A stretch of DNA of 64,000 bases from Trinickia symbiotica (GTDB taxonomy: Bacteria; Pseudomonadota; Gammaproteobacteria; Burkholderiales; Burkholderiaceae), in the NCBI RefSeq assembly GCF_002934455.1, contig NZ_PTIR01000002.1:310001-374000 (forward strand), in the 5' to 3' direction. The number at the start of each line of letters is the position of its first letter. The first letter of the stretch is position 1. Below are positions 1-64,000 of this stretch, piece by piece. Both the position numbers and the translations under genes were made by a program. Below the pieces are notes generated by a model. The model did not search any database, had not been told where the DNA came from, and saw only the letters and a program-made list of their open reading frames with translations.

Positions 1-155
1 AGCTGCGCAGGCGTGGCATCGTCGCCTACCCCGAAGACCTGGGGATTCGGCGTGGACAAGCCAAGCGCACGCTGCTCGCCGCCCGCAGCATCGACGATCT
101 CGTCGAGTGGTCGGGCGGACTCTACTCGCCGCCCGCGCGTTTCAGGAGCTGGTGA
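1..155 (+). CDS. mdcA: Malonate decarboxylase alpha subunit, C-terminal fragment
   Basis: The gene enters from the left edge and only the last 50 or so residues are present, ending in a tga at 153-155. The tail contains LLAARSIDDLVEWSGGLY and ends PPARFRSW, which resembles the C-terminus of MdcA, the subunit that transfers the acyl carrier protein between acetyl and malonyl thioesters. The mdcB start lies 3 bases after the stop, so it is the upstream member of the mdc operon. Family assignment rests on this short tail plus context. Confidence 0.85.
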   Translation, partial: LRRRGIVAYPEDLGIRRGQAKRTLLAARSIDDLVEWSGGLYSPPARFRSW

Positions 156-158
156 GCG

Positions 159-1070
159 ATGTCGCCCATGACGATCCATGCCGCGTGCGCGGCGTCACAG
201 GAAGAAGCCGGCGGCATGGCCGCGCGGCTTGCGCGCTTCGCTGTCGACGCGCTCGTCGAAGAGGCCCATCTGACGCCGAAACCGGCGCTCGTCGATCGTC
301 GCGGGAGTGGCGCGCATCGCGATCTGAATCTCGCCGTCATGATGCGTTCGGCCCATGCGCTCGAGCCGACGTTCGCGGCGCTCGCGCGTGCGACATGTGG
401 CCAGGCGCCGTCAGCGATGCTGCGCACGGAACTCGCGGCAATCGGAAGAGCCGGCGAGGTCGCCATGATGCGTGCGACGGACGGCAGCAACGCCCATCGC
501 GGCGCGATCTGGATCATCGGACTGCTCGTTGCGGGCGCAACGATCTGCCACGATGTCGGTGAGACTTGGCAACCGCGCGCGATCTGTGAGCTCGGGGCAC
601 AAATCGCCTGCTTCCCCGACTTTGCGGCCGTCCCCACCGACAGCAACGGCGCGCGTGCGCGTGCCCGCTACGGGGCCGGCGGCGCCCGTCGCGAGGCGCA
701 GCATGGGTTTCCGCACGTGCTGCGCGCGGGCTTGCCCACGCTGCAAGCGACGCGCCGGCGCGGCGACGGCGAAAACGCCGCGCGTATCGACGCGCTGCTG
801 TCGATCATGACGACGCTCGACGACACATGCCTGCTGCATCGAGCCGGCCCCCCCGCGCTCGATGCCGCGCGGCATGGCGCACGCGAGGTGCTTGCGAAAG
901 GCGGCAGCGCGAGTCTGCCGGGCCGGGCCGCGCTCTATCGTCTCGACAGGACGCTCGTCGCACTGAACGCCTCACCGGGCGGCGCGGCCGACCTGCTCGC
1001 CGCAACCCTTTTCATCGACAAGCTGGTGCGGTACGGCACCGGCGGGAGCCAGCACGGATGGAACATCTGA
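159..1070 (+). CDS. mdcB: Triphosphoribosyl-dephospho-CoA synthase MdcB
   Basis: A 303-residue CitG/MdcB-family protein that makes the 2'-(5''-triphosphoribosyl)-3'-dephospho-CoA precursor of the malonate decarboxylase prosthetic group from ATP and dephospho-CoA. Near residue 41 it has TPKPALVDRRGSGAHRDLN, matching the family's KPGLVD...GAHxD signature, and NAHRGAIW around residue 110 matches the second conserved block (NTHKGA-type). It starts 3 bases after mdcA stops and overlaps mdcC by 13 bases, indicating translational coupling. Cytoplasmic. Confidence 0.9.
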   Translation: MSPMTIHAACAASQEEAGGMAARLARFAVDALVEEAHLTPKPALVDRRGSGAHRDLNLAVMMRSAHALEPTFAALARATCGQAPSAMLRTELAAIGRAGEVAMMRATDGSNAHRGAIWIIGLLVAGATICHDVGETWQPRAICELGAQIACFPDFAAVPTDSNGARARARYGAGGARREAQHGFPHVLRAGLPTLQATRRRGDGENAARIDALLSIMTTLDDTCLLHRAGPPALDAARHGAREVLAKGGSASLPGRAALYRLDRTLVALNASPGGAADLLAATLFIDKLVRYGTGGSQHGWNI

Positions 1071-1390
1071 CGTTCGATTATTCGGCGCAACGCGCCGTCA
1101 ACGCTCGCGCGCACGTCGGCGTGGTCGGCTCGGGCGATCTCGAAGTGCTTTTGACGCCGAACGACAAGATGACCGCACACGTCATCGTGCACACGAGCGT
1201 CGACGGTTACGGGCATATCTGGAAAAGCGTGCTCGATCGCTTCTTCACGCGATACGACGGCGCCGTGCAAATCGAGATCAACGATTTCGGCGCGACGCCC
1301 GGCGTGGTCGCATTGCGGCTCGCCGAGGCAGTCGAAGCGCAACAAGCCGCGCAAGCGGATGGCGCAACGAACAAGGGAGGAGATCAATGA
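1058..1390 (+). CDS. mdcC: Malonate decarboxylase acyl carrier protein (delta subunit)
   Basis: A 110-residue protein that carries the phosphoribosyl-dephospho-CoA arm on which malonyl is decarboxylated to acetyl. Residues around 25-33 read VVGSGDLEVLL; in MdcC/CitD-type carriers the serine in this segment is the attachment site. I set the start at the ATG at 1058, inside the end of mdcB, because the longer open frame upstream is Arg/Pro-rich shadow sequence. The stop overlaps the mdcD start in an ATGA junction. Confidence 0.9.
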   Translation: MEHLTFDYSAQRAVNARAHVGVVGSGDLEVLLTPNDKMTAHVIVHTSVDGYGHIWKSVLDRFFTRYDGAVQIEINDFGATPGVVALRLAEAVEAQQAAQADGATNKGGDQ

Positions 1391-2292
1391 CGTCCGCGTC
1401 TTTTCTCGCCGCCCCCGCTCCGTTCGCCGCGCGCGAAAGCTTCATCGAGATGACGGCGCGCGAGCGAGCGCGGGCCCTGCTCGACGCAGGCTCGTTTCGC
1501 GAGCTCGTCGGTCCGTTCGATCGCCTCACGTCACCGTGGCTGCCGCTGCAGGGCATCGTCTGCCAAGCCGACGACGGTGTCGTCATCGCGCGCGGCACGA
1601 TCGACCATGAGCCGGCCGTCGTCGCCGCGATCGAGCCGGCCTTTCAAGGCGGCAGCATCGGGGAGGTATCGGGCAGCAAGATCGCAGCGGCGCTCGAGCT
1701 CGCGCTTTCCGATTGCCAAAGCGGGAAGCTCGTACGCCCGCTCATCGTCTTTGAAACGGGCGGCGTACGACTGCAGGAAGCGAATCTCGGTCTCGCCGTG
1801 ATCGCCGAGATCCAATCGGCGATCGTCGCTTTGAGGAAACACGTGCCCGTGGTGGGCGTGATCTCGGGCATGGTCGGGTGTTTCGGCGGCATGTCGCTCA
1901 CGGCGGCGCTTTGCTCATGCCTCGTCGTGACACGTCAGGCACGCCTCGGCATGAACGGCCCCGAGGTCATCGAGCAGGAAGCCGGCATCGAGGAGCTCGA
2001 TTCGAGCGATCGCCGCCGCGTCTGGCAGCTCATCGGCGGTGCGCAGCGCGTCGCCACCGGACTCGCCGATATGCTCGTCGAAGACGACGCGAGCGCCATT
2101 GCGACCGCCGTTCATGTCGCATTCGCGCGCGGCAGGCCCGCCGAGCATCGCAGCGAGCAGGTCGAGGCCTATCTCGCGCGCCTTGCCGGGATCGACGCGC
2201 AAACGGTGACGCCCGATTCCATGCGTGCGGCCTTCAGCCCCGCGCCCGGCGCTCACGGCGCCGACAATGGAAGCGATCGTGAGGATTCCTGA
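1387..2292 (+). CDS. mdcD: Malonate decarboxylase beta subunit
   Basis: A 301-residue carboxyltransferase-fold protein that with MdcE decarboxylates malonyl-ACP. The crotonase-like core is visible: FETGGVRLQEANLGL around residue 122 and a glycine-rich oxyanion-hole segment GMVGCFGGMSLTAALCS around residues 160-176. It overlaps mdcC by four bases (ATGA) and is followed 12 bases later by mdcE, the standard beta/gamma order. The C-terminal tail is acidic and probably disordered. Confidence 0.93.
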   Translation: MTSASFLAAPAPFAARESFIEMTARERARALLDAGSFRELVGPFDRLTSPWLPLQGIVCQADDGVVIARGTIDHEPAVVAAIEPAFQGGSIGEVSGSKIAAALELALSDCQSGKLVRPLIVFETGGVRLQEANLGLAVIAEIQSAIVALRKHVPVVGVISGMVGCFGGMSLTAALCSCLVVTRQARLGMNGPEVIEQEAGIEELDSSDRRRVWQLIGGAQRVATGLADMLVEDDASAIATAVHVAFARGRPAEHRSEQVEAYLARLAGIDAQTVTPDSMRAAFSPAPGAHGADNGSDREDS

Positions 2293-2304
2293 GGAAGTCA
2301 ATCG

Positions 2305-3135
2305 ATGAACGATACAACGTCTACACGAGGCCAGCGCTGGCTGCGCGCGCTCGCGGGCGACGCGCTGAAGCCCGCAAGCGCCAGCGCGCCCGTCCGCTAC
2401 GCCGATGCGCCGCTCGGCGCGGACACCGCGAGGTTCATCGCCGTCGTACCCGATCCCGGCAATCGCTTTCCACGCGCACGCGATAACGTCGTCGGCCTCG
2501 AGCAAGGCTGGCTGCTGGCGCAGGCGGTCCGCGAAGCGATTGAAGACGACGCGAGCGCGAGCGAGCGGCGCCCGATCATCGCAATCGTCGATGTGAAGAG
2601 CCAGGCATACGGCTATCGCGAGGAAATGCTCGGCATTCATCTCGCCTGCGCGGCGGCGGTGGATGCCTATGCGAGCGCGCGCCAGGCCGGGCATCCTGTC
2701 GTCGCGCTGATCGTCGGTCCCGCGATGTCGGGCGCCTTCCTTGCGCACGGCTATCAAGCAAACCGGATCCTCGCGCTCGACGCGCCGGGCACGATGGTGC
2801 ATGCAATGGGCAAGGAGGCGGCGGCACGCGTGACGCGGCGCTCCGTCGAGTCGCTCGATGCACTGGGCGAGACGGTCACGCCGATGTCGTACTCGCTCTC
2901 CGCGTTCGGCAAGCTCGGGCTGCTCGACCGACTCATCGAAGGTGTCGATGCTGATTCGCCGACCGACGAGCAGATCGCGCTCGTGCGCCGCGAATTGATT
3001 GAGGCCGTGGCAAGCGCCCGCCGCCAGGGCCGGCGCGATCTCTCTTCCCGGCTCGATTCCGAGAGCGCGAAGAAAACGCGTGCGGCGTCGATCGAAGTCC
3101 GCCGCAGGCTAGCCGAGCAATGGAACGCCGATTGA
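2305..3135 (+). CDS. mdcE: Malonate decarboxylase gamma subunit
   Basis: A 276-residue biotin-independent malonate decarboxylase gamma subunit, the partner of MdcD. Recognisable segments are VVPDPGNRFPRARDNVVGL in the first quarter and SQAYGYREEMLGIHLACAAAV and VGPAMSGAFLAHGYQANRI in the middle, the carboxyltransferase core of the family. A GAGGAA ribosome site precedes the ATG at 2305. The 3' end overlaps mdcG by 16 bases. Confidence 0.92.
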   Translation: MNDTTSTRGQRWLRALAGDALKPASASAPVRYADAPLGADTARFIAVVPDPGNRFPRARDNVVGLEQGWLLAQAVREAIEDDASASERRPIIAIVDVKSQAYGYREEMLGIHLACAAAVDAYASARQAGHPVVALIVGPAMSGAFLAHGYQANRILALDAPGTMVHAMGKEAAARVTRRSVESLDALGETVTPMSYSLSAFGKLGLLDRLIEGVDADSPTDEQIALVRRELIEAVASARRQGRRDLSSRLDSESAKKTRAASIEVRRRLAEQWNAD

Positions 3136-3791
3136 GCGAAGTGCGGTATCGCCCGCACGATCTGCTTCGTCTGCGGCGGTTGCCTGGGGGCGCAAGCGAC
3201 GACGCACCGGCGTGGGTCATCGATGCGTTCAGGCATGCGCCGTTCGCCGTCGTGCGCAGAGCGCAGGCCGATCCGGGCATCGTTGCGGTGGGTCTGCGCG
3301 GGATCACGCGCGCGCAGCGCTACGCGGCCTATGCCGACGAACACGATATCGAAGCGACATTTACGCCCGAATGCCTCGTGCGAACCAACCCGCCGCCGGC
3401 GCGCGCGTCACTCCCGCCGTTCGTCCTGCTGCGCGCGCTGGTCGACAGCGGATGTCTGGCGGCCTTCGAATGGGGTCCGGCCGGCAGCGCGGCCTTCGAA
3501 TTGGCGACAGCTATCCCCACGATCACGCCATCGAGCGATCTCGACCTGCTGATCCGTGCCCCCGGTCCGCTCTCTCATGGCGACGCGCAACGCTTGTCGA
3601 CCGAATTGCAGGCCCATGCGGCACGCGCGGGCCTACGCATCGACGTTCAGCTTGACGCCCCCGCCGGCGGCGTCGCGCTCGCCGAGTGGGCCCTGGGCAA
3701 ACCGCGCACAATGGTGAGGAGTACTGACGGACCGCGCCTCGTTGCCGATCCGTGGTCCATCGAGCCGGCGGTTCCGGCAGAGGTGACGTGA
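3120..3791 (+). CDS. mdcG: Phosphoribosyl-dephospho-CoA transferase MdcG
   Basis: A 223-residue nucleotidyltransferase that attaches the prosthetic group made by MdcB to the serine of MdcC, releasing pyrophosphate. The catalytic metal-binding motif is visible as PSSDLDLLIRAPGPLSHGD around residues 137-155, with the DxD pair of nucleotidyltransferases. The start lies inside mdcE and the stop shares a base with the mdcH start (tgATG), so translation is coupled on both sides. Confidence 0.88.
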   Translation: MERRLSEVRYRPHDLLRLRRLPGGASDDAPAWVIDAFRHAPFAVVRRAQADPGIVAVGLRGITRAQRYAAYADEHDIEATFTPECLVRTNPPPARASLPPFVLLRALVDSGCLAAFEWGPAGSAAFELATAIPTITPSSDLDLLIRAPGPLSHGDAQRLSTELQAHAARAGLRIDVQLDAPAGGVALAEWALGKPRTMVRSTDGPRLVADPWSIEPAVPAEVT

Positions 3792-4723
3792 TGCTCGCTT
3801 GCCTCTTCCCTGGCCAAGGCGCGCAATCCGCCGGCTTTCTACATCGATTGCCACCGCATCCGGTCGTCCAGACCACGATTGCCGAAGCGTCGGATGCCCT
3901 TTCGTTCGACGTTTTGACTATCGATACGCCGGGCGCCTTGCGCTCGAGCGTAGCCGTGCAAGTCGGCCTCGTCGTGGCAGGCGTGGCGACTGCCCGCCGG
4001 ATCGCAGCCGCTGGTTTCGATATCGCGTTGGCATCGGGCCTGTCCGTGGGCGCCTATGCCGCTGCGGTCACGGCCGGCGCGATCGCCTTCGCGGACGCAT
4101 TGCGCCTCGTCGCCAAGCGCGCGGAATTGATGGAGCGTGCCTATCCATCCGGCTACGGTCTTTCCGCGATCGACGGCCTCACCGAGCATGAAGTGGAACG
4201 GCTTGCCGACGCTGAGGCAGCCGAAGCCGGCCTGCGAATCTATGTCGCCAACGTGAACGCCCCTCGCCAAATCGTGGTGACCGGATCGGACGCGGCACTC
4301 GACGCTTTCAATACACGTGCGCTCGCCGCTGGCGCGCACCGGGCGAAACGTCTCGACGTCAGCGTGCCGTCCCATTGCGAGTTGCTCGCCGATGCTTCGG
4401 AGGAGTTGCTCGCCTATGCAGCCGATATTCCATTGCAAGCACCGCGGGCCGTCTACGTCGGCAACCGTACCGCCCGCCCGTTGCGCACGGCCGAAGCGAT
4501 CCGCGACGATCTGGCGACCAATATGCGCTATACGGTGCGCTGGTTCGACGCGCTCACCGTCATCATCGAGCTCGGTGCAACGGTGCTCGTCGAAGCGCCG
4601 CCGGGCCAGGTCCTGACTTCCATTGCGCAAACCGCCTATCCCGACGTCACGGCGCTGTCGGCCTGCGCGACGCCCGATGAGCGGCTGATTCCACTGCTGG
4701 AAAGACGGCTCGGCTCGCGCTGA
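3791..4723 (+). CDS. mdcH: Malonyl-CoA:ACP transacylase MdcH
   Basis: A 310-residue FabD-like transacylase that primes the decarboxylase by loading malonyl onto the MdcC thiol. The N-terminus has FPGQGAQSAG (residues 6-15) and the nucleophile elbow is GLSVGAYAA around residue 90, both diagnostic of malonyl transacylases. The ATG at 3791 overlaps the mdcG stop and places the GQGAQ motif at the expected distance; an upstream in-frame ATG at 3752 is inside mdcG and is rejected. It is the last gene of the visible operon; no mdcF/L/M transporter or mdcR follows. Confidence 0.92.
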   Translation: MLACLFPGQGAQSAGFLHRLPPHPVVQTTIAEASDALSFDVLTIDTPGALRSSVAVQVGLVVAGVATARRIAAAGFDIALASGLSVGAYAAAVTAGAIAFADALRLVAKRAELMERAYPSGYGLSAIDGLTEHEVERLADAEAAEAGLRIYVANVNAPRQIVVTGSDAALDAFNTRALAAGAHRAKRLDVSVPSHCELLADASEELLAYAADIPLQAPRAVYVGNRTARPLRTAEAIRDDLATNMRYTVRWFDALTVIIELGATVLVEAPPGQVLTSIAQTAYPDVTALSACATPDERLIPLLERRLGSR

Positions 4724-4738
4724 AAACTGAGCGAGCCG
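4711..4738 (+). terminator. Possible terminator hairpin after mdcH
   Basis: Perfect 8-bp arms CGGCTCGC (4711-4718) and GCGAGCCG (4731-4738) enclose a 12-base loop containing the mdcH stop. There is no long T-run, so it may be a weak terminator between the convergent mdcH and hydratase genes. Confidence 0.4.
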
Positions 4739-4793
4739 TGCGCAAGCGAAAAAGCGCGCGAAAGCCGCCGAGGGTCGCGGCTCATCCTACGCG

Positions 4794-5546
4794 TCACGCG
4801 ATCGTGAACTCGATTCCTCCGAAGCCCTCGATCGTCCCGCGCACGCACCCGGGTTCTTTCGCCAGGTAGAGCGGCGTATAAGAACCGGTCGTCAGAATCG
4901 TGCGGGCGGGAATCGAATGCCCGGTTTGGAGCGTGCGAGCAACGAGCCAGGCGACGAGCCGGCGCGGATCGCCGGCGGGATGTCGCGCACGGCCGCTGAA
5001 AATTTCATGCTCGCCGAACTTGAAGCTCACGTGTGGGGCGCTGAAATCGAAGTTGCGATCGTAGGGCCGCGTATCGCCGATCACGAGCGCACCGTTGTTC
5101 TGAAGATCGGCGAGCTGCAACAACGGATCGACTTTCGGCCATGCTTCGAATCGACTGTCGACGACTTCCACGACGACCGACATCGTATCGATCGCATCGA
5201 GCGCATCCTCGGCGCGGTCCGCAAACGTGCGATCGATATCGTCGGCAAAGCTGAACGCGATCTCGAGCTCGAGGCCGATGCGGCTATATTCGTCGCGGCG
5301 AATCCCCGCCGCGGCGCCGACCACCTTCTTGGCCGGAATCGGCGCGCACTGCGGCTCCGCCTCGGGCGAGCCCGCGCCGATCTTGTAACCGCCGGCGCCG
5401 CCGAGCTCGGCCAGGACGATCTGCTGGACGACGTAGGCCTCGTCGATGCTCGCAGGCCGGAGGTCGTTCGCCTGAAGATCGCCGATCGACCGATGCGATC
5501 GATGGGCCTCGATAAGGCGAGTGGCAAGCACTTGCGTGGGTGTCAT
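4794..5546 (-). CDS. 2-keto-4-pentenoate hydratase / fumarylacetoacetase-family protein
   Basis: A 250-residue cytoplasmic protein of the MhpD-type hydratase group. Family features are the helical N-terminus followed by GGAGGYKIGAGSPEA (about residues 49-63), ELEIAFSF around residue 93 with the metal-binding acidic residues, and the C-terminal TGSYTPLYLAKEPG segment. Such enzymes add water to 2-oxo-dienoates or decarboxylate 4-oxalocrotonate; the substrate here cannot be told from sequence. The start is preceded by a good AGAGGAG site. It is convergent with mdcH and has no other aromatic meta-cleavage genes next to it. Confidence 0.75.
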   Translation of the reverse strand: MTPTQVLATRLIEAHRSHRSIGDLQANDLRPASIDEAYVVQQIVLAELGGAGGYKIGAGSPEAEPQCAPIPAKKVVGAAAGIRRDEYSRIGLELEIAFSFADDIDRTFADRAEDALDAIDTMSVVVEVVDSRFEAWPKVDPLLQLADLQNNGALVIGDTRPYDRNFDFSAPHVSFKFGEHEIFSGRARHPAGDPRRLVAWLVARTLQTGHSIPARTILTTGSYTPLYLAKEPGCVRGTIEGFGGIEFTIA

Positions 5547-5744
5547 GGTCTCGTTCTCCTCTGGACGAGTGGCCGGCAGGAAACGCCGATGGCGCCCGTG
5601 ACCGATTTCGGCTTAGGCCGTTGCAAACTATAGGCCACATCGCCGCTTCGTATCGTCGGCGCAAGCGCAAATCTGCAAGACAGCGCCGCATGCTCCCGTC
5701 GGCAGCATTGCCGCAACGACGGCCGCTCCAGCGGCAAACGCTCG

Positions 5745-6923
5745 TCAGAACTTATGCCGAATGCCGACGCGCCCCATCACCTGCTTCGAATTGCCCGACA
5801 AGTCCGCCGCGCCCGGCACGTAGGCCTGATCGAGACTCGATCCCGTCGAGTCGCCGGTGATCCTCTGGAGCGCGCCCTGGATATAGATGTCGGTTCGCTT
5901 GGAAAGGTTGTAGTCGAGCATGAGACCGAAAGAGTGGATCGTCGGCTTTACGCCGCCGAATGTCGTGTTGTAGCTCTCGAGCGTGTAGACATACTGCGCG
6001 CCGATAAAGAGCGCCGGCGTGAGCTGATATTTGCCGTTGACCTCGAAGTTCTGGAAGCGGATCGACCCGACCGTCGCGCCGGCGAGCGGCCCCGAGATCG
6101 GCGCGATGGTCTCGGTCGTCACCGTCTGGTTCAGATAACCGTTGGCGATCGGATCCGCGACGAACGTGTTGGTATAGACGAGCCCCGCCGTCGCGGACCC
6201 GAACGTGTAATTGACGCCGCCGCCGAAAATGCGCAGCCGGCTCGCGACGAAGTTCGTATCGCCGCCGTTGTTGATCGCTCCGCCTGCCGTGGTCGATGGA
6301 TCGGTCGCCTCGAGGAACGCCGCTGCGACGAGCAGCCCACCGGTCGCATACTGGCCGCCTACGCTGTATTGCCGATTGTTGGCAAAACTCGTGCTGTTGC
6401 TGAAGCTGTAAGTGCCGCCGAATTGGAGGCCCGCCCAATCGGGACTCATGTATTTGACGGTGTTGTTGACGCGAAACGTGTTATCGGTGTTGTCGTTATC
6501 GAAAGGATGCGAAAACATCAAGCCGGCCCAACTTCCGTTGGCCGTGGTCTGCGCGAGGAAATCGACGACGGAATCGTATTGGCGGCCGACCGTCAGCGTG
6601 CCGAAGCGATTGCTCGAAAGTCCGACATACGCCTGCCGGCCGAACATCAGCCCGCCTTGCGCGAGCCGGCCGTTGCTGACGTTGAAGCCGTTTTCCAATT
6701 GGAATACCGCCTTCAGGCCGCCGCCCAGTTCCTCGGCACCCTTGAGCCCCCACCGGCTGCCCTGCGCGAAGCCGCTTTGCAATTCATAGTTATGGCTTCC
6801 CCGCACGTTATTCGTGTAATCGAAGCCCTCGTCGATGACACCGTAGAGCGCGACGCTGTTCTGAGCGAACGCCGGCGCGGCGAATACGGTCGACAGCACC
6901 AGAGAAACAGCCGCTTTTTTCAT
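5745..6923 (-). CDS. Outer-membrane general porin (OmpC-like, beta-proteobacterial)
   Basis: A 392-residue porin. It begins with a signal peptide (MKKAAVSLVLSTVFAAPAFA then QNSVALYG), followed by the typical trimeric porin start VALYGVIDEGFDYTNN and the LKGAEELGGGLKAVFQLENGF strand pair. Alternating aromatic/polar strands continue to a C-terminal GRVGIRHKF, the terminal aromatic being the BAM recognition signal. It forms a diffusion channel for small solutes. Single-gene unit with about 270 bases of upstream noncoding DNA. Confidence 0.93.
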   Translation of the reverse strand: MKKAAVSLVLSTVFAAPAFAQNSVALYGVIDEGFDYTNNVRGSHNYELQSGFAQGSRWGLKGAEELGGGLKAVFQLENGFNVSNGRLAQGGLMFGRQAYVGLSSNRFGTLTVGRQYDSVVDFLAQTTANGSWAGLMFSHPFDNDNTDNTFRVNNTVKYMSPDWAGLQFGGTYSFSNSTSFANNRQYSVGGQYATGGLLVAAAFLEATDPSTTAGGAINNGGDTNFVASRLRIFGGGVNYTFGSATAGLVYTNTFVADPIANGYLNQTVTTETIAPISGPLAGATVGSIRFQNFEVNGKYQLTPALFIGAQYVYTLESYNTTFGGVKPTIHSFGLMLDYNLSKRTDIYIQGALQRITGDSTGSSLDQAYVPGAADLSGNSKQVMGRVGIRHKF

Positions 6924-7196
6924 TTTGCTTCCCCTCGGATCCAGATGAGGTGAATTTCCTTTTTCTTGCTCGCTCGAGTCTCGCTAACGGCGAACGGCGA
7001 GCGGCGGATACGATCACGGCTGCGCCAAGCCGTCTCGAAGATGGTTACATGACGGAATCGAGGCGTCTATCGTGGTTCGTCACGAAACGGTTCCGGCCGT
7101 TGCCGATTGCCAACTAGCCCTGGCCCCGAAACGCACGAAGAGCGACCGGTCTGCCCGCAGCGATCAGGCAGAAACGCCAACAATAGGGGAAAACCC

Positions 7197-7637
7197 TCAC
7201 GGCTCGCGGTCGCAGAAGATCGCCGTAATGAACGGCCCGGCGTGGTGCACGATGGCCGGGCTATGCGCCGCGGAAACCGCGGCCTGGACTTTCTCGGTCG
7301 AGCCCCAGACCACGGCCCCGTAGGCGGAGCTGGAGACGCGCTTGCCGCTCCCCTTGCGGAAAAGCGGATTGCCTTCCTCGTAGGCGACGAGCGCGAACAC
7401 ATGGAAGCCGTACGCGCGCAGGTCGGCGCCGCGCACGGGGTTGAACGCGTTGATCGAATTGCTTTCCACGCGGAAGGGCTGCGGCTCGACATCGCCCTGA
7501 TTGATGAGTCCGCCGATGAAGGCGTGCGGCGACACGTTGCATTGGAGCGGATCGTCGAGCGGTATGGGCGTGCACGATCCGATGGCGGGCCACGCAAGGG
7601 CGGCGATCGACAGGACGGCGGCAAAAAGGGGCTTCAT
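7197..7637 (-). CDS. Hypothetical exported protein
   Basis: A 146-residue protein with a clear cleavable signal peptide (MKPLFAAVLSIAALAWPAIG, then SCTPIP). The mature part contains two cysteines (CTPIP and QCNVSP), with a third near the end (AIFCDREP). I do not recognise a family. It lies alone between the porin and ltaE, on the minus strand. The signal peptide and codon pattern argue that it is real; function unknown, probably periplasmic. Confidence 0.6.
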   Translation of the reverse strand: MKPLFAAVLSIAALAWPAIGSCTPIPLDDPLQCNVSPHAFIGGLINQGDVEPQPFRVESNSINAFNPVRGADLRAYGFHVFALVAYEEGNPLFRKGSGKRVSSSAYGAVVWGSTEKVQAAVSAAHSPAIVHHAGPFITAIFCDREP

Positions 7638-7938
7638 GGGCAGGCGGATTCAAACCATATGTTCTCGATACACCACGAGGGGCAGGCAAGCCTCGAAGCA
7701 GCGTGGGCAAGGCGGATGCCCGGTCGCGCGCCGGATGCGTGGCGCCCGTCGCATGCGGCACTTTATCGTCTTTGTCGCGCGCGTGCCCGACGGCGCCGCC
7801 CTCTCCCCTTGGGAAATTTCCGAATCCAGGTCAGCGCTGCGCGCTTCGGCGGGAATTAGCGCCGAAACCGGCTACAGTTGCCTCTTTGCGCAGGCGGCGC
7901 CGTCCCGCACCGCTCTTGATCCATGCAGGAGAAACTCG
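7638..7938. other. Intergenic region between the exported protein and ltaE
   Basis: About 300 bases between divergent genes. It must contain both promoters, but I see no convincing operator, RNA gene or hairpin. The overlapping open frames are GC-rich shadows. Confidence 0.5.
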
Positions 7939-8973
7939 ATGATTGCGGCACTGAAACACGACTTTCGCAGCGATACCGTCACGCGCCCGAGCTCCGCGAT
8001 GCGCGCGGCGATGGCCGCGGCTGAAGTCGGCGACGACGTCTTCGGCGACGACCCGACCGTCAAGCAGCTCGAAACGCGGCTCGCGGAGATGCTCGGCAAG
8101 CAAGCGGCGCTTTTCGTTCCGTCCGGCACGCAATCGAACCTGATTGGGCTGATGGCGCACTGCGGCCGCGGCGACGAATATATCGTCGGACAGCAGGCCC
8201 ATTGCTACCGCTGGGAGGGAGGCGGCGCGGCCGTGCTCGGCAGCATTCAGCCGCAACCGCTCGACAATCTGCCCGATGGCACATTGGCGCTCGAGCAGAT
8301 CGAGGCGGCCGTCAAGCCGGACGATCCGCATTTCGCGCGTACGCGGCTCCTCGCGCTCGAGAACACGATCGGCGGCAAAGTTTTGCCGACCGATTATGTG
8401 GAAGCAGCAACGGCGCTTGCGCGGCGCCACGGGCTCGCGTGCCATCTCGACGGTGCGCGAGTATTCAACGCGGCGGTCGCGCTCGGCGTGCCCGTCGAGA
8501 GACTGGCCCGCCCCTTCGATACCGTCTCCGTCTGCCTGTCGAAGGGTCTCGGCGCGCCGATCGGCTCGGTCCTCGTCGGATCGGCGGAGCTGATCGCCAA
8601 GGGGCGCCGGCTGCGCAAAATGGTCGGCGGCGGCCTGCGGCAAGTCGGCATCCTCGCGGCGGCCGGCCTCTATGCACTCGATCACCACGTCGAGCGGCTG
8701 GCGGACGACCATGCGAACGCGAAAGTGCTCGCACAGGGCCTCGCCCGGTTTCCCGGCGTGAGCGTCGTCACGCCGGATACGAACATCGTCTTCGTCGATG
8801 TCGCGCCGCAATACGCGAGCGCGTTCGCCGAGCACCTCGCGCGGCACGGAATCGGCGTCACGTCGGCCTACGGCGCGACGCGGCAGCGCTGGGTGACGCA
8901 TCTCGACGTCGACAGGCAAGCCGTCGATACAGCGCTCTCCGTCGCGGCCGAGTTCTTTACCCGGCACGCCTGA
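7939..8973 (+). CDS. ltaE: Low-specificity L-threonine aldolase
   Basis: A 344-residue PLP enzyme cleaving L-threonine or L-allo-threonine to glycine and acetaldehyde. Fold-type I features: FRSDTVTRPS at the N-terminus (residues 9-18), FVPSGTQSNL near 59, the PLP-ring aspartate in HLDGARVFNAA (D171), and the Schiff-base lysine in VCLSKGLGAPIGS (K202). I chose the ATG at 7939, preceded by AGGAGAAACTCG, over the much longer open frame, because the family starts directly before the FRSDT motif. Confidence 0.92.
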   Translation: MIAALKHDFRSDTVTRPSSAMRAAMAAAEVGDDVFGDDPTVKQLETRLAEMLGKQAALFVPSGTQSNLIGLMAHCGRGDEYIVGQQAHCYRWEGGGAAVLGSIQPQPLDNLPDGTLALEQIEAAVKPDDPHFARTRLLALENTIGGKVLPTDYVEAATALARRHGLACHLDGARVFNAAVALGVPVERLARPFDTVSVCLSKGLGAPIGSVLVGSAELIAKGRRLRKMVGGGLRQVGILAAAGLYALDHHVERLADDHANAKVLAQGLARFPGVSVVTPDTNIVFVDVAPQYASAFAEHLARHGIGVTSAYGATRQRWVTHLDVDRQAVDTALSVAAEFFTRHA

Positions 8974-9031
8974 CGCTCGCCCGACGCCCGGCGCCCGCCC
9001 TCGGGGCGCCTTCCAAGCGTGATGGCTCGCG

Positions 9032-10111
9032 CTACAACGGTTGCTGCGTCGACTCGCGCCAGAGCACGACGAGCACCGTCATCAGTGCGGGGCCGATGAA
9101 AAGACCGACGAGGCCGAATGTCTCGGCGCCGCCGAGGATGCCGAACAAGACGAGAAGAAACGGCAATCGTGTAGTACTGCCAATCAATATTGGGCGGACG
9201 AAATGCTCGGCGATGAACACGACGATGGAACCCGTGGCGAGGACGGCGATGGCGCCGACCGTCGAGCCGTGTCCAAAGAGCCAAAGTGCGGCGCAGCAAA
9301 ACACGACGGGCGCGCAAAACGGCAACATCGCCGCGATGGCCGTCAGAAGACCGATAGCTCCTGCGTGCGGCAGCCCCGTCAAGGCATAGGAGATGCCGAT
9401 CAGCAGGCCTTCGCCGAGGCCGACGACGACGAGCCCCGTTACCGTTCCTCGCACGGCTTCGGCCATTCCCCTCGCCAGTTGCGCCCCCTCCACGCCGAAG
9501 AAGCGTCGCACGACTTTCAGCGATTGATCGGCGAGGCGGGGACCGGTCTGCAGCAGCACGAAGAGCGTCAACAGCATGAAGCCGAAATGCACGATGCCGC
9601 GGACGGCGAGTGCGCCGAAATGCCGGCCCACCGTGGCCACGGTGTCGCCGTGCAGCTGCTTCATGGCCGGCGATTGTTCGAACGGGCGCGCGAGGTTGGC
9701 CTGCCACCAGTCGGCAATTTGCTTGCCGAACGGCAGTTGCTCGACGAAGTGAGGCAACGGGATGCCGTTCGCCTCGGTGTTCTTGATCCAGGCCATGAGG
9801 TCGTGCGCCTCGAGTGCCGTCTGCGCGAAGACGAGAACGAACGGCAGCGCGACGAAAAAACCGACCGCGATCGTCACGCCGAGCGCGAGCGCCGTCGCGC
9901 CGCCCTGCCGGTGACGCGGGCTCGCCAATTTGAGGAGCAGCGGCCACAGCGCGATGGTGATGACGCCTGCCCAGACCATCGGCGCGATGAATTCACGCAG
10001 CACCCACGCCGCCAGTACGATCAACGCCACGTTCAGCGCCGTCCAGGCAACACGCTGCGCTTTTCTCTTGGTGTCTTCTTGGGGAGGTTCGACGGAAGGA
10101 TGGGATGGCAT
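9032..10111 (-). CDS. AI-2E family transporter / permease (PerM/YdiK type)
   Basis: A 359-residue inner-membrane protein with about seven to eight hydrophobic segments: two at the N-terminus (ALNVALIVLAAWVLREFIAP and WAGVITIALWPLLL), a soluble middle, then several helices towards the C-terminus including the conserved FIGPALMTVLVVLWRE end. Members are often annotated as autoinducer-2 or ion antiporters, but the substrate is rarely known. The start at 10111 (MPSHPS) matches the usual short cytoplasmic N-terminus. Divergent from the S10 peptidase gene. Confidence 0.88.
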   Translation of the reverse strand: MPSHPSVEPPQEDTKRKAQRVAWTALNVALIVLAAWVLREFIAPMVWAGVITIALWPLLLKLASPRHRQGGATALALGVTIAVGFFVALPFVLVFAQTALEAHDLMAWIKNTEANGIPLPHFVEQLPFGKQIADWWQANLARPFEQSPAMKQLHGDTVATVGRHFGALAVRGIVHFGFMLLTLFVLLQTGPRLADQSLKVVRRFFGVEGAQLARGMAEAVRGTVTGLVVVGLGEGLLIGISYALTGLPHAGAIGLLTAIAAMLPFCAPVVFCCAALWLFGHGSTVGAIAVLATGSIVVFIAEHFVRPILIGSTTRLPFLLVLFGILGGAETFGLVGLFIGPALMTVLVVLWRESTQQPL

Positions 10112-10278
10112 CGGAAATCGCTCGGTCAGAAAGGCAATCGCAGTGTTCGGTCGCCGACATCTTATCGGATCACCCCACTGACGGCTCGACGCGCCCTGCA
10201 ACGTTGGCGTTGACTTGGTGCGCCGCATTACGAAGAATCGATGCCGTTCTTGGACGACATCGACTCATTGGAGCGCCC

Positions 10279-11973
10279 ATGCGCCTTCGCCTCGCTGACA
10301 TGCTGTGCAATGACCGGGCCACGCGCGCGGCGCGCCCCCTGTCGAGCTTTTTGTGGCCGTCTTTCCTGGCCCTCGTGTTCGCGCTCTCGTGCGTTGCCTC
10401 GTCATCGGCACAGGCTGACGACGCGGACGAGGCCGAAGCGGCCGCCCCGGCATCGGCAGCCGCGCATGCCGCGGCCGCCCCGTCGTCGACGGCATCGGCT
10501 GCATCGGCCGCCTCGGCGGTCACGGCCCAGCCCGCGCCGCGCGAGACATCGAGCGTCACCGAGCACACGATCCGCATCGACGGGCACCGCATCGATTACC
10601 GCGCCACTGCCGGGACGCTGGTCATCGACAACGCCAAAGGCGAGCCCGATGCGAGCATGTTCTACGTCGCCTACACGGCCCACGCGAAAGACACCGCGCG
10701 GCGGCCGGTCACGTTCCTTTTCAATGGCGGCCCCGGCGCGGGCAGCATCTTTCTCCTGATGGGATCGGTCGGCCCGGTGCGCGTGCGCACAAAAACGCCC
10801 GCCCCCACGCCGCCCGCGCCCTATGTCCTTCGCGACAACCCGGAAAGCCTCCTCGACAAGACGGATCTCGTCTTCATCGATGCCGTCGGCACCGGCTTCT
10901 CGAGGCCGCTTGGCCCCGCGACGGCGGCAAAGCGCTTTTACAGCGTGGACGGCGATCTCGATGCGTTCTCGCGCTTCATCGAGCGTTATCTCTCCGTCAA
11001 CGATCGCTGGAACTCCCCGAAGTACCTGATCGGCGAATCGTATGGCACGGCGCGCGCGGCCATGCTTGCGTACCGACTGGGCCAGCAGAATATCGCGCTC
11101 AACGGCGTGGTGCTGTTATCGTCGGTGTTGAACGCGAACAGCCGGATGCCCGGCTACGATCTCATGAGCATCCGCTACCTACCCTCGTTCGCGGCCGTCG
11201 CGTGGTACCACGACAAGCTTCCGAGCCCCAAGCCGTCCGATCTGCCGGCATTTCTCGATGAGGTGCGGGCGTTCGCGATCGGGCCTTACGCCGCCGCCCT
11301 TGCGAAGGGCGACGCGCTGCCCGACGGCGAGCGCGATGCGATCGCGGCGCAGGTGGCCCGCTATACGGGGCTCGACGTGCGTTACGTGATCGCTTCGCAC
11401 CTGCGCATCCGGCCTTCGCGATTTCGCAAGCAACTGCTGCGCGGCGAACCGCGCGGCGTGGGGCGCTACGACGCGCGCGTCATCGGCATTGAATCGGACG
11501 ACGTCTCGGAGACTCCCGATTTCGATGCTTCGGAGAAGTACATCGTGAGCGCGTTCGACGCGGCGTTTCACGACCACCTCGCGCGCGATTTGCACTACGT
11601 CGCGCCGACGCCCTATCGGGTCTTCAGCGACACCGTGCTCGAAGCATGGCAATGGAAGCATCGCCAATCGTGGGGCGAGACGCTCGAGTTGCCCTACGCG
11701 GCCGGCGATCTCGCCGAAGCCATGCGACAAAACCCGAGCCTTCGCGTGCTGTCGTGCAACGGCTACTACGATCTCGCGACACCGTTCTTCGGCACCGAAT
11801 ATGACCTCGCGCATATGGGACTGGAGCCATCGCTGCGCGCACATATCGAGGTCAAGCACTACGCGAGCGGTCACATGGTCTATCTCGACGACGACGCTTT
11901 GCAAGCCTGGAAGCGCGACCTCGCGAATTTCTACGATGCCGGCGCGAATTCGAGCCAAGCATCGGCCAAATGA
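10279..11973 (+). CDS. Secreted S10-family serine carboxypeptidase
   Basis: A 564-residue exported peptidase. A signal-like hydrophobic segment (SFLALVFALSCVASSSAQA, about residues 28-46) is followed by a low-complexity Ala/Ser linker up to residue 86. The S10 fold is marked by FLFNGGPGAGS (146-156), the nucleophile in IGESYGTA (S254), the aspartate in CNGYYDLATPF and the histidine in YASGHMVYLD, so the Ser-Asp-His triad is complete. S10 enzymes remove C-terminal residues at acid pH. It is followed 250 bases later by an S53 acid endopeptidase, suggesting a paired extracellular proteolysis function. Confidence 0.9.
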   Translation: MRLRLADMLCNDRATRAARPLSSFLWPSFLALVFALSCVASSSAQADDADEAEAAAPASAAAHAAAAPSSTASAASAASAVTAQPAPRETSSVTEHTIRIDGHRIDYRATAGTLVIDNAKGEPDASMFYVAYTAHAKDTARRPVTFLFNGGPGAGSIFLLMGSVGPVRVRTKTPAPTPPAPYVLRDNPESLLDKTDLVFIDAVGTGFSRPLGPATAAKRFYSVDGDLDAFSRFIERYLSVNDRWNSPKYLIGESYGTARAAMLAYRLGQQNIALNGVVLLSSVLNANSRMPGYDLMSIRYLPSFAAVAWYHDKLPSPKPSDLPAFLDEVRAFAIGPYAAALAKGDALPDGERDAIAAQVARYTGLDVRYVIASHLRIRPSRFRKQLLRGEPRGVGRYDARVIGIESDDVSETPDFDASEKYIVSAFDAAFHDHLARDLHYVAPTPYRVFSDTVLEAWQWKHRQSWGETLELPYAAGDLAEAMRQNPSLRVLSCNGYYDLATPFFGTEYDLAHMGLEPSLRAHIEVKHYASGHMVYLDDDALQAWKRDLANFYDAGANSSQASAK

Positions 11974-12223
11974 TGCTCGCTTGAATCGCGCGCGCCGGAC
12001 ACGCTGTACAGACAGCCACTTTCCCCCGCAGATCGAATAGCTACCCGAAGCCATTCTTGTCCTCTAGGTTGAAAGCGCTCAGCGATCGATCGCGAGCACT
12101 TGCCCACTCCCCCACGGCGACAATGGCTCGAGACGGGAACCATGCTCAATCCGTTGACGGACCGCGATGCTCGCGGTCGACCGCTACGGCGTCTCCTCCG
12201 GCGTTGCAAACCAAGGAGGTCAA

Positions 12224-13996
12224 ATGGATTCGACTGCGAAGCCGAAACAATCGATGTCCAAATGGCGCGATCGCGCCGCAATGGCGCTGCCGCTCTTTCT
12301 CGCCACCGTTTCCGTGCACGCGGCCGGCGCCTCCACGAACTGGGTCGACACCGCGACCAAAGGGTTCCTGACGCCCGCTCAGCTACGGACTTTCAGCGCC
12401 CCCACGCAAACGGAAACGACTGCGGGCGAGCCAATCCGCGTCGTCGTCAGCATGAAGGCTCGCGATTTCGGCAAGTTGCGCGATCTTGCCGACGCCGTCA
12501 CACGTCGAGCGAACCCGGGCTACCGCCATTTCCTGACGCCGCAAACCTTTCTCGAGCGATACGCGCCGACGCCGCGGCAGGTCGAACGCGTGGTCGCCTA
12601 CCTGCGCGAGAACGGCTTCCTCAATATCACGGTCTCTCGCAACCGCATGTTGATTTCGGCGGACGGCACCTCCGGCACCGTCAAGCGCGCGTTCCATACG
12701 CCGATCGTCCACTTCATGAAAGATGGGCGGCTCGTGCACGCGAACTCGAGGACCGCGCAGGTGCCCGAGGGCCTCGCCGACTCCGTGCTCGCGGTGCTCG
12801 GGCTGCAAAACGTGACGCGCGCGCACACGATGGCGGTCCGCGGGCCGCGCACGCAGGCGGTTACACGCGCCGCCGCCGGCACGGCGAAAGGCCACGCTCC
12901 GATGGAGTTCTCCGCGATCTATCAAGCTGACAGCCTGCCGAGTGCATCGAATACGACCGTCGGCGTCGTCACGATCGGCGGCGCGAGCCAGGCGACCAGC
13001 GACCTCGCGCAATTCACGAGCGCGAATAACCTCTCGCCCATCAACGTCTCGACCGTGAATACCGGCGCGTCGAACGGCAACTATGACGACGATCCGTCCG
13101 GGCAAGTCGAGTGGGATCTCGATAGCCAGGACATCGTGGGCGCGGCGGGCGGCGCGGTGCGGCAATTGATCTTTTACGCGGCGGACCTGAACGCGCCGGG
13201 CAACACGGGGCTGACGCAGGCATTCAACGAGGCCGTCACCGACGGTGTGGCCAAGGTCATCAACGTCTCGCTCGGCTGGTGCGAGGCCGATGCGTACACC
13301 GATGGCACCATGGCCGCCGAGGATCAAATCTTCACGGCAGCCGTGGCGCAAGGGCAAACGTTCTCGGTCTCCTCGGGCGACGAAGGCGCCTACGAGTGCA
13401 ACAACCGCGGCTTTCCGGACGGCGGCACCTATTCGCTATCGTGGCCCGCTTCGTCGCCGAACGTGATTTCAGTGGGCGGCACGACGCTTTACACACGGGC
13501 CGACGGCTCGTTCGCCAACGAGACTGTCTGGAACGAAGGCCCCGACGGCGATGGGAAGCTCTGGGCATCGACGGGCGGGTTCAGTGCGATTGAGCCGACG
13601 CCCGTCTGGCAGCGCGCGCTGAACGTGAGCCCGAGGCCCGCGGGCCGGGCCGTGCCCGACATCTCGTTCGATGCCGCGCAAAGCACGGGCGCGCTCATCT
13701 ACACGTCGAACGGCATCGAGCAAGTCGGGGGCACGAGCCTTTCGTCGCCGCTCTTCGTGGGATTCTGGGCGCGCCTCGAATCCGCTTATTCGAACTCGCT
13801 CGGCTTCCCGGCATCGAGCCTCTACAGCGCGGTGGCCGCCACGCCGTCGCTCGCGTTCGACGTGACCTCGGGCAATAACGGTTATGGCGGGTACGGCTAC
13901 AAGGCGGGACCGCGCTGGGACTACCCCACCGGCTGGGGCAGCCTGCGGATGAAGGATCTCGCCGCCTACGTCGAGCGCAATCCGTTCGCCCGCTGA
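12224..13996 (+). CDS. Secreted S53 peptidase (pro-kumamolisin / sedolisin)
   Basis: A 590-residue acid serine-carboxyl peptidase. Signal peptide in residues 1-35 (ALPLFLATVSVHAAGA), an activation prodomain (about 40-200, with YRHFLTPQTFLERYAPT), then the catalytic domain. The Glu/Asp pair lies in QVEWDLDSQDI (E296, D300), the nucleophile in GGTSLSSPLF (about S505), and the calcium-site region is FDVTSGNNGYGGYGYKAG near the C-terminus. The ATG at 12224 follows a strong AAGGAGGT site. Acts outside the cell or in the periplasm on proteins at low pH. Confidence 0.92.
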   Translation: MDSTAKPKQSMSKWRDRAAMALPLFLATVSVHAAGASTNWVDTATKGFLTPAQLRTFSAPTQTETTAGEPIRVVVSMKARDFGKLRDLADAVTRRANPGYRHFLTPQTFLERYAPTPRQVERVVAYLRENGFLNITVSRNRMLISADGTSGTVKRAFHTPIVHFMKDGRLVHANSRTAQVPEGLADSVLAVLGLQNVTRAHTMAVRGPRTQAVTRAAAGTAKGHAPMEFSAIYQADSLPSASNTTVGVVTIGGASQATSDLAQFTSANNLSPINVSTVNTGASNGNYDDDPSGQVEWDLDSQDIVGAAGGAVRQLIFYAADLNAPGNTGLTQAFNEAVTDGVAKVINVSLGWCEADAYTDGTMAAEDQIFTAAVAQGQTFSVSSGDEGAYECNNRGFPDGGTYSLSWPASSPNVISVGGTTLYTRADGSFANETVWNEGPDGDGKLWASTGGFSAIEPTPVWQRALNVSPRPAGRAVPDISFDAAQSTGALIYTSNGIEQVGGTSLSSPLFVGFWARLESAYSNSLGFPASSLYSAVAATPSLAFDVTSGNNGYGGYGYKAGPRWDYPTGWGSLRMKDLAAYVERNPFAR

Positions 13997-14186
13997 CCGG
14001 CAGGCCACGAATTGCAAGTGTCGAGTTCTAGCCGCGGGCTGCGAGGAGACCACGAGAACGAAACTGCAACACTATCCGTTGCACACGCAACAAACTGTAC
14101 AGAAACGTCCCATCGGCGGAAAAGTCGGCGCATAATTCGAGCTTTGCGTTCGTGCCCTGCACGCGTGGCCGCAGCGCCGCTTGTCC

Positions 14187-15581
14187 ATGCCGGTTGCCAT
14201 CGCCTTAATCTCTCCGCTCATCGTCGCCTGCGCGCTTTTCATGGAAAGCGCCGACGCAAACATCATCGTCACCGCGCTTCCCTCGATGGCGCGCGATTTC
14301 GGCAGCGATCCCGTCTCCTTGAAGATCGCGATCATCAGCTATGTGGTGAGTCTCGGCGTTTTCATTCCAATTTGCGGCTGGCTCGCCGATCGTTTCGGCT
14401 CGCGCACGGTCTTTCGCACGGCCATCGGCATTTTCATCGCGGGCTCGCTGATGTGCGCGGCCTCGCGCTCGATGCACTTCTTCACGCTCGCGCGCTTTCT
14501 GCAAGGCATCGGCGGCGCGATGATGGTGCCGGTCGGGCGCATCATCATTTTCCGCTCGGTGCCGAAGAGCGAATTCGTGCGCGCGATGAACTACCTGAGC
14601 ATGCCCGCGATGTTCGCGCCGGCCGCGGCGCCGCTGCTCGGCGGGTTCCTCACCACCTATCTTCACTGGCGACTGATCTTCTTCATCAACGTGCCGATAG
14701 GCCTGCTCGGCATCTACCTGACGAACCGCTACATCGCCAATACGCACGAGCCGCACCCCGGTCCGCTCGACTGGACCGGCTTCGTCCTTTCCGCGCTCGG
14801 CGCCTCGCTCGCGCTGCTCGGGCTGTCGCTAATCGGCACCGACATCGTCGCCGATCGGACCGCCTACGAAATGTGCCTCGTGGGCGCGTTCCTCCTTGCG
14901 CTTTACGTGCTCTATGCGCAGCGTGCCGAACGGCCCGTGCTCGAGCTACGTTTCCTCAGGATTCCTACTTATCGCGCAAGCGTGCTCGGCGGATCGATGT
15001 TTCGCATCGGGCTCGGCGCGGTGCCTTTCCTGCTGCCGCTCGCGTTGCAGGAAGGACTCGGCATGACAGCGTTCGGATCGGGCCTCATTACCTGCGCGTC
15101 TGCCTTCGGCAGCATGTTCATGCGCTCGCTCACGTCGCTTACGCTGCGCAGATTCGGCTTTCGCACGGTGCTCATCTACAACGCGGCGTTTTCGGGCGTC
15201 GCGATCGCCGCCTACGGCACGTTCTTTCCCGGCACGTCGCTTTGGTATATCTGGCTCGTCGTGTTACTGGGAGGCTTCTTCCCCGCCTTGCAGTTCACGA
15301 GCCTCAATTCGATGATCTATGCCGATATCGCGAGCCGCGATGTCGGCCGCGCGACGAGCCTCGGCAGCGTCGTCCAGCAGATGTCGCTCGGCCTCGGCGT
15401 CGTGGTGGGCGGCATCGTGCTGCAAATCGCCCGGGCAGTGCACGGTCACGCGCACGTGACGTGGTCCGACTTCTGGCCGGCGTTTCTCGTCGTCGGCCTT
15501 TTCTCGTTCGGCTCAATTCCGATTTCGCGCCGCCTCTCGCCCGACGCGGGCGATGAAATCGCGCGCGGCTCGCGAGGATAG
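14187..15581 (+). CDS. MFS drug/solute exporter, DHA2 (EmrB/QacA) type
   Basis: A 464-residue membrane protein with the 14-helix layout of the DHA2 family. Motif A is GWLADRFGSRTVF at residues 61-73 and the helix-1 acidic motif is MESADANIIVTALPSMA, typical of EmrB-like exporters. I start at ATG 14187; a TTG two codons upstream is possible. No accessory EmrA gene is adjacent. Substrate unknown. Confidence 0.88.
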   Translation: MPVAIALISPLIVACALFMESADANIIVTALPSMARDFGSDPVSLKIAIISYVVSLGVFIPICGWLADRFGSRTVFRTAIGIFIAGSLMCAASRSMHFFTLARFLQGIGGAMMVPVGRIIIFRSVPKSEFVRAMNYLSMPAMFAPAAAPLLGGFLTTYLHWRLIFFINVPIGLLGIYLTNRYIANTHEPHPGPLDWTGFVLSALGASLALLGLSLIGTDIVADRTAYEMCLVGAFLLALYVLYAQRAERPVLELRFLRIPTYRASVLGGSMFRIGLGAVPFLLPLALQEGLGMTAFGSGLITCASAFGSMFMRSLTSLTLRRFGFRTVLIYNAAFSGVAIAAYGTFFPGTSLWYIWLVVLLGGFFPALQFTSLNSMIYADIASRDVGRATSLGSVVQQMSLGLGVVVGGIVLQIARAVHGHAHVTWSDFWPAFLVVGLFSFGSIPISRRLSPDAGDEIARGSRG

Positions 15582-15890
15582 CCGCGCTCGCCCGGTGTCA
15601 CGCGCGGTCGCTCTCTCCCTTCCTGCTTAGCGCCGATGGCGCCCGCCCAAGAACGGCAACGCGTGTGCGCTGGCGGAAACGGCAAGATGAAGAGCACGGT
15701 GTATGCGATTTGGTCGCTCGCCTTGCACGCTCTATTATTCAGGCACCTGCGTTCTTTCATATCGCTTTCTTTGTTATGAAGAATGGCTCAATGAAGTACT
15801 AACCGCCACAATCAGAACATCAAGCCTTAGGCTTCATCGTTCCGTCGTGGCTTCGTCAGTGTGCGGTAGCCATCGAGGAGGACAGACGCC
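15582..15890. other. Intergenic region upstream of the DUF1059 gene
   Basis: About 300 bases. The right half is AT-richer than the coding DNA on either side and probably carries the promoter of the small downstream gene, which has a strong GAGGAGG ribosome site at about 15875. No RNA gene or clear hairpin seen. Confidence 0.5.
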
Positions 15891-16103
15891 ATGACCCGCA
15901 AATACATCGATTGCCGGGAGTACCCGAGCGAAATGAACTGCTCGGTCGCGCTATCGGCGGATTCCGACGACGAGCTGATCGAAGCGGCCGTCCAGCATGC
16001 GGTGGCCGTTCACCATCATGCCGACACGCCGGAGTTCCGTTCTCAATTGCGCGCGCTCTTTCACGAAGGCACGCCGCCGGTAGAAGCGCCGCGCGCGGCT
16101 TGA
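15891..16103 (+). CDS. Small DUF1059-like protein
   Basis: A 70-residue soluble protein. It resembles the DUF1059 family: an N-terminal YIDCREYPSEMNCSVALSA segment with two cysteines, then DDELIEAAVQHAVAVHHHAD, a helix ending in a histidine-rich stretch. The role of the family is not established; the Cys/His pattern could bind a metal. Strong ribosome site GAGGAGG and its own upstream region suggest independent expression. Confidence 0.75.
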   Translation: MTRKYIDCREYPSEMNCSVALSADSDDELIEAAVQHAVAVHHHADTPEFRSQLRALFHEGTPPVEAPRAA

Positions 16104-16116
16104 AGCGGTTCGACGT

Positions 16117-17034
16117 TTACGCCGCCCGTTCCGTGGGACTGGTCTGGCTCAAGACGGCGTCGAGCACGATCGAGGCCAGCTGATCGACGGGCGGCGCCGA
16201 CGAGTTCGACGCACGCAAGAGCATGAGCGGAAGCGTCGGCAGTGCCGGCAAACCGTAAGCAATCGCATCGAGCGTGCGCACGCTCGACGGCAACCCGTAC
16301 GATGCGCGTACCGTCACGCCGAGTCCCGCCGCGGCCGCGGCCCAGAGACCCGCGAGGCTCGGACTCGTGACCGCCACGCGCCATGCAACGCCGGCACGAT
16401 CGAGCGCGGCCGTTGCGACATTGCAAACGACACAGGGTCCATCGAACAACACGAGCGGCAGGGGCTCCCCCGCTTCGCGATCCCATCGCAGCGCATCCGA
16501 ACCGATCCAATGAAGGCGCGGCGCCGCCACTTGCATGCTTGCCCCAGCCGCGCGTCGCGCGCGCAGCGATGAGTCCACGTCGTCCCAGGTCAGCGCGAGA
16601 TCGAGCTCGCCCGCGTCGAGGCGCGCGAAGAGGTCGGTGTTGCGCGCGACGCGCGCCTCGATTCGCACTTTAGGATGAGCGCGGGCGAACCGGCCGAGCA
16701 CCCCCGGAAGCAACGACTCGCCGAAATCCTCCTGCAAGCCGAGCCGCACCCAACCTTCGAGATTGACGCCGCGCGCGGCGGAAATCGCCTCGTCGTTGAG
16801 CTCGACGAGCCTGCGCGCGTAGCGGAGCATGACCTCGCCCGCCTCGGTCAGCGCGAGGCCGCGGCCCGACTTGCGAAAGAGCGGCGTACCCGCTTGTTCC
16901 TCCAGCTTGCGTATCTGCGCGCTCACGGCCGAAGTCGACCGACCCACGCGATCCGCCGCCTTCGCGAAGCTGCCGAGATCCATGCCCATCACGAAGCTCC
17001 GCAATGCCGCGATATCAACGTTCGTCTGGCTCAT
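16117..17034 (-). CDS. LysR-family transcriptional regulator
   Basis: A 305-residue LTTR: N-terminal winged helix-turn-helix (residues 6-65, with SFAKAADRVGRSTSAVSAQIRKLEE split around the recognition helix) and a C-terminal effector domain beginning near residue 88. The start is the ATG at 17034 (MSQTNVDI). It is divergent from the MFS gene at 17151 with only 116 bases between, and an inverted repeat sits in that gap, so it very likely controls the exporter and itself. Confidence 0.9.
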   Translation of the reverse strand: MSQTNVDIAALRSFVMGMDLGSFAKAADRVGRSTSAVSAQIRKLEEQAGTPLFRKSGRGLALTEAGEVMLRYARRLVELNDEAISAARGVNLEGWVRLGLQEDFGESLLPGVLGRFARAHPKVRIEARVARNTDLFARLDAGELDLALTWDDVDSSLRARRAAGASMQVAAPRLHWIGSDALRWDREAGEPLPLVLFDGPCVVCNVATAALDRAGVAWRVAVTSPSLAGLWAAAAAGLGVTVRASYGLPSSVRTLDAIAYGLPALPTLPLMLLRASNSSAPPVDQLASIVLDAVLSQTSPTERAA

Positions 17035-17039
17035 GGCGT

Positions 17040-17066
17040 CATCCAATCATCCAGTTTTATTGGATG
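17040..17066. promoter_or_regulatory. Inverted repeat, probable LysR operator
   Basis: Perfect arms CATCCAAT (17040-17047) and ATTGGATG (17059-17066) separated by 11 bases, a spacing usual for LTTR recognition sites. The site is immediately upstream of the LysR start and within the short divergent promoter region, consistent with autoregulation and control of the MFS gene. Confidence 0.5.
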
Positions 17067-17150
17067 GTCAGTTAAAAAATATCTGATTTTCAGCACGATC
17101 ATAGAGTGCGAGACTGCACCCGTCAAACGCCACAGCGCAAGGGGATTTCG

Positions 17151-18422
17151 ATGGAAACGCAATGTCTCGCCAAGGGCGCCGAACGCAGCGCGGAGCCACT
17201 CGGCGCTTCCCATCGCTGGAAAGTGCTCGGGGCTGGCGTTGCCGCGAATGCGAGCTTCTCGGCCGCGGCGGCGGGCATCCCGACGACGGCCGTCTGGATG
17301 CGCTCGGATTATCACCTCGGCAATGCGGAGCTGGGTCTCGTGCTCGGGTCGATGGGGCTCGGTCTCGCTCTTTCTGAGTTGCCCTGGGGCGTGGCGACCG
17401 ATCGGTTCGGCGATCGGCGCGTGCTCGTCACGGGGCTCGTCGGGACCGCGCTCGTGCTGTTCTTCATGATGCTCGCCGTGGTGCCGTCGTCGGGCTCGGC
17501 ACCCACCGCGACGTTTCTCGCCGCAGCCATGTGCGTCGCCGGTTTGCTCGGCGGCAGCGTCAACGGATCGAGCGGGCGCGCGATCATGGGCTGGTTCAAG
17601 GAGAGCGAGCGCGGATTGGCGATGAGTCTCCGGCAGACCGCCGTACCGATGGGTGGCGGGATCGGTGCCTCGTTGCTGCCGTGGCTCGCCTCGAGCAAGG
17701 GCTTCGGTTGCGTCTTTGGCGTGCTGGCTTCGATGTGCCTCGTTTCTGCCGCATTTGCGCTGCGCTGGTTGCATCGCCCGCCGCACGCCGAGCATGCCGA
17801 GCGCCCCGTCGCTCGCGCATCGGGCCCATCGCAGCGCGGACCGCTCACCGATGCCGGCGTCTGGCGCGTGGCGCTCGGCATCGGCATTCTGTGCGTGCCC
17901 CAATTCGCCGTGCTGACCTTCGCCACCGTTTTCCTGCACGACTTCGCTCGCGTAGGCACGGCCGGGATCAGCTTCGCGATGGCGGCGGTGCAGACGGGCG
18001 CCATGGCGATGCGTGTCTGGAGCGGCCGCTACACGGATCGGCGCGGCAACCGGCGCGCCTATCTGCGCGGATCGACGCTCGTCGCGGCGGCATCCTTCGC
18101 GGTGCTGGCATCGGCCGTCATGCTCGGTCGCGGCGTGCCGATCGCCGTCGTCGTGGGGATGGTCGTCCTCGCGGGCATCTGCATTTCCGCGTGGCACGGT
18201 GTAGCGTATGCCGAGCTCGCCACCCTGGCCGGCCCATCGCGCGCCGGCACCGCGCTCGGCATGGGGAACACCGTCGTCTATGCGGGTCTCTTCATGGCGC
18301 CGCTCGCGATCCCGCATCTGCTCGCCGCCAGTTCGTGGGCGGGCGTCTGGTGGGTTGCCGGGCTACTCGCACTCGGCGTCTATCCGCTTTTCCCTCGGCC
18401 CGCAAACTCCGCGAACCGGTAG
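17151..18422 (+). CDS. MFS transporter (CynX/NarK-like)
   Basis: A 423-residue 12-helix transporter. Motif A is GVATDRFGDRRVLVTG after helix 2 (about residues 80-95), and helices run through to the C-terminal GVWWVAGLLALGVYPLF. The start at 17151 has an AAGGGG site 7 bases upstream; the longer frame has no ribosome site. Divergent from a LysR regulator. Substrate not deducible. Confidence 0.88.
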   Translation: METQCLAKGAERSAEPLGASHRWKVLGAGVAANASFSAAAAGIPTTAVWMRSDYHLGNAELGLVLGSMGLGLALSELPWGVATDRFGDRRVLVTGLVGTALVLFFMMLAVVPSSGSAPTATFLAAAMCVAGLLGGSVNGSSGRAIMGWFKESERGLAMSLRQTAVPMGGGIGASLLPWLASSKGFGCVFGVLASMCLVSAAFALRWLHRPPHAEHAERPVARASGPSQRGPLTDAGVWRVALGIGILCVPQFAVLTFATVFLHDFARVGTAGISFAMAAVQTGAMAMRVWSGRYTDRRGNRRAYLRGSTLVAAASFAVLASAVMLGRGVPIAVVVGMVVLAGICISAWHGVAYAELATLAGPSRAGTALGMGNTVVYAGLFMAPLAIPHLLAASSWAGVWWVAGLLALGVYPLFPRPANSANR

Positions 18423-18480
18423 GCGATGAATGCGACGATCCTCGGTTGCCGCGAGGACGTCGACGCATCACGTCATCGTG

Positions 18481-20718
18481 TCACGGCGTCCAGCGATACA
18501 TGAGGACCTTGGCCCGCGCATCTTCCTCGGCAAGCACGACATACTGGCCGTTCGGCAGGACCGCGGCGCTGATCGCCATCTCCGCGTCGATCCAGCCACT
18601 CGTGCCGCCGACCGTCGATTGCGGCGCCAGCGCCCCAACTTGCAGGCCCGTGCGCGCGTCGAAGACATCGAGTCGCGCCGTGGTGCTCTCGGCAACGAAT
18701 AGATAGTTTCCGGCCGTCGCGAGCGAGACGGGGATCAGCGCCGGATTTTGCGTCGGGCCGTAGACGAGCGGGATCACGTACTGAAGCCTTGGCGCACCGG
18801 AGCTCCAGTTGTCGTAGCGCGCAACGACGCGGCCGATCGATTTCCAGTTCGACGCCTCGTACGATGCCGTGTTCGTAAAGCCCGAAATATACATGGTGTC
18901 CGTCGATGCCACGTAGACGATCCGAGCGATCCGCGTGAACGGTTGCGGCATCGCGAACGTCTTCGCCGAGCTGTACTGATAGATGGGATTGCCGAATGAA
19001 TCGACGCCCTGCAGCGGCATCTCGCGAATTCCGCTGCCGCCCGTCGCGAGCCAGATGTTGGCCGCGTCGTCGACCCACCAGTAACCGTTGTACACGCTGT
19101 TGCCCGTTGCGCCGTTCGACTGGATTTCGCTCGGCGCGAGCCGGCCATCGCCGTTCGTGTCGCGCCACATCCACTCGCCGTAGGCAGGTTGGCCGGCGGG
19201 CCAGTTGCCGGGAATCGGATTTTGCGAGAGCAGACCAGAAGGAATCGCGACCTCACCATCCGTAGTCGGCGAGAAGCGATAGATGCTCAGGTAGTGTGCG
19301 TACATATCCTGCGTGAACAGGTACCGCGCGCCATTGATCCGGCGCACGAGCGGCTCCCCTCGTACGCCCCGCGTGAGATGAAGCGCCGGATCGTCGCCGT
19401 AGCGAAAGCGGTTCATGGTGAAGCCTTTGTAGCTCCATTCCTGGCCCGGACCGGCCGCGTAGTTCAACGTGAAATGCTTCGAGCCGCTGAAGACGTCGCT
19501 TGGCGATGCCGGATCGAGCGCCGCCCCGTCGACGAACAGCAATCCGTGCAGCCGCCAATTGAGCGCCTTCGACCACCAGTTGTAACTCTCGAGCACCGTG
19601 CCCTGTCCCGTCGACAACGAGCCGAAATCGCGCGGGCCCGCGCTGTTTTGCGCGACATAGAGATTGCCGCCGCCGTCGAAGCCGATGCCCGTCATGCCGT
19701 TGAAGCGCCAGTCACCCGGCACGCCGGGCCTCGGCGCGAAGATCCCGCCCTGCGCGCCGATTCCGGTGATGGGCTGCACGAGCCCTGATGCCGTCTTGCC
19801 GAAAACTAGGATCTGCTGCGAAGGACCGCCGTCGACGATGAGCAGTTGACCGGACGGGGCGATGGCGAGATCGACGGGCACCGCATTGCTCGGCAGCGTG
19901 ATCGTGCCCGGCAGGACGGCGCCCTTCGCCGAGTAATGCGCGACGGTACGGCCGGACGCCGACTGCAAACCTTGAATGACCCAGAGCGAGCCGTCGGTAT
20001 CGATCGCGATGCGCCCCGGCGACGGAACGCCCCAGGAGCTGACGGGCGCCATCGTGTTCGCATCGAAGACCTGAATCCGGTTCGCATAGGTGTTCGCGAC
20101 GTAAAGGGCCGTGCTCGTAGCGGCGAGCCCGCGAATGGAGGCGTCGGTTCCGTCGGGAACGACATCGAGAACGAGGAAACTCGCCGCCGTCGGGTTGCCC
20201 TGGTTGCCGACGCCGCCTTTGAACGGCGCACCTTGCGTGATATTGACGAGCGGGCGGCGGGTGATCCCATACCACGTCGAGCCGTTGGACGGATATCCGC
20301 TGCCGACGAGCTTGCCTCCTTCATTGCCGATCGACATGCCGGCGTACAAATAGCTGCCGTTCACGGCGATCGCGTCGCCCCCCGCATTGCCCCACCCGTG
20401 CGTCTGGCCGGCGTAGCCGACCTTCGTGCCGCCCTTGTACGCGCCGATCTCGCTGCCGCTTTCGTCCCAGGGGGCATTGGTGTAGACGGTGCCGTCCTGG
20501 CCGACCGCCAGCGCTTCGACGTCGAGCTGCACCCATTTTCCGTCGCCGAAGCCGAACGTGTTGCCGATCCATGACGTCGTGTAGTTCAGCGACGCCTGCG
20601 CAAACGCCGATGCGTGCAACAGCGCCGAACTCGCGATCGCGAACGCGAACGTCCGTCGCGCGAAACGGACAAAAGCTTCCCCGCGCCGCAGGGGCTTGTG
20701 GCGAACACCTTCACTCAT
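18481..20718 (-). CDS. Large exported beta-propeller-like protein of unknown function
   Basis: A 745-residue protein with a signal peptide (FAFAIASSALLHASAFAQ, about residues 21-38). The mature part shows repeated propeller-like blades: GSYLYAGMSIGNEGG, STALYVANTYANRIQVFDANT, GGNLYVAQNSAG and GNYLFVAESTTARLDVFDART, resembling NHL/SMP-30-type repeats. I do not recognise a named family or catalytic residues; it might bind or act on extracellular polymers or glycosides. I prefer the start at 20718 (MSEGVRHK), preceded by GAGGGA, to the ATG 33 bases upstream. Confidence 0.65.
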   Translation of the reverse strand: MSEGVRHKPLRRGEAFVRFARRTFAFAIASSALLHASAFAQASLNYTTSWIGNTFGFGDGKWVQLDVEALAVGQDGTVYTNAPWDESGSEIGAYKGGTKVGYAGQTHGWGNAGGDAIAVNGSYLYAGMSIGNEGGKLVGSGYPSNGSTWYGITRRPLVNITQGAPFKGGVGNQGNPTAASFLVLDVVPDGTDASIRGLAATSTALYVANTYANRIQVFDANTMAPVSSWGVPSPGRIAIDTDGSLWVIQGLQSASGRTVAHYSAKGAVLPGTITLPSNAVPVDLAIAPSGQLLIVDGGPSQQILVFGKTASGLVQPITGIGAQGGIFAPRPGVPGDWRFNGMTGIGFDGGGNLYVAQNSAGPRDFGSLSTGQGTVLESYNWWSKALNWRLHGLLFVDGAALDPASPSDVFSGSKHFTLNYAAGPGQEWSYKGFTMNRFRYGDDPALHLTRGVRGEPLVRRINGARYLFTQDMYAHYLSIYRFSPTTDGEVAIPSGLLSQNPIPGNWPAGQPAYGEWMWRDTNGDGRLAPSEIQSNGATGNSVYNGYWWVDDAANIWLATGGSGIREMPLQGVDSFGNPIYQYSSAKTFAMPQPFTRIARIVYVASTDTMYISGFTNTASYEASNWKSIGRVVARYDNWSSGAPRLQYVIPLVYGPTQNPALIPVSLATAGNYLFVAESTTARLDVFDARTGLQVGALAPQSTVGGTSGWIDAEMAISAAVLPNGQYVVLAEEDARAKVLMYRWTP

Positions 20719-20765
20719 CGGACTTCCCTCGGAACCGGCGCCCAGCGACATACTAGTTAGGACTA

Positions 20766-20812
20766 CCGAACGTTTTTGACATGTGCCCGGGCTTCTCGCC
20801 CGTGTCGTTCGG
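20766..20812. repeat. Nested inverted repeat between two minus-strand genes
   Basis: Outer arms CCGAAC (20766-20771) and GTTCGG (20807-20812), with inner arms GACA/TGTC and CGGGC (20788-20792)/GCCCG (20798-20802) around a TTCTC loop. It sits between the nnrU-like stop and the propeller-gene start, so it could end the former transcript or shape the leader of the latter. Confidence 0.4.
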
Positions 20813-20976
20813 CTAGTATTGCCGGTCCGCGGTTATGCGGAAATCAGCGGTGCGCGCGATTTCGCGTCGGTTTTCTCGGTGGTCGGTAGGAATTGACTGA
20901 CACCGAATCGAATGGCTCGTCTTTGCCGATTTCATGCGGCACTACGCTCGGTCACGCGCCATCGGCGTGCGAAGCG

Positions 20977-21555
20977 TCAGCCGAACGGCTTAACCCCGAT
21001 GAGCCAGCCGTGAAGAAGGAATGCGAAGATGGCCCAGGCGACGAGGCCGCCAACGACGGCTTTGAGGTCCCCCGCCGTCGTGCCGGCCGGATAGGCGACC
21101 CCCGCGCGGCTGTCGCGGCCACGCCAGATCAGGAATCCCGCGGCGGCCCAGACGAAGAATGCGCCGAACAGAACGACGGCGTTGATCGTGCCGTTTGCGA
21201 GGAGGTGACCGATCGCCCATATCGCGACGCCCGCGTACATCGGGTGGCCGACCGCGCGCTTGATGTGATTGCCGGGAACATACGCCGCCGCGATGAGGAT
21301 GAATGCGATGGCCACGAGAAGCGCCGTCAGATGACGCGCGCCGACCGGCGGAGCCCATAGGAGGACGGGCGAGCGCCGCGCGATTCCGTAGCCCCAGACG
21401 ATGAGCACGAAACCGATCAGAGAGACGAGCGAATAGAGACCTTTCCAACGCTGCTCGCCGAGACGCGCGAACTGCGCGGCGCGCCACGGCTCGGCGACGA
21501 GGCGCACCGAATGCACGCCGAGAAACGCGATCAAACCGAGAATCAGCACCGCCAT
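20977..21555 (-). CDS. NnrU family membrane protein
   Basis: A 192-residue inner-membrane protein with five to six hydrophobic helices, starting AVLILGLIAFLGVHSVRLV. The family block GNHIKRAVGHPMYAGVAIWA contains the conserved histidines shared with NnrU/isoprenylcysteine-methyltransferase-like membrane folds. NnrU was named from nitric-oxide respiration loci, but no denitrification genes are nearby. The start at 21555 is preceded by AAAGGAG. Confidence 0.85.
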   Translation of the reverse strand: MAVLILGLIAFLGVHSVRLVAEPWRAAQFARLGEQRWKGLYSLVSLIGFVLIVWGYGIARRSPVLLWAPPVGARHLTALLVAIAFILIAAAYVPGNHIKRAVGHPMYAGVAIWAIGHLLANGTINAVVLFGAFFVWAAAGFLIWRGRDSRAGVAYPAGTTAGDLKAVVGGLVAWAIFAFLLHGWLIGVKPFG

Positions 21556-21642
21556 GTCGAGCTCCTTTGGCATTGTCGTTATCCGTCGAGGCGAACGGGC
21601 GAGCAAAAGGTAGCCTATGCCGATCCTTCAGGCAAGTTGACC

Positions 21643-21674
21643 GTGAGCCGCCGCGCTTGGTTACACCGGCTCAC
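21643..21674 (-). terminator. Possible terminator hairpin after the M20 peptidase gene
   Basis: Perfect arms GTGAGCCG (21643-21650) and CGGCTCAC (21667-21674) with a 16-base loop, 50 bases past the stop of the minus-strand peptidase gene. No strong T-run. Confidence 0.4.
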
Positions 21675-21723
21675 GTCAGGGTGTGCGGCGCACCGCGCGC
21701 CGGTAGGCGGCCGCCTCGAGGAT

Positions 21724-23181
21724 TTAAGGCGCCGCGGCGATGACTTCGGCCATCGCGGCCGTCAGCTTCCTTGCATAAGGCACGTGCAGGAACTCGTTCG
21801 GGCCATGCGCATTCGACTTGGGGCCGAGCACTCCGCAAACGACGAATTGCGACTTCGGGAAACCGGCTTGCAGGATGTTCATGAGCGGGATCGTGCCGCC
21901 TTGGCCGATGAACGCGCACGGCGCGCCGAAATGCGTCTGCGACGCGCGCTGCAGCGCCTCGCCGAGCCACGGCGCGAGCTCAGGTGCGTTCCAGCCGTTC
22001 GCGGCACTCGATTCGGGCTTGAACGTGACTTTCGCGTTATAGGGGGGATCGAGCTCGAGCAGCGTCTTCAGCTCGGCCACGGCGCGCGCCGCGTCGATGA
22101 GCGGCGGCAATCGCAGCGACAGCTTGAACGCCGTGCGCGGGCGCAGCACGTTGCCCGCGCTCGCGAGCGGCGGCAGGCCCTGCGCGCCCGTTACGGCCAG
22201 CGACGGGCGCCAGGTCGAGTTCAGAAGCGCCTCGCGTGGATTGGCCGTAACAGGAAGCACGGGCTTGCCGTCCTGGCCGCAGGCCCACGGCGCCGGCTTC
22301 CAGACCTCGTCGCCAAGAATGCCGGCGGTGGCCTCCGCTTCGCGCGAGCGGTTCGCGGGAATCTCGCAGTGAAACGCGCCCGGCAGTAGATTTCCGGTGG
22401 CTGCGTCTTCGAGCCGATCGAAGAGCTGCCGCATGACGCGAAAACTCGAGGGCACGATGCCCCCGTACGATCCCGAATGCACGCCTTCCTCGAGCACTTC
22501 GACTTCGAGCGATCCGGCCGCGAGCCCGCGCAGCGACGTGGTGAGCCAAAGCTGATCGTAATTGCCGGCGCCGGAGTCCAGACATACGACGAGGCCGACG
22601 TTGCCGAGCCTGTCGCGCAGCGCGTCCACGTACGGAAGCAGATCGTAGCTGCCCGACTCCTCGCAAGTTTCGATGAGTCCGACGCAGCGGGGACGCTCGA
22701 TACCCTGCGCGTCGAGCGCCGCGAGCGCGCACAGGCTCGCGTAGATCGCGTATCCGTCGTCCGCCCCGCCTCGGCCGTAAAGCCTGCCGTCTTCATACTT
22801 GGGAAGCCACGGGCCGAGATCGCTGCGCCAGCCCTCGAATTCGGGCTGCTTGTCGAGATGGCCATACAGGACGATCGAATCGGTGCTGCCGGCACGCGTG
22901 GCCGGCGTTTCGAAGAAAATCACGGGCGTGCGGCCCGGCAGTCTGACGATCTCGAGCTTCAGACCGCGCACACGCTGCGCCTCCGCCCAACGCGCCGCAT
23001 CGGCGACCACACGCTCGAGATACCCATGCTTTGCCCAGTCGGCGTCGAAGGCGGGACTTTTCGCGGGTATCGCAATGTAATCGGTTAAGGCCGGAACGAT
23101 CTCGTCATTCCATTTGCGATCGACGAATTCGCGGAGCGCGTCGTGATCGAGCGGCTTTTGTGCCGTGTCGGCTGCGGTCAT
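21724..23181 (-). CDS. M20 family metallopeptidase (CNDP-like dipeptidase)
   Basis: A 485-residue di-zinc peptidase. Metal and catalytic residues are visible: YGHLDKQPE, with the first His and the Asp after it; GRGGADDGYA, with the bridging Asp; IETCEESGSYD, with the Glu-Glu pair; and the C-terminal AHGPNEFLHV histidine. The intervening dimerisation (lid) domain is present. Likely a cytoplasmic dipeptidase or carboxypeptidase. I start at 23181 (MTAADTAQK), preceded by AGAGGG, rather than the ATG at 23211, which has no ribosome site. Confidence 0.9.
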   Translation of the reverse strand: MTAADTAQKPLDHDALREFVDRKWNDEIVPALTDYIAIPAKSPAFDADWAKHGYLERVVADAARWAEAQRVRGLKLEIVRLPGRTPVIFFETPATRAGSTDSIVLYGHLDKQPEFEGWRSDLGPWLPKYEDGRLYGRGGADDGYAIYASLCALAALDAQGIERPRCVGLIETCEESGSYDLLPYVDALRDRLGNVGLVVCLDSGAGNYDQLWLTTSLRGLAAGSLEVEVLEEGVHSGSYGGIVPSSFRVMRQLFDRLEDAATGNLLPGAFHCEIPANRSREAEATAGILGDEVWKPAPWACGQDGKPVLPVTANPREALLNSTWRPSLAVTGAQGLPPLASAGNVLRPRTAFKLSLRLPPLIDAARAVAELKTLLELDPPYNAKVTFKPESSAANGWNAPELAPWLGEALQRASQTHFGAPCAFIGQGGTIPLMNILQAGFPKSQFVVCGVLGPKSNAHGPNEFLHVPYARKLTAAMAEVIAAAP

Positions 23182-23296
23182 GGCGGGGGCCCTCTGGCTC
23201 AAAGCGCTCATGATAGAGCCTCGGGCGGCCTGGTGCAGACATTAGCGAACAACCCAGGAACGCGCGACAATGGTCTCCGGACCCTGGAGCGTCTTC

Positions 23297-23608
23297 ATGT
23301 TGGATGGAATGCTGGATGACATAGCGGTGCAGGTCGTGGAGGTCGTGCTGGCGCTCGCGCTCTACTTCCTGCCGGCGATCATCGCCGACCGCCGCAAGCG
23401 CCACGACCTGCTGCTCATCGCACTCTTCACCGCGTGCGTCGGCTGGACCGGAATCGGCTGGCTCATCGCCATGCGCTGGGCCTTTTTGCCGAATCCGCCC
23501 GTGGATTTGGCAAGCGACGTCGTCCGCAAGCGTCGAGTGCTAAGCATGCGGGCGTTTTCGCAAGCGCTCACTGATCGCATCGCACGAAGAGCCGATCGGC
23601 GCGGTTAG
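23297..23608 (+). CDS. Superinfection-immunity-like small membrane protein
   Basis: A 103-residue protein with two transmembrane helices. The segments ALYFLPAIIADRRKRHDLLLIALFT and GWTGIGWLIAMRWAFLP (given here in two pieces) match the Imm_superinfect family pattern, named after the phage T4 Imm protein but found widely in chromosomes. It might block DNA injection or be an unrelated housekeeping membrane protein. A second possible start lies at 23270. It stands alone between the M20 gene and the DUF2158-like gene. Confidence 0.7.
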   Translation: MLDGMLDDIAVQVVEVVLALALYFLPAIIADRRKRHDLLLIALFTACVGWTGIGWLIAMRWAFLPNPPVDLASDVVRKRRVLSMRAFSQALTDRIARRADRRG

Positions 23609-23693
23609 CCGCTCGGCGCCTGCCCCTTGGTCAGGAAGTGCGCAACCCCGCGCTCGACCGCGACGGTCTGCCGCGGTTCTCGGTTAACTATTA

Positions 23694-23966
23694 CTAAGTG
23701 CGCGACGCGCGCGGGCCCGATTGCGGTGAGAACCGGCGCACACGCACGAGGCCCGGGGAGATCGAACGAGGCTCGCGGGCGACTGCATCCCGCATGAACT
23801 TCTCTTGTCGCAGCTCGCCGTGCTCGTCGAACCATTGGCACAACAACCAATCGCCGCCTTCGTCGGCTCCCGCATACGTCACCGTCATGCGAGCTCCCCC
23901 CGTTTTCAGCGTGACGACATCGCCTGCGCAAAATTGTTCCTGCCTGTCCATCGTATCCGTCAGCAT
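23694..23966 (-). CDS. Small YodC/DUF2158-like protein
   Basis: A 90-residue soluble protein. QFCAGDVVTLKTGGARMTVTY followed by WLLCQWFDEHGELRQEKF fits the DUF2158 pattern of a GDVVxLKSGGPxMTV strand pair and a CxWFD motif (the first segment here is residues 11-31). Function of the family unknown. Start at 23966, or 15 bases downstream at MDRQEQ. Confidence 0.75.
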   Translation of the reverse strand: MLTDTMDRQEQFCAGDVVTLKTGGARMTVTYAGADEGGDWLLCQWFDEHGELRQEKFMRDAVAREPRSISPGLVRVRRFSPQSGPRASRT

Positions 23967-24382
23967 GTGCGCCCCGTCAATAGCAACCCAGTCGATTTCT
24001 CACCGCCGCGTATGTGCGCCGGCGAACCGAAAAACGAATTGCGAAACGTCTCGTAATGGCCTTCACGAGAATTAGCGAAGGCAGGTAGAGACTAACAATA
24101 GAATAATTATTCCACAAGCAGTTTCAGGGAAAACGATGCCCCGCGTTTGCCATGAGACGCGCTGCGTCAAATATGCGGCGCAATCTAACAAGTACAGCCT
24201 GGGAGGCTCACGAGCCGGCCCTCAAAATAAGGGACTGAAAATCACGCGAACGAAATAATAGTACTTTATGAATGCTGATATGCAGGTAATCGGATAATCG
24301 CCGATCGCTTTCATTTGCGCGATCCAATACTCCTCCGGACCGTGGGGAAATTATGGATTCGAGCGAACGGTTCACATTTGCT

Positions 24383-24396
24383 TTGACGTAGATCAA
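24383..24396. promoter_or_regulatory. FNR/Anr-like box
   Basis: TTGACGTAGATCAA matches the FNR/Anr/Dnr consensus TTGAT-N4-ATCAA with one difference. The nearest supported gene it could control in either direction is several hundred bases away, so the target is unclear. Confidence 0.45.
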
Positions 24397-24521
24397 ATGA
24401 TCGGCCAAGCCGCCTTTCATTGATGAACGCGTAGTTCATTCATGGGAATCGCCGATCGCGCCGCCGAAATTACGCGTTGTTTTTACCTTTGAGCCGCTGA
24501 CGAACCCGTCTTCAACGGCAG

Positions 24522-24549
24522 GAATTGCCGGTGCCAGCCCCGGCAATTC
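24522..24549 (-). terminator. Hairpin downstream of the helicase gene
   Basis: Perfect 10-bp arms GAATTGCCGG (24522-24531) and CCGGCAATTC (24540-24549) with an 8-base loop, starting 21 bases beyond the stop of the minus-strand helicase gene. No clear T-run, but position and strength suit a transcript end. Confidence 0.45.
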
Positions 24550-24570
24550 GCCAGACCAGGCGCACCGGGG

Positions 24571-26223
24571 TCAGTCGTCCGGGCGTAGTCGCCGCATCGC
24601 CCGCCGTGAAGCCACGACGATCAATTTCATCGTCGCCCGCGTCGCGCCGACGAAAAGCTTGCGCGCCGCCCGCTCGTCGAACTCCTCGAAATCGACCTCG
24701 GTCAGGATCACGCAGGGCGCCGATTGGCCCTTGAAGCGGTAGATCGACTCGAGCACCACGTCGCCCTCGCGATATTGAGGACTGCCAAACAAGTCGTATT
24801 TGCCGGTGAAGCTTTTGAGCCGGTGCGGGCCGAGCTGTTCGAGGGCCGTCAGCACCGAGCCTTCCCGGCCTCGAAACGAGAGCACGGCGATATCCTGCTT
24901 GCGAAAACCGAACGAAAGCGCCTGCGTGATCGCGCGCTTGGTCGCTTCGACGACGGCGTCGTCGGCGTTCTCGTCGAACGGACTGAATGCGATCTCGGAG
25001 CCGCCGAAGGGGCTACCGGCGGCGAGATCGGCAGCATGGGGCACCGCTGCGCCAACTTTCTCGCGCACGAAGTCGAGAATGTCGCGCGGGCTGCGGTAAT
25101 TCGTCGTCTCGGTGAGCACCGTCCAGCCCGGCAAGGCGAGCGGCTCGCGCATATAAAGATTTTGCAGCGGATCTTCGAGCCACCACCATGCGCCGTCGGG
25201 CCGCACGAGCCGGGCGAGCGCCTCGACCCACGGCTCCTGGAAATCCTGGCCCTCGTCGACGATGAGGACGTCGAAACGCCAGTTGTCGCTGATCGGAGCG
25301 TCGGCAAACGCCCTTTCGAGCCGCGCGAATACGTCGGTCGTCTGGAAATCCGGTAACCACCCGGCGTCGCGCGCAACCGCGTCGCAGAGCTGGTGATAGT
25401 TCGCGACTTTTGCGCCGGCCGGAGCGACGCGCGCGATGTGATCGGCCAGCGGGCGATTGAAACAGACGTAGAGCGCGCGCTTGCCGCTCGCGGCCGCGTC
25501 TTTCATGACCTGCACGGCCAGCTGCGTCTTGCCTGAGCCCGCGGTTCCGATCACGCGCAAGCGGAACGGCGTGAACGCGAGGCGTCTCGCCCATGTCGCG
25601 AGCCCGCCCGACAACCGTGTGACGATCGTGCCCGCCTGGCCCACGAGCGCGCTGGCGTCGGGCGTAAGCGCAAGCTCGTCGGCCAGATAGTGATGGACCT
25701 TCGGTGCGCAGGGCAGCCGGGGCTCGTCGGCGGGCAGCGCCTCGAGAATAACGGCGACGAGCCGATCCTTGCGCGTGAAATCGACGATTCTCTCGGGGGC
25801 GACACCGGCAATGGCGGCGTCTTTGACAATGTAATCGGGGCAGAAGAGCAGCGCCTCGATACCGTAGGTGCCCGCGCCGAATGCGGCCGTGAAGCGGCGA
25901 TGCATGCGCTCGACCGTGCGGGCAAGCTCGATGGAAACGTTGCGCTCGGTTTGAAGGTAGACCTTCACGAGCCCTTTAGCCGTTTCGCGCAGGAAGCCGG
26001 CCTTTTGCTCGATGAGCATGACGCGGCCCGCCGGGCTCACGACGACGAAATCGGCTTCGCCGAAAACCGAGAAGCTTCCGCTAAGACGCGTCCAATGCAC
26101 GCCGTGGTAGACCGTGTAGCCTGCCGGCAACGCGGCTTCGAGCAGCGCCAGCGTTTCGCGCTCGCGTTCGGCCGCGCCTGTCGCGGCCAGATTTTTCCAA
26201 TCGTCGGGGATGAGGCGGGCCAT
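24571..26223 (-). CDS. NERD-nuclease / superfamily 1 helicase fusion
   Basis: A 550-residue protein. The N-terminal NERD-like nuclease domain (about 15-130) has GEADFVVV (E56, D58) and LIEQKAG (E72, K74), a PD-(D/E)XK-type active site. The helicase follows, with Walker A GTAGSGKT (226-233), Walker B VDEGQDFQE (DEGQ at 323-326), ETTNYRSP, a motif V-like YRFKGQSAPCVIL and motif VI VGATRATM. UvrD/Rep-like helicases with a NERD domain act in DNA processing, and some are phage-defence effectors. Single-gene unit, divergent from the GST gene. Confidence 0.9.
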   Translation of the reverse strand: MARLIPDDWKNLAATGAAERERETLALLEAALPAGYTVYHGVHWTRLSGSFSVFGEADFVVVSPAGRVMLIEQKAGFLRETAKGLVKVYLQTERNVSIELARTVERMHRRFTAAFGAGTYGIEALLFCPDYIVKDAAIAGVAPERIVDFTRKDRLVAVILEALPADEPRLPCAPKVHHYLADELALTPDASALVGQAGTIVTRLSGGLATWARRLAFTPFRLRVIGTAGSGKTQLAVQVMKDAAASGKRALYVCFNRPLADHIARVAPAGAKVANYHQLCDAVARDAGWLPDFQTTDVFARLERAFADAPISDNWRFDVLIVDEGQDFQEPWVEALARLVRPDGAWWWLEDPLQNLYMREPLALPGWTVLTETTNYRSPRDILDFVREKVGAAVPHAADLAAGSPFGGSEIAFSPFDENADDAVVEATKRAITQALSFGFRKQDIAVLSFRGREGSVLTALEQLGPHRLKSFTGKYDLFGSPQYREGDVVLESIYRFKGQSAPCVILTEVDFEEFDERAARKLFVGATRATMKLIVVASRRAMRRLRPDD

Positions 26224-26348
26224 GACGGTCGAGGTTCCTCGCGGTAAGTTTCTTGCGGATGCCGCGTATTTTACTAATCGTGTCGCGCGAACCGCGTATC
26301 ATGGCCGGCTCGTCGTGACGACGCGGTTTTTCTTGGAGGATGCTGAAG

Positions 26349-26975
26349 ATGCTGAAGATTTGGGGACGGGCAAACTCGGTCAACGTGCAAAAGGTGCTCT
26401 GGTGTTGCGACGAACTGGGCCTTCCGTTCGAGCGCATCGACGCCGGCATGCAATTCGGCCGCGTGAACGATCCCGAGTACCTGGAGCTCAATCCGAACGG
26501 GCAGATCCCGACGCTCGTCGACGGCACGTTCGTGCTGTGGGAATCGAACTCGATCCTGCGCTACCTGGCGATGCAATATGGCGCGTCGAGCACGCTTTAC
26601 CCGGCCGAGCCGAAAATTCGCGCGAGTGTCGACCGTTGGCTCGACTGGTCCCTATCGACCTTGCAACCCGCCGAACGCCCGGTCTTCATCAGCCTCGTGC
26701 GAACCGCGCCCGACCAACGCGACGCGGCCGCGCTCGACGCCAATCTGCAAACGCTGATCAAGCGCTGGAAGCTGCTCGACGGTCATTTGCAAGGCCGCTT
26801 TCACCTGGAAAGCGAGAAGTTCACGATCGCGGACATCGTGCTCGGCGCGTTTGCGAAGCGCTGGTTCGGGCTCGAAGGGATCGAGCGGCCGCGGATGCCG
26901 AACCTCGAGCGCTGGTATCAGCGGCTCGCTCAACGCGCGCCGTTCAAGAAGCATATCGACCACCCGTTGACCTGA
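26349..26975 (+). CDS. Glutathione S-transferase family protein
   Basis: A 208-residue GST. The N-terminal thioredoxin-like domain has IWGRANSVNVQKVLWCCDEL, with the serine in the usual catalytic region, and the conserved cis-proline/ES pair in PNGQIPTLVDG...WESNSILRYL. The all-helical C-terminal domain contains FTIADIVLGAFAKRW, the N-capping-box region. Two in-frame ATGs exist; 26349 is 8 bases from a GGAGGA site and is preferred to 26340, which overlaps it. Substrate unknown; cytoplasmic. Confidence 0.92.
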   Translation: MLKIWGRANSVNVQKVLWCCDELGLPFERIDAGMQFGRVNDPEYLELNPNGQIPTLVDGTFVLWESNSILRYLAMQYGASSTLYPAEPKIRASVDRWLDWSLSTLQPAERPVFISLVRTAPDQRDAAALDANLQTLIKRWKLLDGHLQGRFHLESEKFTIADIVLGAFAKRWFGLEGIERPRMPNLERWYQRLAQRAPFKKHIDHPLT

Positions 26976-26990
26976 GCCTCTCGTCGGCGG

Positions 26991-28589
26991 TTATCGTCCG
27001 GTGCGCCGCTCCGTGGCGCGTTCGACCAGTGCGTCGATGAGCGGCAATTGCACGGGTTTCGTCAGATGCACATCGAAGCCGCGCGATAGCGAACGCTCGA
27101 TATCGCTCTCCTGCCCGAAACCCGTCATCGCGGCGAACAGCGAGCCGCGCAACGCCGATACCTGCTTCAACCGCTGCAAAACGGTGAAACCGTCCGCCCC
27201 GGGCATCGCGATATCGATGAGCGCGACGTCGATATCGTTGGTCTTGCCCGCCAGCGCGAGCGCCTGCGCCCCGCTATAAGCGACGTGAACGCGATGCCCC
27301 TTCATGCGCAGCAGCATCGCCATGCTGTCGGCGGAATCCACGTTGTCGTCGACGATCAATATCGCAAGCGTTTCACCGCGACCGCTCTCGCTCGCCCCCG
27401 CCTGCCCGAGTCCATCGTGACCGTTGTTGGCAGCCAAAGATGCCGCGAGCAGCGGCAGCCGCACCGTGAAAGTCGCACCGCGCCCGACCCCGCCGCTCGT
27501 GGCGGAAACCGAGCCGCCATGCATTTCGATGAGCCAACGGGTGAGCGTCAGGCCGATGCCGAGCCCGCTTTCCCTTCGTTCGAGCCGCGTGTCGGCCTGC
27601 ACGAACAGATCGAAGATGGAATCGATGGCGGCTGGGTCGATCCCGCAACCGTCGTCGGTGACGCGCATGACCGCGAAAACACGGTTTTCCTGCGCGATCT
27701 CGACGCTGATATGGCCGCCCTGCTCGGAAAACTTCGAAGCGTTGCTCAAGAGACTCTGTGCAACCTGCACCAGACGAGCCATGTCGCCATTCACGATGAC
27801 GCCGGCATCGGGCCCCTTCACTTCCACAATCTGCTGACGCAACACGAGGTGCGGGCGGATCATCTCCATCCCGCGTGACACGACGTCGCGCAAATCGACC
27901 GGGGCCAGGCGCAACGCAACCTTCCCCGTCGTGATTCTGCCGGCGTCGAGCAAGTCGTCGACAAGACGGGTCAGGTGCGAAATCTGGCGATCGATCACGT
28001 CCCGGCATTGTCTGAGCGTCGGACTCAGGAGCGGCTCGAGCATCATCACGCTCAGTGCGTTGCTGACCGGAGCGAGCGGATTGCGAAGCTCGTGCGCGAG
28101 CGTCGCGAGAAACTCGTTCATGTGCTGGCTCGCGGCCTCGAGATCGCGCAAGCGCTTGCGCTCCGTCATGTCGCGCGTCACTTTCGCGAAGCCGCATAGC
28201 TTCCGTTCGCCGTCTTCTTCTGTGCGGTAGACGGCCGCGATGACCACGTTCGCCCAGAACATCCTGCCGTCTTTGCGCACGCGCCAACCCTCGTCCTCGA
28301 CGCGGCCGACGCTCGCCGCGGTGACGAGCTCCGATTCACACTTGCCCCTTGCGACGTCCTCGGGAGGATAAAAGATCGAAAAGTGCCGGCCGATGATTTC
28401 CTCGGCCGTGTAGCCCTTGATCTTCCGCGCGCCGCTATTCCAGCTCACGATGTTGCCGCTGGTATCCAGCATGAAGATCGCGTAGTCCTGGACGGATTCG
28501 ACCAGGATCCGGAAGCGTTCCTCGGGCGGGGCTTGTGCCGGTTCGGGCGGGACCGGCTGAACGTCCCAGGCGGAGGAGTCCGGATGCAT
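26991..28589 (-). CDS. PAS-domain hybrid sensor histidine kinase
   Basis: A 532-residue cytoplasmic hybrid kinase. Order: PAS/PAC (about residues 25-140, DYAIFMLDTSGNIVSWNSGA), HisKA with the phospho-histidine in LATLAHELRNPLAP, HATPase_c (VTDDGCGIDPAA N-box side, GLGIGLTLTRWL G-box), then a C-terminal receiver with ILIVDDNVDSADS and the phospho-acceptor Asp in ALIDIAMPGADG. No transmembrane segment, so it senses an internal signal through PAS. The start is uncertain: ATG at 28589 is used here, with a GTG at 28661 as alternative. A receiver-only protein is encoded upstream on the same strand. Confidence 0.88.
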   Translation of the reverse strand: MHPDSSAWDVQPVPPEPAQAPPEERFRILVESVQDYAIFMLDTSGNIVSWNSGARKIKGYTAEEIIGRHFSIFYPPEDVARGKCESELVTAASVGRVEDEGWRVRKDGRMFWANVVIAAVYRTEEDGERKLCGFAKVTRDMTERKRLRDLEAASQHMNEFLATLAHELRNPLAPVSNALSVMMLEPLLSPTLRQCRDVIDRQISHLTRLVDDLLDAGRITTGKVALRLAPVDLRDVVSRGMEMIRPHLVLRQQIVEVKGPDAGVIVNGDMARLVQVAQSLLSNASKFSEQGGHISVEIAQENRVFAVMRVTDDGCGIDPAAIDSIFDLFVQADTRLERRESGLGIGLTLTRWLIEMHGGSVSATSGGVGRGATFTVRLPLLAASLAANNGHDGLGQAGASESGRGETLAILIVDDNVDSADSMAMLLRMKGHRVHVAYSGAQALALAGKTNDIDVALIDIAMPGADGFTVLQRLKQVSALRGSLFAAMTGFGQESDIERSLSRGFDVHLTKPVQLPLIDALVERATERRTGR

Positions 28590-28958
28590 AGACGACGCGT
28601 TGACTTGTTGGAAGGAGACGGCGTCGAAGCGACTGCCGCAATAGGTGCAACCTGAAAGCACGATATGTGCCGAAGCACTGGCGGTCGCGTGGCCCTCGCC
28701 GGTCGCCGCGCGGCAACGTCGCGCGGGGCAATGTCGTTATGCGCTTGGCATCGCTCGGCAACGCATCGTGACCTCGCCGCACACGCGTTGCGCGCGGCGC
28801 GGGCCTTCATTGGCAACGTGTGCGGAACGCCAGTTTTAACCGGAAAGATTTGCAAAAACTACTCTCGGCCGGGCGGGCGGACTCCTGCCCAGCGCGCTCG
28901 GCCGACGAACATTCGATCGAAGGCTCGATCGCCGGCTTCCTTGCCGCCCTGCCGCGGT
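28590..28958. other. Region between the receiver gene and the hybrid kinase
   Basis: About 370 bases between two minus-strand genes. If the kinase uses the GTG at 28661, the first 72 bases are coding. Otherwise I see no gene, RNA or clear hairpin; the promoter of the kinase gene should lie here. Confidence 0.45.
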
Positions 28959-29369
28959 TCAACTCGCGGCACGCTCGGCGACGGCTTCGGCGATGAGCGC
29001 AATCAGACGATCGGGCTCGGCCGGCTTCGTCATGAAATGCTGAAAACCCTCGCCGATACTGCGTAGCCGATAGGCTTCGTCGGTGTGGCCCGTAATCGCG
29101 ACGGAAACCGCCGGCGAGCGGTTGTGGCGAATTTCATCGTCGCGCAACCGCTGGATCAGATAAAAGCCATCCATCGCCGGCAAATCGAGGTCGCAGACCA
29201 CTGCGTCGGGAGTCATGCTCAATACGGCTTCGACACCTTCCTCGGCATCGTGGGCCGCGACGACGCGCGCCCCTTCCGCTTCGAACATCTCCGTCAACGA
29301 TTCTCTGCTGGAGGGATCGTCATCGACGACGACGATCGTCATCTGCTCCAGCCTCTGTACTCCATTCAT
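28959..29369 (-). CDS. Single-domain response regulator
   Basis: A 136-residue receiver domain and nothing else. The acidic pocket is VVVDDDPSS, the phospho-acceptor is in VVCDLDLPAMDGF, and the conserved Thr and Lys are in AITGHTDE and FMTKPAEPD. With no output domain it probably acts by protein contact or phosphotransfer, likely with the hybrid kinase encoded just downstream. ATG 29369 is used; 29342 (MTIVVVDDD) is also possible. Confidence 0.85.
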   Translation of the reverse strand: MNGVQRLEQMTIVVVDDDPSSRESLTEMFEAEGARVVAAHDAEEGVEAVLSMTPDAVVCDLDLPAMDGFYLIQRLRDDEIRHNRSPAVSVAITGHTDEAYRLRSIGEGFQHFMTKPAEPDRLIALIAEAVAERAAS

Positions 29370-29750
29370 ATGAATTCTTTGACACCGCCCATGCGGGATT
29401 CTTGAGCTTCGGACTTCGCTCGAGCCTTCGAGTTGCATGTTGTCCGCGCCATAGCCTAACGGCAGCGGACACACGCGAGCGAAACTGTAGCTCGTTACAC
29501 AACTCGCCTCTCACTCGAGTCGCGGCGGACGATACCACGTACCGGCGTCGCGACGATGAATGACGTTGCCGGCAGTGTTGGCTTTCACACGCAATGGCAA
29601 AAACGACCGGCAGCGCGACGTCAACTGCATGACAACGGAGAAGAATCAGTGCCCGAAGACGATCCCTTTCAGTGGGATGCCGCGAAGCAGCTCCTCGGGG
29701 ATACAATCGCCGCGCATGTCGGAGTCTCGGCTTCCAACAAGGAGCATGAA
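29370..29750. other. Divergent intergenic region upstream of receiver and membrane-protein genes
   Basis: About 380 bases. An open frame continues upstream of the membrane protein, but a strong ribosome site directly before 29751 argues against a longer protein. No RNA gene or strong repeat seen. Confidence 0.45.
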
Positions 29751-30242
29751 ATGGGCAAGCTCGGTGCGGGATTGGCAGGTGGCTTGACGCTCAACGTGGC
29801 GATGCTTCTCACGTTTCGCCTGCTCGGATTCGGATGGACGGGCGGGGGCGTTTTGCTTGCCTCGCCGTTGCAAAGCGGCAAATTTATCGCTGTCTGGACG
29901 CAACTTGAGCCGCTGCCCAAAATCGTCGCGGCACCCGCCCCGATGCTGATCGGGCTCCTATTGTTCGGATGCGTTCACGCCGCGATCTACGATTGGCTCG
30001 CGCCCCATTGGCCGACGGGGGTAACCGCAAGAGCGATTCGTTTCGCCGGCCTCAATTTCGTGCTCGCCTACGTGTTCTTCGAATTCTTCGCGCCGTTCAA
30101 TCTGTTCGGCGAGCCGCTCGTTCTCGTCGCGCTCGAACTGATTTTCTGGTTGATCGTCGCCACGGCCGAGGCCTTCGTCATCGCGTCGATCGCGGAGCGC
30201 GCAAGGCGACACAGCGTGCCTGGCCTGCAAACGCCTGCTTAA
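29751..30242 (+). CDS. Hypothetical inner-membrane protein
   Basis: A 163-residue protein with four hydrophobic helices (GLAGGLTLNVAMLLTFRLLG, PAPMLIGLLLFGCVHAAIY, FAGLNFVLAYVFFEFFAPF and LVALELIFWLIVATAEAFVI). I do not recognise a named family. ATG 29751 is preceded by AAGGAGCATGAA. It is convergent with the hsp20 pair, with a strong hairpin between. Confidence 0.7.
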   Translation: MGKLGAGLAGGLTLNVAMLLTFRLLGFGWTGGGVLLASPLQSGKFIAVWTQLEPLPKIVAAPAPMLIGLLLFGCVHAAIYDWLAPHWPTGVTARAIRFAGLNFVLAYVFFEFFAPFNLFGEPLVLVALELIFWLIVATAEAFVIASIAERARRHSVPGLQTPA

Positions 30243-30265
30243 GGCACCGTTGGCACCGCTACGTT

Positions 30266-30288
30266 CGCCCCCCGGCGAACGGGGGGCG
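30266..30288. terminator. Bidirectional terminator hairpin
   Basis: GC-rich perfect arms CGCCCCCC (30266-30273) and GGGGGGCG (30281-30288) with a 7-base loop, between the convergent membrane-protein gene and the hsp20 operon. The plus-strand continuation is only moderately T-rich. Confidence 0.6.
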
Positions 30289-30305
30289 TTGCCCTTGTCG
30301 ATTCC

Positions 30306-30716
30306 TCAGCTCGTTTTGACTTCGATGCGCCGCGGCTGCGCTTCTTCACGACGCGGGATCGTCAGCTTCAGCACACCGTCGCGCAACTCCGCCTCGACCT
30401 TCGACGTATCGAGGTCGGGACTCAGCGTGAACGTGCGCGCGAAACGCGGCTCCCGCATCTCGACATGCTGCACGCGCAGCGCGGCCGGCATCGACACGAC
30501 AGCCTCCGCTTCGATCGAGAGCCTGCCGTCGTGCACATTGATTTCGAGCTTGTCTTTACTCACGCCCGGCAAATCGGCCCACAGCGTAATGCCTTGCTTG
30601 TTCTCATAGACGTCGACGGCAGGCGTAACCTTGACCGGGCGCACGGCCTCGCCGTCGCGACGCGAGACCGCCTGCTGCTGGTCGTCCCGCTGAGCCAATT
30701 GGTTCGTATCGCTCAT
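30306..30716 (-). CDS. Small heat shock protein, Hsp20/alpha-crystallin family
   Basis: A 136-residue chaperone. The alpha-crystallin domain spans about residues 30-125: PAVDVYENKQGITLWADLPGV (in part), KLEINVHDGRLSIEAEA, and ELRDGVLKLTIPRRE with the conserved GVLxxxxP motif; the tail RRIEVKTS carries an IxV-like anchor. ATP-independent holdase that binds unfolding proteins. It follows the other hsp20 gene by 16 bases, so the two are co-transcribed. Confidence 0.92.
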   Translation of the reverse strand: MSDTNQLAQRDDQQQAVSRRDGEAVRPVKVTPAVDVYENKQGITLWADLPGVSKDKLEINVHDGRLSIEAEAVVSMPAALRVQHVEMREPRFARTFTLSPDLDTSKVEAELRDGVLKLTIPRREEAQPRRIEVKTS

Positions 30717-30732
30717 GATCAGCCTCTTTCGA

Positions 30733-31173
30733 TTAGTGAATTTCCACGACGCGCGGCTTCGACGACTCGCGCTTGCCGACGCTGATCATCAGGCAGCCGT
30801 TTTCGTAACGGGCCTCGACCTTGTCGGGATCGGCGGACTGCGGCAACTCGATGACGCGGCGGAACTTGCCCGCGAAGCGCTCCTGCGCGTAAATCCGCGT
30901 TTCGTCGCCCGGCCCGGGCAGCAAGGAATCGCGCTCGCCGCTGATCGTCAGCAGCCCCTTGTCGATCGACACTTCGATCTTCGACGGATCGAGGCCCGGC
31001 GCGAATGCGACGATTTCCACCGAATCGTCGGTCGAACCGATGTTCACGTTCGGAAAAGCGGAAAGCTGCATCGCCCGGATGCTGGATGGGAAACCGCCGA
31101 ACAAGCTCGCCATCTGCCGCTGCAAACGGTCGAATTCGCCGAAAAGGTCAGTTCCGAAAAAGAGATCGCTCAT
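30733..31173 (-). CDS. Small heat shock protein, Hsp20 family
   Basis: A 146-residue small heat shock protein. N-terminal arm SDLFFGTDLFGEFDRLQRQM, then the alpha-crystallin domain (about 45-140) with SVEIVAFAPGLDPSKIEVSI and YENGCLMISVGKRE at the GVLxxxxP position (here GCLMISV), and a short IxI-like end VVEIH. The start at 31173 lies 7 bases from an AGGAGG site; an ATG 6 bases upstream is too close. First gene of the pair. Confidence 0.93.
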   Translation of the reverse strand: MSDLFFGTDLFGEFDRLQRQMASLFGGFPSSIRAMQLSAFPNVNIGSTDDSVEIVAFAPGLDPSKIEVSIDKGLLTISGERDSLLPGPGDETRIYAQERFAGKFRRVIELPQSADPDKVEARYENGCLMISVGKRESSKPRVVEIH

Positions 31174-31355
31174 GGTCATTTCCTCCTGGCGCCAAAGTAA
31201 GGCGAAAGGGCGACGCGCTCCCATCCGCCCGCCGGAGCACCGGCAAACAAATCGAAACACGAGGCAGCAACGATCGTGCGTCACTGCCTGAGCGAAACAG
31301 CAGATAAGAACCAAGCGGCAAATTTCAAGACCCGCGATGCACGCGCGGACGCTTC

Positions 31356-32189
31356 TCAGGTCAACAGCAACCCAAGCTCGCGCGCACCGTCCTTCAAGAC
31401 GGGCAGGAAGCGACTCAGCATTTCGGCGACCGAGACCCGGGCCGCTTGCGCGCCGACATTCAACGCGGCCACGACGCGGCCGTCCGGCGCCTCGATCGGC
31501 ACCGCTATTGATCGCAGGCCGATCTCGAGTTCCTGATCGTTGACGGCGTAGCCGTCGCGGCGCACCGATTCGAGGGCTTCCCGCAGGCCTTCGCGTGAAA
31601 CGATCGTATTCGTCGTGTGCTGGATCAGCTTGGCGCGTTCGAGGTAGGCATCGAGGTCCGCGCCCGGCAGATGAGAAAGCAGCACGCGTCCCATCGACGT
31701 GCAATACGCCGGCAAGCGGCTGCCGACGTGCAGGTCGATCGTCATGATCCGCGACGTGAACGCTCGCGCAATATAAAGAATCTCGTCGCCATCGAGGATC
31801 GCTACCGAGCTCGATTCGTTCAATGTGTTGCTGATATGGCGCAACACGGGCTGGGCGGCGTTCGCGAGAGGCGTCGACGCGAGGTAGGCATGACCCAGCG
31901 CGAGGATGCGCGGACGCAGAGAAAAATTGCGGCCGTCTTCGGCACTGACGAAGCCGAGCTTGCCGAGCGTATGCAGGCAGCGCCTGACGGCGGCGCGCGG
32001 AATGCCGGTGCGTTGGCTGATTTGCGAAATCGTCAGCACACGGCGCTGCGGCGAAAACGCCTGAATCACCGAGAGTCCGCGCGCAAGCGAAGTCATGAAG
32101 TCGGGATCGGACTCGCTCGGTGCGTCGATGGGGGTGTCGGGTACGGGCGGCGCTGTCGCGGCGTCGGGCGGATGAAGCGGCTCGTTCAT
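31356..32189 (-). CDS. pcaR: IclR-family regulator of the beta-ketoadipate pathway
   Basis: A 277-residue IclR protein: an N-terminal winged helix (about 35-95, with SFSPQ-like linker and LTISQISQRTGIPRAAVRRC) and a C-terminal effector domain with SSVAILDGDEILYIAR and PAYCTSMGRVLLS, as in PcaR/PobR/CatR-type IclR regulators. It is divergent from pcaIJFD and the gap contains repeats resembling PcaR sites, so PcaR responding to 3-oxoadipate is the best call. Start at 32189 (MNEPLH); the longer frame would cover an operator. Confidence 0.88.
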   Translation of the reverse strand: MNEPLHPPDAATAPPVPDTPIDAPSESDPDFMTSLARGLSVIQAFSPQRRVLTISQISQRTGIPRAAVRRCLHTLGKLGFVSAEDGRNFSLRPRILALGHAYLASTPLANAAQPVLRHISNTLNESSSVAILDGDEILYIARAFTSRIMTIDLHVGSRLPAYCTSMGRVLLSHLPGADLDAYLERAKLIQHTTNTIVSREGLREALESVRRDGYAVNDQELEIGLRSIAVPIEAPDGRVVAALNVGAQAARVSVAEMLSRFLPVLKDGARELGLLLT

Positions 32190-32231
32190 AGTGATTTTCC
32201 ACAGGTAGCTCGTGAGCATTTTAATCGGTTT

Positions 32232-32246
32232 GTTCGGTAATCGAAC
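32232..32246. promoter_or_regulatory. PcaR-type operator, site 1
   Basis: GTTCGGTAATCGAAC is a near-perfect 15-bp palindrome close to the pseudomonad PcaR sequence I recall (GTTCGATAATCGCAC). It lies 43 bases before the pcaR start and could mediate autoregulation. Confidence 0.65.
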
Positions 32247-32306
32247 AATCGCCCTGGATTGGTGCTTTCTTTGCATTGACCGCGCTGCCGGGCCGTTTCC
32301 GCCATT

Positions 32307-32321
32307 GTTCGATAACCGAAC
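32307..32321. promoter_or_regulatory. PcaR-type operator, site 2
   Basis: GTTCGATAACCGAAC repeats site 1 with two changes, 75 bases away. It is about 100 bases upstream of pcaI, in a position suited to activation. Confidence 0.65.
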
Positions 32322-32325
32322 AGTC

Positions 32326-32340
32326 TTTCGATAATCGCCC
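32326..32340. promoter_or_regulatory. PcaR-type operator, site 3 (half conserved)
   Basis: TTTCGATAATCGCCC differs from the recalled PcaR sequence at two positions and follows site 2 after 4 bases, giving a tandem pair near the pcaI promoter. Confidence 0.55.
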
Positions 32341-32423
32341 TTGACCGTCGCCGTCGCTCGCCCTTACATTGAGCAGCATCACGACAGCGACCCTGCGCTC
32401 GCTCGAGCGCTAAAGCTCAAACC

Positions 32424-33107
32424 ATGATCGATAAGACCGTTTCTTCGCCGCAAGATGCCGTGGCCGGCATCTTCGACGGCGCCACCGTGATGATCGGCGG
32501 CTTCGGCACGGCCGGACAGCCGGCCGAGCTCATCGACGCCTTGATCGAACAAGGCGCCAAGGACCTCACGATCGTCAACAACAACGCGGGCAACGGCGAG
32601 CTCGGGCTTGCCGCGTTGCTGAAAGCCCGACGCGTGCGCAAGATCGTCTGCTCTTTTCCGCGTCAGGCGGACTCGCAGGTGTTCGATGCGCTCTACCGCG
32701 CGGGCGAGATCGAGCTCGAGCTCGTGCCGCAGGGCAATCTCGCCGTCCGCATTCAGGCGGCGGGAGCCGGGCTCGGCGCCGTCTTCACGCCGACGGGTTA
32801 CGGCACGCTGCTGGCCGAGGGCAAGGAAACGCGCGAGATCGACGGCAGGCAGTACGTGCTCGAGTACCCGATCAAGGCCGACTTCGCCCTCATCAAGGCC
32901 TATCGCGGCGATCGCTGGGGCAATCTCGTCTATCGCAAGACGGCGCGCAACTTCGGTCCGATCATGGCCATGGCCGCGTCGGTCACGATCGCTCAGGTGA
33001 GCGAGATCGTGCCGCTCGGCTCGCTCGATCCCGAAGCCGTCGTCACACCGGGCATCTTCGTCAAACGCGTCGTGGCCGTGCCCGGTCAGGCCGCACTGGC
33101 CGCGTGA
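32424..33107 (+). CDS. pcaI: 3-oxoadipate CoA-transferase subunit A
   Basis: A 227-residue CoA-transferase alpha subunit that with PcaJ moves CoA from succinyl-CoA to 3-oxoadipate. The glycine-rich block TVMIGGFGTAGQPAELIDAL is near residue 22 and VNNNAGNGELGLAALL follows. PcaJ starts 10 bases after it. First gene of the divergent pca operon, downstream of three PcaR-like sites. Confidence 0.94.
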   Translation: MIDKTVSSPQDAVAGIFDGATVMIGGFGTAGQPAELIDALIEQGAKDLTIVNNNAGNGELGLAALLKARRVRKIVCSFPRQADSQVFDALYRAGEIELELVPQGNLAVRIQAAGAGLGAVFTPTGYGTLLAEGKETREIDGRQYVLEYPIKADFALIKAYRGDRWGNLVYRKTARNFGPIMAMAASVTIAQVSEIVPLGSLDPEAVVTPGIFVKRVVAVPGQAALAA

Positions 33108-33117
33108 GGAGCAACAC

Positions 33118-33774
33118 ATGACTAAATGGACCCGCGATGACATGGCGCGCCGCGTCGCGCAAGACATTCCCGAAGGCGCCTACGTGAATCTCGGCATCGG
33201 TCTGCCGACGAAGGTGGCCAATTACCTGCCGAAAGAGCGCGAGATTTTCCTGCAGAGCGAGAACGGTTTACTCGGCATGGGGCCGGCGCCCGCGCCCGGT
33301 CAGGAGGACCCCGAGCTCATCAACGCCGGCAAGGAGCCCGTTACGCTCATCGAAGGCGGCTGCTTTTTCCATCATGGCGATTCCTTCGCGATGATGCGCG
33401 GCGGCCACCTCGATATCTGCGTGCTCGGCGCGTTTCAGGTTTCGGCGCGCGGCGATCTCGCCAACTGGCACACGGGCGCGCCCGACGCGATTCCCGCTGT
33501 CGGCGGCGCGATGGATCTCGCGATCGGTGCAAAGAAGGTGTTCGTTATGACCGATCACCTGACCAAGCAGGGCGAATGCAAGATCGTCGAGCACTGCACC
33601 TATCCGCTCACGGGCATTGCCTGCGTCGATCGTATCTATACAGACCTTGCCGTGATCGACATCACGGCGCGCGGACTCGAAGTCATCGACATCGTCGTAG
33701 GCCTGAGCTTCGACGAGCTGCAAAAGGTCACCCCTGTCCCGCTGATCCTTGCGACCTCGGCGGCGCACGCCTGA
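33118..33774 (+). CDS. pcaJ: 3-oxoadipate CoA-transferase subunit B
   Basis: A 218-residue beta subunit. NLGIGLPTKVANYLP and the catalytic glutamate in LQSENGLLGMGPAP (about E51) are the family I CoA-transferase motifs; GGAMDLAIGAKKVFVM lies downstream. AGGAG site before ATG 33118. Works as a heterocomplex with PcaI in the cytoplasm. Confidence 0.94.
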   Translation: MTKWTRDDMARRVAQDIPEGAYVNLGIGLPTKVANYLPKEREIFLQSENGLLGMGPAPAPGQEDPELINAGKEPVTLIEGGCFFHHGDSFAMMRGGHLDICVLGAFQVSARGDLANWHTGAPDAIPAVGGAMDLAIGAKKVFVMTDHLTKQGECKIVEHCTYPLTGIACVDRIYTDLAVIDITARGLEVIDIVVGLSFDELQKVTPVPLILATSAAHA

Positions 33775-33790
33775 CGAATAGGAAGACATC

Positions 33791-34993
33791 ATGGAAGAAG
33801 CCTATATCTGCGACGCGATACGGACGCCGTTCGGCCGCTACGGCGGCGCGTTGTCCACCGTGCGCGCCGACGATCTCGCCGCGCTGCCGATCAAAGCGCT
33901 CATTGAGCGCAATCCCAAGGTCGATTGGAGCGCGATCGACGACGTCATCTACGGCTGTGCGAATCAGGCCGGCGAGGACAACCGCAACGTCGCGCGCATG
34001 GCGGCGCTGCTCGCGGGGCTGCCCGTCGACGTGCCGGGCAGCACGGTGAACCGCCTCTGCGGCTCGGGGCTCGATGCGCTCGGCACGGCCGCGCGCGCGA
34101 TCAAGACGGGCGAGACGAGCCTCATGATCGCGGGCGGCGTGGAAAGCATGAGCCGCGCGCCGTTCGTCATGGGCAAAGCCGAGACGGCCTTCAGCCGCTC
34201 GGCCAAGATCGAGGACACGACCATCGGCTGGCGCTTCGTCAACCCTGCGATGAAGGCGATGTACGGCGTCGATTCGATGCCGGAAACCGGCGAGAATGTC
34301 GCGGCCGAATTTGCGATCAGCCGTGAAGACCAGGACAAGTTCGCGTTGCGCAGCCAGATGCGCGCCGCGGCCGCTCAAGAGGCGCGGCGCTTCGACGACG
34401 AACTGATTCCCGCCAGCGTCCCGCAGAAAAAAGGCGAGCCTGTCATCGTCGGCAAGGACGAGCACCCTCGCGCGACTTCGCTCGAAGCGCTCGCGAAACT
34501 GAAGGGCGTCGTGCGTCCCGACGGGACCGTCACGGCCGGCAACTCGTCGGGCGTCAACGATGGCTCTTGCGCCCTCCTGCTCGCCAACGAGCGCGACGCG
34601 GCACGCTATGGGCTGACGCCGCGCGCACGCGTCGTCGCGATGGCGACGGCGGGCATCGCGCCGCGCATCATGGGTTTCGGTCCCGCGCAAGCCGTGCGTA
34701 AGGTGCTCGAACGTGCGAGACTCACACTCGATCAGATGGACGTCATCGAGTTGAACGAAGCGTTCGCCTCGCAGGCGCTCGCCGTCACGCGCAGCCTCGG
34801 CCTTGCAGACGACGACGCGCGCGTCAATCCGAACGGCGGCGCGATCGCGCTAGGCCATCCGCTCGGCGCCTCGGGTGCACGACTCGCCACGACCGCGACC
34901 TACCAGCTCGCGCGCACGGGCGGACGCTATGCACTCTGCACGATGTGCATCGGCGTCGGGCAGGGCATCGCCGTCGTCATCGAGCGCGTCTGA
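33791..34993 (+). CDS. pcaF: 3-oxoadipyl-CoA thiolase
   Basis: A 400-residue thiolase cleaving 3-oxoadipyl-CoA to succinyl-CoA and acetyl-CoA. Catalytic residues are the nucleophilic Cys in VNRLCGSGLDAL (about C90), the His in AIALGHPLGASG and the second Cys in LCTMCIGVGQG. MEEAYICDAIRTPFGRYGG at the N-terminus is typical of PcaF/PaaJ. Follows pcaJ by 16 bases. Confidence 0.95.
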   Translation: MEEAYICDAIRTPFGRYGGALSTVRADDLAALPIKALIERNPKVDWSAIDDVIYGCANQAGEDNRNVARMAALLAGLPVDVPGSTVNRLCGSGLDALGTAARAIKTGETSLMIAGGVESMSRAPFVMGKAETAFSRSAKIEDTTIGWRFVNPAMKAMYGVDSMPETGENVAAEFAISREDQDKFALRSQMRAAAAQEARRFDDELIPASVPQKKGEPVIVGKDEHPRATSLEALAKLKGVVRPDGTVTAGNSSGVNDGSCALLLANERDAARYGLTPRARVVAMATAGIAPRIMGFGPAQAVRKVLERARLTLDQMDVIELNEAFASQALAVTRSLGLADDDARVNPNGGAIALGHPLGASGARLATTATYQLARTGGRYALCTMCIGVGQGIAVVIERV

Positions 34994-35040
34994 TTCGTTC
35001 GATCTCGATCGCTTGCGACAACACGGGAACCGCGACACTC

Positions 35041-35799
35041 ATGACGACTCTTCATCACGAGCTTTCGGGGCCGGCCGGCGCGCCGGTCATCGTCCTCTCC
35101 AATTCGCTCGGCACTACGTTCGAGATGTGGGATCCGCAGGTCGACGCGTTGCGGGCGAAGTTCCGCGTGTTGCGCTACGACACGCGGGGTCATGGACGCT
35201 CCGCCGCGCTGCCCGGTTCGTACACGATCGATGAGCTGGGCCGCGACGTCATCGCCCTGCTCGATTCGCTCGACATCGAGCGTGCGCATTTCGTCGGGAT
35301 TTCGATGGGCGGGCTCACGGGCCAATGGCTCGGCGTTCACGCCGGAGCGCGGATCGACAAGCTCGTCGTTTCGAACACGGCCGCGCGCATCGGCACCACG
35401 GAAGGGTGGCGCGCCCGGGCGGACCTCGTTCGCAAGCAAGGAATCGCTGACGTGGCCGACGGTGCGGCCGGGCGCTGGTTTACGCCGCGCTTCATCGCAG
35501 CGCAACCCGCGACGGTCGAAACGTTGACGGCTCGGCTCCGCTCGCTTTCGCCCGAAGGATACGCAGCCTGTTGCGATGCGCTCGGCGATGCCGACCTGCG
35601 CGAAGACATCGCGCGCATTTCATGTCCCACGCTCGTTATCGCCGGTGCGCACGATCCGGTGACGACCGTCGATGATGCCCGGTTCATCGCTGCGCGCGTG
35701 CGCGGCGCTCGTCTCGCCGAACTTGATGCATCGCATCTGTCGAATATCGAAGCGGCGGAGGCGTTCACCGAGGCCGTCTTGCGCTTTTTCGGTGACTGA
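35041..35799 (+). CDS. pcaD: 3-oxoadipate enol-lactonase
   Basis: A 252-residue alpha/beta hydrolase opening 3-oxoadipate enol-lactone to 3-oxoadipate. LSNSLGTTFEMWDPQV (oxyanion region), RYDTRGHGRS, the nucleophile elbow HFVGISMGGLTGQW, the Asp in IAGAHDPVT and the His in LDASHLSNIE complete the triad. The longer frame upstream is a shadow; ATG 35041 begins MTTLHHELSG, as usual. It closes the pca block and receives muconolactone-derived enol-lactone from CatBC. Confidence 0.93.
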   Translation: MTTLHHELSGPAGAPVIVLSNSLGTTFEMWDPQVDALRAKFRVLRYDTRGHGRSAALPGSYTIDELGRDVIALLDSLDIERAHFVGISMGGLTGQWLGVHAGARIDKLVVSNTAARIGTTEGWRARADLVRKQGIADVADGAAGRWFTPRFIAAQPATVETLTARLRSLSPEGYAACCDALGDADLREDIARISCPTLVIAGAHDPVTTVDDARFIAARVRGARLAELDASHLSNIEAAEAFTEAVLRFFGD

Positions 35800-35819
35800 C
35801 TTGCCGAGCGTCTGGCAAG
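35800..35819 (+). terminator. Possible hairpin after pcaD
   Basis: CTTGCC (35800-35805) and GGCAAG (35814-35819) directly follow the pcaD stop. A short tandem TTAGCCCC repeat follows at about 35848-35863. No T-run. Confidence 0.35.
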
Positions 35820-35863
35820 CCGGGAACGTCAGCCAGCTCCTAGGCCCTTAGCCCCTTAGCCCC

Positions 35864-37027
35864 TCAGCTCGCGAACTGAAACGCATCGAAGCGATGCAAC
35901 GCCTCCTCGATGCGTTTCTTGTGCGCTCGCACGTTGCCGATGCCGACCCACGTCCATTGCTGCACGAGCAGCTTTTTGCGCTCTCGATCGGCCTTCAAGT
36001 CGAGCACGGCGACGATCTCGTCGTCGACCAATACCGGTAGACCGAAGTATCCGAACACGCGCTTTTCCTTCGGCAGGTAGGCTTCGAACTTGTGCTCGTA
36101 GCCGAACAGCAGCGACAAGCGCTTGCGCTGGATGATGAGCGGATCGAACGGCGACAGGATATGGACAGCGCATGCCGAATTGCCGGCATCGCTTTCGAGG
36201 AGGCCCGGCTCGATCCAATGCTCGTTCTTTCGAATGCCCTCACCGACAATTTCGACGGGCACGAGCAGCCCTTTCTTGACGCGCGACTCGATCGCCAGCC
36301 GCACAGCCGGTTTGCGACCGGCATCGAGGTGACAAATCGAATCGAGGCCGACGAGCCCTTGCGAGCGCAACGCCCGATTGACCAGGTAGTCGACGACCTC
36401 GCGCTCCGTCGCGCCCTTCGGGCGCTTCTCCCAGCCGAAGTGCCGTTGCATCAGCTCGTAAGTCTTCACCATGCCCTCGCGCTCGCTGATCGTCAGCCAG
36501 CCGTTGTAAAACGCGAGCTGCAGCGCTCGCTTCGATGGCTTTCTGCTGGCCCATGGGTGGTCCTTCTCTTGCAGCTCGTCGTCTTCGATGTCCCTGATCG
36601 AAAGCGGCCCCTCCGTCTCGATCCTTTTGACGATCCTGCGCACGTCAGCGGGCGTCACCGCGCTGAACCAGCGGCCCGGCTCGCTACTGTGCCGCCGCAT
36701 TGCCGGCAGAAAATACGGCAAGTCCCGCACCGGCACGTAGGAAAGCGCATGAGTCCAATATTCGAATACCGTCTTATCGACAGCCTGTGCGACATGCAAA
36801 TCATTGCGCCGGTATCGCGGGATACGGCTCCATAGGATATGGTGGTGGCAACGCTCGATCACGTTGATCGTGTCGATTTGCACGTAACCGAGATGCTCGA
36901 CGGCCGCTTGCGTGGCTTGGACCCCGTCCCCGAACGGTTCGGGCGTATCGAGTCTTTGCGCCTTGAGCCAGATCTGGCGGGCCTGACGAAGACTCAACGA
37001 GGCCGGGGCAACCGAGTGCTTGGACAT
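35864..37027 (-). CDS. YcaQ/AlkX-type DNA crosslink-repair glycosylase
   Basis: A 387-residue winged-helix protein of the HTH_42 (DUF1006) family. The catalytic QxD motif is in GYVQIDTINVIERCHHHILW, and repeated winged helices follow; HILSPFDPLIIQRKRLSLLFGY and VFGYFGLPVLVDDEIV are family blocks. E. coli YcaQ unhooks interstrand crosslinks. Start at 37027 (MSKHSV) fits the family; the longer frame does not. Convergent with pcaD and divergent from adc. Confidence 0.87.
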   Translation of the reverse strand: MSKHSVAPASLSLRQARQIWLKAQRLDTPEPFGDGVQATQAAVEHLGYVQIDTINVIERCHHHILWSRIPRYRRNDLHVAQAVDKTVFEYWTHALSYVPVRDLPYFLPAMRRHSSEPGRWFSAVTPADVRRIVKRIETEGPLSIRDIEDDELQEKDHPWASRKPSKRALQLAFYNGWLTISEREGMVKTYELMQRHFGWEKRPKGATEREVVDYLVNRALRSQGLVGLDSICHLDAGRKPAVRLAIESRVKKGLLVPVEIVGEGIRKNEHWIEPGLLESDAGNSACAVHILSPFDPLIIQRKRLSLLFGYEHKFEAYLPKEKRVFGYFGLPVLVDDEIVAVLDLKADRERKKLLVQQWTWVGIGNVRAHKKRIEEALHRFDAFQFAS

Positions 37028-37319
37028 AAGAACGACAACTTGCAAGCTAAACCCGCAGTGTACTTCGGCCATTTTCGATGCGCACATTGACAAGCGCGAG
37101 CCGAAAGCCGAAATCGATGCTTGCCTGAAGATATAGAACAACGTTAGTCTTTCGCCGGTGCCGACAAAAGCGTGTTGCGCGATGCGAAAGAACGGGCCGA
37201 TTAGGTGCGCGCAAGGCAACGTTCTGTTTCAGCGCGGCATATTGCCGTTGTAACAAAGCATTCGTATTCTGTGCGTGCCGCTGACGCACCCCGTGTCGGC
37301 TTTTTCTTTGCGAGCGCCC

Positions 37320-38060
37320 ATGAGCCCTGACCGCGTAAGAAAAAACGCCTTTGCGATGCCGCTGACGAGCCCGGCATTTCCCATCGGCCCCTACCGCTTT
37401 TTCGATCGCGAATTCCTGATCATCACCTACCGCACCGATCCCGATCGCCTGCGGGAAGTCGTGCCCGAACCGCTGCAAATCAACGAACCGCTCGTGCATT
37501 ACGAGTTCATCCGTATGCGTGATTCCACGGGCTTCGGCGATTACACCGAAAGCGGCCAGGTCATTCCCGTTACGTTTGAAGGCAAGCCGGGCGGCTACAC
37601 GCTTGCGATGTATCTCGACGACCATCCGCCGATCGCGGGCGGACGCGAGCTGTGGGGATTTCCAAAGAAGCTGGCGTTTCCGAAGCTAGAAACGCACCTT
37701 GATACGTTGATGGGCACGCTCGATTACGGCTCTATGCGCGTCGCGACGGGCACGATGGGCTACAAGCACAAGGACCTCGATATCGTCGAGCAGAGCAACC
37801 GGCTCGCTGCTCCGAACTACTTGCTGAAGATCATTCCGCACGTGGATGGCTCGCCGCGGATTTGTGAGCTCGTGCGCTACTACTTGACGGATATCGTCAT
37901 GAAGGGCGCGTGGACGGGCCCTGCCGCTTTGCAATTGACGCCGCACGCGCTGGCTCCCGTCGCCGATCTGCCCGTGCTCGAAATCGTCGAAGCGCGGCAT
38001 CTGATCGCCGATCTCACGCTCGGTCTCGGTGAGGTCGTCCACGATTACCTCGCGCGTTAA
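37320..38060 (+). CDS. adc: Acetoacetate decarboxylase
   Basis: A 246-residue decarboxylase converting acetoacetate to acetone and CO2. The Schiff-base lysine lies in [14 protein letters not shown] and the conserved Glu/Arg region in the [16 protein letters not shown] part. In Burkholderia-type genomes it usually forms a group with a patatin gene and 3-hydroxybutyrate dehydrogenase linked to polyhydroxybutyrate turnover; here the patatin follows but the dehydrogenase is missing. Confidence 0.92.
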
Positions 38061-38111
38061 GATGCGCTTTCTCGTCGAGCGCCTTCCATACAGACTGGTT
38101 AGTACCCCAAA

Positions 38112-39464
38112 ATGAAACCACACGCCCCTGCTGAAAAGCGCGCCGATGACGATGCTGGGATTGGCGTCGAGGTCGACTCGGCCCGCCATCCCGCGCATAT
38201 TCATCTGCCGCCTTACGAAACGATTGCACTTGTACTGCAGGGGGGCGGTGCGCTCGGCGCTTATCAGGCCGGCGTCTATGAAGGTCTCGACGAAGCCGGC
38301 ATCGCGCCGAACTGGATCTCCGGCATCTCGATCGGGGCGCTCAACACCGCGATCATCGCCGGCAATGCGCCGGCGAAGCGCGTCGAACGATTGCGCGAGT
38401 TCTGGGAGACGATTTGCCGGCCCGCCTATTGGCCGTCAGTTGCCGCACCTCTCGAACAAATGCTGTTCGATATGAACGAGATGGTGCGCAAGGGCTTTAC
38501 CGCGCTGCAGGCGGCCGGCGCGCTGATGCAGGGCCAGCACGGTTTCTTCACGCCGCGGATGCCGACGCCGCTGCCATGGGTGCCCGGCGATCCGGCCGCG
38601 GCGAGCTGGTACGACACGTCTCATCTCAAGACCACGCTCGAGCGGCTTTGCGATTTCGATCGAATCAACGCGCGCGAGGTCCGCGTCTCGGTTGGCGCCG
38701 TCAATGTCGGGACGGGCAACTTCGCCTATTTCGACAACACGCGCATGAAGTTGCGCCCCGAGCATTTCATCGCTTCGGGGGCGTTGCCGCCCGGCTTCGC
38801 CGCGGTGGAAATCGATGGGGAGCACTACTGGGACGGCGGCGTTGTCTCGAACACGCCGCTCTATGAAGTGATGCGCTCGACGCCGCGCAAGGATACGCTC
38901 GCGTTCCAGGTCGATCTGTGGAGCGCCCGCGGGCCCGTGCCGGACAACATCGCCGAAGTCGCCTCGCGCGTGAAGGACATTCAGTATTCGAGCCGGACCC
39001 GCCTCGTTACCGACATGATGCAGCGCTCTCAGCGATTCCGGAACGTGCTGCGCGAAGTGCTCGAAAAGGTGCCGGCGGACGTGCGTGAGAACGATCCCTG
39101 GTGCCAAGTGGCGGAAGACCTTGCGTGCGGCCGTCGGTACAACGTGTTGCACCTCATTTATCAGCAGCAGAAGTACGAAGCTCACTACAAGGACTATCAG
39201 TTCGGTGTTTCGACGATGCGCGAACACTGGGCCGCTGGCCTCAAGGATATCCGCGAGACGCTGGGGCACCGCGACTGGCTCGACATGCCCGATAACGATG
39301 CGGGCTTCGTGACGCACGATATTCATCGTACGCGCAGAAACGCGGAGACGATGAAGGCGTCTTCGGGGCTGTTGCAAAGTGAGTCAGTGGCTCAGGAGCC
39401 TCATGGCGCCGCGGCGCTTGAGGCGGCTGAGCCGAGTGGCGCGAAGAGGAAGCGTCGGGCGTAA
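38112..39464 (+). CDS. Patatin-like phospholipase (DUF3734 type)
   Basis: A 450-residue serine lipid hydrolase. The patatin fold is shown by LVLQGGGALGAYQAG (oxyanion loop), the nucleophile in ISGISIGALNTAIIAG, and the catalytic Asp in YWDGGVVSNTPLYE. The C-terminal third, with DMMQRSQRFRNVL, corresponds to the DUF3734 extension. Starts 51 bases after adc and is probably in its operon. May act on membrane lipids or PHB-granule-associated lipid. Confidence 0.9.
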   Translation: MKPHAPAEKRADDDAGIGVEVDSARHPAHIHLPPYETIALVLQGGGALGAYQAGVYEGLDEAGIAPNWISGISIGALNTAIIAGNAPAKRVERLREFWETICRPAYWPSVAAPLEQMLFDMNEMVRKGFTALQAAGALMQGQHGFFTPRMPTPLPWVPGDPAAASWYDTSHLKTTLERLCDFDRINAREVRVSVGAVNVGTGNFAYFDNTRMKLRPEHFIASGALPPGFAAVEIDGEHYWDGGVVSNTPLYEVMRSTPRKDTLAFQVDLWSARGPVPDNIAEVASRVKDIQYSSRTRLVTDMMQRSQRFRNVLREVLEKVPADVRENDPWCQVAEDLACGRRYNVLHLIYQQQKYEAHYKDYQFGVSTMREHWAAGLKDIRETLGHRDWLDMPDNDAGFVTHDIHRTRRNAETMKASSGLLQSESVAQEPHGAAALEAAEPSGAKRKRRA

Positions 39465-39724
39465 TTGGGATACCTAGCAACGATAGACTCAAGCCATGAA
39501 GAGCATCATTACGATTGCCTGACACAGAGCAACAGTCAACTTCCATCCGGGTATTGACATGTTCGGCTGTGAGTTCGAGAAGCACTCATCCGGACATTTT
39601 TCTCTGCGAACAACCGAAAAGGCCCATGCCTTGCCGCGATCACGGTTGGATGGGCTCGCGACAGTGCTGCTCTGGCGATCGAGACACTATTAGGATTAAT
39701 CCAACGATTAACGCACTGCCAGTA
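39465..39724. other. Left boundary of the AT-rich island
   Basis: About 260 bases between patatin and the convergent DegT gene. No gene, integrase, IS end or tRNA is visible. Its composition is intermediate and it may contain degraded sequence from the insertion event. Confidence 0.45.
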
Positions 39725-40819
39725 CTATCGAGAGTCAAATCGACGTATCGCTCTTGCGATCTTTTCAACGTCGCCATCCGAAAGATGGTGATGGCAGGGG
39801 ATTGTCAAAATCTCCTGCGCTAGGCGCTCCGTATTGGGGAGTGAGATAAGTGGCTGACTGCAACGCCATGCTTCTTGCCGATGAATAGGTATTGGGTAGT
39901 GGATTGTTGCTTCAATATCGTGCTTGGCTAGGTGCTGTTGTAGCTTATCTCGCTTTCGTGACTTAACGACGTAGTGGTAGTAGGAACTTCCCTGTCTGCC
40001 TCGTCCGAGATCCGTTCCTGTAGCAGTCCCGGCGAACGCGTCGTCATAGAACGCCGCTATTTCTCTGCGACGGCGCAGCCACTGATCCAAGTGTTGCGTC
40101 TTAATATTGATCGCGGCCGCTTGTAACGAGTCAAGGCGGGAGTTGATTCCGAACAAGACTGCTTCGTCACGACTCTGTAATCCATGGTTGCGCGCCTTCC
40201 TCGCATACTCGGCGATCGCCGGGTTGGTCGTGACGAGCGCGCCGCCATCCCCCATGCCGCCGAGTGTTTTCAGTGGGTGTAGTGAGAAGGCGGCCGCGTC
40301 ACTGGATGTACCGACCTGGTGACCTTTGATCGTGGTCCCGATAGCTTGAGCACAGTCTTCGATGACGGCTACCCCGCGCGGGCCACAAATGTCCAAAATC
40401 TCGTTAATGTCTACGGGTCGCCCGCGTAGGTGAACAGGTATGACGGCTCTTGACCGCGCGGTCAGAAGCGGCCCAATTGTGTCAGCATTAATGAGTTCGT
40501 CGTCCCCAACGTCCGCAAGTACAGGTTGAGCGCCAACAGCCACTATCGCCCCTACAGTGGCGACGAATGTATTCGAACAGGTTATGACTTCATGGCCCGC
40601 CCCAATTCCGAGCGCGCGCAGCGCGAGGAGCAAAGCGTCCGTGGCTGAGTTCATCGATACGACATAGCCCCCCCCGCAACGCTGCGACATCCATGCTTCG
40701 AATCGCGAGACCTCTTCTCCCAGTACAAAGTCACCGGCAGCGAGAATATGGCGCCACCGCTCGCAGATGGACTCAGACAGATCACGCGCCTGTTCCTGGA
40801 TGTTATTGCACCTGATCAT
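39725..40819 (-). CDS. DegT/DnrJ/EryC1-type sugar aminotransferase
   Basis: A 364-residue PLP enzyme of the nucleotide-sugar aminotransferase family. Motifs: SMNSATDALLLALRALG (residues 55-71), the PLP-pyridine Asp in VIEDCAQAIG (D155), the Schiff-base lysine in SLHPLKTLGGMGDGG (K184, where relatives usually have KNLG), and the C-terminal ATIHYPIPIHRQ segment. It should transfer an amino group from glutamate to a keto-sugar. The ATG overlaps the MFS stop by four bases; it is the last gene of the island operon. Confidence 0.9.
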   Translation of the reverse strand: MIRCNNIQEQARDLSESICERWRHILAAGDFVLGEEVSRFEAWMSQRCGGGYVVSMNSATDALLLALRALGIGAGHEVITCSNTFVATVGAIVAVGAQPVLADVGDDELINADTIGPLLTARSRAVIPVHLRGRPVDINEILDICGPRGVAVIEDCAQAIGTTIKGHQVGTSSDAAAFSLHPLKTLGGMGDGGALVTTNPAIAEYARKARNHGLQSRDEAVLFGINSRLDSLQAAAINIKTQHLDQWLRRRREIAAFYDDAFAGTATGTDLGRGRQGSSYYHYVVKSRKRDKLQQHLAKHDIEATIHYPIPIHRQEAWRCSQPLISLPNTERLAQEILTIPCHHHLSDGDVEKIARAIRRFDSR

Positions 40820-42030
40820 TGGCCCCTTCCTATGGCTATCAGCCCAATCGTGGCGGTTGCGACTGCACTGACTGCACCCGCTGCAGCCAGCGTGTGGGAA
40901 TAACCTAGGGTCTCCCCGATGAAGCCGCCACCGAGATAAACGAATGGATGCGCGCCGCTGGTAACGAAAGTGTCCACCGCGACCACTTTGCCGACATCTC
41001 TTTCAGGGGAAAGCATTTGCATGGCCGTTGCCCAGCCAGTAAGCCATGATGCTTCGACCACTCCGACGAGCGCAGCTCCCAAGACAACCATCCATCCGAG
41101 ATCGCCGAGCGCTAGTAAAGACATTGCGCCGCCGAGAAATAAGCCACACGTCAGTGCCAGTGGTTTCAGATGCCGATGACCGGCAACGAGCACCGTGATT
41201 ACAGATCCGAAACATGCTCCCAGCCCCGACGCGGCCAGGCAAACGCCCCACATCACGTCGCCAAAGCGGTCACTCACAGCGTATGGGGCCACGACCAGGA
41301 AGACTGGAAAGCAGAGGACGTTGACTACTAATGTGGCGACGAAACCTAACAGCAACTGCGAATTGCCGGCGATTACCATTATGCCGTTCATTGCGTCGCA
41401 CAACTTCAAATCGCCCTCGAAATCCAACTTTCCTTCCTCGGGTAAGAATGCAGTGAAAGCCGCCGCGCCGAAGAAAGTGACACCGTCGATCACGATGCCC
41501 AACACTGGATTCCAAATAATAATCGTGACACCCACCGTAGCCGGAAAGATGACGGCCACAAGGTTGTCAAGAAAGTTCATCGCCCCGTTCCCTGCGACCA
41601 AAGCCCGCCTGGGTAGCAGGTTTATGAGCAAAACTTGGGTACATGGGCGAGAAGCACCAATTCCAATACCAAATATCAGATAAACCAGGACCAAACTCCA
41701 TGGCGGTGCGTCGGACACGATAAGCGCAGCAGCAACGACTTGTGCCACCCCCCTCGCAGTGTCTGTCGCAATGAGAACCTGTCTCGGTGACCGGCGGTCC
41801 GCCAGGACCCCTCCCGCCGCGGCACCGATGACCGTGCCGAGCCCAACTGCGGCCATGACAAGCCCGAAGACCTGCCCGCTTAAGCGAGCATGAAGCATAG
41901 CAACCGGAAGGGCTGCCAAACAAACTGCATCCCCGGCCATTGACAGCCCTTGGCCAATCAGCAATTTCCGGAATGATGGAAAGCGCAACGCATCGCGATA
42001 AGGCGACATACGCTCGACGAGTGATGTCAT
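40816..42030 (-). CDS. MFS exporter, DHA3/EntS-like
   Basis: A 404-residue 12-helix transporter. FRKLLIGQGLSMAGDAVCLAA is the typical opening of DHA3-type drug, macrolide and siderophore exporters, and GGVLADRRSPRQVLIATD is motif A after helix 2. The start shares a base with the GH65 stop (taATG), so the two are translated together. Position inside the operon suggests export of the pathway product or self-protection. Confidence 0.87.
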   Translation of the reverse strand: MTSLVERMSPYRDALRFPSFRKLLIGQGLSMAGDAVCLAALPVAMLHARLSGQVFGLVMAAVGLGTVIGAAAGGVLADRRSPRQVLIATDTARGVAQVVAAALIVSDAPPWSLVLVYLIFGIGIGASRPCTQVLLINLLPRRALVAGNGAMNFLDNLVAVIFPATVGVTIIIWNPVLGIVIDGVTFFGAAAFTAFLPEEGKLDFEGDLKLCDAMNGIMVIAGNSQLLLGFVATLVVNVLCFPVFLVVAPYAVSDRFGDVMWGVCLAASGLGACFGSVITVLVAGHRHLKPLALTCGLFLGGAMSLLALGDLGWMVVLGAALVGVVEASWLTGWATAMQMLSPERDVGKVVAVDTFVTSGAHPFVYLGGGFIGETLGYSHTLAAAGAVSAVATATIGLIAIGRGQ

Positions 42031-44288
42031 TAGAATTCTCCGCAACTGTGGAGGCGCCCGTCTGAATGGCGCATAACGGAGAGTTGGCTCCCATCTGAAT
42101 CAATGTCGATCGCGCCGTCTGCAGGAACCGTAATCCGCAATCGTCGTCCCCGAAAGCATATGGTGAACCCGTACGAGTTCCAATTTGGTGGTAACCGCGG
42201 CCGGAATGTAAGCCTGTTACCTTCGACACGAAGCCCCGCCAAACCTTCGGCAAGCCCCTGCCACGCCCCGGCGTACGCAGACAGATGCAAACCGTTGCTG
42301 TAGTCCGTGACCGGAATAAAGTCCAAGTCATAGCGACTTGCACGCGTTATGAAGTAGGCGCAGTCGCTCGTCTCTCCGATATCAGCAGCAACCATCGCAT
42401 GAGGGCCGTAGCTAAGGGATGACTCATGTACGGTCCGAGGCTCATAGAACTCGAATGCAGTGCGCTTGATGTCATCTGAAAAGTCACCCGGAAACAACGA
42501 CATAAGAAGAACGATATCAGCCTGCTTTATCAACTTTGAATTGAAGTTCTCCAACCGATCAGAAGAACTACGTTCAATGTCATCCAAAAATTGTGGCCCA
42601 CCTATTTTTTCCACCCTAAGTTTAGTTTCCGGAAGTGCCGCGTATCCTTCAAATTCCTCTGGAATCAATACACCATCGACGCGCATCCACGGCAGATACA
42701 CACTACCGATTATCACGCGCCAATAATCAACCTCCTGTACTGAGGCCTCATGAATCAATCCCCGATCAACCAACGAAACTGCAAATTGGATAGCCCATCT
42801 AAGCATATAATTCGTGTAGAAACTATTACTTACGTGATAGTGATACTCGTCCGGCCCCATCACGTAGTCAACAACATATGCATTCTTCTTGCATGACCAT
42901 TTAAAAGCAGATGCTGCGAATCTTGCACACTCCAGCACAACTTCGCCGCCGCAGGCATTCATATATGCATTATCACCCGTTATCAGCCAGTATCTATACA
43001 AGGCGTAGCAGACATCCGCGGAAATGTGCAGCACCTCGTCGACGCTCCACTCTCGCCTCACCTCCGCACTTGGGTAGCTTAGAACATAATGAGGCCCATT
43101 TTCTGCTCCGTGGTCGTTTGACGCCTCCGGGAAACGAGCACCGCGAAATCCGGTGTTTTTTGCAAACTCTATTGCTTTCTCGATACCATGATAGCGATAT
43201 TCTATGAATGCGCGAGCCACGGATGGCTCTACCCACATCCAAAATATGCATTTATGAAGCTCATTATCAAAGAATGTTGCTCCGGAATGATAGGTGCCAG
43301 TCAAACCCCGCGCCGGTGACATAAATCCGTGGGTGCGATTTTGCGAGCCCACGCCATGCTGCATTAGCTGAAACACAGCGTATTTGATCCCCAACTCGAC
43401 CCCTTCACCTTTTGCGTCAATGTAAACGCCATAATCACCCCATAGTTGCTTCCATCGAGCCCGGTGCTCGCTCTCCGAGTCCGCGAAGCTAAACGGGGCG
43501 CCTCGCGCCGGCGATCCGGCGGATACCGAGCATACTAGCCAATGCGCGGAGAATTGAAGACAGTCTGCGGCACAAAAGTCGAAAGTCGTCGATATGGCGC
43601 AGGTATCCCCGGAGCGTTTCCACATAGCGATGTTGGCACCGAGCGGCGATTGTTGAACTTCCACTTCATATCGCAGACGACGCTCTCCAGCGCGGACAAT
43701 AACTCGCAAAAAGTCATCGCTCCAGTCACATTGCTCTATATGATAGTGGCGAGCGGTCAACCACGGAAATGTGCCGAGGTATTCATTGACTGCCGAGGCG
43801 TCGATGCCGTAGTCCAGCCGCAATCGACGTGGCTCAACCCCACTTGCGCTTCTGCGCCGCAACTGTACGAGCGATGACGCTTGGGGCTTGTCGGGGACAT
43901 CTATAAACTGTCGGACCATCAACTCGAAAGCTTCGTCGCCAACCAGCAGACACTCAGTGCTAGTAGCGATCGCGCTTTCGAGGCACAACGCAAACGTTGT
44001 GGTTGCCCCATCGAAGCGGCGCGCAGGCTCGCCCGTTTCGACATCATAGATCCTCAGAATTCGCGGCGCCGGTAGTGACACGATCTCACGCGACACACCA
44101 ACGCCAGACGCATACACGCCCGCCGCAAGCAGTTGCGTTCGCTCGGTTCTTTCACATGCGTCGGGAACGTATGGACGGACTCCAATGAGCGCATTGGCTA
44201 ACGTTGCCACGCATGACACAAACGAAGACGATTTTGGATTCAGCTCGCTCACACGCTCGTCTTGCCTTCCATAAGAAATAGTCAGCAT
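42030..44288 (-). CDS. Glycoside hydrolase family 65 phosphorylase, divergent
   Basis: A 752-residue GH65-type protein: N-terminal beta-sandwich (about 1-270), helical (alpha/alpha)6 catalytic barrel (290-650) and a short C-terminal beta-sheet. The general acid is probably E481 in YVMGPDEYHYHVSNSFYTNY, the KQAD segment is at 588-591, and the phosphate-binding loop is VHESSLSYG (H621). The usual GH-x-FWD-T/S-E block is replaced by SGATFFDNELHK at 335-346. GH65 enzymes reversibly phosphorolyse alpha-glucosides such as trehalose or maltose. Here, with no glycosyltransferase nearby, it may run in the synthetic direction. Confidence 0.85.
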   Translation of the reverse strand: MLTISYGRQDERVSELNPKSSSFVSCVATLANALIGVRPYVPDACERTERTQLLAAGVYASGVGVSREIVSLPAPRILRIYDVETGEPARRFDGATTTFALCLESAIATSTECLLVGDEAFELMVRQFIDVPDKPQASSLVQLRRRSASGVEPRRLRLDYGIDASAVNEYLGTFPWLTARHYHIEQCDWSDDFLRVIVRAGERRLRYEVEVQQSPLGANIAMWKRSGDTCAISTTFDFCAADCLQFSAHWLVCSVSAGSPARGAPFSFADSESEHRARWKQLWGDYGVYIDAKGEGVELGIKYAVFQLMQHGVGSQNRTHGFMSPARGLTGTYHSGATFFDNELHKCIFWMWVEPSVARAFIEYRYHGIEKAIEFAKNTGFRGARFPEASNDHGAENGPHYVLSYPSAEVRREWSVDEVLHISADVCYALYRYWLITGDNAYMNACGGEVVLECARFAASAFKWSCKKNAYVVDYVMGPDEYHYHVSNSFYTNYMLRWAIQFAVSLVDRGLIHEASVQEVDYWRVIIGSVYLPWMRVDGVLIPEEFEGYAALPETKLRVEKIGGPQFLDDIERSSSDRLENFNSKLIKQADIVLLMSLFPGDFSDDIKRTAFEFYEPRTVHESSLSYGPHAMVAADIGETSDCAYFITRASRYDLDFIPVTDYSNGLHLSAYAGAWQGLAEGLAGLRVEGNRLTFRPRLPPNWNSYGFTICFRGRRLRITVPADGAIDIDSDGSQLSVMRHSDGRLHSCGEF

Positions 44289-45328
44289 GAGGGGCCCGAG
44301 CGCAAAGCGTACGACCAGTCGCCAACGCGAATGTTTAGCAAATTATGGTAACGAGGGTCCGTCAGGACATCCGCACTATCATTGAACCATCCTGACTGCC
44401 ATCGATCGCATATCTCGAGAATGGCATCTCTGATGGCATAGACAAAATTGAAACCAAGTTCTTCCCGCATCAGCCGTGAGTCAAGTCTGTAGGAGCGGAC
44501 GTCGTCCGTAGCAGTTGTTGAGATTGGCACATTGACATTAAAATAGCTGTCAACAACGTCTTTGACCTGCGTCGCGATCTCAGACACAGTGTGATTGGTG
44601 TAACCGACATTTATCGCGCGCCCGGAGAGTGTGTCGAGAGAGTCTCGTTGCGCCAGCACCGTGTATAGCCGACAAAGATCGCCGATGTGTACGCTCGGCC
44701 GGAACTGATCTCCGCCGAATACCGTGATTTGGCCGCGGGCTAGCGCACTGGCTGTCAGCATATTTACGGTGAGGTCAAAACGCTGTCTTGGCGACCAGCC
44801 GCAAACTGTTGCCGCTCTCACCGCGACTGTTTCGAACGACGAATCTGTTAGGTCGAAAACTATCTTCTCGCCTTCTGCCTTATATCGGCTGTAGTCGGTA
44901 ACTGGCATGCACGGTTGCGTCTCATCGACCACGGGTTCGGCGTTAATCCCGTAAACGCTGGCCGATGACGCATAGATGAAGCGTTGACAGCCCGAACGCT
45001 TGGCACTCCTCGCTAGGTGCGGAAGACAATCGATATTTATGGATCGACTCACCTCCGGATCAAGGTTAAAGCTAGGGTCGTTCGCAACCGCGGCGAGATG
45101 TATCACTGTGTCAATCCCACGTAACGAATCCTCGACGATCGGCTTGTCACGGATGTCCCCTCTGACAACCTCCAGACGACGATTCTCAAGAAGTCGATCA
45201 AGACCATTCGGAAAAAATTGAGCGTCCAGCACGCGGACCCCGCATCCTGCAGCCAGCAGTTTGGGTACGAGCTGGGCCCCTATATACCCTGATCCGCCAG
45301 TTACTAGAATTGTCGAGTGCTCAGTCAT
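44282..45328 (-). CDS. NAD-dependent sugar epimerase/dehydratase (extended SDR)
   Basis: A 348-residue extended SDR. NAD-binding GGSGYIG is at residues 11-17, the active-site motif YSRYK at 146-150 (Tyr146, Lys150), with SSASVYG at 121-127 supplying the serine, and RPSVHIGDL marks the substrate side. It probably oxidises, epimerises or dehydrates a nucleotide- or phospho-sugar, giving a ketone for the aminotransferases. The upstream longer frame is rejected; ATG 45328 has an AAAGGA site. It overlaps GH65 by 7 bases. Confidence 0.88.
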   Translation of the reverse strand: MTEHSTILVTGGSGYIGAQLVPKLLAAGCGVRVLDAQFFPNGLDRLLENRRLEVVRGDIRDKPIVEDSLRGIDTVIHLAAVANDPSFNLDPEVSRSINIDCLPHLARSAKRSGCQRFIYASSASVYGINAEPVVDETQPCMPVTDYSRYKAEGEKIVFDLTDSSFETVAVRAATVCGWSPRQRFDLTVNMLTASALARGQITVFGGDQFRPSVHIGDLCRLYTVLAQRDSLDTLSGRAINVGYTNHTVSEIATQVKDVVDSYFNVNVPISTTATDDVRSYRLDSRLMREELGFNFVYAIRDAILEICDRWQSGWFNDSADVLTDPRYHNLLNIRVGDWSYALRSGPSC

Positions 45329-45338
45329 TTCGTATCCT

Positions 45339-45995
45339 TTATAAGCCGCGAATCGGCAAAGTGATGTCATCAAGTGACGAAACAATCCCTGCGGTAGGAT
45401 GTGTAGCTGTCGATTGCACTGCGTTGCGCCGAATCTGATAGGCGCGGATCCCGAGACTACATGCGACGTCGACCGCATGAGGGGCATCATCGATAAGCAC
45501 AACCGCTTCGTAAGGGTGCTCGCCCACAAGAGACAAGATAAATTCCTTTCGCGTCTGATCGCGCCGCTGCTGCAGTACGGCTCGCCCGGCACAGTGAATC
45601 CCGGATCTCCGCAACGCGGCTTCGAAAATGCGAGGTGCGTTTTCAGATGCGGTGTAGAACTTGACCTGTTGCTGCGACCATTCGACCCGTGCGAGCAGTC
45701 GCAATGCATCATCAAAGATGCGGGCATTTGCAGAGAGCCGCATGAACTCCGATTGTTTGATCTCCGCCAACAAATCGGCGTCGTGCGAGCAACGTGCGCC
45801 GATGCGCACACTGCATTGCTTCAGCTCAATCAGGCGGGATGCCCCGTCCTGGCGAGTCCGCCCTGCCATGTGCATAAAGTATTCTTCGTGCGTAAGATCC
45901 TCTGTCCAGACTCGGCGCGCAGCGCTACGCCAAGCTTCGTAGTGCTGCGTATCGATGAGCGTTCCGTCGAGGTCTAGCAGTAATAGTGTTTGCAT
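45339..45995 (-). CDS. HAD-superfamily phosphatase/phosphomutase
   Basis: A 218-residue HAD protein. Motif I DLDGTL (nucleophile D8, acid D10), motif II at YTASE, motif III lysine near QTRKEFI and motif IV VLIDDAPHAVDVA. The helical cap between motifs I and II (HEEYFMHMAGRTRQDGASRL) is a C1-type cap, as in sugar-phosphate phosphatases and beta-phosphoglucomutases. Beta-PGM often accompanies GH65 phosphorylases, but the DGT rather than DGV/I motif favours a phosphatase. Gap of 10 bases to the SDR gene; a GTG start at 46004 is possible. Confidence 0.85.
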   Translation of the reverse strand: MQTLLLLDLDGTLIDTQHYEAWRSAARRVWTEDLTHEEYFMHMAGRTRQDGASRLIELKQCSVRIGARCSHDADLLAEIKQSEFMRLSANARIFDDALRLLARVEWSQQQVKFYTASENAPRIFEAALRRSGIHCAGRAVLQQRRDQTRKEFILSLVGEHPYEAVVLIDDAPHAVDVACSLGIRAYQIRRNAVQSTATHPTAGIVSSLDDITLPIRGL

Positions 45996-46020
45996 TTCGC
46001 ACACTCACTCGTCGTGCACC

Positions 46021-46494
46021 TTAAGACATGATTACCTGGGCAATCCGTGACGTTGAATCCATCACCAACCCATCGGTGCAAGTCACTCGCCCGCCGTTGC
46101 TGTGCACGAGCAATCGCTCCGCCTTTACTCTCGGGTCCGTGCTAGAGGAATAGTCAGCCCCCTTGAAGAACACATCTGGTCGAAGAGCGGAGATCACCGG
46201 TTCAGCGGTCGCGGAGTGGTTGACTATGGCGTGACTACAGTATCGAATCGACGCGATAAATTCCGCTCGAACGCGATCTGAAAATATCGGTCTACCGTTC
46301 CCTTTCTTGACGAATTCGTCGGCGGTAATCGAAACGAAGAGTCGATCCACCAGCGAGCTAGCCTGCCGCAGGTGATGAATATGCCCTAAATGGACAATGT
46401 CGAAGCAACCATGGCAAAGTCCAACCACGAGCCCCTCGGTTCGATAACTGGTTGCAAGAGCCTGTAGCTCTGCTATTTCGCACAAGATTGTCAT
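46021..46494 (-). CDS. HxGH nucleotidyltransferase (HldE-C / TagD-like)
   Basis: A 157-residue cytidylyl/adenylyltransferase. GLCHGCFDIVHLGHIHHLRQA carries the HxGH motif (HLGH at 35-38), KGADY at 111-115 matches the KGGDY of heptose-1-phosphate adenylyltransferases, and DSTSRI near the end is the third nucleotide contact. It should activate a sugar phosphate (or polyol/amino-alcohol phosphate) as an ADP- or CDP-derivative. It starts one base after the acetyltransferase stop. Confidence 0.87.
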   Translation of the reverse strand: MTILCEIAELQALATSYRTEGLVVGLCHGCFDIVHLGHIHHLRQASSLVDRLFVSITADEFVKKGNGRPIFSDRVRAEFIASIRYCSHAIVNHSATAEPVISALRPDVFFKGADYSSSTDPRVKAERLLVHSNGGRVTCTDGLVMDSTSRIAQVIMS

Positions 46495-46495
46495 A

Positions 46496-47002
46496 TCAGC
46501 GACCCTTCGAGTAAAGAAATTTGGCCATTATGTTGAGATGCTCAAATTCGCCCCAATAATCCGGCACTTGCCCAACTATCTGAAACCCATTCTGGAGATG
46601 AAAGAGATACGCTGCTCGCTCGCTATCGATGTTACCGATGTCTAGACACAAACAACTCTTTTCAAGCTGCAACGCGAATTGCTCGATCGTTGCATAGAGT
46701 AGCGAAGCAATCTTCCCTCGGCGATAGCTACGGTCAACGATTAACCAGTCGACCCATAGCGCGTGCTTTGATGGTATCGGACCAGGACCACATCCTATAG
46801 TGCCGACCACGGCACCGCCATAAGTCGCGACAAGCCTCATGCACTCGCGATTCGGTTTCCCTAGCTCATAAGTGAACTGCGCACGTGCTGACTCCGTCAG
46901 ATCGTCTCGCGATGCAATTTGAGAAACCAAGTCAAGCATCGCTGCGAGATCGACAGCATCAACACGGCGAATAGCAACGGGCTGCTCACTCCCCTTCACC
47001 AT
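46496..47002 (-). CDS. GNAT-family N-acetyltransferase
   Basis: A 168-residue acetyltransferase. The acetyl-CoA pyrophosphate loop is VDRSYRRGKIASLLY, followed by AAYLFHLQNGFQIVG at the C-terminal part. It likely acetylates an amine made by one of the two aminotransferases of the operon. The start at 47002 overlaps the preceding gene by 17 bases, so translation is coupled; the longer frame upstream has no support. Confidence 0.82.
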   Translation of the reverse strand: MVKGSEQPVAIRRVDAVDLAAMLDLVSQIASRDDLTESARAQFTYELGKPNRECMRLVATYGGAVVGTIGCGPGPIPSKHALWVDWLIVDRSYRRGKIASLLYATIEQFALQLEKSCLCLDIGNIDSERAAYLFHLQNGFQIVGQVPDYWGEFEHLNIMAKFLYSKGR

Positions 47003-48308
47003 GATAATCAAGTCTCCCAAGTGCAGAATCGAGACGCTCGCATACAGTCGCAATCATTTCCGGTGTATGCGCTGCAGATAGCGTTACCGGCTCCGGGCAA
47101 TAAGCGAGTGGCATTAGGAAGCCGTATAATCCATACTCCATTGATAGCAAACGAAATAATCTAGTGGCGAACTTCGCAGGGTACGTCTCTTCGATGTCTT
47201 TCATCGACCTGGGGCGCTGCGAGGTGCCGATATGGACGCCAACGCGGCCACCATAACCGTCTATGTAGCAAGGGATGTTGTGTCTGGCGAATATGTCGCG
47301 CAGGCCTTTTTTAAGTTGATCCTCCAGGCTTGCGATGTATCGATAAACGGCACCATCTTCGAGATGGTCGATAACCGATACGGCGGCGGACACTGACAGG
47401 TAGCGCCCCGTATTTGTTCCACTGACCTGTAAAGGCCCACGCGGCGCGATTACGTCCATGAATTCGGCTTTCCCCGCGATGCCGGCTACCGGCATTCCGC
47501 AGCCGAAGGCCTTGCCATATGTTGCGATGTCTGGAACGACGCCGTACTCCTTCTGAGCACCGCCGATATTCGAGCGAAATCCAGTCAGAATCTCGTCAAA
47601 AATCAACAGCGCACCGTGCTCTGTTGTCAACGTCCGTAGAAGCTCGAGAAATCCTTCTTCCGGCCTTATACATCCAATATTCAGCGCGACGGGCTCCAGA
47701 ATGACCCCCGCGATGTCGCCGGAATACAACTCAAAGGCCCTGCGTGCGGCAATTGCATCGTTCCAAGGTAAGGGTATGGTCAACAGGCCGAGTTCATCGG
47801 GAACTCCCACTGCACCCGCCACACGCTCGAGCTCGCCACTTGTCCGAAGCGCGCCACTTCGTGGAGAAGAGTCAACATTCCACGTAAGCGTATCGCCTAA
47901 CCCATGGAAATGTCCTTCGAACTTAATGATCAATCGCCGTCCGGTTACAGCGCGCGCTATGCGGGTGGCATACATGGTGGCTTCCAAGCCGGAATTGGCA
48001 AGGCGGAGCTTTTCGGCACACGGGACCACAGCACAGAAGCGCTCGCTGAGGGCTTGATGTTTCTCGGTTTCATATTGTTGAAGAAAGCCGACCGATAGCG
48101 CCTGAATGATAGATTCGCTAATGATTGGGCTATCGTGACCGAGGAAACACGAACCCCATCCCATAATATAGTCATCTCGCCACTCTCCGGAGGCCACCTG
48201 TATTCGTGCGCCGGACGCATTGCGAATCTGCGTAGATCCTACCGCCGTCAAATGATTCCAGCCAGCCAGCACGTTTCCTACCCTCGTTTCAACAATATTT
48301 GCAGTCAT
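46986..48308 (-). CDS. Class III aminotransferase, glutamate-1-semialdehyde aminomutase-like
   Basis: A 440-residue fold-type I PLP enzyme. LRLANSGLEATMYATRIARA (phosphate region), KFEGHFHGLGD, the PLP Asp in LLIFDEILTGFR (D238) and the Schiff-base lysine in TYGKAFGCGMPVAG (K266) are typical of GSA aminomutases. It cannot serve haem synthesis here given its context; it probably aminates, or moves an amine within, a hydroxylated aldehyde or ketone. First gene of the eight-gene island operon. Confidence 0.88.
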   Translation of the reverse strand: MTANIVETRVGNVLAGWNHLTAVGSTQIRNASGARIQVASGEWRDDYIMGWGSCFLGHDSPIISESIIQALSVGFLQQYETEKHQALSERFCAVVPCAEKLRLANSGLEATMYATRIARAVTGRRLIIKFEGHFHGLGDTLTWNVDSSPRSGALRTSGELERVAGAVGVPDELGLLTIPLPWNDAIAARRAFELYSGDIAGVILEPVALNIGCIRPEEGFLELLRTLTTEHGALLIFDEILTGFRSNIGGAQKEYGVVPDIATYGKAFGCGMPVAGIAGKAEFMDVIAPRGPLQVSGTNTGRYLSVSAAVSVIDHLEDGAVYRYIASLEDQLKKGLRDIFARHNIPCYIDGYGGRVGVHIGTSQRPRSMKDIEETYPAKFATRLFRLLSMEYGLYGFLMPLAYCPEPVTLSAAHTPEMIATVCERLDSALGRLDYHGEGE

Positions 48309-48683
48309 TCCGGATCCTTATATGTCGAGAGTGGATCTACCAAGTTTAAAGTAACAACGATTTATGAGCGTCGATTACCCCAGTCAGCCACTAGTCTTCT
48401 CCTGCATAAAACCATATGCTCGTTCGCCAGCCGGAGCGATCTCTCCTGCACATAAGTGCAGTTACCTCACTATCTCGTAATCCGAACCGATGCGAGCGGC
48501 GATGCTGCTGCCCCGAAGAGATCTTCTACACTGCCACTGTGACAGAGCGTAATGAAGTTGTAAAATTACAATTTCGGTTGATTGCATCAGTAGAGCTACT
48601 GATTACCGCAACCAACGCGCCATCGACAGAAATGTTGTCAGCGCTAAGCGATACAGTTATCTTAAAATTGGCTGAGCGACTGC
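48309..48683. other. Divergent promoter region of the island
   Basis: About 375 AT-rich bases between the operon and its LysR gene. Besides the inverted repeat at 48554-48575 I see no gene; it must hold both promoters. Confidence 0.55.
48554..48575. promoter_or_regulatory. Inverted repeat, probable operator of the island LysR
   Basis: Arms TTGTAA (48558-48563) and TTACAA (48566-48571) around AA, extended by GAA and TTC on the outside with one mismatched position. AT-rich palindromes of this kind are usual LTTR sites. It lies about 110 bases upstream of the LysR start and 250 from the operon start. Confidence 0.55.
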
Positions 48684-49565
48684 ATGATGAACCTTACGCA
48701 CTGGCGATTATTGATCGCAATAACCGAGACTGGAAATATCTCAAAAGCAGCAGAGCGCGTCGGCATCACGCAGTCGGGTGCGAGCCAAGCAATTTCGAGT
48801 CTGGAGGAGACCCTTGGCGTTCAGCTCCTGGTGCGAACGCGCGGTCGTGTGTTGCTGACGTCCGCTGGAGAGAGAGTGATTCGTCACGCGAAAACGATGG
48901 TCGCGGAATTCGAGGCAATAAAGAGGCTCGGGAAGGAGGCGGGGCCTGCGAACATGAACCGAGTCCAGCTCGCAAGTTCACCGACGGTCTGCACAATCCT
49001 GGTCCCCCCACTGTTGGGCGCCCTAAAGAGAACACATCCGGATGTTCGCGTTGTGCTTCTTGAAGGCAACGAAAACGATATCGCGAGCTGGCTCAAGGAC
49101 GACAAAGTCGATGCTGGGATCGTAGTGAATCCCCCGCACGACAGCGGTGCCGTCATTCTCTGCAGAAGTAGCTGGGTCGCCGCCCTTCCGCAATCGCACC
49201 CCGTAGCATTGTCCGACTTGACCGGGGGGATCGACATTTGCGCATTGATCAGAGAGCCATTCGTTGTCGCGACGAGTTGTTGCGCCATCAACCGCGAAAA
49301 TGCGCTGCACTCATCGACCTTGTCACCGGAGGATGTACGAGCAACAGTTCGCGATTGGCACACGGCACTCGCGTTGGCGGAGAATGGACTCGGTGTGACA
49401 CTTGTACCGGCGATCGCAGTTCCGAACTGGATCAGTAACCTTCGTATCGTTCCTCTCTCATCGCCTATTCCCTGCGAATTCGGGATCGTCCCGTCTGCGA
49501 TGGGGTCCCGGTCGTGCGCGGTTCACGCGCTTCTCGATCACGTACGCGCAACGAAAGTCGAGTAA
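48684..49565 (+). CDS. LysR-family regulator of the island operon
   Basis: A 293-residue LTTR. N-terminal helix-turn-helix at about residues 5-65 (ETGNISKAAERVGITQSGAS), effector domain from about residue 93. Two adjacent ATGs make the start uncertain by one codon. It is divergent from the eight-gene operon and shares its AT-rich composition, so it most likely controls it in response to a pathway compound. Confidence 0.88.
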   Translation: MMNLTHWRLLIAITETGNISKAAERVGITQSGASQAISSLEETLGVQLLVRTRGRVLLTSAGERVIRHAKTMVAEFEAIKRLGKEAGPANMNRVQLASSPTVCTILVPPLLGALKRTHPDVRVVLLEGNENDIASWLKDDKVDAGIVVNPPHDSGAVILCRSSWVAALPQSHPVALSDLTGGIDICALIREPFVVATSCCAINRENALHSSTLSPEDVRATVRDWHTALALAENGLGVTLVPAIAVPNWISNLRIVPLSSPIPCEFGIVPSAMGSRSCAVHALLDHVRATKVE

Positions 49566-49673
49566 CTCGACAATCGCGCACGACACAACATCGACGGCCA
49601 GCTGTACTGATGCCCGAAACCCCAACGGACGGCTTGATGTCGTTTTGCAAGCGACGTATAGTGCCGCCGCAAG

Positions 49674-49690
49674 CTGAGATCAGGACTATC

Positions 49691-49694
<4 letters not shown>
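49674..49694. terminator. Stem-loop at the convergent LysR/benD end
   Basis: Perfect arms CTGAGAT (49674-49680) and ATCTCAG (49688-49694) around a 7-base loop, overlapping the benD stop. Possible terminator at the island's right border. Confidence 0.4.
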
Positions 49695-51531
<1,837 letters not shown>

Positions 51532-52023
51532 TCAGACGTGATAGATGTCGATCAATTGATTGATGTAGTCGTTCTTCAGGACTACATACTTGTTGCGAAC
51601 GAGCGGTCGTTCGCCCGTAAAGTCGATGACGTAGCGCGACATGCCGAAATGGCTGAACGTCGTCTTGTAGCGATGACTCAGCGTATGCCAGTTGAAACGC
51701 ACGGTGCAGACGCCGCCGGCCTCGTTCTCGAGCTCGATGTTGCTGAGGTTGTGCGACGTGCGTGTATCGGGCGTCGTCGCGCTCGAGCGTTCCGTCTTGA
51801 TGCGGAAGACACGGTCTTCGAGGCCCTGACGATTTGGGTAATAGATGAGCGAAACCTCGCGCTGTGGATCCGCGATGAGATTGTCGTCATCGTCCCATGA
51901 AGGCATCCAGAAGACGGCGTCGCGGTGATAACACTCGAGCCACTCGTCCCAGAGCTTGTCGTCGAGAAGACGGCATTCGCGATGGAGAAACGCCTGAATG
52001 TCGTTCATCGTCACGGTGCTCAT
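51532..52023 (-). CDS. benB: Benzoate 1,2-dioxygenase small subunit
   Basis: A 163-residue ring-hydroxylating dioxygenase beta subunit, structural partner of BenA in the (alpha-beta)3 oxygenase. [20 protein letters not shown] and [16 protein letters not shown] at the N-terminus and [13 protein letters not shown] later are typical. The ATG overlaps the benA stop in ATGA, so the longer frame upstream is not used. Confidence 0.93.
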
Positions 52024-53390
52024 GCTTGACTCCCCTGCGCCGCCACGGCCTTCTTCATCGTCTCGACCCAATAACGGTGCTGAATCGTATAAAGCCCCTC
52101 GTCTTCGGTTTTCACGCCGCTCAAGAGCGGCTTCAATCCGATCTTGCGCGCCGCTTCGTCGGGCCCTTCGAGCCAATGTGTCGAGCCGCGACACATGTCG
52201 TTCCATTCGACGGCGATACCGGCGTAGCCTTGCTGGCACGAGCGGAACTCCTCCAAATCGTCGGGCGTTGCCATTCCGCTGACGTTGAAGAAGTCCTCGT
52301 ACTGCCGAATACGATGGGCACGCTCTGCGTCAGGCTCGCCTTTCGGGGCAATGCAATAAATCGTGACCTCGGTCTTGTCGACGGAAAGCGGCCGCAGCAC
52401 GCGGATCTGCGAGCTGAATTGGTCCATCAGGTAGACGTTCGGATAGAGACAGAGATTGCGCGAGTTGCGAATCATCCAGTCCGCCTTCTCGGCGCCGCAA
52501 CGCCCGGCCAGTTCCTCGCGCCGGCCGTAGTTGGGCCTGTCCTCGGGATTGGCCCAGCGTGACCATAAGAGCATGTGGCCACGGTCGAACGCATAGAAGC
52601 CTCCGCCCTGGCGCCCCCAGCTCCCGGCGTCCATCGCGCGGACGTCGTCGATGCGGCCGGCCTCCTGCTTGCGGCGATTCGTCGTGGCCGCGTAATTCCA
52701 ATGCACCGACGAGACGTGATAGCCGTCGGCACCGTTCTCGGCGGTCAGCTTCCAATTGCCTTCATACGTATAGGTCGACGAGCCGCGCAGCACTTCGAGG
52801 CCATGTTCGGATTGATCGACGATCATATCGATGATGTGCGCAGCCTCGCCAAGGTGCTCGACAAGAGGCGGCACGTCGGCATTCAGGCTGCCGAACAGAA
52901 ATCCGCGGTAGTTCTCGAAACGGGGCACGCGCTTGAGGTCATGCGAGCCCTCGCGGTTGAAGCATTCGGGGTAGCCGGCCTCTTCGGGATCCTTCACCTT
53001 CAGCAGCTTGCCGCTGTTGTTGAACGTCCAGCCGTGGAACGGACATGTGTAGGTCGCCTTGTTGCCATGCTTGCGCCGGCAAAGCATCGCGCCGCGATGC
53101 GTGCAGGCATTGATGAACGCGCCGAGCTCGCCCTGTCGGTTGCGCGCAATGAAGATCGGTTGCCGGCCGATGTGCGTCGAGTAATAGTCGTTCTTCTCGG
53201 CGATCTGGCTTTCATGGGCAAGATAGATCCAGCTGCCTTCGAACAGAGTTCGCATCTCGAGCTCGAAGAGCGCCGGATCCGTGAAAGCGCTTCGATGCAA
53301 CCTGTAATCGCCGCGCTCGCGGTCTTCGACGAGATAATCGTCGATGCTTCGGGCAAGCCGGGGGCTGCGATCCGGATGGATCGGGATCAT
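52020..53390 (-). CDS. benA: Benzoate 1,2-dioxygenase large subunit
   Basis: A 456-residue catalytic alpha subunit. The Rieske centre is formed by [12 protein letters not shown] and YTCPFHGW (about residues 90-115); the mononuclear iron ligands lie in [16 protein letters not shown] (about 218-233) with a later Asp. It adds O2 to benzoate to give the cis-diol. First gene of benABCD, 93 bases downstream of catA on the same strand. Confidence 0.95.
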
Positions 53391-53483
53391 GAGTGATATC
53401 TCCGGGTGAGTCTCAAACGGACGGCGGCCGGTGCGCCGTCCTGGGGCAATCAGTCGCGCCGCGTGTGCGCGCGCGCCGACCTC

Positions 53484-54404
53484 CTACACCGCCGCCCGCT
53501 TGCGCTCGACTTCGACGGCGGGCGCCGCCGCGTTGTCGACATTCAGGTGGAAGTCGAAATCGATCGAGGCGAACGGCTTGTCGACGCCGTGCCGCGCAAG
53601 CTGCTCGGCGGACGAAATGCGCTCGATCGGCGGCACGAGCCCTTCGCGGCTGGCAAATGCGAAGTCGTCCCAAAGGTAGGCGTCACCGTCGATGTTGATT
53701 TGCGTTGTCAGCTTGCGATGCCCTGGCGCCGAGACGAAGAAGTGGATATGCGCGGGCCGGCGGCCATGGCGGCCGAGCTTGTCTAGCAGGCGCTGCGTCG
53801 TGCCGCCGGGAGGACAGGCGTAGCCGACGGGAACGATGCTGCGAAACTGGTATCGCCCATCCGCATCGGTCACAATCGTGCGGCGCAGATTGAAGTCCGG
53901 TTGCGTCTTGTCGAAGAACGAATAGTTCCCGAGCAGATTGGCATGCCAGACTTCGACTCGCGCGCCGGCCAGCGGCTTGCCGTTCGCGCCGAACACAGTG
54001 CCTTGCATGAATAGAACATCGCCCTCGTCGGCCTGCGAACCGTCGTCGAGCCGCGCGAAGCCCACGCTTTCCGGCGCGCCCGCGACGTAGAGCGGGCCTT
54101 CGATCGTGCGAGGCGTGCCGCCTCTGATCCCAGCCTTCGCCTCGGCTTCATCCATGCGGATGTCGAGAAAGCGTTCGAGGCCGAGACCAGCCGCGAGCAG
54201 CCCGAGCTCTTGCTTCGCGCCCGCCTCCGAGAAGTATTCGATGCCCTTCCATACTTCGGTCGGACTCAAGTCGAGATCCTCGATGGCCTTGAAAAGGTCG
54301 GTCGCAAGGCGCAGCACCACCTGCTGAACGCGCGGGTCGGCTTCGCCCTTGGCCGTATCGACGATGAACCCTTTCACGAGGGCCTCGATTTCTGCATGCT
54401 TCAT
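53484..54404 (-). CDS. catA: Catechol 1,2-dioxygenase
   Basis: A 306-residue intradiol dioxygenase cleaving catechol to cis,cis-muconate. The N-terminal helical dimer domain is followed by the ferric-iron ligands: Tyr in GNYSFFDKTQPDFNLR, Tyr in IVPVGYACPPGG, and two His in RRPAHIHFFV. Start at 54404 has an AGGAG site. It heads the minus-strand block catA-benABCD and is divergent from catR. Confidence 0.95.
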   Translation of the reverse strand: MKHAEIEALVKGFIVDTAKGEADPRVQQVVLRLATDLFKAIEDLDLSPTEVWKGIEYFSEAGAKQELGLLAAGLGLERFLDIRMDEAEAKAGIRGGTPRTIEGPLYVAGAPESVGFARLDDGSQADEGDVLFMQGTVFGANGKPLAGARVEVWHANLLGNYSFFDKTQPDFNLRRTIVTDADGRYQFRSIVPVGYACPPGGTTQRLLDKLGRHGRRPAHIHFFVSAPGHRKLTTQINIDGDAYLWDDFAFASREGLVPPIERISSAEQLARHGVDKPFASIDFDFHLNVDNAAAPAVEVERKRAAV

Positions 54405-54511
54405 TGTCTGCTCCTGATCTGTCTCCGTTATTGGCCGTCCCCACGACGGCAAGCCGCCTGCGCCATCCACTGCCCCTTCGATGCTCGAAAGGTATGAGCC
54501 GATAGGCGGCA

Positions 54512-54528
54512 ATCCGTAACTGAAGGAT
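54512..54528. promoter_or_regulatory. Possible LTTR dyad between catA and catR
   Basis: ATCC (54512-54515) and GGAT (54525-54528) enclose 9 bases in the 190-base divergent region. Short and therefore weak evidence; a CatR site is expected here. Confidence 0.3.
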
Positions 54529-54594
54529 AATTAGCGCCAATCGGCGGCGTCCAACACCGTTTTAGTATCCATTCGATATCGCAGAGGTATGCTC

Positions 54595-55515
54595 ATGGAG
54601 CTGCGCCATCTCCGTTATTTCGTCGCCGTGGCGGAGGAACGCAACTTCACGCGCGCCGCGGCACGGCTTCATATCGCGCAGCCGCCGCTCAGCCGGCAGA
54701 TCCAGCAGCTCGAAGAAAATCTCGGCGTCCAGCTCTTCGAGCGCGACGCGCGTCCCTTGAAGCTCACGGACGCCGGCCGTTTCTTCTACTCCCATACGAT
54801 GCAGCTGCTCGCGCAGATGTCGGAACTCGAGGCCATGACGAAGCGCGTCGGCAAGATCGAGCGCAGCCTCTCGATCGGCTTCGTCGGCTCCACGCTCTAC
54901 GGCATGCTGCCGAAAGTCATTCGTCGTTTTCGCGCGGAGAACGCCGCCGTCGAGTTGAGCTTTCACGAAATGTCGACGATGGATCAGATGAAGGCGCTCA
55001 AGGAAGGCCGCATCGACGTGGGGTTCGGCCGCATACGGCTCGAGGATCCCAGCGTGCGCCGCGTCGTCCTGCGCGAGGAGCGTCTGATTGCCGCGTTGTC
55101 GCTCGGCCACCCGCTCTCGGCGGGCAAGCCGCAACTCGCGCTGCACGATCTCGTCGACGATACGCTGATCGTTTACCCGAAGGCACCGCGGCCGAGCTAT
55201 GCGGACCAGGTGCTCGCCGCTTTCCACGATCGCGGGCTCGAGCCCGCGCATACCTACGAAGCGCGCGAGCTGCAAGTCGCGCTCGGTCTCGTGGCCGCGG
55301 GCGTCGGCGTCACGGTCGTGCCGCAGAGCGTGCACGGGCTCAAGCGCGACGACGTGAGCTATCACGAGCTCGACGATCCGAAGCTCGTCTCGCCGATCAT
55401 CATGAGCATGCGCATGCTCGACGAATCGGAAGACATTCGCTCGATGCTCGATCTGATCTACGACCTCTACGCCGAAGAAGGAATCGACTATCTGCCGCCG
55501 CACGAGCGTCAATAG
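54595..55515 (+). CDS. catR: LysR-family regulator CatR/BenM type
   Basis: A 306-residue LTTR. MELRHLRYFVAVAEERNFTR and RAAARLHIAQPPLSRQIQQL give the family's N-terminal helix-turn-helix (residues 1-60), with the effector domain from about 90. In this clade muconate, and in BenM benzoate, is the ligand. It lies between catA-ben (divergent) and catBC (same direction) and so can control both. Start 54595 is 7 bases from AGAGG. Confidence 0.9.
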   Translation: MELRHLRYFVAVAEERNFTRAAARLHIAQPPLSRQIQQLEENLGVQLFERDARPLKLTDAGRFFYSHTMQLLAQMSELEAMTKRVGKIERSLSIGFVGSTLYGMLPKVIRRFRAENAAVELSFHEMSTMDQMKALKEGRIDVGFGRIRLEDPSVRRVVLREERLIAALSLGHPLSAGKPQLALHDLVDDTLIVYPKAPRPSYADQVLAAFHDRGLEPAHTYEARELQVALGLVAAGVGVTVVPQSVHGLKRDDVSYHELDDPKLVSPIIMSMRMLDESEDIRSMLDLIYDLYAEEGIDYLPPHERQ

Positions 55516-55547
55516 CCAACGTCCATCCTCGCCGCATCGGGACGACT

Positions 55548-55566
55548 CGATACCGGAGGGGTATCG
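55548..55566. promoter_or_regulatory. CatM/BenM-type operator upstream of catB
   Basis: CGATACCGGAGGGGTATCG contains ATAC-N7-GTAT, exactly the recognition consensus described for BenM and CatM, with the outer bases extending the palindrome. It ends about 80 bases upstream of catB. Confidence 0.75.
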
Positions 55567-55648
55567 AACCAGACGATAACGGTCTTGGACATCGCGCGAT
55601 GCCGCATCGCATACTGCAGCCGAACGATTCGACCTTATCGGCCACAGC

Positions 55649-56803
55649 ATGAATGCAACCGTCCATTCCATCGAGGCAGTCCTCGTCGATCTGCCAACCA
55701 TTCGCGCCCATCAGCTCGCGATGGCGACCATGCGGCAACAGACCCTCGTCATCGTGCGCGTGCGCTGCAGCGACGATGTCGAAGGCATCGGCGAAGCGAC
55801 GACGATCGGGGGGCTGTCCTACGGCGACGAAAGTCCCGAAGGCATCAAGCTCACTATCGATACTTATCTGGCGCCGACCTTGATCGGCATCGACGCGACG
55901 AACGTCAAAGCGGCGATGGCGCGCTTGAACAAAGTGGCGCGCGGCAATCGCTTCGCGAAAAGCGCGCTCGAAACCGCATTGCTCGATGCCGAAGCCAAGC
56001 GCCTCGGCGTGTCGCTCTCGACGTTGCTCGGCGGCGCGGTACGCACGGCGCTGCCGGTACTGTGGACGCTTGCGAGCGGCGAAACGAAGCGCGATATCGA
56101 CGAAGCCGAGCAACTGCTGGCCGAGCGGCGGCACGATACGTTCAAGCTCAAGATCGGCCGGCGCGCGCTGCGCGACGACGTCGCGCATGCGGCCGCGATC
56201 AAGCGCGCGCTGGGCGAGCGCGCGCGTGTCACTGTCGACGTCAATCAGGCCTGGAACGAGGCCGAAGCGGCCAACGGCATTGCCATGCTCGAAGCCGCGG
56301 GCATCGATCTGATCGAGCAGCCTACCCCACGCGAGCAGCGCGCGGCGCTTTCCCGCCTTGCCGCACGCTTCGTCGTTCCGATCATGGCCGACGAAGCGCT
56401 CACGGGGCCGGCGGACGCGATCGAGCTCGTGCGCGGCGCGTCCGTCGACGTCTTCGCGCTCAAGATCTCGAAGGCGGGCGGCATCTACGAAACATTTCGC
56501 ACGGCGGCGATCGGCGATGCCGCGGGCGTCGCGCTTTACGGCGGAACGATGCTCGAAGGCAGCATCGGCACGACCGCCGCGGCGCATTGCTTCGCCGCGC
56601 TACCGCAGCTCGCATGGGGAACCGAGCTTTTCGGCCCCTTGCTGCTGAAAGACGACATCGTGCAAGAGCGCCCCGTCTACCGTGACTTCATACTTCAGCT
56701 TCCCGAGGGGGCGGGCCTCGGTGTGGCAATCGACGAAGACAAGCTGGCCCACTACCGGCGCGACGCGAAACGTATGACGGTGCCCGGCGCTGTTTCTGCC
56801 TGA
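55649..56803 (+). CDS. catB: Muconate cycloisomerase
   Basis: A 384-residue enolase-superfamily enzyme turning cis,cis-muconate into muconolactone. The catalytic lysines are in TFKLKIGRRA; metal ligands lie in VTVDVNQAWNE (Asp), DLIEQPTP (Glu) and IMADEALTGP (Asp); LKISKAGG carries the second catalytic Lys. A large shifted frame over the same DNA is a shadow. It is 133 bases downstream of catR and preceded by an ATAC-N7-GTAT site. Confidence 0.94.
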   Translation: MNATVHSIEAVLVDLPTIRAHQLAMATMRQQTLVIVRVRCSDDVEGIGEATTIGGLSYGDESPEGIKLTIDTYLAPTLIGIDATNVKAAMARLNKVARGNRFAKSALETALLDAEAKRLGVSLSTLLGGAVRTALPVLWTLASGETKRDIDEAEQLLAERRHDTFKLKIGRRALRDDVAHAAAIKRALGERARVTVDVNQAWNEAEAANGIAMLEAAGIDLIEQPTPREQRAALSRLAARFVVPIMADEALTGPADAIELVRGASVDVFALKISKAGGIYETFRTAAIGDAAGVALYGGTMLEGSIGTTAAAHCFAALPQLAWGTELFGPLLLKDDIVQERPVYRDFILQLPEGAGLGVAIDEDKLAHYRRDAKRMTVPGAVSA

Positions 56804-56845
56804 GCCCTGGCCCCGTTCGTTCAACCATTCGATCAAAGGAACGTC

Positions 56846-57124
56846 ATGCTTTATCTCGTGAGAATGGACGTGCATCTGCCGTCCGATATGCCCGCCGATC
56901 AGGCCGAGGAAATCAAGGCGCGCGAGAAGGCCTACTCGCAGAGGCTGCAACGCGAGGGCAAATGGCCGCAGCTCTATCGAATCGTCGGCGAGTACGCGAA
57001 CTACAGCATCTTCGATGTCGAATCGAACGACGAGCTTCATACGCTGCTTTCGAATCTGCCGCTCTTCCCCTACCTCGAGATCGCCGTCACGCCGCTCGCG
57101 CGCCATCCCTCCTCGATTCACTGA
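56846..57124 (+). CDS. catC: Muconolactone delta-isomerase
   Basis: A 92-residue ferredoxin-fold enzyme that moves the double bond to give 3-oxoadipate enol-lactone, the substrate of PcaD. LYLVRMDVHLPSDMPADQA at the start and YRIVGEYANYSIFDVESND in the middle are conserved in CatC. Family members have about 96 residues. AAAGGAA site before ATG; 42 bases after catB. Confidence 0.94.
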   Translation: MLYLVRMDVHLPSDMPADQAEEIKAREKAYSQRLQREGKWPQLYRIVGEYANYSIFDVESNDELHTLLSNLPLFPYLEIAVTPLARHPSSIH

Positions 57125-57700
57125 CGCGGCACAACGTCTGTCGACCGAAAAGAAGAACAACGAAGCGGTCATCCACCGCATCGCGCTCGAGCCGCTGGGC
57201 GCTCCACATCCAGCAGATCGCCGCAGCGCCGAAGCCACCTCCCCTGCTCCGCTCACGGGCTGCCTCCGCGCAGCTCTCGTGCCCCCGATATCCCGCCCAC
57301 GACCGCCGTTGTGCATTTAGCCGAGGCCGCGCGGCGACCCATCCGCCGCCACAACGCAAATTTTTCCGCCGCTTACGCGGGGAAACGGTTTCAATTTTTA
57401 GGCGAAACTTACACTCACCTTTCCGAAAAGCATATCTTACGAATGGCGGTCAAAATTTCCTGTTACATGTTTATGAAAAAATTGCCGCATAGCAACAGGT
57501 ATCTTTTTTCCTACATTTTCGGGAAGGGATTGATTTCGCGCAAACGTATTCGTACAATGCACTTCACCGGTAGTTACAAGTTGTAACGCCTTGTATCAAA
57601 CCGGAAAATCGGCTACGCCCTGACCAAGCGGGCCATAGGAGAAAAAACTACAAGGTATAAATTACCTGGGATAACCAACGGGGCTTTGGAAGCGTGAGAA
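57125..57700. other. Long leader/promoter region of flhDC
   Basis: About 575 bases. The right two-thirds is strongly AT-rich and contains the perfect palindrome at 57573-57587. Short open frames here look like noise. A long regulated leader is usual for flhDC, which integrates many signals. Confidence 0.5.
57573..57587. promoter_or_regulatory. Perfect palindrome upstream of flhD
   Basis: GTTACAA-G-TTGTAAC is a perfect 15-bp inverted repeat, 113 bases before the flhD start. A dimeric regulator site is likely; which regulator is unknown. Confidence 0.5.
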
Positions 57701-58021
57701 ATGGACCACAGCAGTGAGACGCTGGACTCTATCCGCGAAATCAATCTTTCGTACATCATGCTTGCGCAACGGATGCTGCGCGAGGACAAAGCCATCGGCA
57801 TGTTCCGCCTGGGGTTGTCGTCGGAGCTCGCCGATCTGCTCGCCGGGCTGTCGCTCGCGCAATGCGTGAAGCTTTCGTCGGCGCATCAGCTCTTGTGCAG
57901 CTTCCGGTTCAACGATCACGCGATGCTGAGCGCGCTGACGCAGACGGCGAAGAATGCCGAGATCGCGTCCACGCACACGGCGATCCTGCTTGCGGGGCAA
58001 CCGGCCGAGCAGTTTGCGTAA
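57701..58021 (+). CDS. flhD: Flagellar master regulator subunit FlhD
   Basis: A 106-residue helical protein: LDSIREINLSYIMLAQRMLR and DKAIGMFRLGLSSELADLLAGL are the FlhD core. With FlhC it forms the FlhD4C2 complex that activates class II flagellar promoters. Nine to ten bases later flhC begins. No flagellar, chemotaxis or mot genes lie beside it in this window. Confidence 0.93.
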   Translation: MDHSSETLDSIREINLSYIMLAQRMLREDKAIGMFRLGLSSELADLLAGLSLAQCVKLSSAHQLLCSFRFNDHAMLSALTQTAKNAEIASTHTAILLAGQPAEQFA

Positions 58022-58031
58022 GGAGCGGATC

Positions 58032-58607
58032 ATGGCTCAAAAGAAGAGTCTCACCGAAGATGCCCAAGAGGTGTTCCGCGCGATCGCACTGATCGAGCTC
58101 GGTGCTCGCATGCAGGTGCTCGAGAGCGAGTTGTCTCTCTCTCGCGACCGCATGATCCGGCTTTACCGCGAAATCAAGGGTGTATCGCCGCCCAAAGGCA
58201 TGCTGCCGTTCTCGGCGGACTGGTACATGACCTGGCTCGCGAACATTCATGCGTCGTTGTTCTACAACACCTACCTCTTCCTGAAGAACGAGGCCGGCTG
58301 CTCTCATCTCGATGCACTAACGAAGGGCTATCGGCTCTACCTCGAGCACTGCAAGCATGGCGAATGCGAACCCGTGCTCGATCTCACGCGCGCGTGGACA
58401 CTCGTGCGCTTCTTCGACGCCGATATGCTGCAATTGACGCCGTGCTGTCGCTGCGGCGGCAAGTTCATCGCGCACAAGCACGAGTTGCAGCACAACGTCG
58501 TCTGTGGCGCTTGCCAGCCACCGTCTCGCGCGGGCAAGACGAAAAAAGCCGCGCACAAGGAAACGATGGCCGTCTCCCACGCAGCGGTACCCGCTCAAGC
58601 CGCCTGA
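58032..58607 (+). CDS. flhC: Flagellar master regulator subunit FlhC
   Basis: A 191-residue partner of FlhD. The zinc-site cysteines are in TPCCRCGGKFIAH and VVCGACQPPS (about 137-160). AKKSL and GVSPPKGMLPFSADWYM match the DNA-binding N-terminal half. ATG 58032 has AAGGAG; the longer frame upstream overlaps flhD and is not used. The Lys/Ala-rich tail after residue 165 is variable. Confidence 0.93.
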   Translation: MAQKKSLTEDAQEVFRAIALIELGARMQVLESELSLSRDRMIRLYREIKGVSPPKGMLPFSADWYMTWLANIHASLFYNTYLFLKNEAGCSHLDALTKGYRLYLEHCKHGECEPVLDLTRAWTLVRFFDADMLQLTPCCRCGGKFIAHKHELQHNVVCGACQPPSRAGKTKKAAHKETMAVSHAAVPAQAA

Positions 58608-58940
58608 GAGAAGCCGATTGTCTCGAGCGGCGCCATTCGCGCGCCGCTTTCTCCCCATCGATTGAGGCCAATGCGGTAAGCAGCTACCGCAAACCGCCCC
58701 CTCCTGATTTACCCCTAGATCGACGCTGGGTTGTCGCACCGCAGCATTTCACGCGAAGCCTCGGCGAGCAAGCCGATGAGCCGCTCAGACGAGCGCTGAG
58801 TTTGCGCGCCGCGTCCGACCACCGTCCTTGACTCGCGAAGCGCCTCCTGCTGTACTAAATCACACGACTTGATTTAGTCGCCCCAGTCATTCGATCCACC
58901 AACAACAACCGATTTTTATCCATCGGAGGAGGAGCATTCG
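58608..58940. other. Intergenic region between flhC and the ABC transporter
   Basis: About 330 bases. Apart from the inverted repeat at 58854-58878 and a strong GGAGGAGGAG ribosome site near 58924, I see no gene or RNA. Confidence 0.5.
58854..58878. promoter_or_regulatory. Inverted repeat, probable operator of the ROK regulator
   Basis: Perfect arms ACTAAATC (58854-58861) and GATTTAGT (58871-58878) with a 9-base spacer, 62 bases before the binding-protein gene. Arms resembling AAACTAA/TTAGTTT are known for XylR-type ROK repressors. Confidence 0.6.
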
Positions 58941-59936
58941 ATGAAGACCCGTCCCTACCCGGCCGTCAAACGGATCGCAGTGCTTTGCACCGCAGTGTCG
59001 GCCATCATCGGCATCGGCAACGCGCTCGCTGCCGACCAACCGACTGTCGGCCTGATCACGAAGACCGATACCAATCCGTTCTTCGTGAAGATGAAGCAAG
59101 GCGCCGAGTCCGCCGCTCAGAAAGACGGCGCCAAGCTACTCACCGCCGCCGGCAAGTTCGATGGCGACAACGCCGCGCAGGTAACGGCGCTCGAAAACAT
59201 GACGACTGCCGGCGCCAAGGCGATTCTGATCACGCCGAGCGATACGAAAGCGATCGTGCCGTCGATCGAGAAAGCGCGCAAAGCCGGCGTCATGGTGATC
59301 GCGCTCGATACGCCGACCGATCCGCAAAGCGCAACCGATGCCCTCTTCGCCACCGACAACTTCAAGGCCGGCGAGCTGATCGGCGCCTATGCGAAGGCCG
59401 CGCTGGGCAACAAGCCCGCCAAGATTGCGACGCTCGATCTCGCGCCCGGCATCTCCGTCGGCGTGCTTCGTCACAACGGCTTCCTGAAGGGCTTCGGCAT
59501 CAAGGACGGGGATCCGAGCATCGTCTGCAGCCAGGACACGCGCGGCGACCGGGCCAAGGGGCAAACCGCAATGGAGAACTGCCTCCAAAAAGTGCCCGAC
59601 ATCAACGTCGTCTACACGATCAACGAGCCCGCCGCGGCCGGCGCCTATCGCGCACTGAAGGCGGCCGGCAAGGATAAGGACGTGATGATCGTGTCGATCG
59701 ATGGCGGCTGCGAAGGCGTGCGCAACGTCAAAGCCGGCATGATCGCCGCGACCGCGCAGCAGTATCCGCTCAAGATGGCGTCGCTCGGCGTCGACGCCGG
59801 GGTCGAGTACGCGAAGACCGGCAAGAAGGTCTCGGGTTACACCGACACGGGCGTCACCCTCATCACCGACAAGCCGATGTCGGGCATCGACAGTAAAGAC
59901 ACGAAGTTCGGCCTCGAGAATTGCTGGGGCCAATAA
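58941..59936 (+). CDS. frcB: Fructose-type sugar ABC transporter, periplasmic binding protein
   Basis: A 331-residue periplasmic-binding protein (peripla_BP_4). Signal peptide up to about residue 31 (...GNALAADQ). [49 protein letters not shown] and [17 protein letters not shown] closely resemble rhizobial FrcB for fructose, ribose and mannose. Strong GGAGGAGGAG site. First gene of the frcBCA-regulator operon. Confidence 0.88.
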
Positions 59937-60009
59937 TCCTCCATGGAAGCGCCGCCGAGGTCGAAGCTAGGCCCCGGCGGTCATCGGAAGCCTCTACGAG
60001 AGACGCAAC

Positions 60010-61008
60010 ATGACGACTCGATCCGTTCGGCCGGTTGGACCGGCCTCCGTCCCGCAAAGCCATCAGCACCGCATGCCGACGCTCGCCGAAGCCGGCCCGC
60101 TGATCGCGCTCATCGCCGCGTGCGCATTCTTCGTCTCGCAAAGCCATCGCTTTCTGTCGTTCCAGAATTTCTCGCTGATTCTTCAGCAGACGATGGTCGT
60201 CGCCGTGATCGCAATCGGCCAGACACTCATCGTGCTCACGGCCGGCATCGACCTCTCGTGCGGCATGCTGATGGCATTCGGCTCCATCGTCATGACGAAG
60301 TTCGCCGTCAATCTCGGTGTGCCGCCGGTCATCGCCATTCTGTGCGGCATCGGCGCGAGTACTTTGTTCGGACTCCTAAACGGTGTCCTCGTCACGCGCA
60401 TCAAGCTGCCATCGTTCATCGTCACGCTCGGCACGTTGAACATCGCCTTTGCGCTGACGCAGATCTATTCGAATGCCGAAACGGTTTCGAGCCTGCCCGA
60501 CGCCATGATGTTCCTCGGCAATACGTTCCGTATCGGGCCGGCTGAGGTGACCTACGGCACCGTCCTTGCGCTCGTCATGTACCTCGTCACATGGTTCGTG
60601 CTGCGCAACACCGTGCCGGGCCGCCATCTCTACGCGCTCGGCAACAACCCGGAAGCCGCGCGGCTGATGGGGCTTTCCTCACAGCGCATTCTGATCGCCG
60701 TCTACTCGATTGCCGGCCTCATCTATGGCATCGCCGCGCTGCTGCTCGTTTCGAGAACCGGTGTGGGCGATCCGCAAGCCGGCCAGACGGAAAACCTCGA
60801 CAGCATCACAGCGGTGGTGCTCGGCGGCACGAGTCTCTTCGGCGGACGCGGCTCAATCGTCGGCACGCTGCTCGGCGCACTGATCGTCGGCGTGTTTCGC
60901 AACGGCCTCACGCTGATGGGCGTCTCGTCGGTCTACCAGGTGCTGATCACCGGCATCCTCGTGATCCTCGCCGTCGCCGCCGATAAGCTTTCGCATCGTC
61001 GCGCCTAA
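60010..61008 (+). CDS. frcC: Sugar ABC transporter permease (FrcC-like)
   Basis: A 332-residue inner-membrane permease of the RbsC/FrcC family with eight or more helices. LVLTAGIDLSCGMLMAFGSI-like segment near residue 80 and the ABC-contacting loop ALGNNPEAARLMGLSSQRI, then TAVVLGGTSLFGGRGSIVGT are the hallmarks. Forms the homodimeric channel with the ATPase that follows 25 bases later. Confidence 0.9.
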   Translation: MTTRSVRPVGPASVPQSHQHRMPTLAEAGPLIALIAACAFFVSQSHRFLSFQNFSLILQQTMVVAVIAIGQTLIVLTAGIDLSCGMLMAFGSIVMTKFAVNLGVPPVIAILCGIGASTLFGLLNGVLVTRIKLPSFIVTLGTLNIAFALTQIYSNAETVSSLPDAMMFLGNTFRIGPAEVTYGTVLALVMYLVTWFVLRNTVPGRHLYALGNNPEAARLMGLSSQRILIAVYSIAGLIYGIAALLLVSRTGVGDPQAGQTENLDSITAVVLGGTSLFGGRGSIVGTLLGALIVGVFRNGLTLMGVSSVYQVLITGILVILAVAADKLSHRRA

Positions 61009-61033
61009 GCCCCTCTTCATCACAGGTAACGCC

Positions 61034-61828
61034 ATGTCGACATCCTCTACCCGTCCCGCCACTCCCGTGCTCGAGGCCCGGGGCCTCGTCAAGCGCTACG
61101 GCCAGGTGACCGCGCTCGACGGTTGCGATTTCGAAGTGATGCCCGGTGAAATTCTCGCCGTCATCGGCGATAACGGTGCGGGCAAATCCTCGCTGATCAA
61201 GGCGCTCTCGGGCGCGGCCGTGCCCGATGAGGGCGAAATCCTCCTCGACGGCAAGGCGGTGCACTTCCGCAGCCCGCTCGATGCGCGCGAGAACGGCATC
61301 GAAACGGTTTATCAAGAGCTCGCCGTCGCACCGGCGATGACGATCGCCGAAAACCTCTTCCTCGGTCGCGAGCGCCGCATGCCCGGCTGGCGCGGCTCGC
61401 TGCTGAAAATGATCGACAAGCGGCGCATGCTCGATGAAGCGACGGCCCATATGAAGGACTTGCAGATCGGCATCCGTTCGATGCGGCAGCCCGTCGAAAC
61501 GCTTTCCGGCGGCCAGCGCCAGGGCGTCGCCGTCGCGCGCAGCGCCGCATTCGCGCGCCACGTCGTGATCATGGACGAGCCGACGGCCGCGCTCGGTGTC
61601 AAGGAAGGCAACATGGTGCTCGAGCTCATCCGGCGCGTGCGCGATCGCGGATTGCCCGTGATCCTGATCAGCCACAACATGCCGCACGTCTTCGAAGTTG
61701 CCGATCGGATCCATATCCAGCGCCTGGGCCGTCGTGCCGCACTGGTCAAGACGAAGGACATTCACATGTCGGATGCCGTTGCAATCATGACTGGGGCCAA
61801 GGAAGCGGACGTCAAGGCGATCGCATGA
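61034..61828 (+). CDS. frcA: Sugar ABC transporter ATPase (FrcA-like, single domain)
   Basis: A 264-residue ABC ATPase. Walker A GDNGAGKSS (about 50-58), signature LSGGQRQGVAVARS, Walker B VVIMDEPTAALG, and the switch His in ILISHNMPHV. It has one nucleotide domain, unlike the doubled RbsA type, which fits FrcA. Drives uptake through FrcC. Confidence 0.92.
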   Translation: MSTSSTRPATPVLEARGLVKRYGQVTALDGCDFEVMPGEILAVIGDNGAGKSSLIKALSGAAVPDEGEILLDGKAVHFRSPLDARENGIETVYQELAVAPAMTIAENLFLGRERRMPGWRGSLLKMIDKRRMLDEATAHMKDLQIGIRSMRQPVETLSGGQRQGVAVARSAAFARHVVIMDEPTAALGVKEGNMVLELIRRVRDRGLPVILISHNMPHVFEVADRIHIQRLGRRAALVKTKDIHMSDAVAIMTGAKEADVKAIA

Positions 61829-61862
61829 AGCGTTGCCCGAATCCGATCATAGCGGCACGCGC

Positions 61863-63092
61863 ATGGACTCGGACTTGAACATGAACGAGCGCTCGCAGCC
61901 GCATGGCACGCGCCCCGTCGGATCTAACCAGGTCGGCATGCGGCAGTTCAACGAGCGCATCGTGCTGCAGGCGATCCGGCTGCACGGCCCGTTGCCGAAA
62001 GCCGATGTTGCGCGGCTCACGCGGCTCAGCATGCAGACGGCGTCGATGATCGTCGAACGGCTCATCGACGATGGCCTGCTCGAAAAGCAGGCGCGCCTGC
62101 GCGGACGGATCGGGCAGCCGTCCGTGCCGATCGCGTTGCGGGCCGACGGCGCCTATACAGTCGGCATCAAGGTCGGCCGGCGCAGCCTCGATGTGCTGAC
62201 GATGGACTTCGTCGGCCGCGTTCGCAGTCGGGACGTGCTCGAATACGACTACCCGGACCCGCATGTATTGTTTCCGGCGCTCGAGCAGAAACTTGCGCGC
62301 GTGCGGGCAACGCTCGGAGAGGAGGCCGCAAAGATCGTCGGCGTCGGTGTCGCCGCGCCGCTGTGGCTCGGCGGATGGCGCGAATTCCTCGGTGCGCCGC
62401 CCAACGCGCTGGAAAGCTGGAACGCGATCGACATCCGCGCGCGTATTGAAGCGATGACGGGACTGCCCGTCGAGTTCGCGAAGGATACGACGGCCGCCTG
62501 CGCCGCGGAACTCGTGATGGGCCAGGGCCGCAATATCCGCAGTTTTCTTTATCTGTTCGTCGGCACGTTCATCGGCGGCGGGCTCGTCATCGATGGGCGA
62601 CTGCACGGCGGGCCGCACGGTAACGCGGGTGCCGTCGGCTCGATCCCGCTGCCAGCCAGCAATGGGAGGACGCCGAAACAGCTGCTGCACGCGGCATCGG
62701 GTTTCGTGCTCGAGCAGCGCATGAGCGCGGCCGGCGCGCCCGCCGCCGCTGCACACGATCATCGCGCATTCGACGCGCAACTATGGGCGGTGACGGAGGA
62801 ATGGCTCGACGAAGCGTGCGCGGCCATCGCCTCGACGGTGGCAACGTCGACGGCGCTGCTCGACCTCGAGGCCGTCATCATCGATGGCGAAATCGATCGG
62901 CAACTCGCGCGTGAAATCATTCGCCGCACGCAGCGTGAGCTCGATCGCATAGAGTGGGAAGGGATGGTCAGACCGCAGCTGCTCGAAGGGACGATCGGCG
63001 CGGACGCGCGCGCCATGGGCGGCGCGATCCTGCCGCTTTACGCGCACTTTGCGCCGATGCACGAGCTGTTTTTGAAGCCCGAAGGCGAATGA
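61863..63092 (+). CDS. ROK-family transcriptional regulator (FrcR-like)
   Basis: A 409-residue regulator. N-terminal winged helix (about 20-80: HGPLPKADVARLTRLSMQTA) followed by a ROK domain with FVGTFIGGGLVIDGRLHGG and GNAGAVGSI. The ROK zinc motif CxCGxxGC is missing after that glycine segment, so zinc binding is probably lost. Last gene of the frc operon and probable repressor of it. Start uncertain: 61863, a TTG at 61833, or 61881. Confidence 0.85.
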   Translation: MDSDLNMNERSQPHGTRPVGSNQVGMRQFNERIVLQAIRLHGPLPKADVARLTRLSMQTASMIVERLIDDGLLEKQARLRGRIGQPSVPIALRADGAYTVGIKVGRRSLDVLTMDFVGRVRSRDVLEYDYPDPHVLFPALEQKLARVRATLGEEAAKIVGVGVAAPLWLGGWREFLGAPPNALESWNAIDIRARIEAMTGLPVEFAKDTTAACAAELVMGQGRNIRSFLYLFVGTFIGGGLVIDGRLHGGPHGNAGAVGSIPLPASNGRTPKQLLHAASGFVLEQRMSAAGAPAAAAHDHRAFDAQLWAVTEEWLDEACAAIASTVATSTALLDLEAVIIDGEIDRQLAREIIRRTQRELDRIEWEGMVRPQLLEGTIGADARAMGGAILPLYAHFAPMHELFLKPEGE

Positions 63093-63197
63093 CATAGTGC
63101 CCGGTACGCACTGCCCGCAACTCGCGGTCACGGGCAGCGCGCTAGGGATTCCGATAGGCTCCAGCAGAGACAGGTTCCTATCTCCAGGCTGCCGTGG

Positions 63198-64000
63198 CTA
63201 CTGCTTGGCGACTTGCTGCGTGCTCGTCGCGCTCGCGGCTCCTGCGCTCACGTCACCCCAGCCACCGCCCAATGCGCGAATGAGCGTCACCGTCGAGACC
63301 GCCTGTGCCCCCGCAAGCTGGCTTGCCTGCCGCTGCGCCGTCAGCACGGACCGCTCGCTGTCGAGCACGTCGAGATAATTGACCTGCCCTTCCCGGTACT
63401 GCGTCTGCGACAAATGCTCGGCACGTTGAGCCGCGGCTACGGCATCGTTCTGCGCGCGGATCTGATCGTCGAGCAAGCGCAAATCGGCCAGACTGTCTTC
63501 GACCTCGCGGAACGCCGTGAGCACCTGCGAGCGGTAGTTCGCGACATCCTCGTCGTACTGCGCGCGGGCCTGTGCAAGCTGCGCCTTGCGGCGTCCGCCG
63601 TCGAAGAGCGGCAGCGTCAGAGCCGTACCGGCGAACGGCCCGAGGAGGAACGAGCGGCTCGACCACATGAAGAGATCGCCGAGCGTCGCCGATTCATAAC
63701 CGAACGCACCCGTGATGTCGAGCTTCGGGAAGAAGGCCGATTTCGCCAATCCGACGCGCGCGTTCGCCGCGGCCATCGCACGCTCGGCGGCCGCGATGTC
63801 GGGACGCCGTTCGAGCAGCGCCGAAGGCAGACCCGGCGGCACGCGCGCGGTGACGGGCACGAGCGGCTGCTGCGCGAAGCTGAACGCAGCCGGCGTCTTG
63901 CCGAGCAGAATGGCAAGGCTATGCTCGGCGGCGGCGCGCTGCCGCTCCACCCCGACCGCTTCGGCGCGCGTGGTCGCCAGCTCGTTCTTCGCCTGCGAGA
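63198..64000 (-). CDS. RND outer-membrane efflux channel (NodT/OprM type), partial
   Basis: The C-terminal about 267 residues of a TolC-like channel; the N-terminus lies beyond the right edge. LPSALLERRPDIAAAERAMAA is the conserved mid-domain, and EVEDSLADLRLL and YREGQVNYLDVLDSERSVL are the second outer-membrane-factor repeat. It would work with an RND pump and adaptor, probably encoded beyond the edge. Convergent with the ROK gene. Confidence 0.9.
   Translation of the reverse strand, partial: SQAKNELATTRAEAVGVERQRAAAEHSLAILLGKTPAAFSFAQQPLVPVTARVPPGLPSALLERRPDIAAAERAMAAANARVGLAKSAFFPKLDITGAFGYESATLGDLFMWSSRSFLLGPFAGTALTLPLFDGGRRKAQLAQARAQYDEDVANYRSQVLTAFREVEDSLADLRLLDDQIRAQNDAVAAAQRAEHLSQTQYREGQVNYLDVLDSERSVLTAQRQASQLAGAQAVSTVTLIRALGGGWGDVSAGAASATSTQQVAKQ

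Follow-up and report, generated by a model that had tools for sequence, protein, structure and literature searches.

GH65 phosphorylases all yield beta-glucose-1-phosphate in Table 1 of PMC8537180, and the accessible part of that paper covers motifs for the maltose, kojibiose, trehalose, T6P and alpha-1,3-oligoglucan specificities, its 22 subgroups being laid out in figures. One family member uses glycerol, a polyol, as acceptor, as stated in the available excerpt of PMC3899277. In the hydrolase FjGH65A, Trp343, Asp344, Lys538 and Gln539 bind the non-reducing glucose and the phosphate-site Ser pair is lost, and the Trp-Asp-Lys-Gln quartet is shared with the two phosphorylases and with the eukaryotic hydrolases of that comparison (PMC8626586). 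Titles and abstract openings in the openly licensed literature describe no GH65 enzyme within a biosynthetic cluster; in that literature a trehalosamine gene cluster and septacidin/ADP-heptose gave only unrelated matches, and GH65 combined with Pseudomonas aeruginosa islands and aminotransferases gave none.

Here we describe a GH65 enzyme encoded in a window of 64,000 nucleotides from Trinickia symbiotica, which stands in a conserved eight-gene unit and probably runs in the synthetic direction, forming the alpha-glycosidic bond in an amino-disaccharide or aminoglycoside that is then exported. The open reading frame is intact and fits its coordinates exactly, on a strand that the sequence-only reading had left unstated (Table 1). 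Membership of GH65 was confirmed by profile search, which detected the catalytic domain PF03632 (1.1e-79, 268.6 bits for a cut-off of 27) and the C-terminal domain PF03633 (7.2e-13, 48.5 bits for a cut-off of 22). The predicted structure forms the (alpha/alpha)6 barrel, and its top structure matches are GH65 enzymes (Z of 44.1 to 1h54_B and 43.8 to 3wiq_A), each of the first 13 matches being a sequence match as well. The protein falls below the curated cut-off of the kojibiose hydrolase model NF053734 (104.3 versus 800 bits) and below that of the GH65 model PRK13807 (292.5 versus 838 bits). Mapped by hand on the alignment, in which position 585 lies within a loose part, the six-position motif (CsKP 64, 392, 394, 402, 416 and 585) reads E-A-N-P-W-E and equals none of the subgroup motifs spelled out in the text of PMC8537180.

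Table 1. Features of the GH65 locus, in window coordinates.
Feature	Coordinates	Strand	Remarks
DegT/DnrJ/EryC1 sugar aminotransferase	39725..40819	-	PF01041 3.9e-96
MFS exporter-type transporter	40816..42030	-	PF07690 1.9e-21; TIGR00900 9.2e-34, below cut-off
GH65 phosphorylase-type enzyme	42030..44288	-	752 aa, ATG at 44288
Glu481, general acid (GPDEYH)	42846..42848	-	invariant, alignment A1, 22 rows
Glu388, for Trp/Met of subsite +1	43125..43127	-	6/6 members
Altered subsite -1 block, residues 335-346	43251..43286	-	SGATFFDNELHK; Phe340 for Trp
Extended SDR, epimerase/dehydrogenase type	44282..45328	-	PF01370 4.5e-37; ATG 45328
HAD hydrolase, beta-phosphoglucomutase-like	45339..46004	-	TIGR02009 9.6e-11, below cut-off
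HldE/RfaE domain II-type nucleotidyltransferase	46021..46494	-	TIGR02199 2.1e-27, 95.7 bits, below cut-off 181.5
GNAT N-acyltransferase	46496..47002	-	PF00583 4e-9
Class III aminotransferase, glutamate-1-semialdehyde aminomutase type	46986..48308	-	PF00202 7.4e-45

The machinery of phosphorolysis is retained. GPDEYH with E481, KQAD at residues 588-591 and HESSLS at 621-626 all lie where they had been reported, and besides the general acid E481, the residues K588, Q589, H621, S623, S626 and H668 are invariant in the 22 rows of the alignment, D341 and S624 being near-invariant. Assigned through alignment and spacing to PMC8626586, the phosphate site (Lys, His and two Ser) keeps S623, S624 and H668, with Arg327 at its Lys position as in several background rows. 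Because the residues for phosphorolysis are invariant or near-invariant across these rows, the enzyme is, by its residues, of the phosphorylase type; identity as a GH65 hydrolase is ruled out by the presence of the phosphate Ser pair.

The sugar subsites have changed. The altered block SGATFFDNELHK occupies the residues assigned to it by the sequence-only reading, and its proposed location in subsite -1, where the non-reducing glucose is bound, agrees with the structural comparison in which its Trp is one of four contacts (PMC8626586). The alteration itself stands, but not the change that had been named (GH to GA, with N342). Ala at position 337 also occurs in 2 of the 30 background GH65 rows, and GA is found in the solved enzymes 1h54 (maltose phosphorylase, GGATYWDTE) and 4ktp/4ktr (2-O-glucosylglycerol phosphorylase, QGAAFWDQE), which rules out GH to SG/GA as the main alteration; N342 is confined to the window's enzyme, the other five of six clade members having FFDTE. 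The replacements common to all six members are W340F, Y334H and P348I/V (the background residue in 30/30 rows each), W458A/S (W in 29/30) and W/M388E (27 W and 3 M). Since these changes are clade-wide, in relatives of 52-65% mutual identity, they are neither a sequencing error nor the isolated drift of a loop. Both L035 and L039, counted in the background of 30, are without phosphorylase residues; the duplicates L001, L003, L004, L005, L007, L008, L024, L025, L031 and L038 were left out before counting. Two further PF03632 loci, L036 and L037, fall outside the set at the E limit of 1e-8; L037, inspected separately, has the Trp too (MWD), and the longest open reading frame of L036 gave no alignment. 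Confidence in the modelled loop is low (pLDDT blocks of 62, 59 and 89 over residues 321-350), and the atom touched by the subsite -1 Trp was not found in the openly licensed literature.

Asp341, Lys588 and Gln589 are kept and Phe340 replaces the Trp in all six members, so that subsite -1 has lost just one of its four contacts and plain glucose may be compatible with the site as donor. Subsite +1 has changed as strongly, through Glu388, and an aminated acceptor therefore appears at least as well indicated as a modified donor. These observations give some credit to a variant in which the donor is plain beta-glucose-1-phosphate, Phe340 is tolerated and only the acceptor is modified, an amino sugar or amino-alditol being held by the new carboxylate. 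We consider this variant rather unlikely, given that the Trp is fixed in all 30 other GH65 rows and in those compared in PMC8626586, and that Tyr334 and Pro348 near it are altered too.

The six cluster GH65s form a single group with support of 100/100, set apart by the longest inner branch of the tree (2.6 changes per column), and share at most 26% identity with any background row. They point to a new, deep GH65 clade that likely works synthetically and to which the window's enzyme belongs. At E<=1e-100 the GH65 occurs in 5 of 398 genomes of the window's family; a search at E<=1e-90 for the class III aminotransferase, over 396, gave those five again, and its plasmid occurrences (E<=1e-70) are confined to the three records that carry this GH65 clade. 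Scans of genome contigs and viral contigs, from which records near the window's genome may be excluded, gave no relatives, and the 22 records of the phage search were all below 60% identity, none covering 80%.

The same eight genes stand in one order in the window, at the related loci L009-L012 and L006, and in annotated P. aeruginosa records, the unit being kept in six lineages, one of them on P. aeruginosa mobile DNA. Across 15 locus pairs the flanking open reading frames gave one weak match, at 31% identity; with its order kept and next to nothing in common outside it, the unit appears self-contained. The divergent LysR gene at 48684 was set aside as a member, having no relative in the other flanks, and a role in anti-phage defence was set aside with no PADLOC match among the eight proteins. 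No RNA element or tRNA insertion site was found within the window, and in an empty-site comparison the patatin neighbour alone was common to the regions of five relatives.

By family matches, the neighbours are amino-sugar-type genes. The SDR has YxxxK, with 6wjb and 6vo6 as closest solved chains, and no 4,6-dehydratase signature was seen in its sequence. All 16 solved matches of the HAD protein at E<=0.001 are named beta-phosphoglucomutase, weakly (best E 2.6e-6), and the scores stay under the beta-phosphoglucomutase cut-offs (42.2 versus 153.35 bits for TIGR02009, 23.5 versus 189.4 for TIGR01990). By bits, the best solved match of the nucleotidyltransferase is ethanolamine-phosphate cytidylyltransferase, so its substrate may be other than a sugar phosphate. 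The GNAT frame opens at 47053 and alignment places a conserved Met at 47002; the MFS frame opens at 42045, with an ATG at 42030. The class III aminotransferase best matches solved GSA aminomutases. DegT carries the HPLK Lys, presumably catalytic, and its closest solved relatives include 2oga (which we take to be DesV), QdtB and WbpE. DesV, QdtB and WbpE are C3 aminotransferases, which may count against a C4-amino product.

Relatives of three of these proteins stand together in Azospirillum, where one locus encodes a PfkB/HldE-type protein (about 41% identity over its nucleotidyltransferase portion), a SIS isomerase, two DegT proteins (38-40%) and the SDR that is nearest among non-cluster plasmid sequences (43%); this association suggests that the nucleotidyltransferase, SDR and DegT act in series. 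Among the six annotated plasmid GH65 loci examined, to which two unannotated ones are additional, a beta-phosphoglucomutase gene adjoins GH65 in four and lies one gene off in two.

Profile search identifies no glycosyltransferase among the eight proteins, as the sequence-only reading had held, and GH65 is their only glycosidic-bond family. With amino-sugar-type neighbours, no glycosyltransferase and nearly unshared flanks, the reverse, synthetic role proposed there is the most economical reading of the locus. In the pathway that we propose, for which we infer direction, donor, acceptor and product and take the order of steps from protein families, the HAD protein would provide a beta-hexose-1-phosphate, to be activated by the nucleotidyltransferase, HldE itself being a beta-heptose-1-phosphate enzyme; the SDR would then oxidize the sugar ring, most likely at C4, and DegT would aminate the oxidized sugar. 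The class III enzyme would aminate an open-chain aldehyde to an amino-alditol acceptor and GNAT would acylate one amine. GH65 would link both halves in the glycoside-forming step by moving the hexosyl group, probably aminated and possibly N-acylated, from its beta-1-phosphate onto the amine-bearing acceptor, inversion giving an alpha-glycoside and phosphate leaving through the intact phosphate pocket, and the MFS protein would export the product. An amino-sugar donor would be new for GH65 phosphorylases.

GH65 could instead feed the pathway, phosphorolysing a cellular alpha-glucoside to beta-glucose-1-phosphate for the nucleotidyltransferase, with the glycosidic bond made by another enzyme or not at all. 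The intact phosphate site, the beta-glucose-1-phosphate that PMC8537180 lists (Table 1) as the product of GH65 phosphorylases and an HldE-type enzyme of a kind able to accept it all suit this idea, which we nevertheless regard as improbable: compared with the 30 background rows both sugar subsites have been rebuilt, which would be surprising for ordinary glucose substrates, the HAD protein would be redundant, and a glycosyltransferase is lacking from the eight proteins. An amino-heptose donor, made by the nucleotidyltransferase, SDR and DegT from a heptose phosphate of LPS metabolism, would place a C7 sugar in a pocket enlarged by the W to F and P to I/V changes; the Azospirillum HldE/SIS module around the nearest non-cluster plasmid SDR and the second-best solved match of the SDR, 6vo6 (presumably the Campylobacter GDP-heptose 4-dehydrogenase Cj1427), speak for it. 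We hold it to be quite improbable, as the cluster is without a heptose kinase or SIS isomerase, a host HldE, which we assume, would make the nucleotidyltransferase redundant, and the HAD protein resembles beta-phosphoglucomutase. Direct use of a nucleotide sugar, as in the Leishmania GH130 mannogen enzymes, which are glycosyltransferases with a phosphorylase fold, would exploit an apparent NDP-beta-sugar of the right anomer for inverting alpha-transfer and dispense with a return step to the 1-phosphate, for which the eight genes hold no dedicated enzyme, but is highly improbable, since the phosphate-binding residues are retained, no nucleotide site is seen in the sequence and the nucleotidyltransferase reaction is reversible.

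Within the synthetic reading, a sorbistin-type product, a 4-acylamino-4-deoxy-alpha-glucosyl unit on 1,4-diamino-1,4-dideoxyglucitol, would use all eight genes. We propose tentatively, as possible rather than probable, that the cluster moves horizontally, being found in the window's family and on an integrative element of P. aeruginosa, and that its product is a sorbistin-type aminoglycoside, made without a classical glycosyltransferase, a GH65 with a rebuilt donor site forming the alpha-bond and the whole pathway (beta-phosphoglucomutase-like HAD, HldE-type nucleotidyltransferase and GH65) working on beta-anomeric sugar-1-phosphates. If so, a family known for sugar breakdown would provide the bond-forming step of a specialized metabolite, and a biosynthetic cluster could lack a glycosyltransferase yet be complete. 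It would also provide candidate genes for a broad-spectrum aminoglycoside class described in 1976 and an engineerable enzyme for converting sugar phosphates into amino-sugar glycosides.

Among solved enzymes, the best sequence match is the Caldicellulosiruptor kojibiose phosphorylase (3wiq/3wir; 2.6e-70), which is alike in fold and shares the acid, the Lys-Gln pair and the phosphate Ser pair in the alignment, at 24% identity by structural alignment. Its FWDTE becomes FFD[TN]E in the clade, its Trp391-Glu392 of subsite +1 becomes Glu-Ala, and in the hand mapping its six-position motif, EEAPxx in PMC8537180, differs from that of the window's enzyme. The Levilactobacillus brevis maltose phosphorylase (1h54) has the same GAT-aromatic-aromatic-D loop spelling, so Ala337 is not novel; it retains the Trp (YWDTE), which the clade is without, and maltose-phosphorylase-like rows have Met where the clade has Glu at subsite +1. 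The Bacillus selenitireducens 2-O-alpha-glucosylglycerol phosphorylase (4ktp/4ktr) offers a precedent for an alditol acceptor in its acyclic glycerol, and its donor is unmodified glucose, as beta-Glc1P (available excerpt of PMC3899277). It keeps FWD, whereas the clade has lost the Trp. For the sorbistins, aminoglycosides of Pseudomonas sorbicinii that may be linked to this cluster, the eight genes supply the enzyme kinds that the structure calls for, namely those for C4 amination, terminal amination, N-acylation and an alpha-glucosidic bond. Sorbistin A2 is assigned C16H33N3O9 as a dereplication guess in the accessible part of PMC12175458, which by our arithmetic is compatible with a butyryl member, and the accessible openly licensed literature yielded no sorbistin biosynthesis genes. 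Catabolic operons of GH65 and beta-phosphoglucomutase likewise pair GH65 with a beta-phosphoglucomutase-like HAD; unlike them, the window's unit adds two aminotransferases, a GNAT, a nucleotidyltransferase and an exporter-type MFS protein.

The GH65 open reading frame of the window encodes a 752-aa protein in which both GH65 domains scored above their Pfam cut-offs in a profile search. A structure predicted from 18 sequences (mean pLDDT 78.8, pTM 0.86) had GH65 structures as its first matches, with maltose phosphorylase 1h54_B (Z 44.1, rmsd 3.0, 671 residues) and kojibiose phosphorylase 3wiq_A (Z 43.8, rmsd 3.0, 684 residues), and the top Foldseek rows were likewise GH65 structures, which confirms the family assigned in a sequence-only reading. 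The catalytic and phosphate-site residues named there are indeed kept: E481, K588, Q589, H621, S623 and S626, together with H668, are invariant across 22 aligned rows, and S624 is nearly so. The hydrolase FjGH65A is without the Ser pair, according to the accessible part of PMC8626586. Since this pair is lost in a hydrolase and the residues of phosphorolysis are retained here, the window enzyme is expected from its sequence to be still of the phosphorylase type, with a sugar-1-phosphate or phosphate as partner.

We aligned the window protein and five relatives from the same cluster with 30 other GH65 proteins (background) from the fetched genomes and plasmids. Of 81 positions at which at least 80% of the background has one residue, the cluster members share that residue at 54 without exception among the six. 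Trp340, Tyr334 and Pro348, each present in 30/30 background rows, are replaced in all six by Phe, His and Ile or Val, respectively; Trp458 (29/30) becomes Ala or Ser, and position 388 (27 Trp and 3 Met) is Glu. Among the aligned rows, N342 is unique to the window protein. In the accessible text of PMC8626586, the non-reducing glucose is held by Trp343, Asp344, Lys538 and Gln539, conserved in two superposed phosphorylases and “completely conserved” in aligned eukaryotic hydrolases. Their window counterparts are Phe340, Asp341, Lys588 and Gln589, so that the altered block does, as had been proposed, fall where the glucose is contacted. The Tyr lies seven residues ahead of the subsite −1 Asp, a spacing shared by Tyr337 and Asp344 of GH15 glucoamylase (same portion of PMC8626586), to which Tyr it may by analogy be equivalent. 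In kojibiose phosphorylase, the residue aligned with position 388 is Trp391 of subsite +1. Model confidence in the loop is low, with pLDDT 62 over residues 321-330, 59 over 331-340 and 89 over 341-350, and therefore no geometric claim is built on it. Loss of the donor-site Trp would fit a donor altered on its ring, to which plain glucose is a main alternative.

The gene belongs to a unit ordered class III aminotransferase, GNAT, HldE-type nucleotidyltransferase, HAD, SDR, GH65, MFS and DegT, with tight junctions in the window (SDR/GH65 overlap by 7 bases, MFS/DegT by 4) and a G+C content of 0.50-0.59 against 0.58-0.69 in the surroundings. The same order is found in genomes G001 (locus L009), G009 (L010), G008 (L011) and G088 (L012) and in P. 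aeruginosa NZ_CP147627 (L006), at 49-77% identity, and NZ_CP131792 (L007) has the same annotated genes inside a stretch of integrative-element genes. In L010 the aminotransferase is split across two frames, which points to either a damaged gene or a mis-assembly, and the other seven genes match nearly full length. Flanking ORFs gave one weak match in all across 15 locus pairs (mostly ~5 kb per side); the divergent LysR gene, considered as a member, and everything else outside the eight were therefore set aside. This LysR gene may belong to the benzoate genes. Distribution is patchy: the GH65 occurs in 4/11 genus genomes (E<=1e-60), 5/398 family genomes (E<=1e-100) and 1/399 order genomes, the window's own, while 369 class genomes (E<=1e-40) gave no match above 34% identity apart from the own copy. 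The class III aminotransferase was found in the same five family genomes, of 396 (E<=1e-90), and on plasmids in the same 3 records as this GH65 clade (E<=1e-70). Megablast of the unit against E. coli genomes gave no match. Both P. aeruginosa strains (NZ_CP147627.1 and NZ_CP131792.1) are blood isolates in which genes of an integrative element and of type IV pili surround the unit. The circular 22-kb record, classed as a non-mobilizable plasmid, appears to be a fragment of this element, and a 177-bp ORF there, labelled as an OXA-type resistance gene, looks too short for one.

Features of the window and of compared loci
Feature	Position	Strand	Remark
Aromatic-degradation genes, left of unit	window 32424-35799		
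pcaI- and pcaF-type genes	left of unit		NCBIfam matches over cut-off
pcaJ, pcaD (candidate)	left of unit, neighbouring ORFs		read by eye
GH65	window 42030-44288	-	
LysR-type regulator	window 48684-49565	+	divergent from unit; scores below cut-off against numerous LysR models, including CatM and BenM
Aromatic-degradation genes, right of unit	window 49691-56803		
benD, benC, benA, catA, muconate cycloisomerase	right of unit		NCBIfam matches over cut-off
Split class III aminotransferase	L010 5307-6621		
Second GH65 of window's genome (L002)	G000:C9:233407-234843		
Heptose-like module, Azospirillum oryzae plasmid	L060 9762-19292		SIS isomerase, PfkB/HldE-type kinase-nucleotidyltransferase, three SDR/epimerases, TPP enzyme pair, two DegT

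Among the neighbours, the nucleotidyltransferase has HldE/RfaE domain II as its nearest curated model, below cut-off, and its top solved match by bits is ethanolamine-phosphate cytidylyltransferase, so that a sugar substrate is only putative. The SDR has YxxxK (best solved matches 6wjb and 6vo6), and no 4,6-dehydratase signature was seen in its alignment. The DegT protein has the HPLK Lys, and its best solved matches (7b0d, 2oga, 3uwc, 3frk) include C3 aminotransferases, which counts against a C4-amine. The class III aminotransferase is of the GSA-aminomutase type. At locus L060 of Azospirillum oryzae, two DegT proteins (38-40%) and the closest plasmid SDR outside the cluster (43%) are grouped with a PfkB/HldE-type protein and a SIS isomerase, and glycosyltransferases follow farther along; because these kinds are grouped there, the nucleotidyltransferase, SDR and DegT of the unit appear, by analogy, to work in succession on a single activated sugar. 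The L060 module itself looks like an unusual amino-heptose pathway.

All 16 solved matches of the HAD protein are named beta-phosphoglucomutase, but they are weak (best 2.6e-6), and the protein scores below that family's cut-off. A beta-phosphoglucomutase gene adjoins the GH65 gene in 4/6 annotated plasmid GH65 loci, chosen from 255 matching records, and lies one gene off in 2/6; two further fetched loci were without annotation. Ordinary GH65 catabolism is the other main alternative to what we consider the economical reading, in which the pathway would run on beta-sugar-1-phosphates and end in reverse phosphorolysis by the GH65 enzyme, then export. Glu388, an added carboxylate at subsite +1, would fit an amine-bearing acceptor. 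A sorbistin product, judging from its structure, would use every gene of the unit. Sorbistin comes from Pseudomonas and is broadly antibacterial (accessible part of PMC12175458), and no genes for its biosynthesis were found in the accessible parts of the openly licensed literature on it. A GH65 enzyme glycosylating glycerol is known (PMC3899277, in part). The modified donor and reverse synthesis suggested by the sequence-only reading are plausible and partly supported.

The six cluster members form one side of a branch with support 100/100 (IQ-TREE, 36 rows), whose length of 2.6 changes per column exceeds that of every other inner branch listed (next 2.26), and no background row is more than 26% identical to them. 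The genome's second GH65 has the usual FWD block (29% identity over 274-736) and branches elsewhere in the tree. The six-position specificity motif of PMC8537180, mapped by hand with position 585 loosely aligned, reads E-A-N-P-W-E in the window enzyme, unlike the motifs written out in the accessible part of that paper, where the nearest is that of kojibiose phosphorylase. The altered block was largely rightly observed, and the case is stronger than stated once cluster relatives are compared, W340F, Y334H and P348I/V occurring in 6/6 versus 0/30; the change of “GH” to “SG”, however, is partly ordinary, since the loop of maltose phosphorylase itself reads GGATYWDTE.
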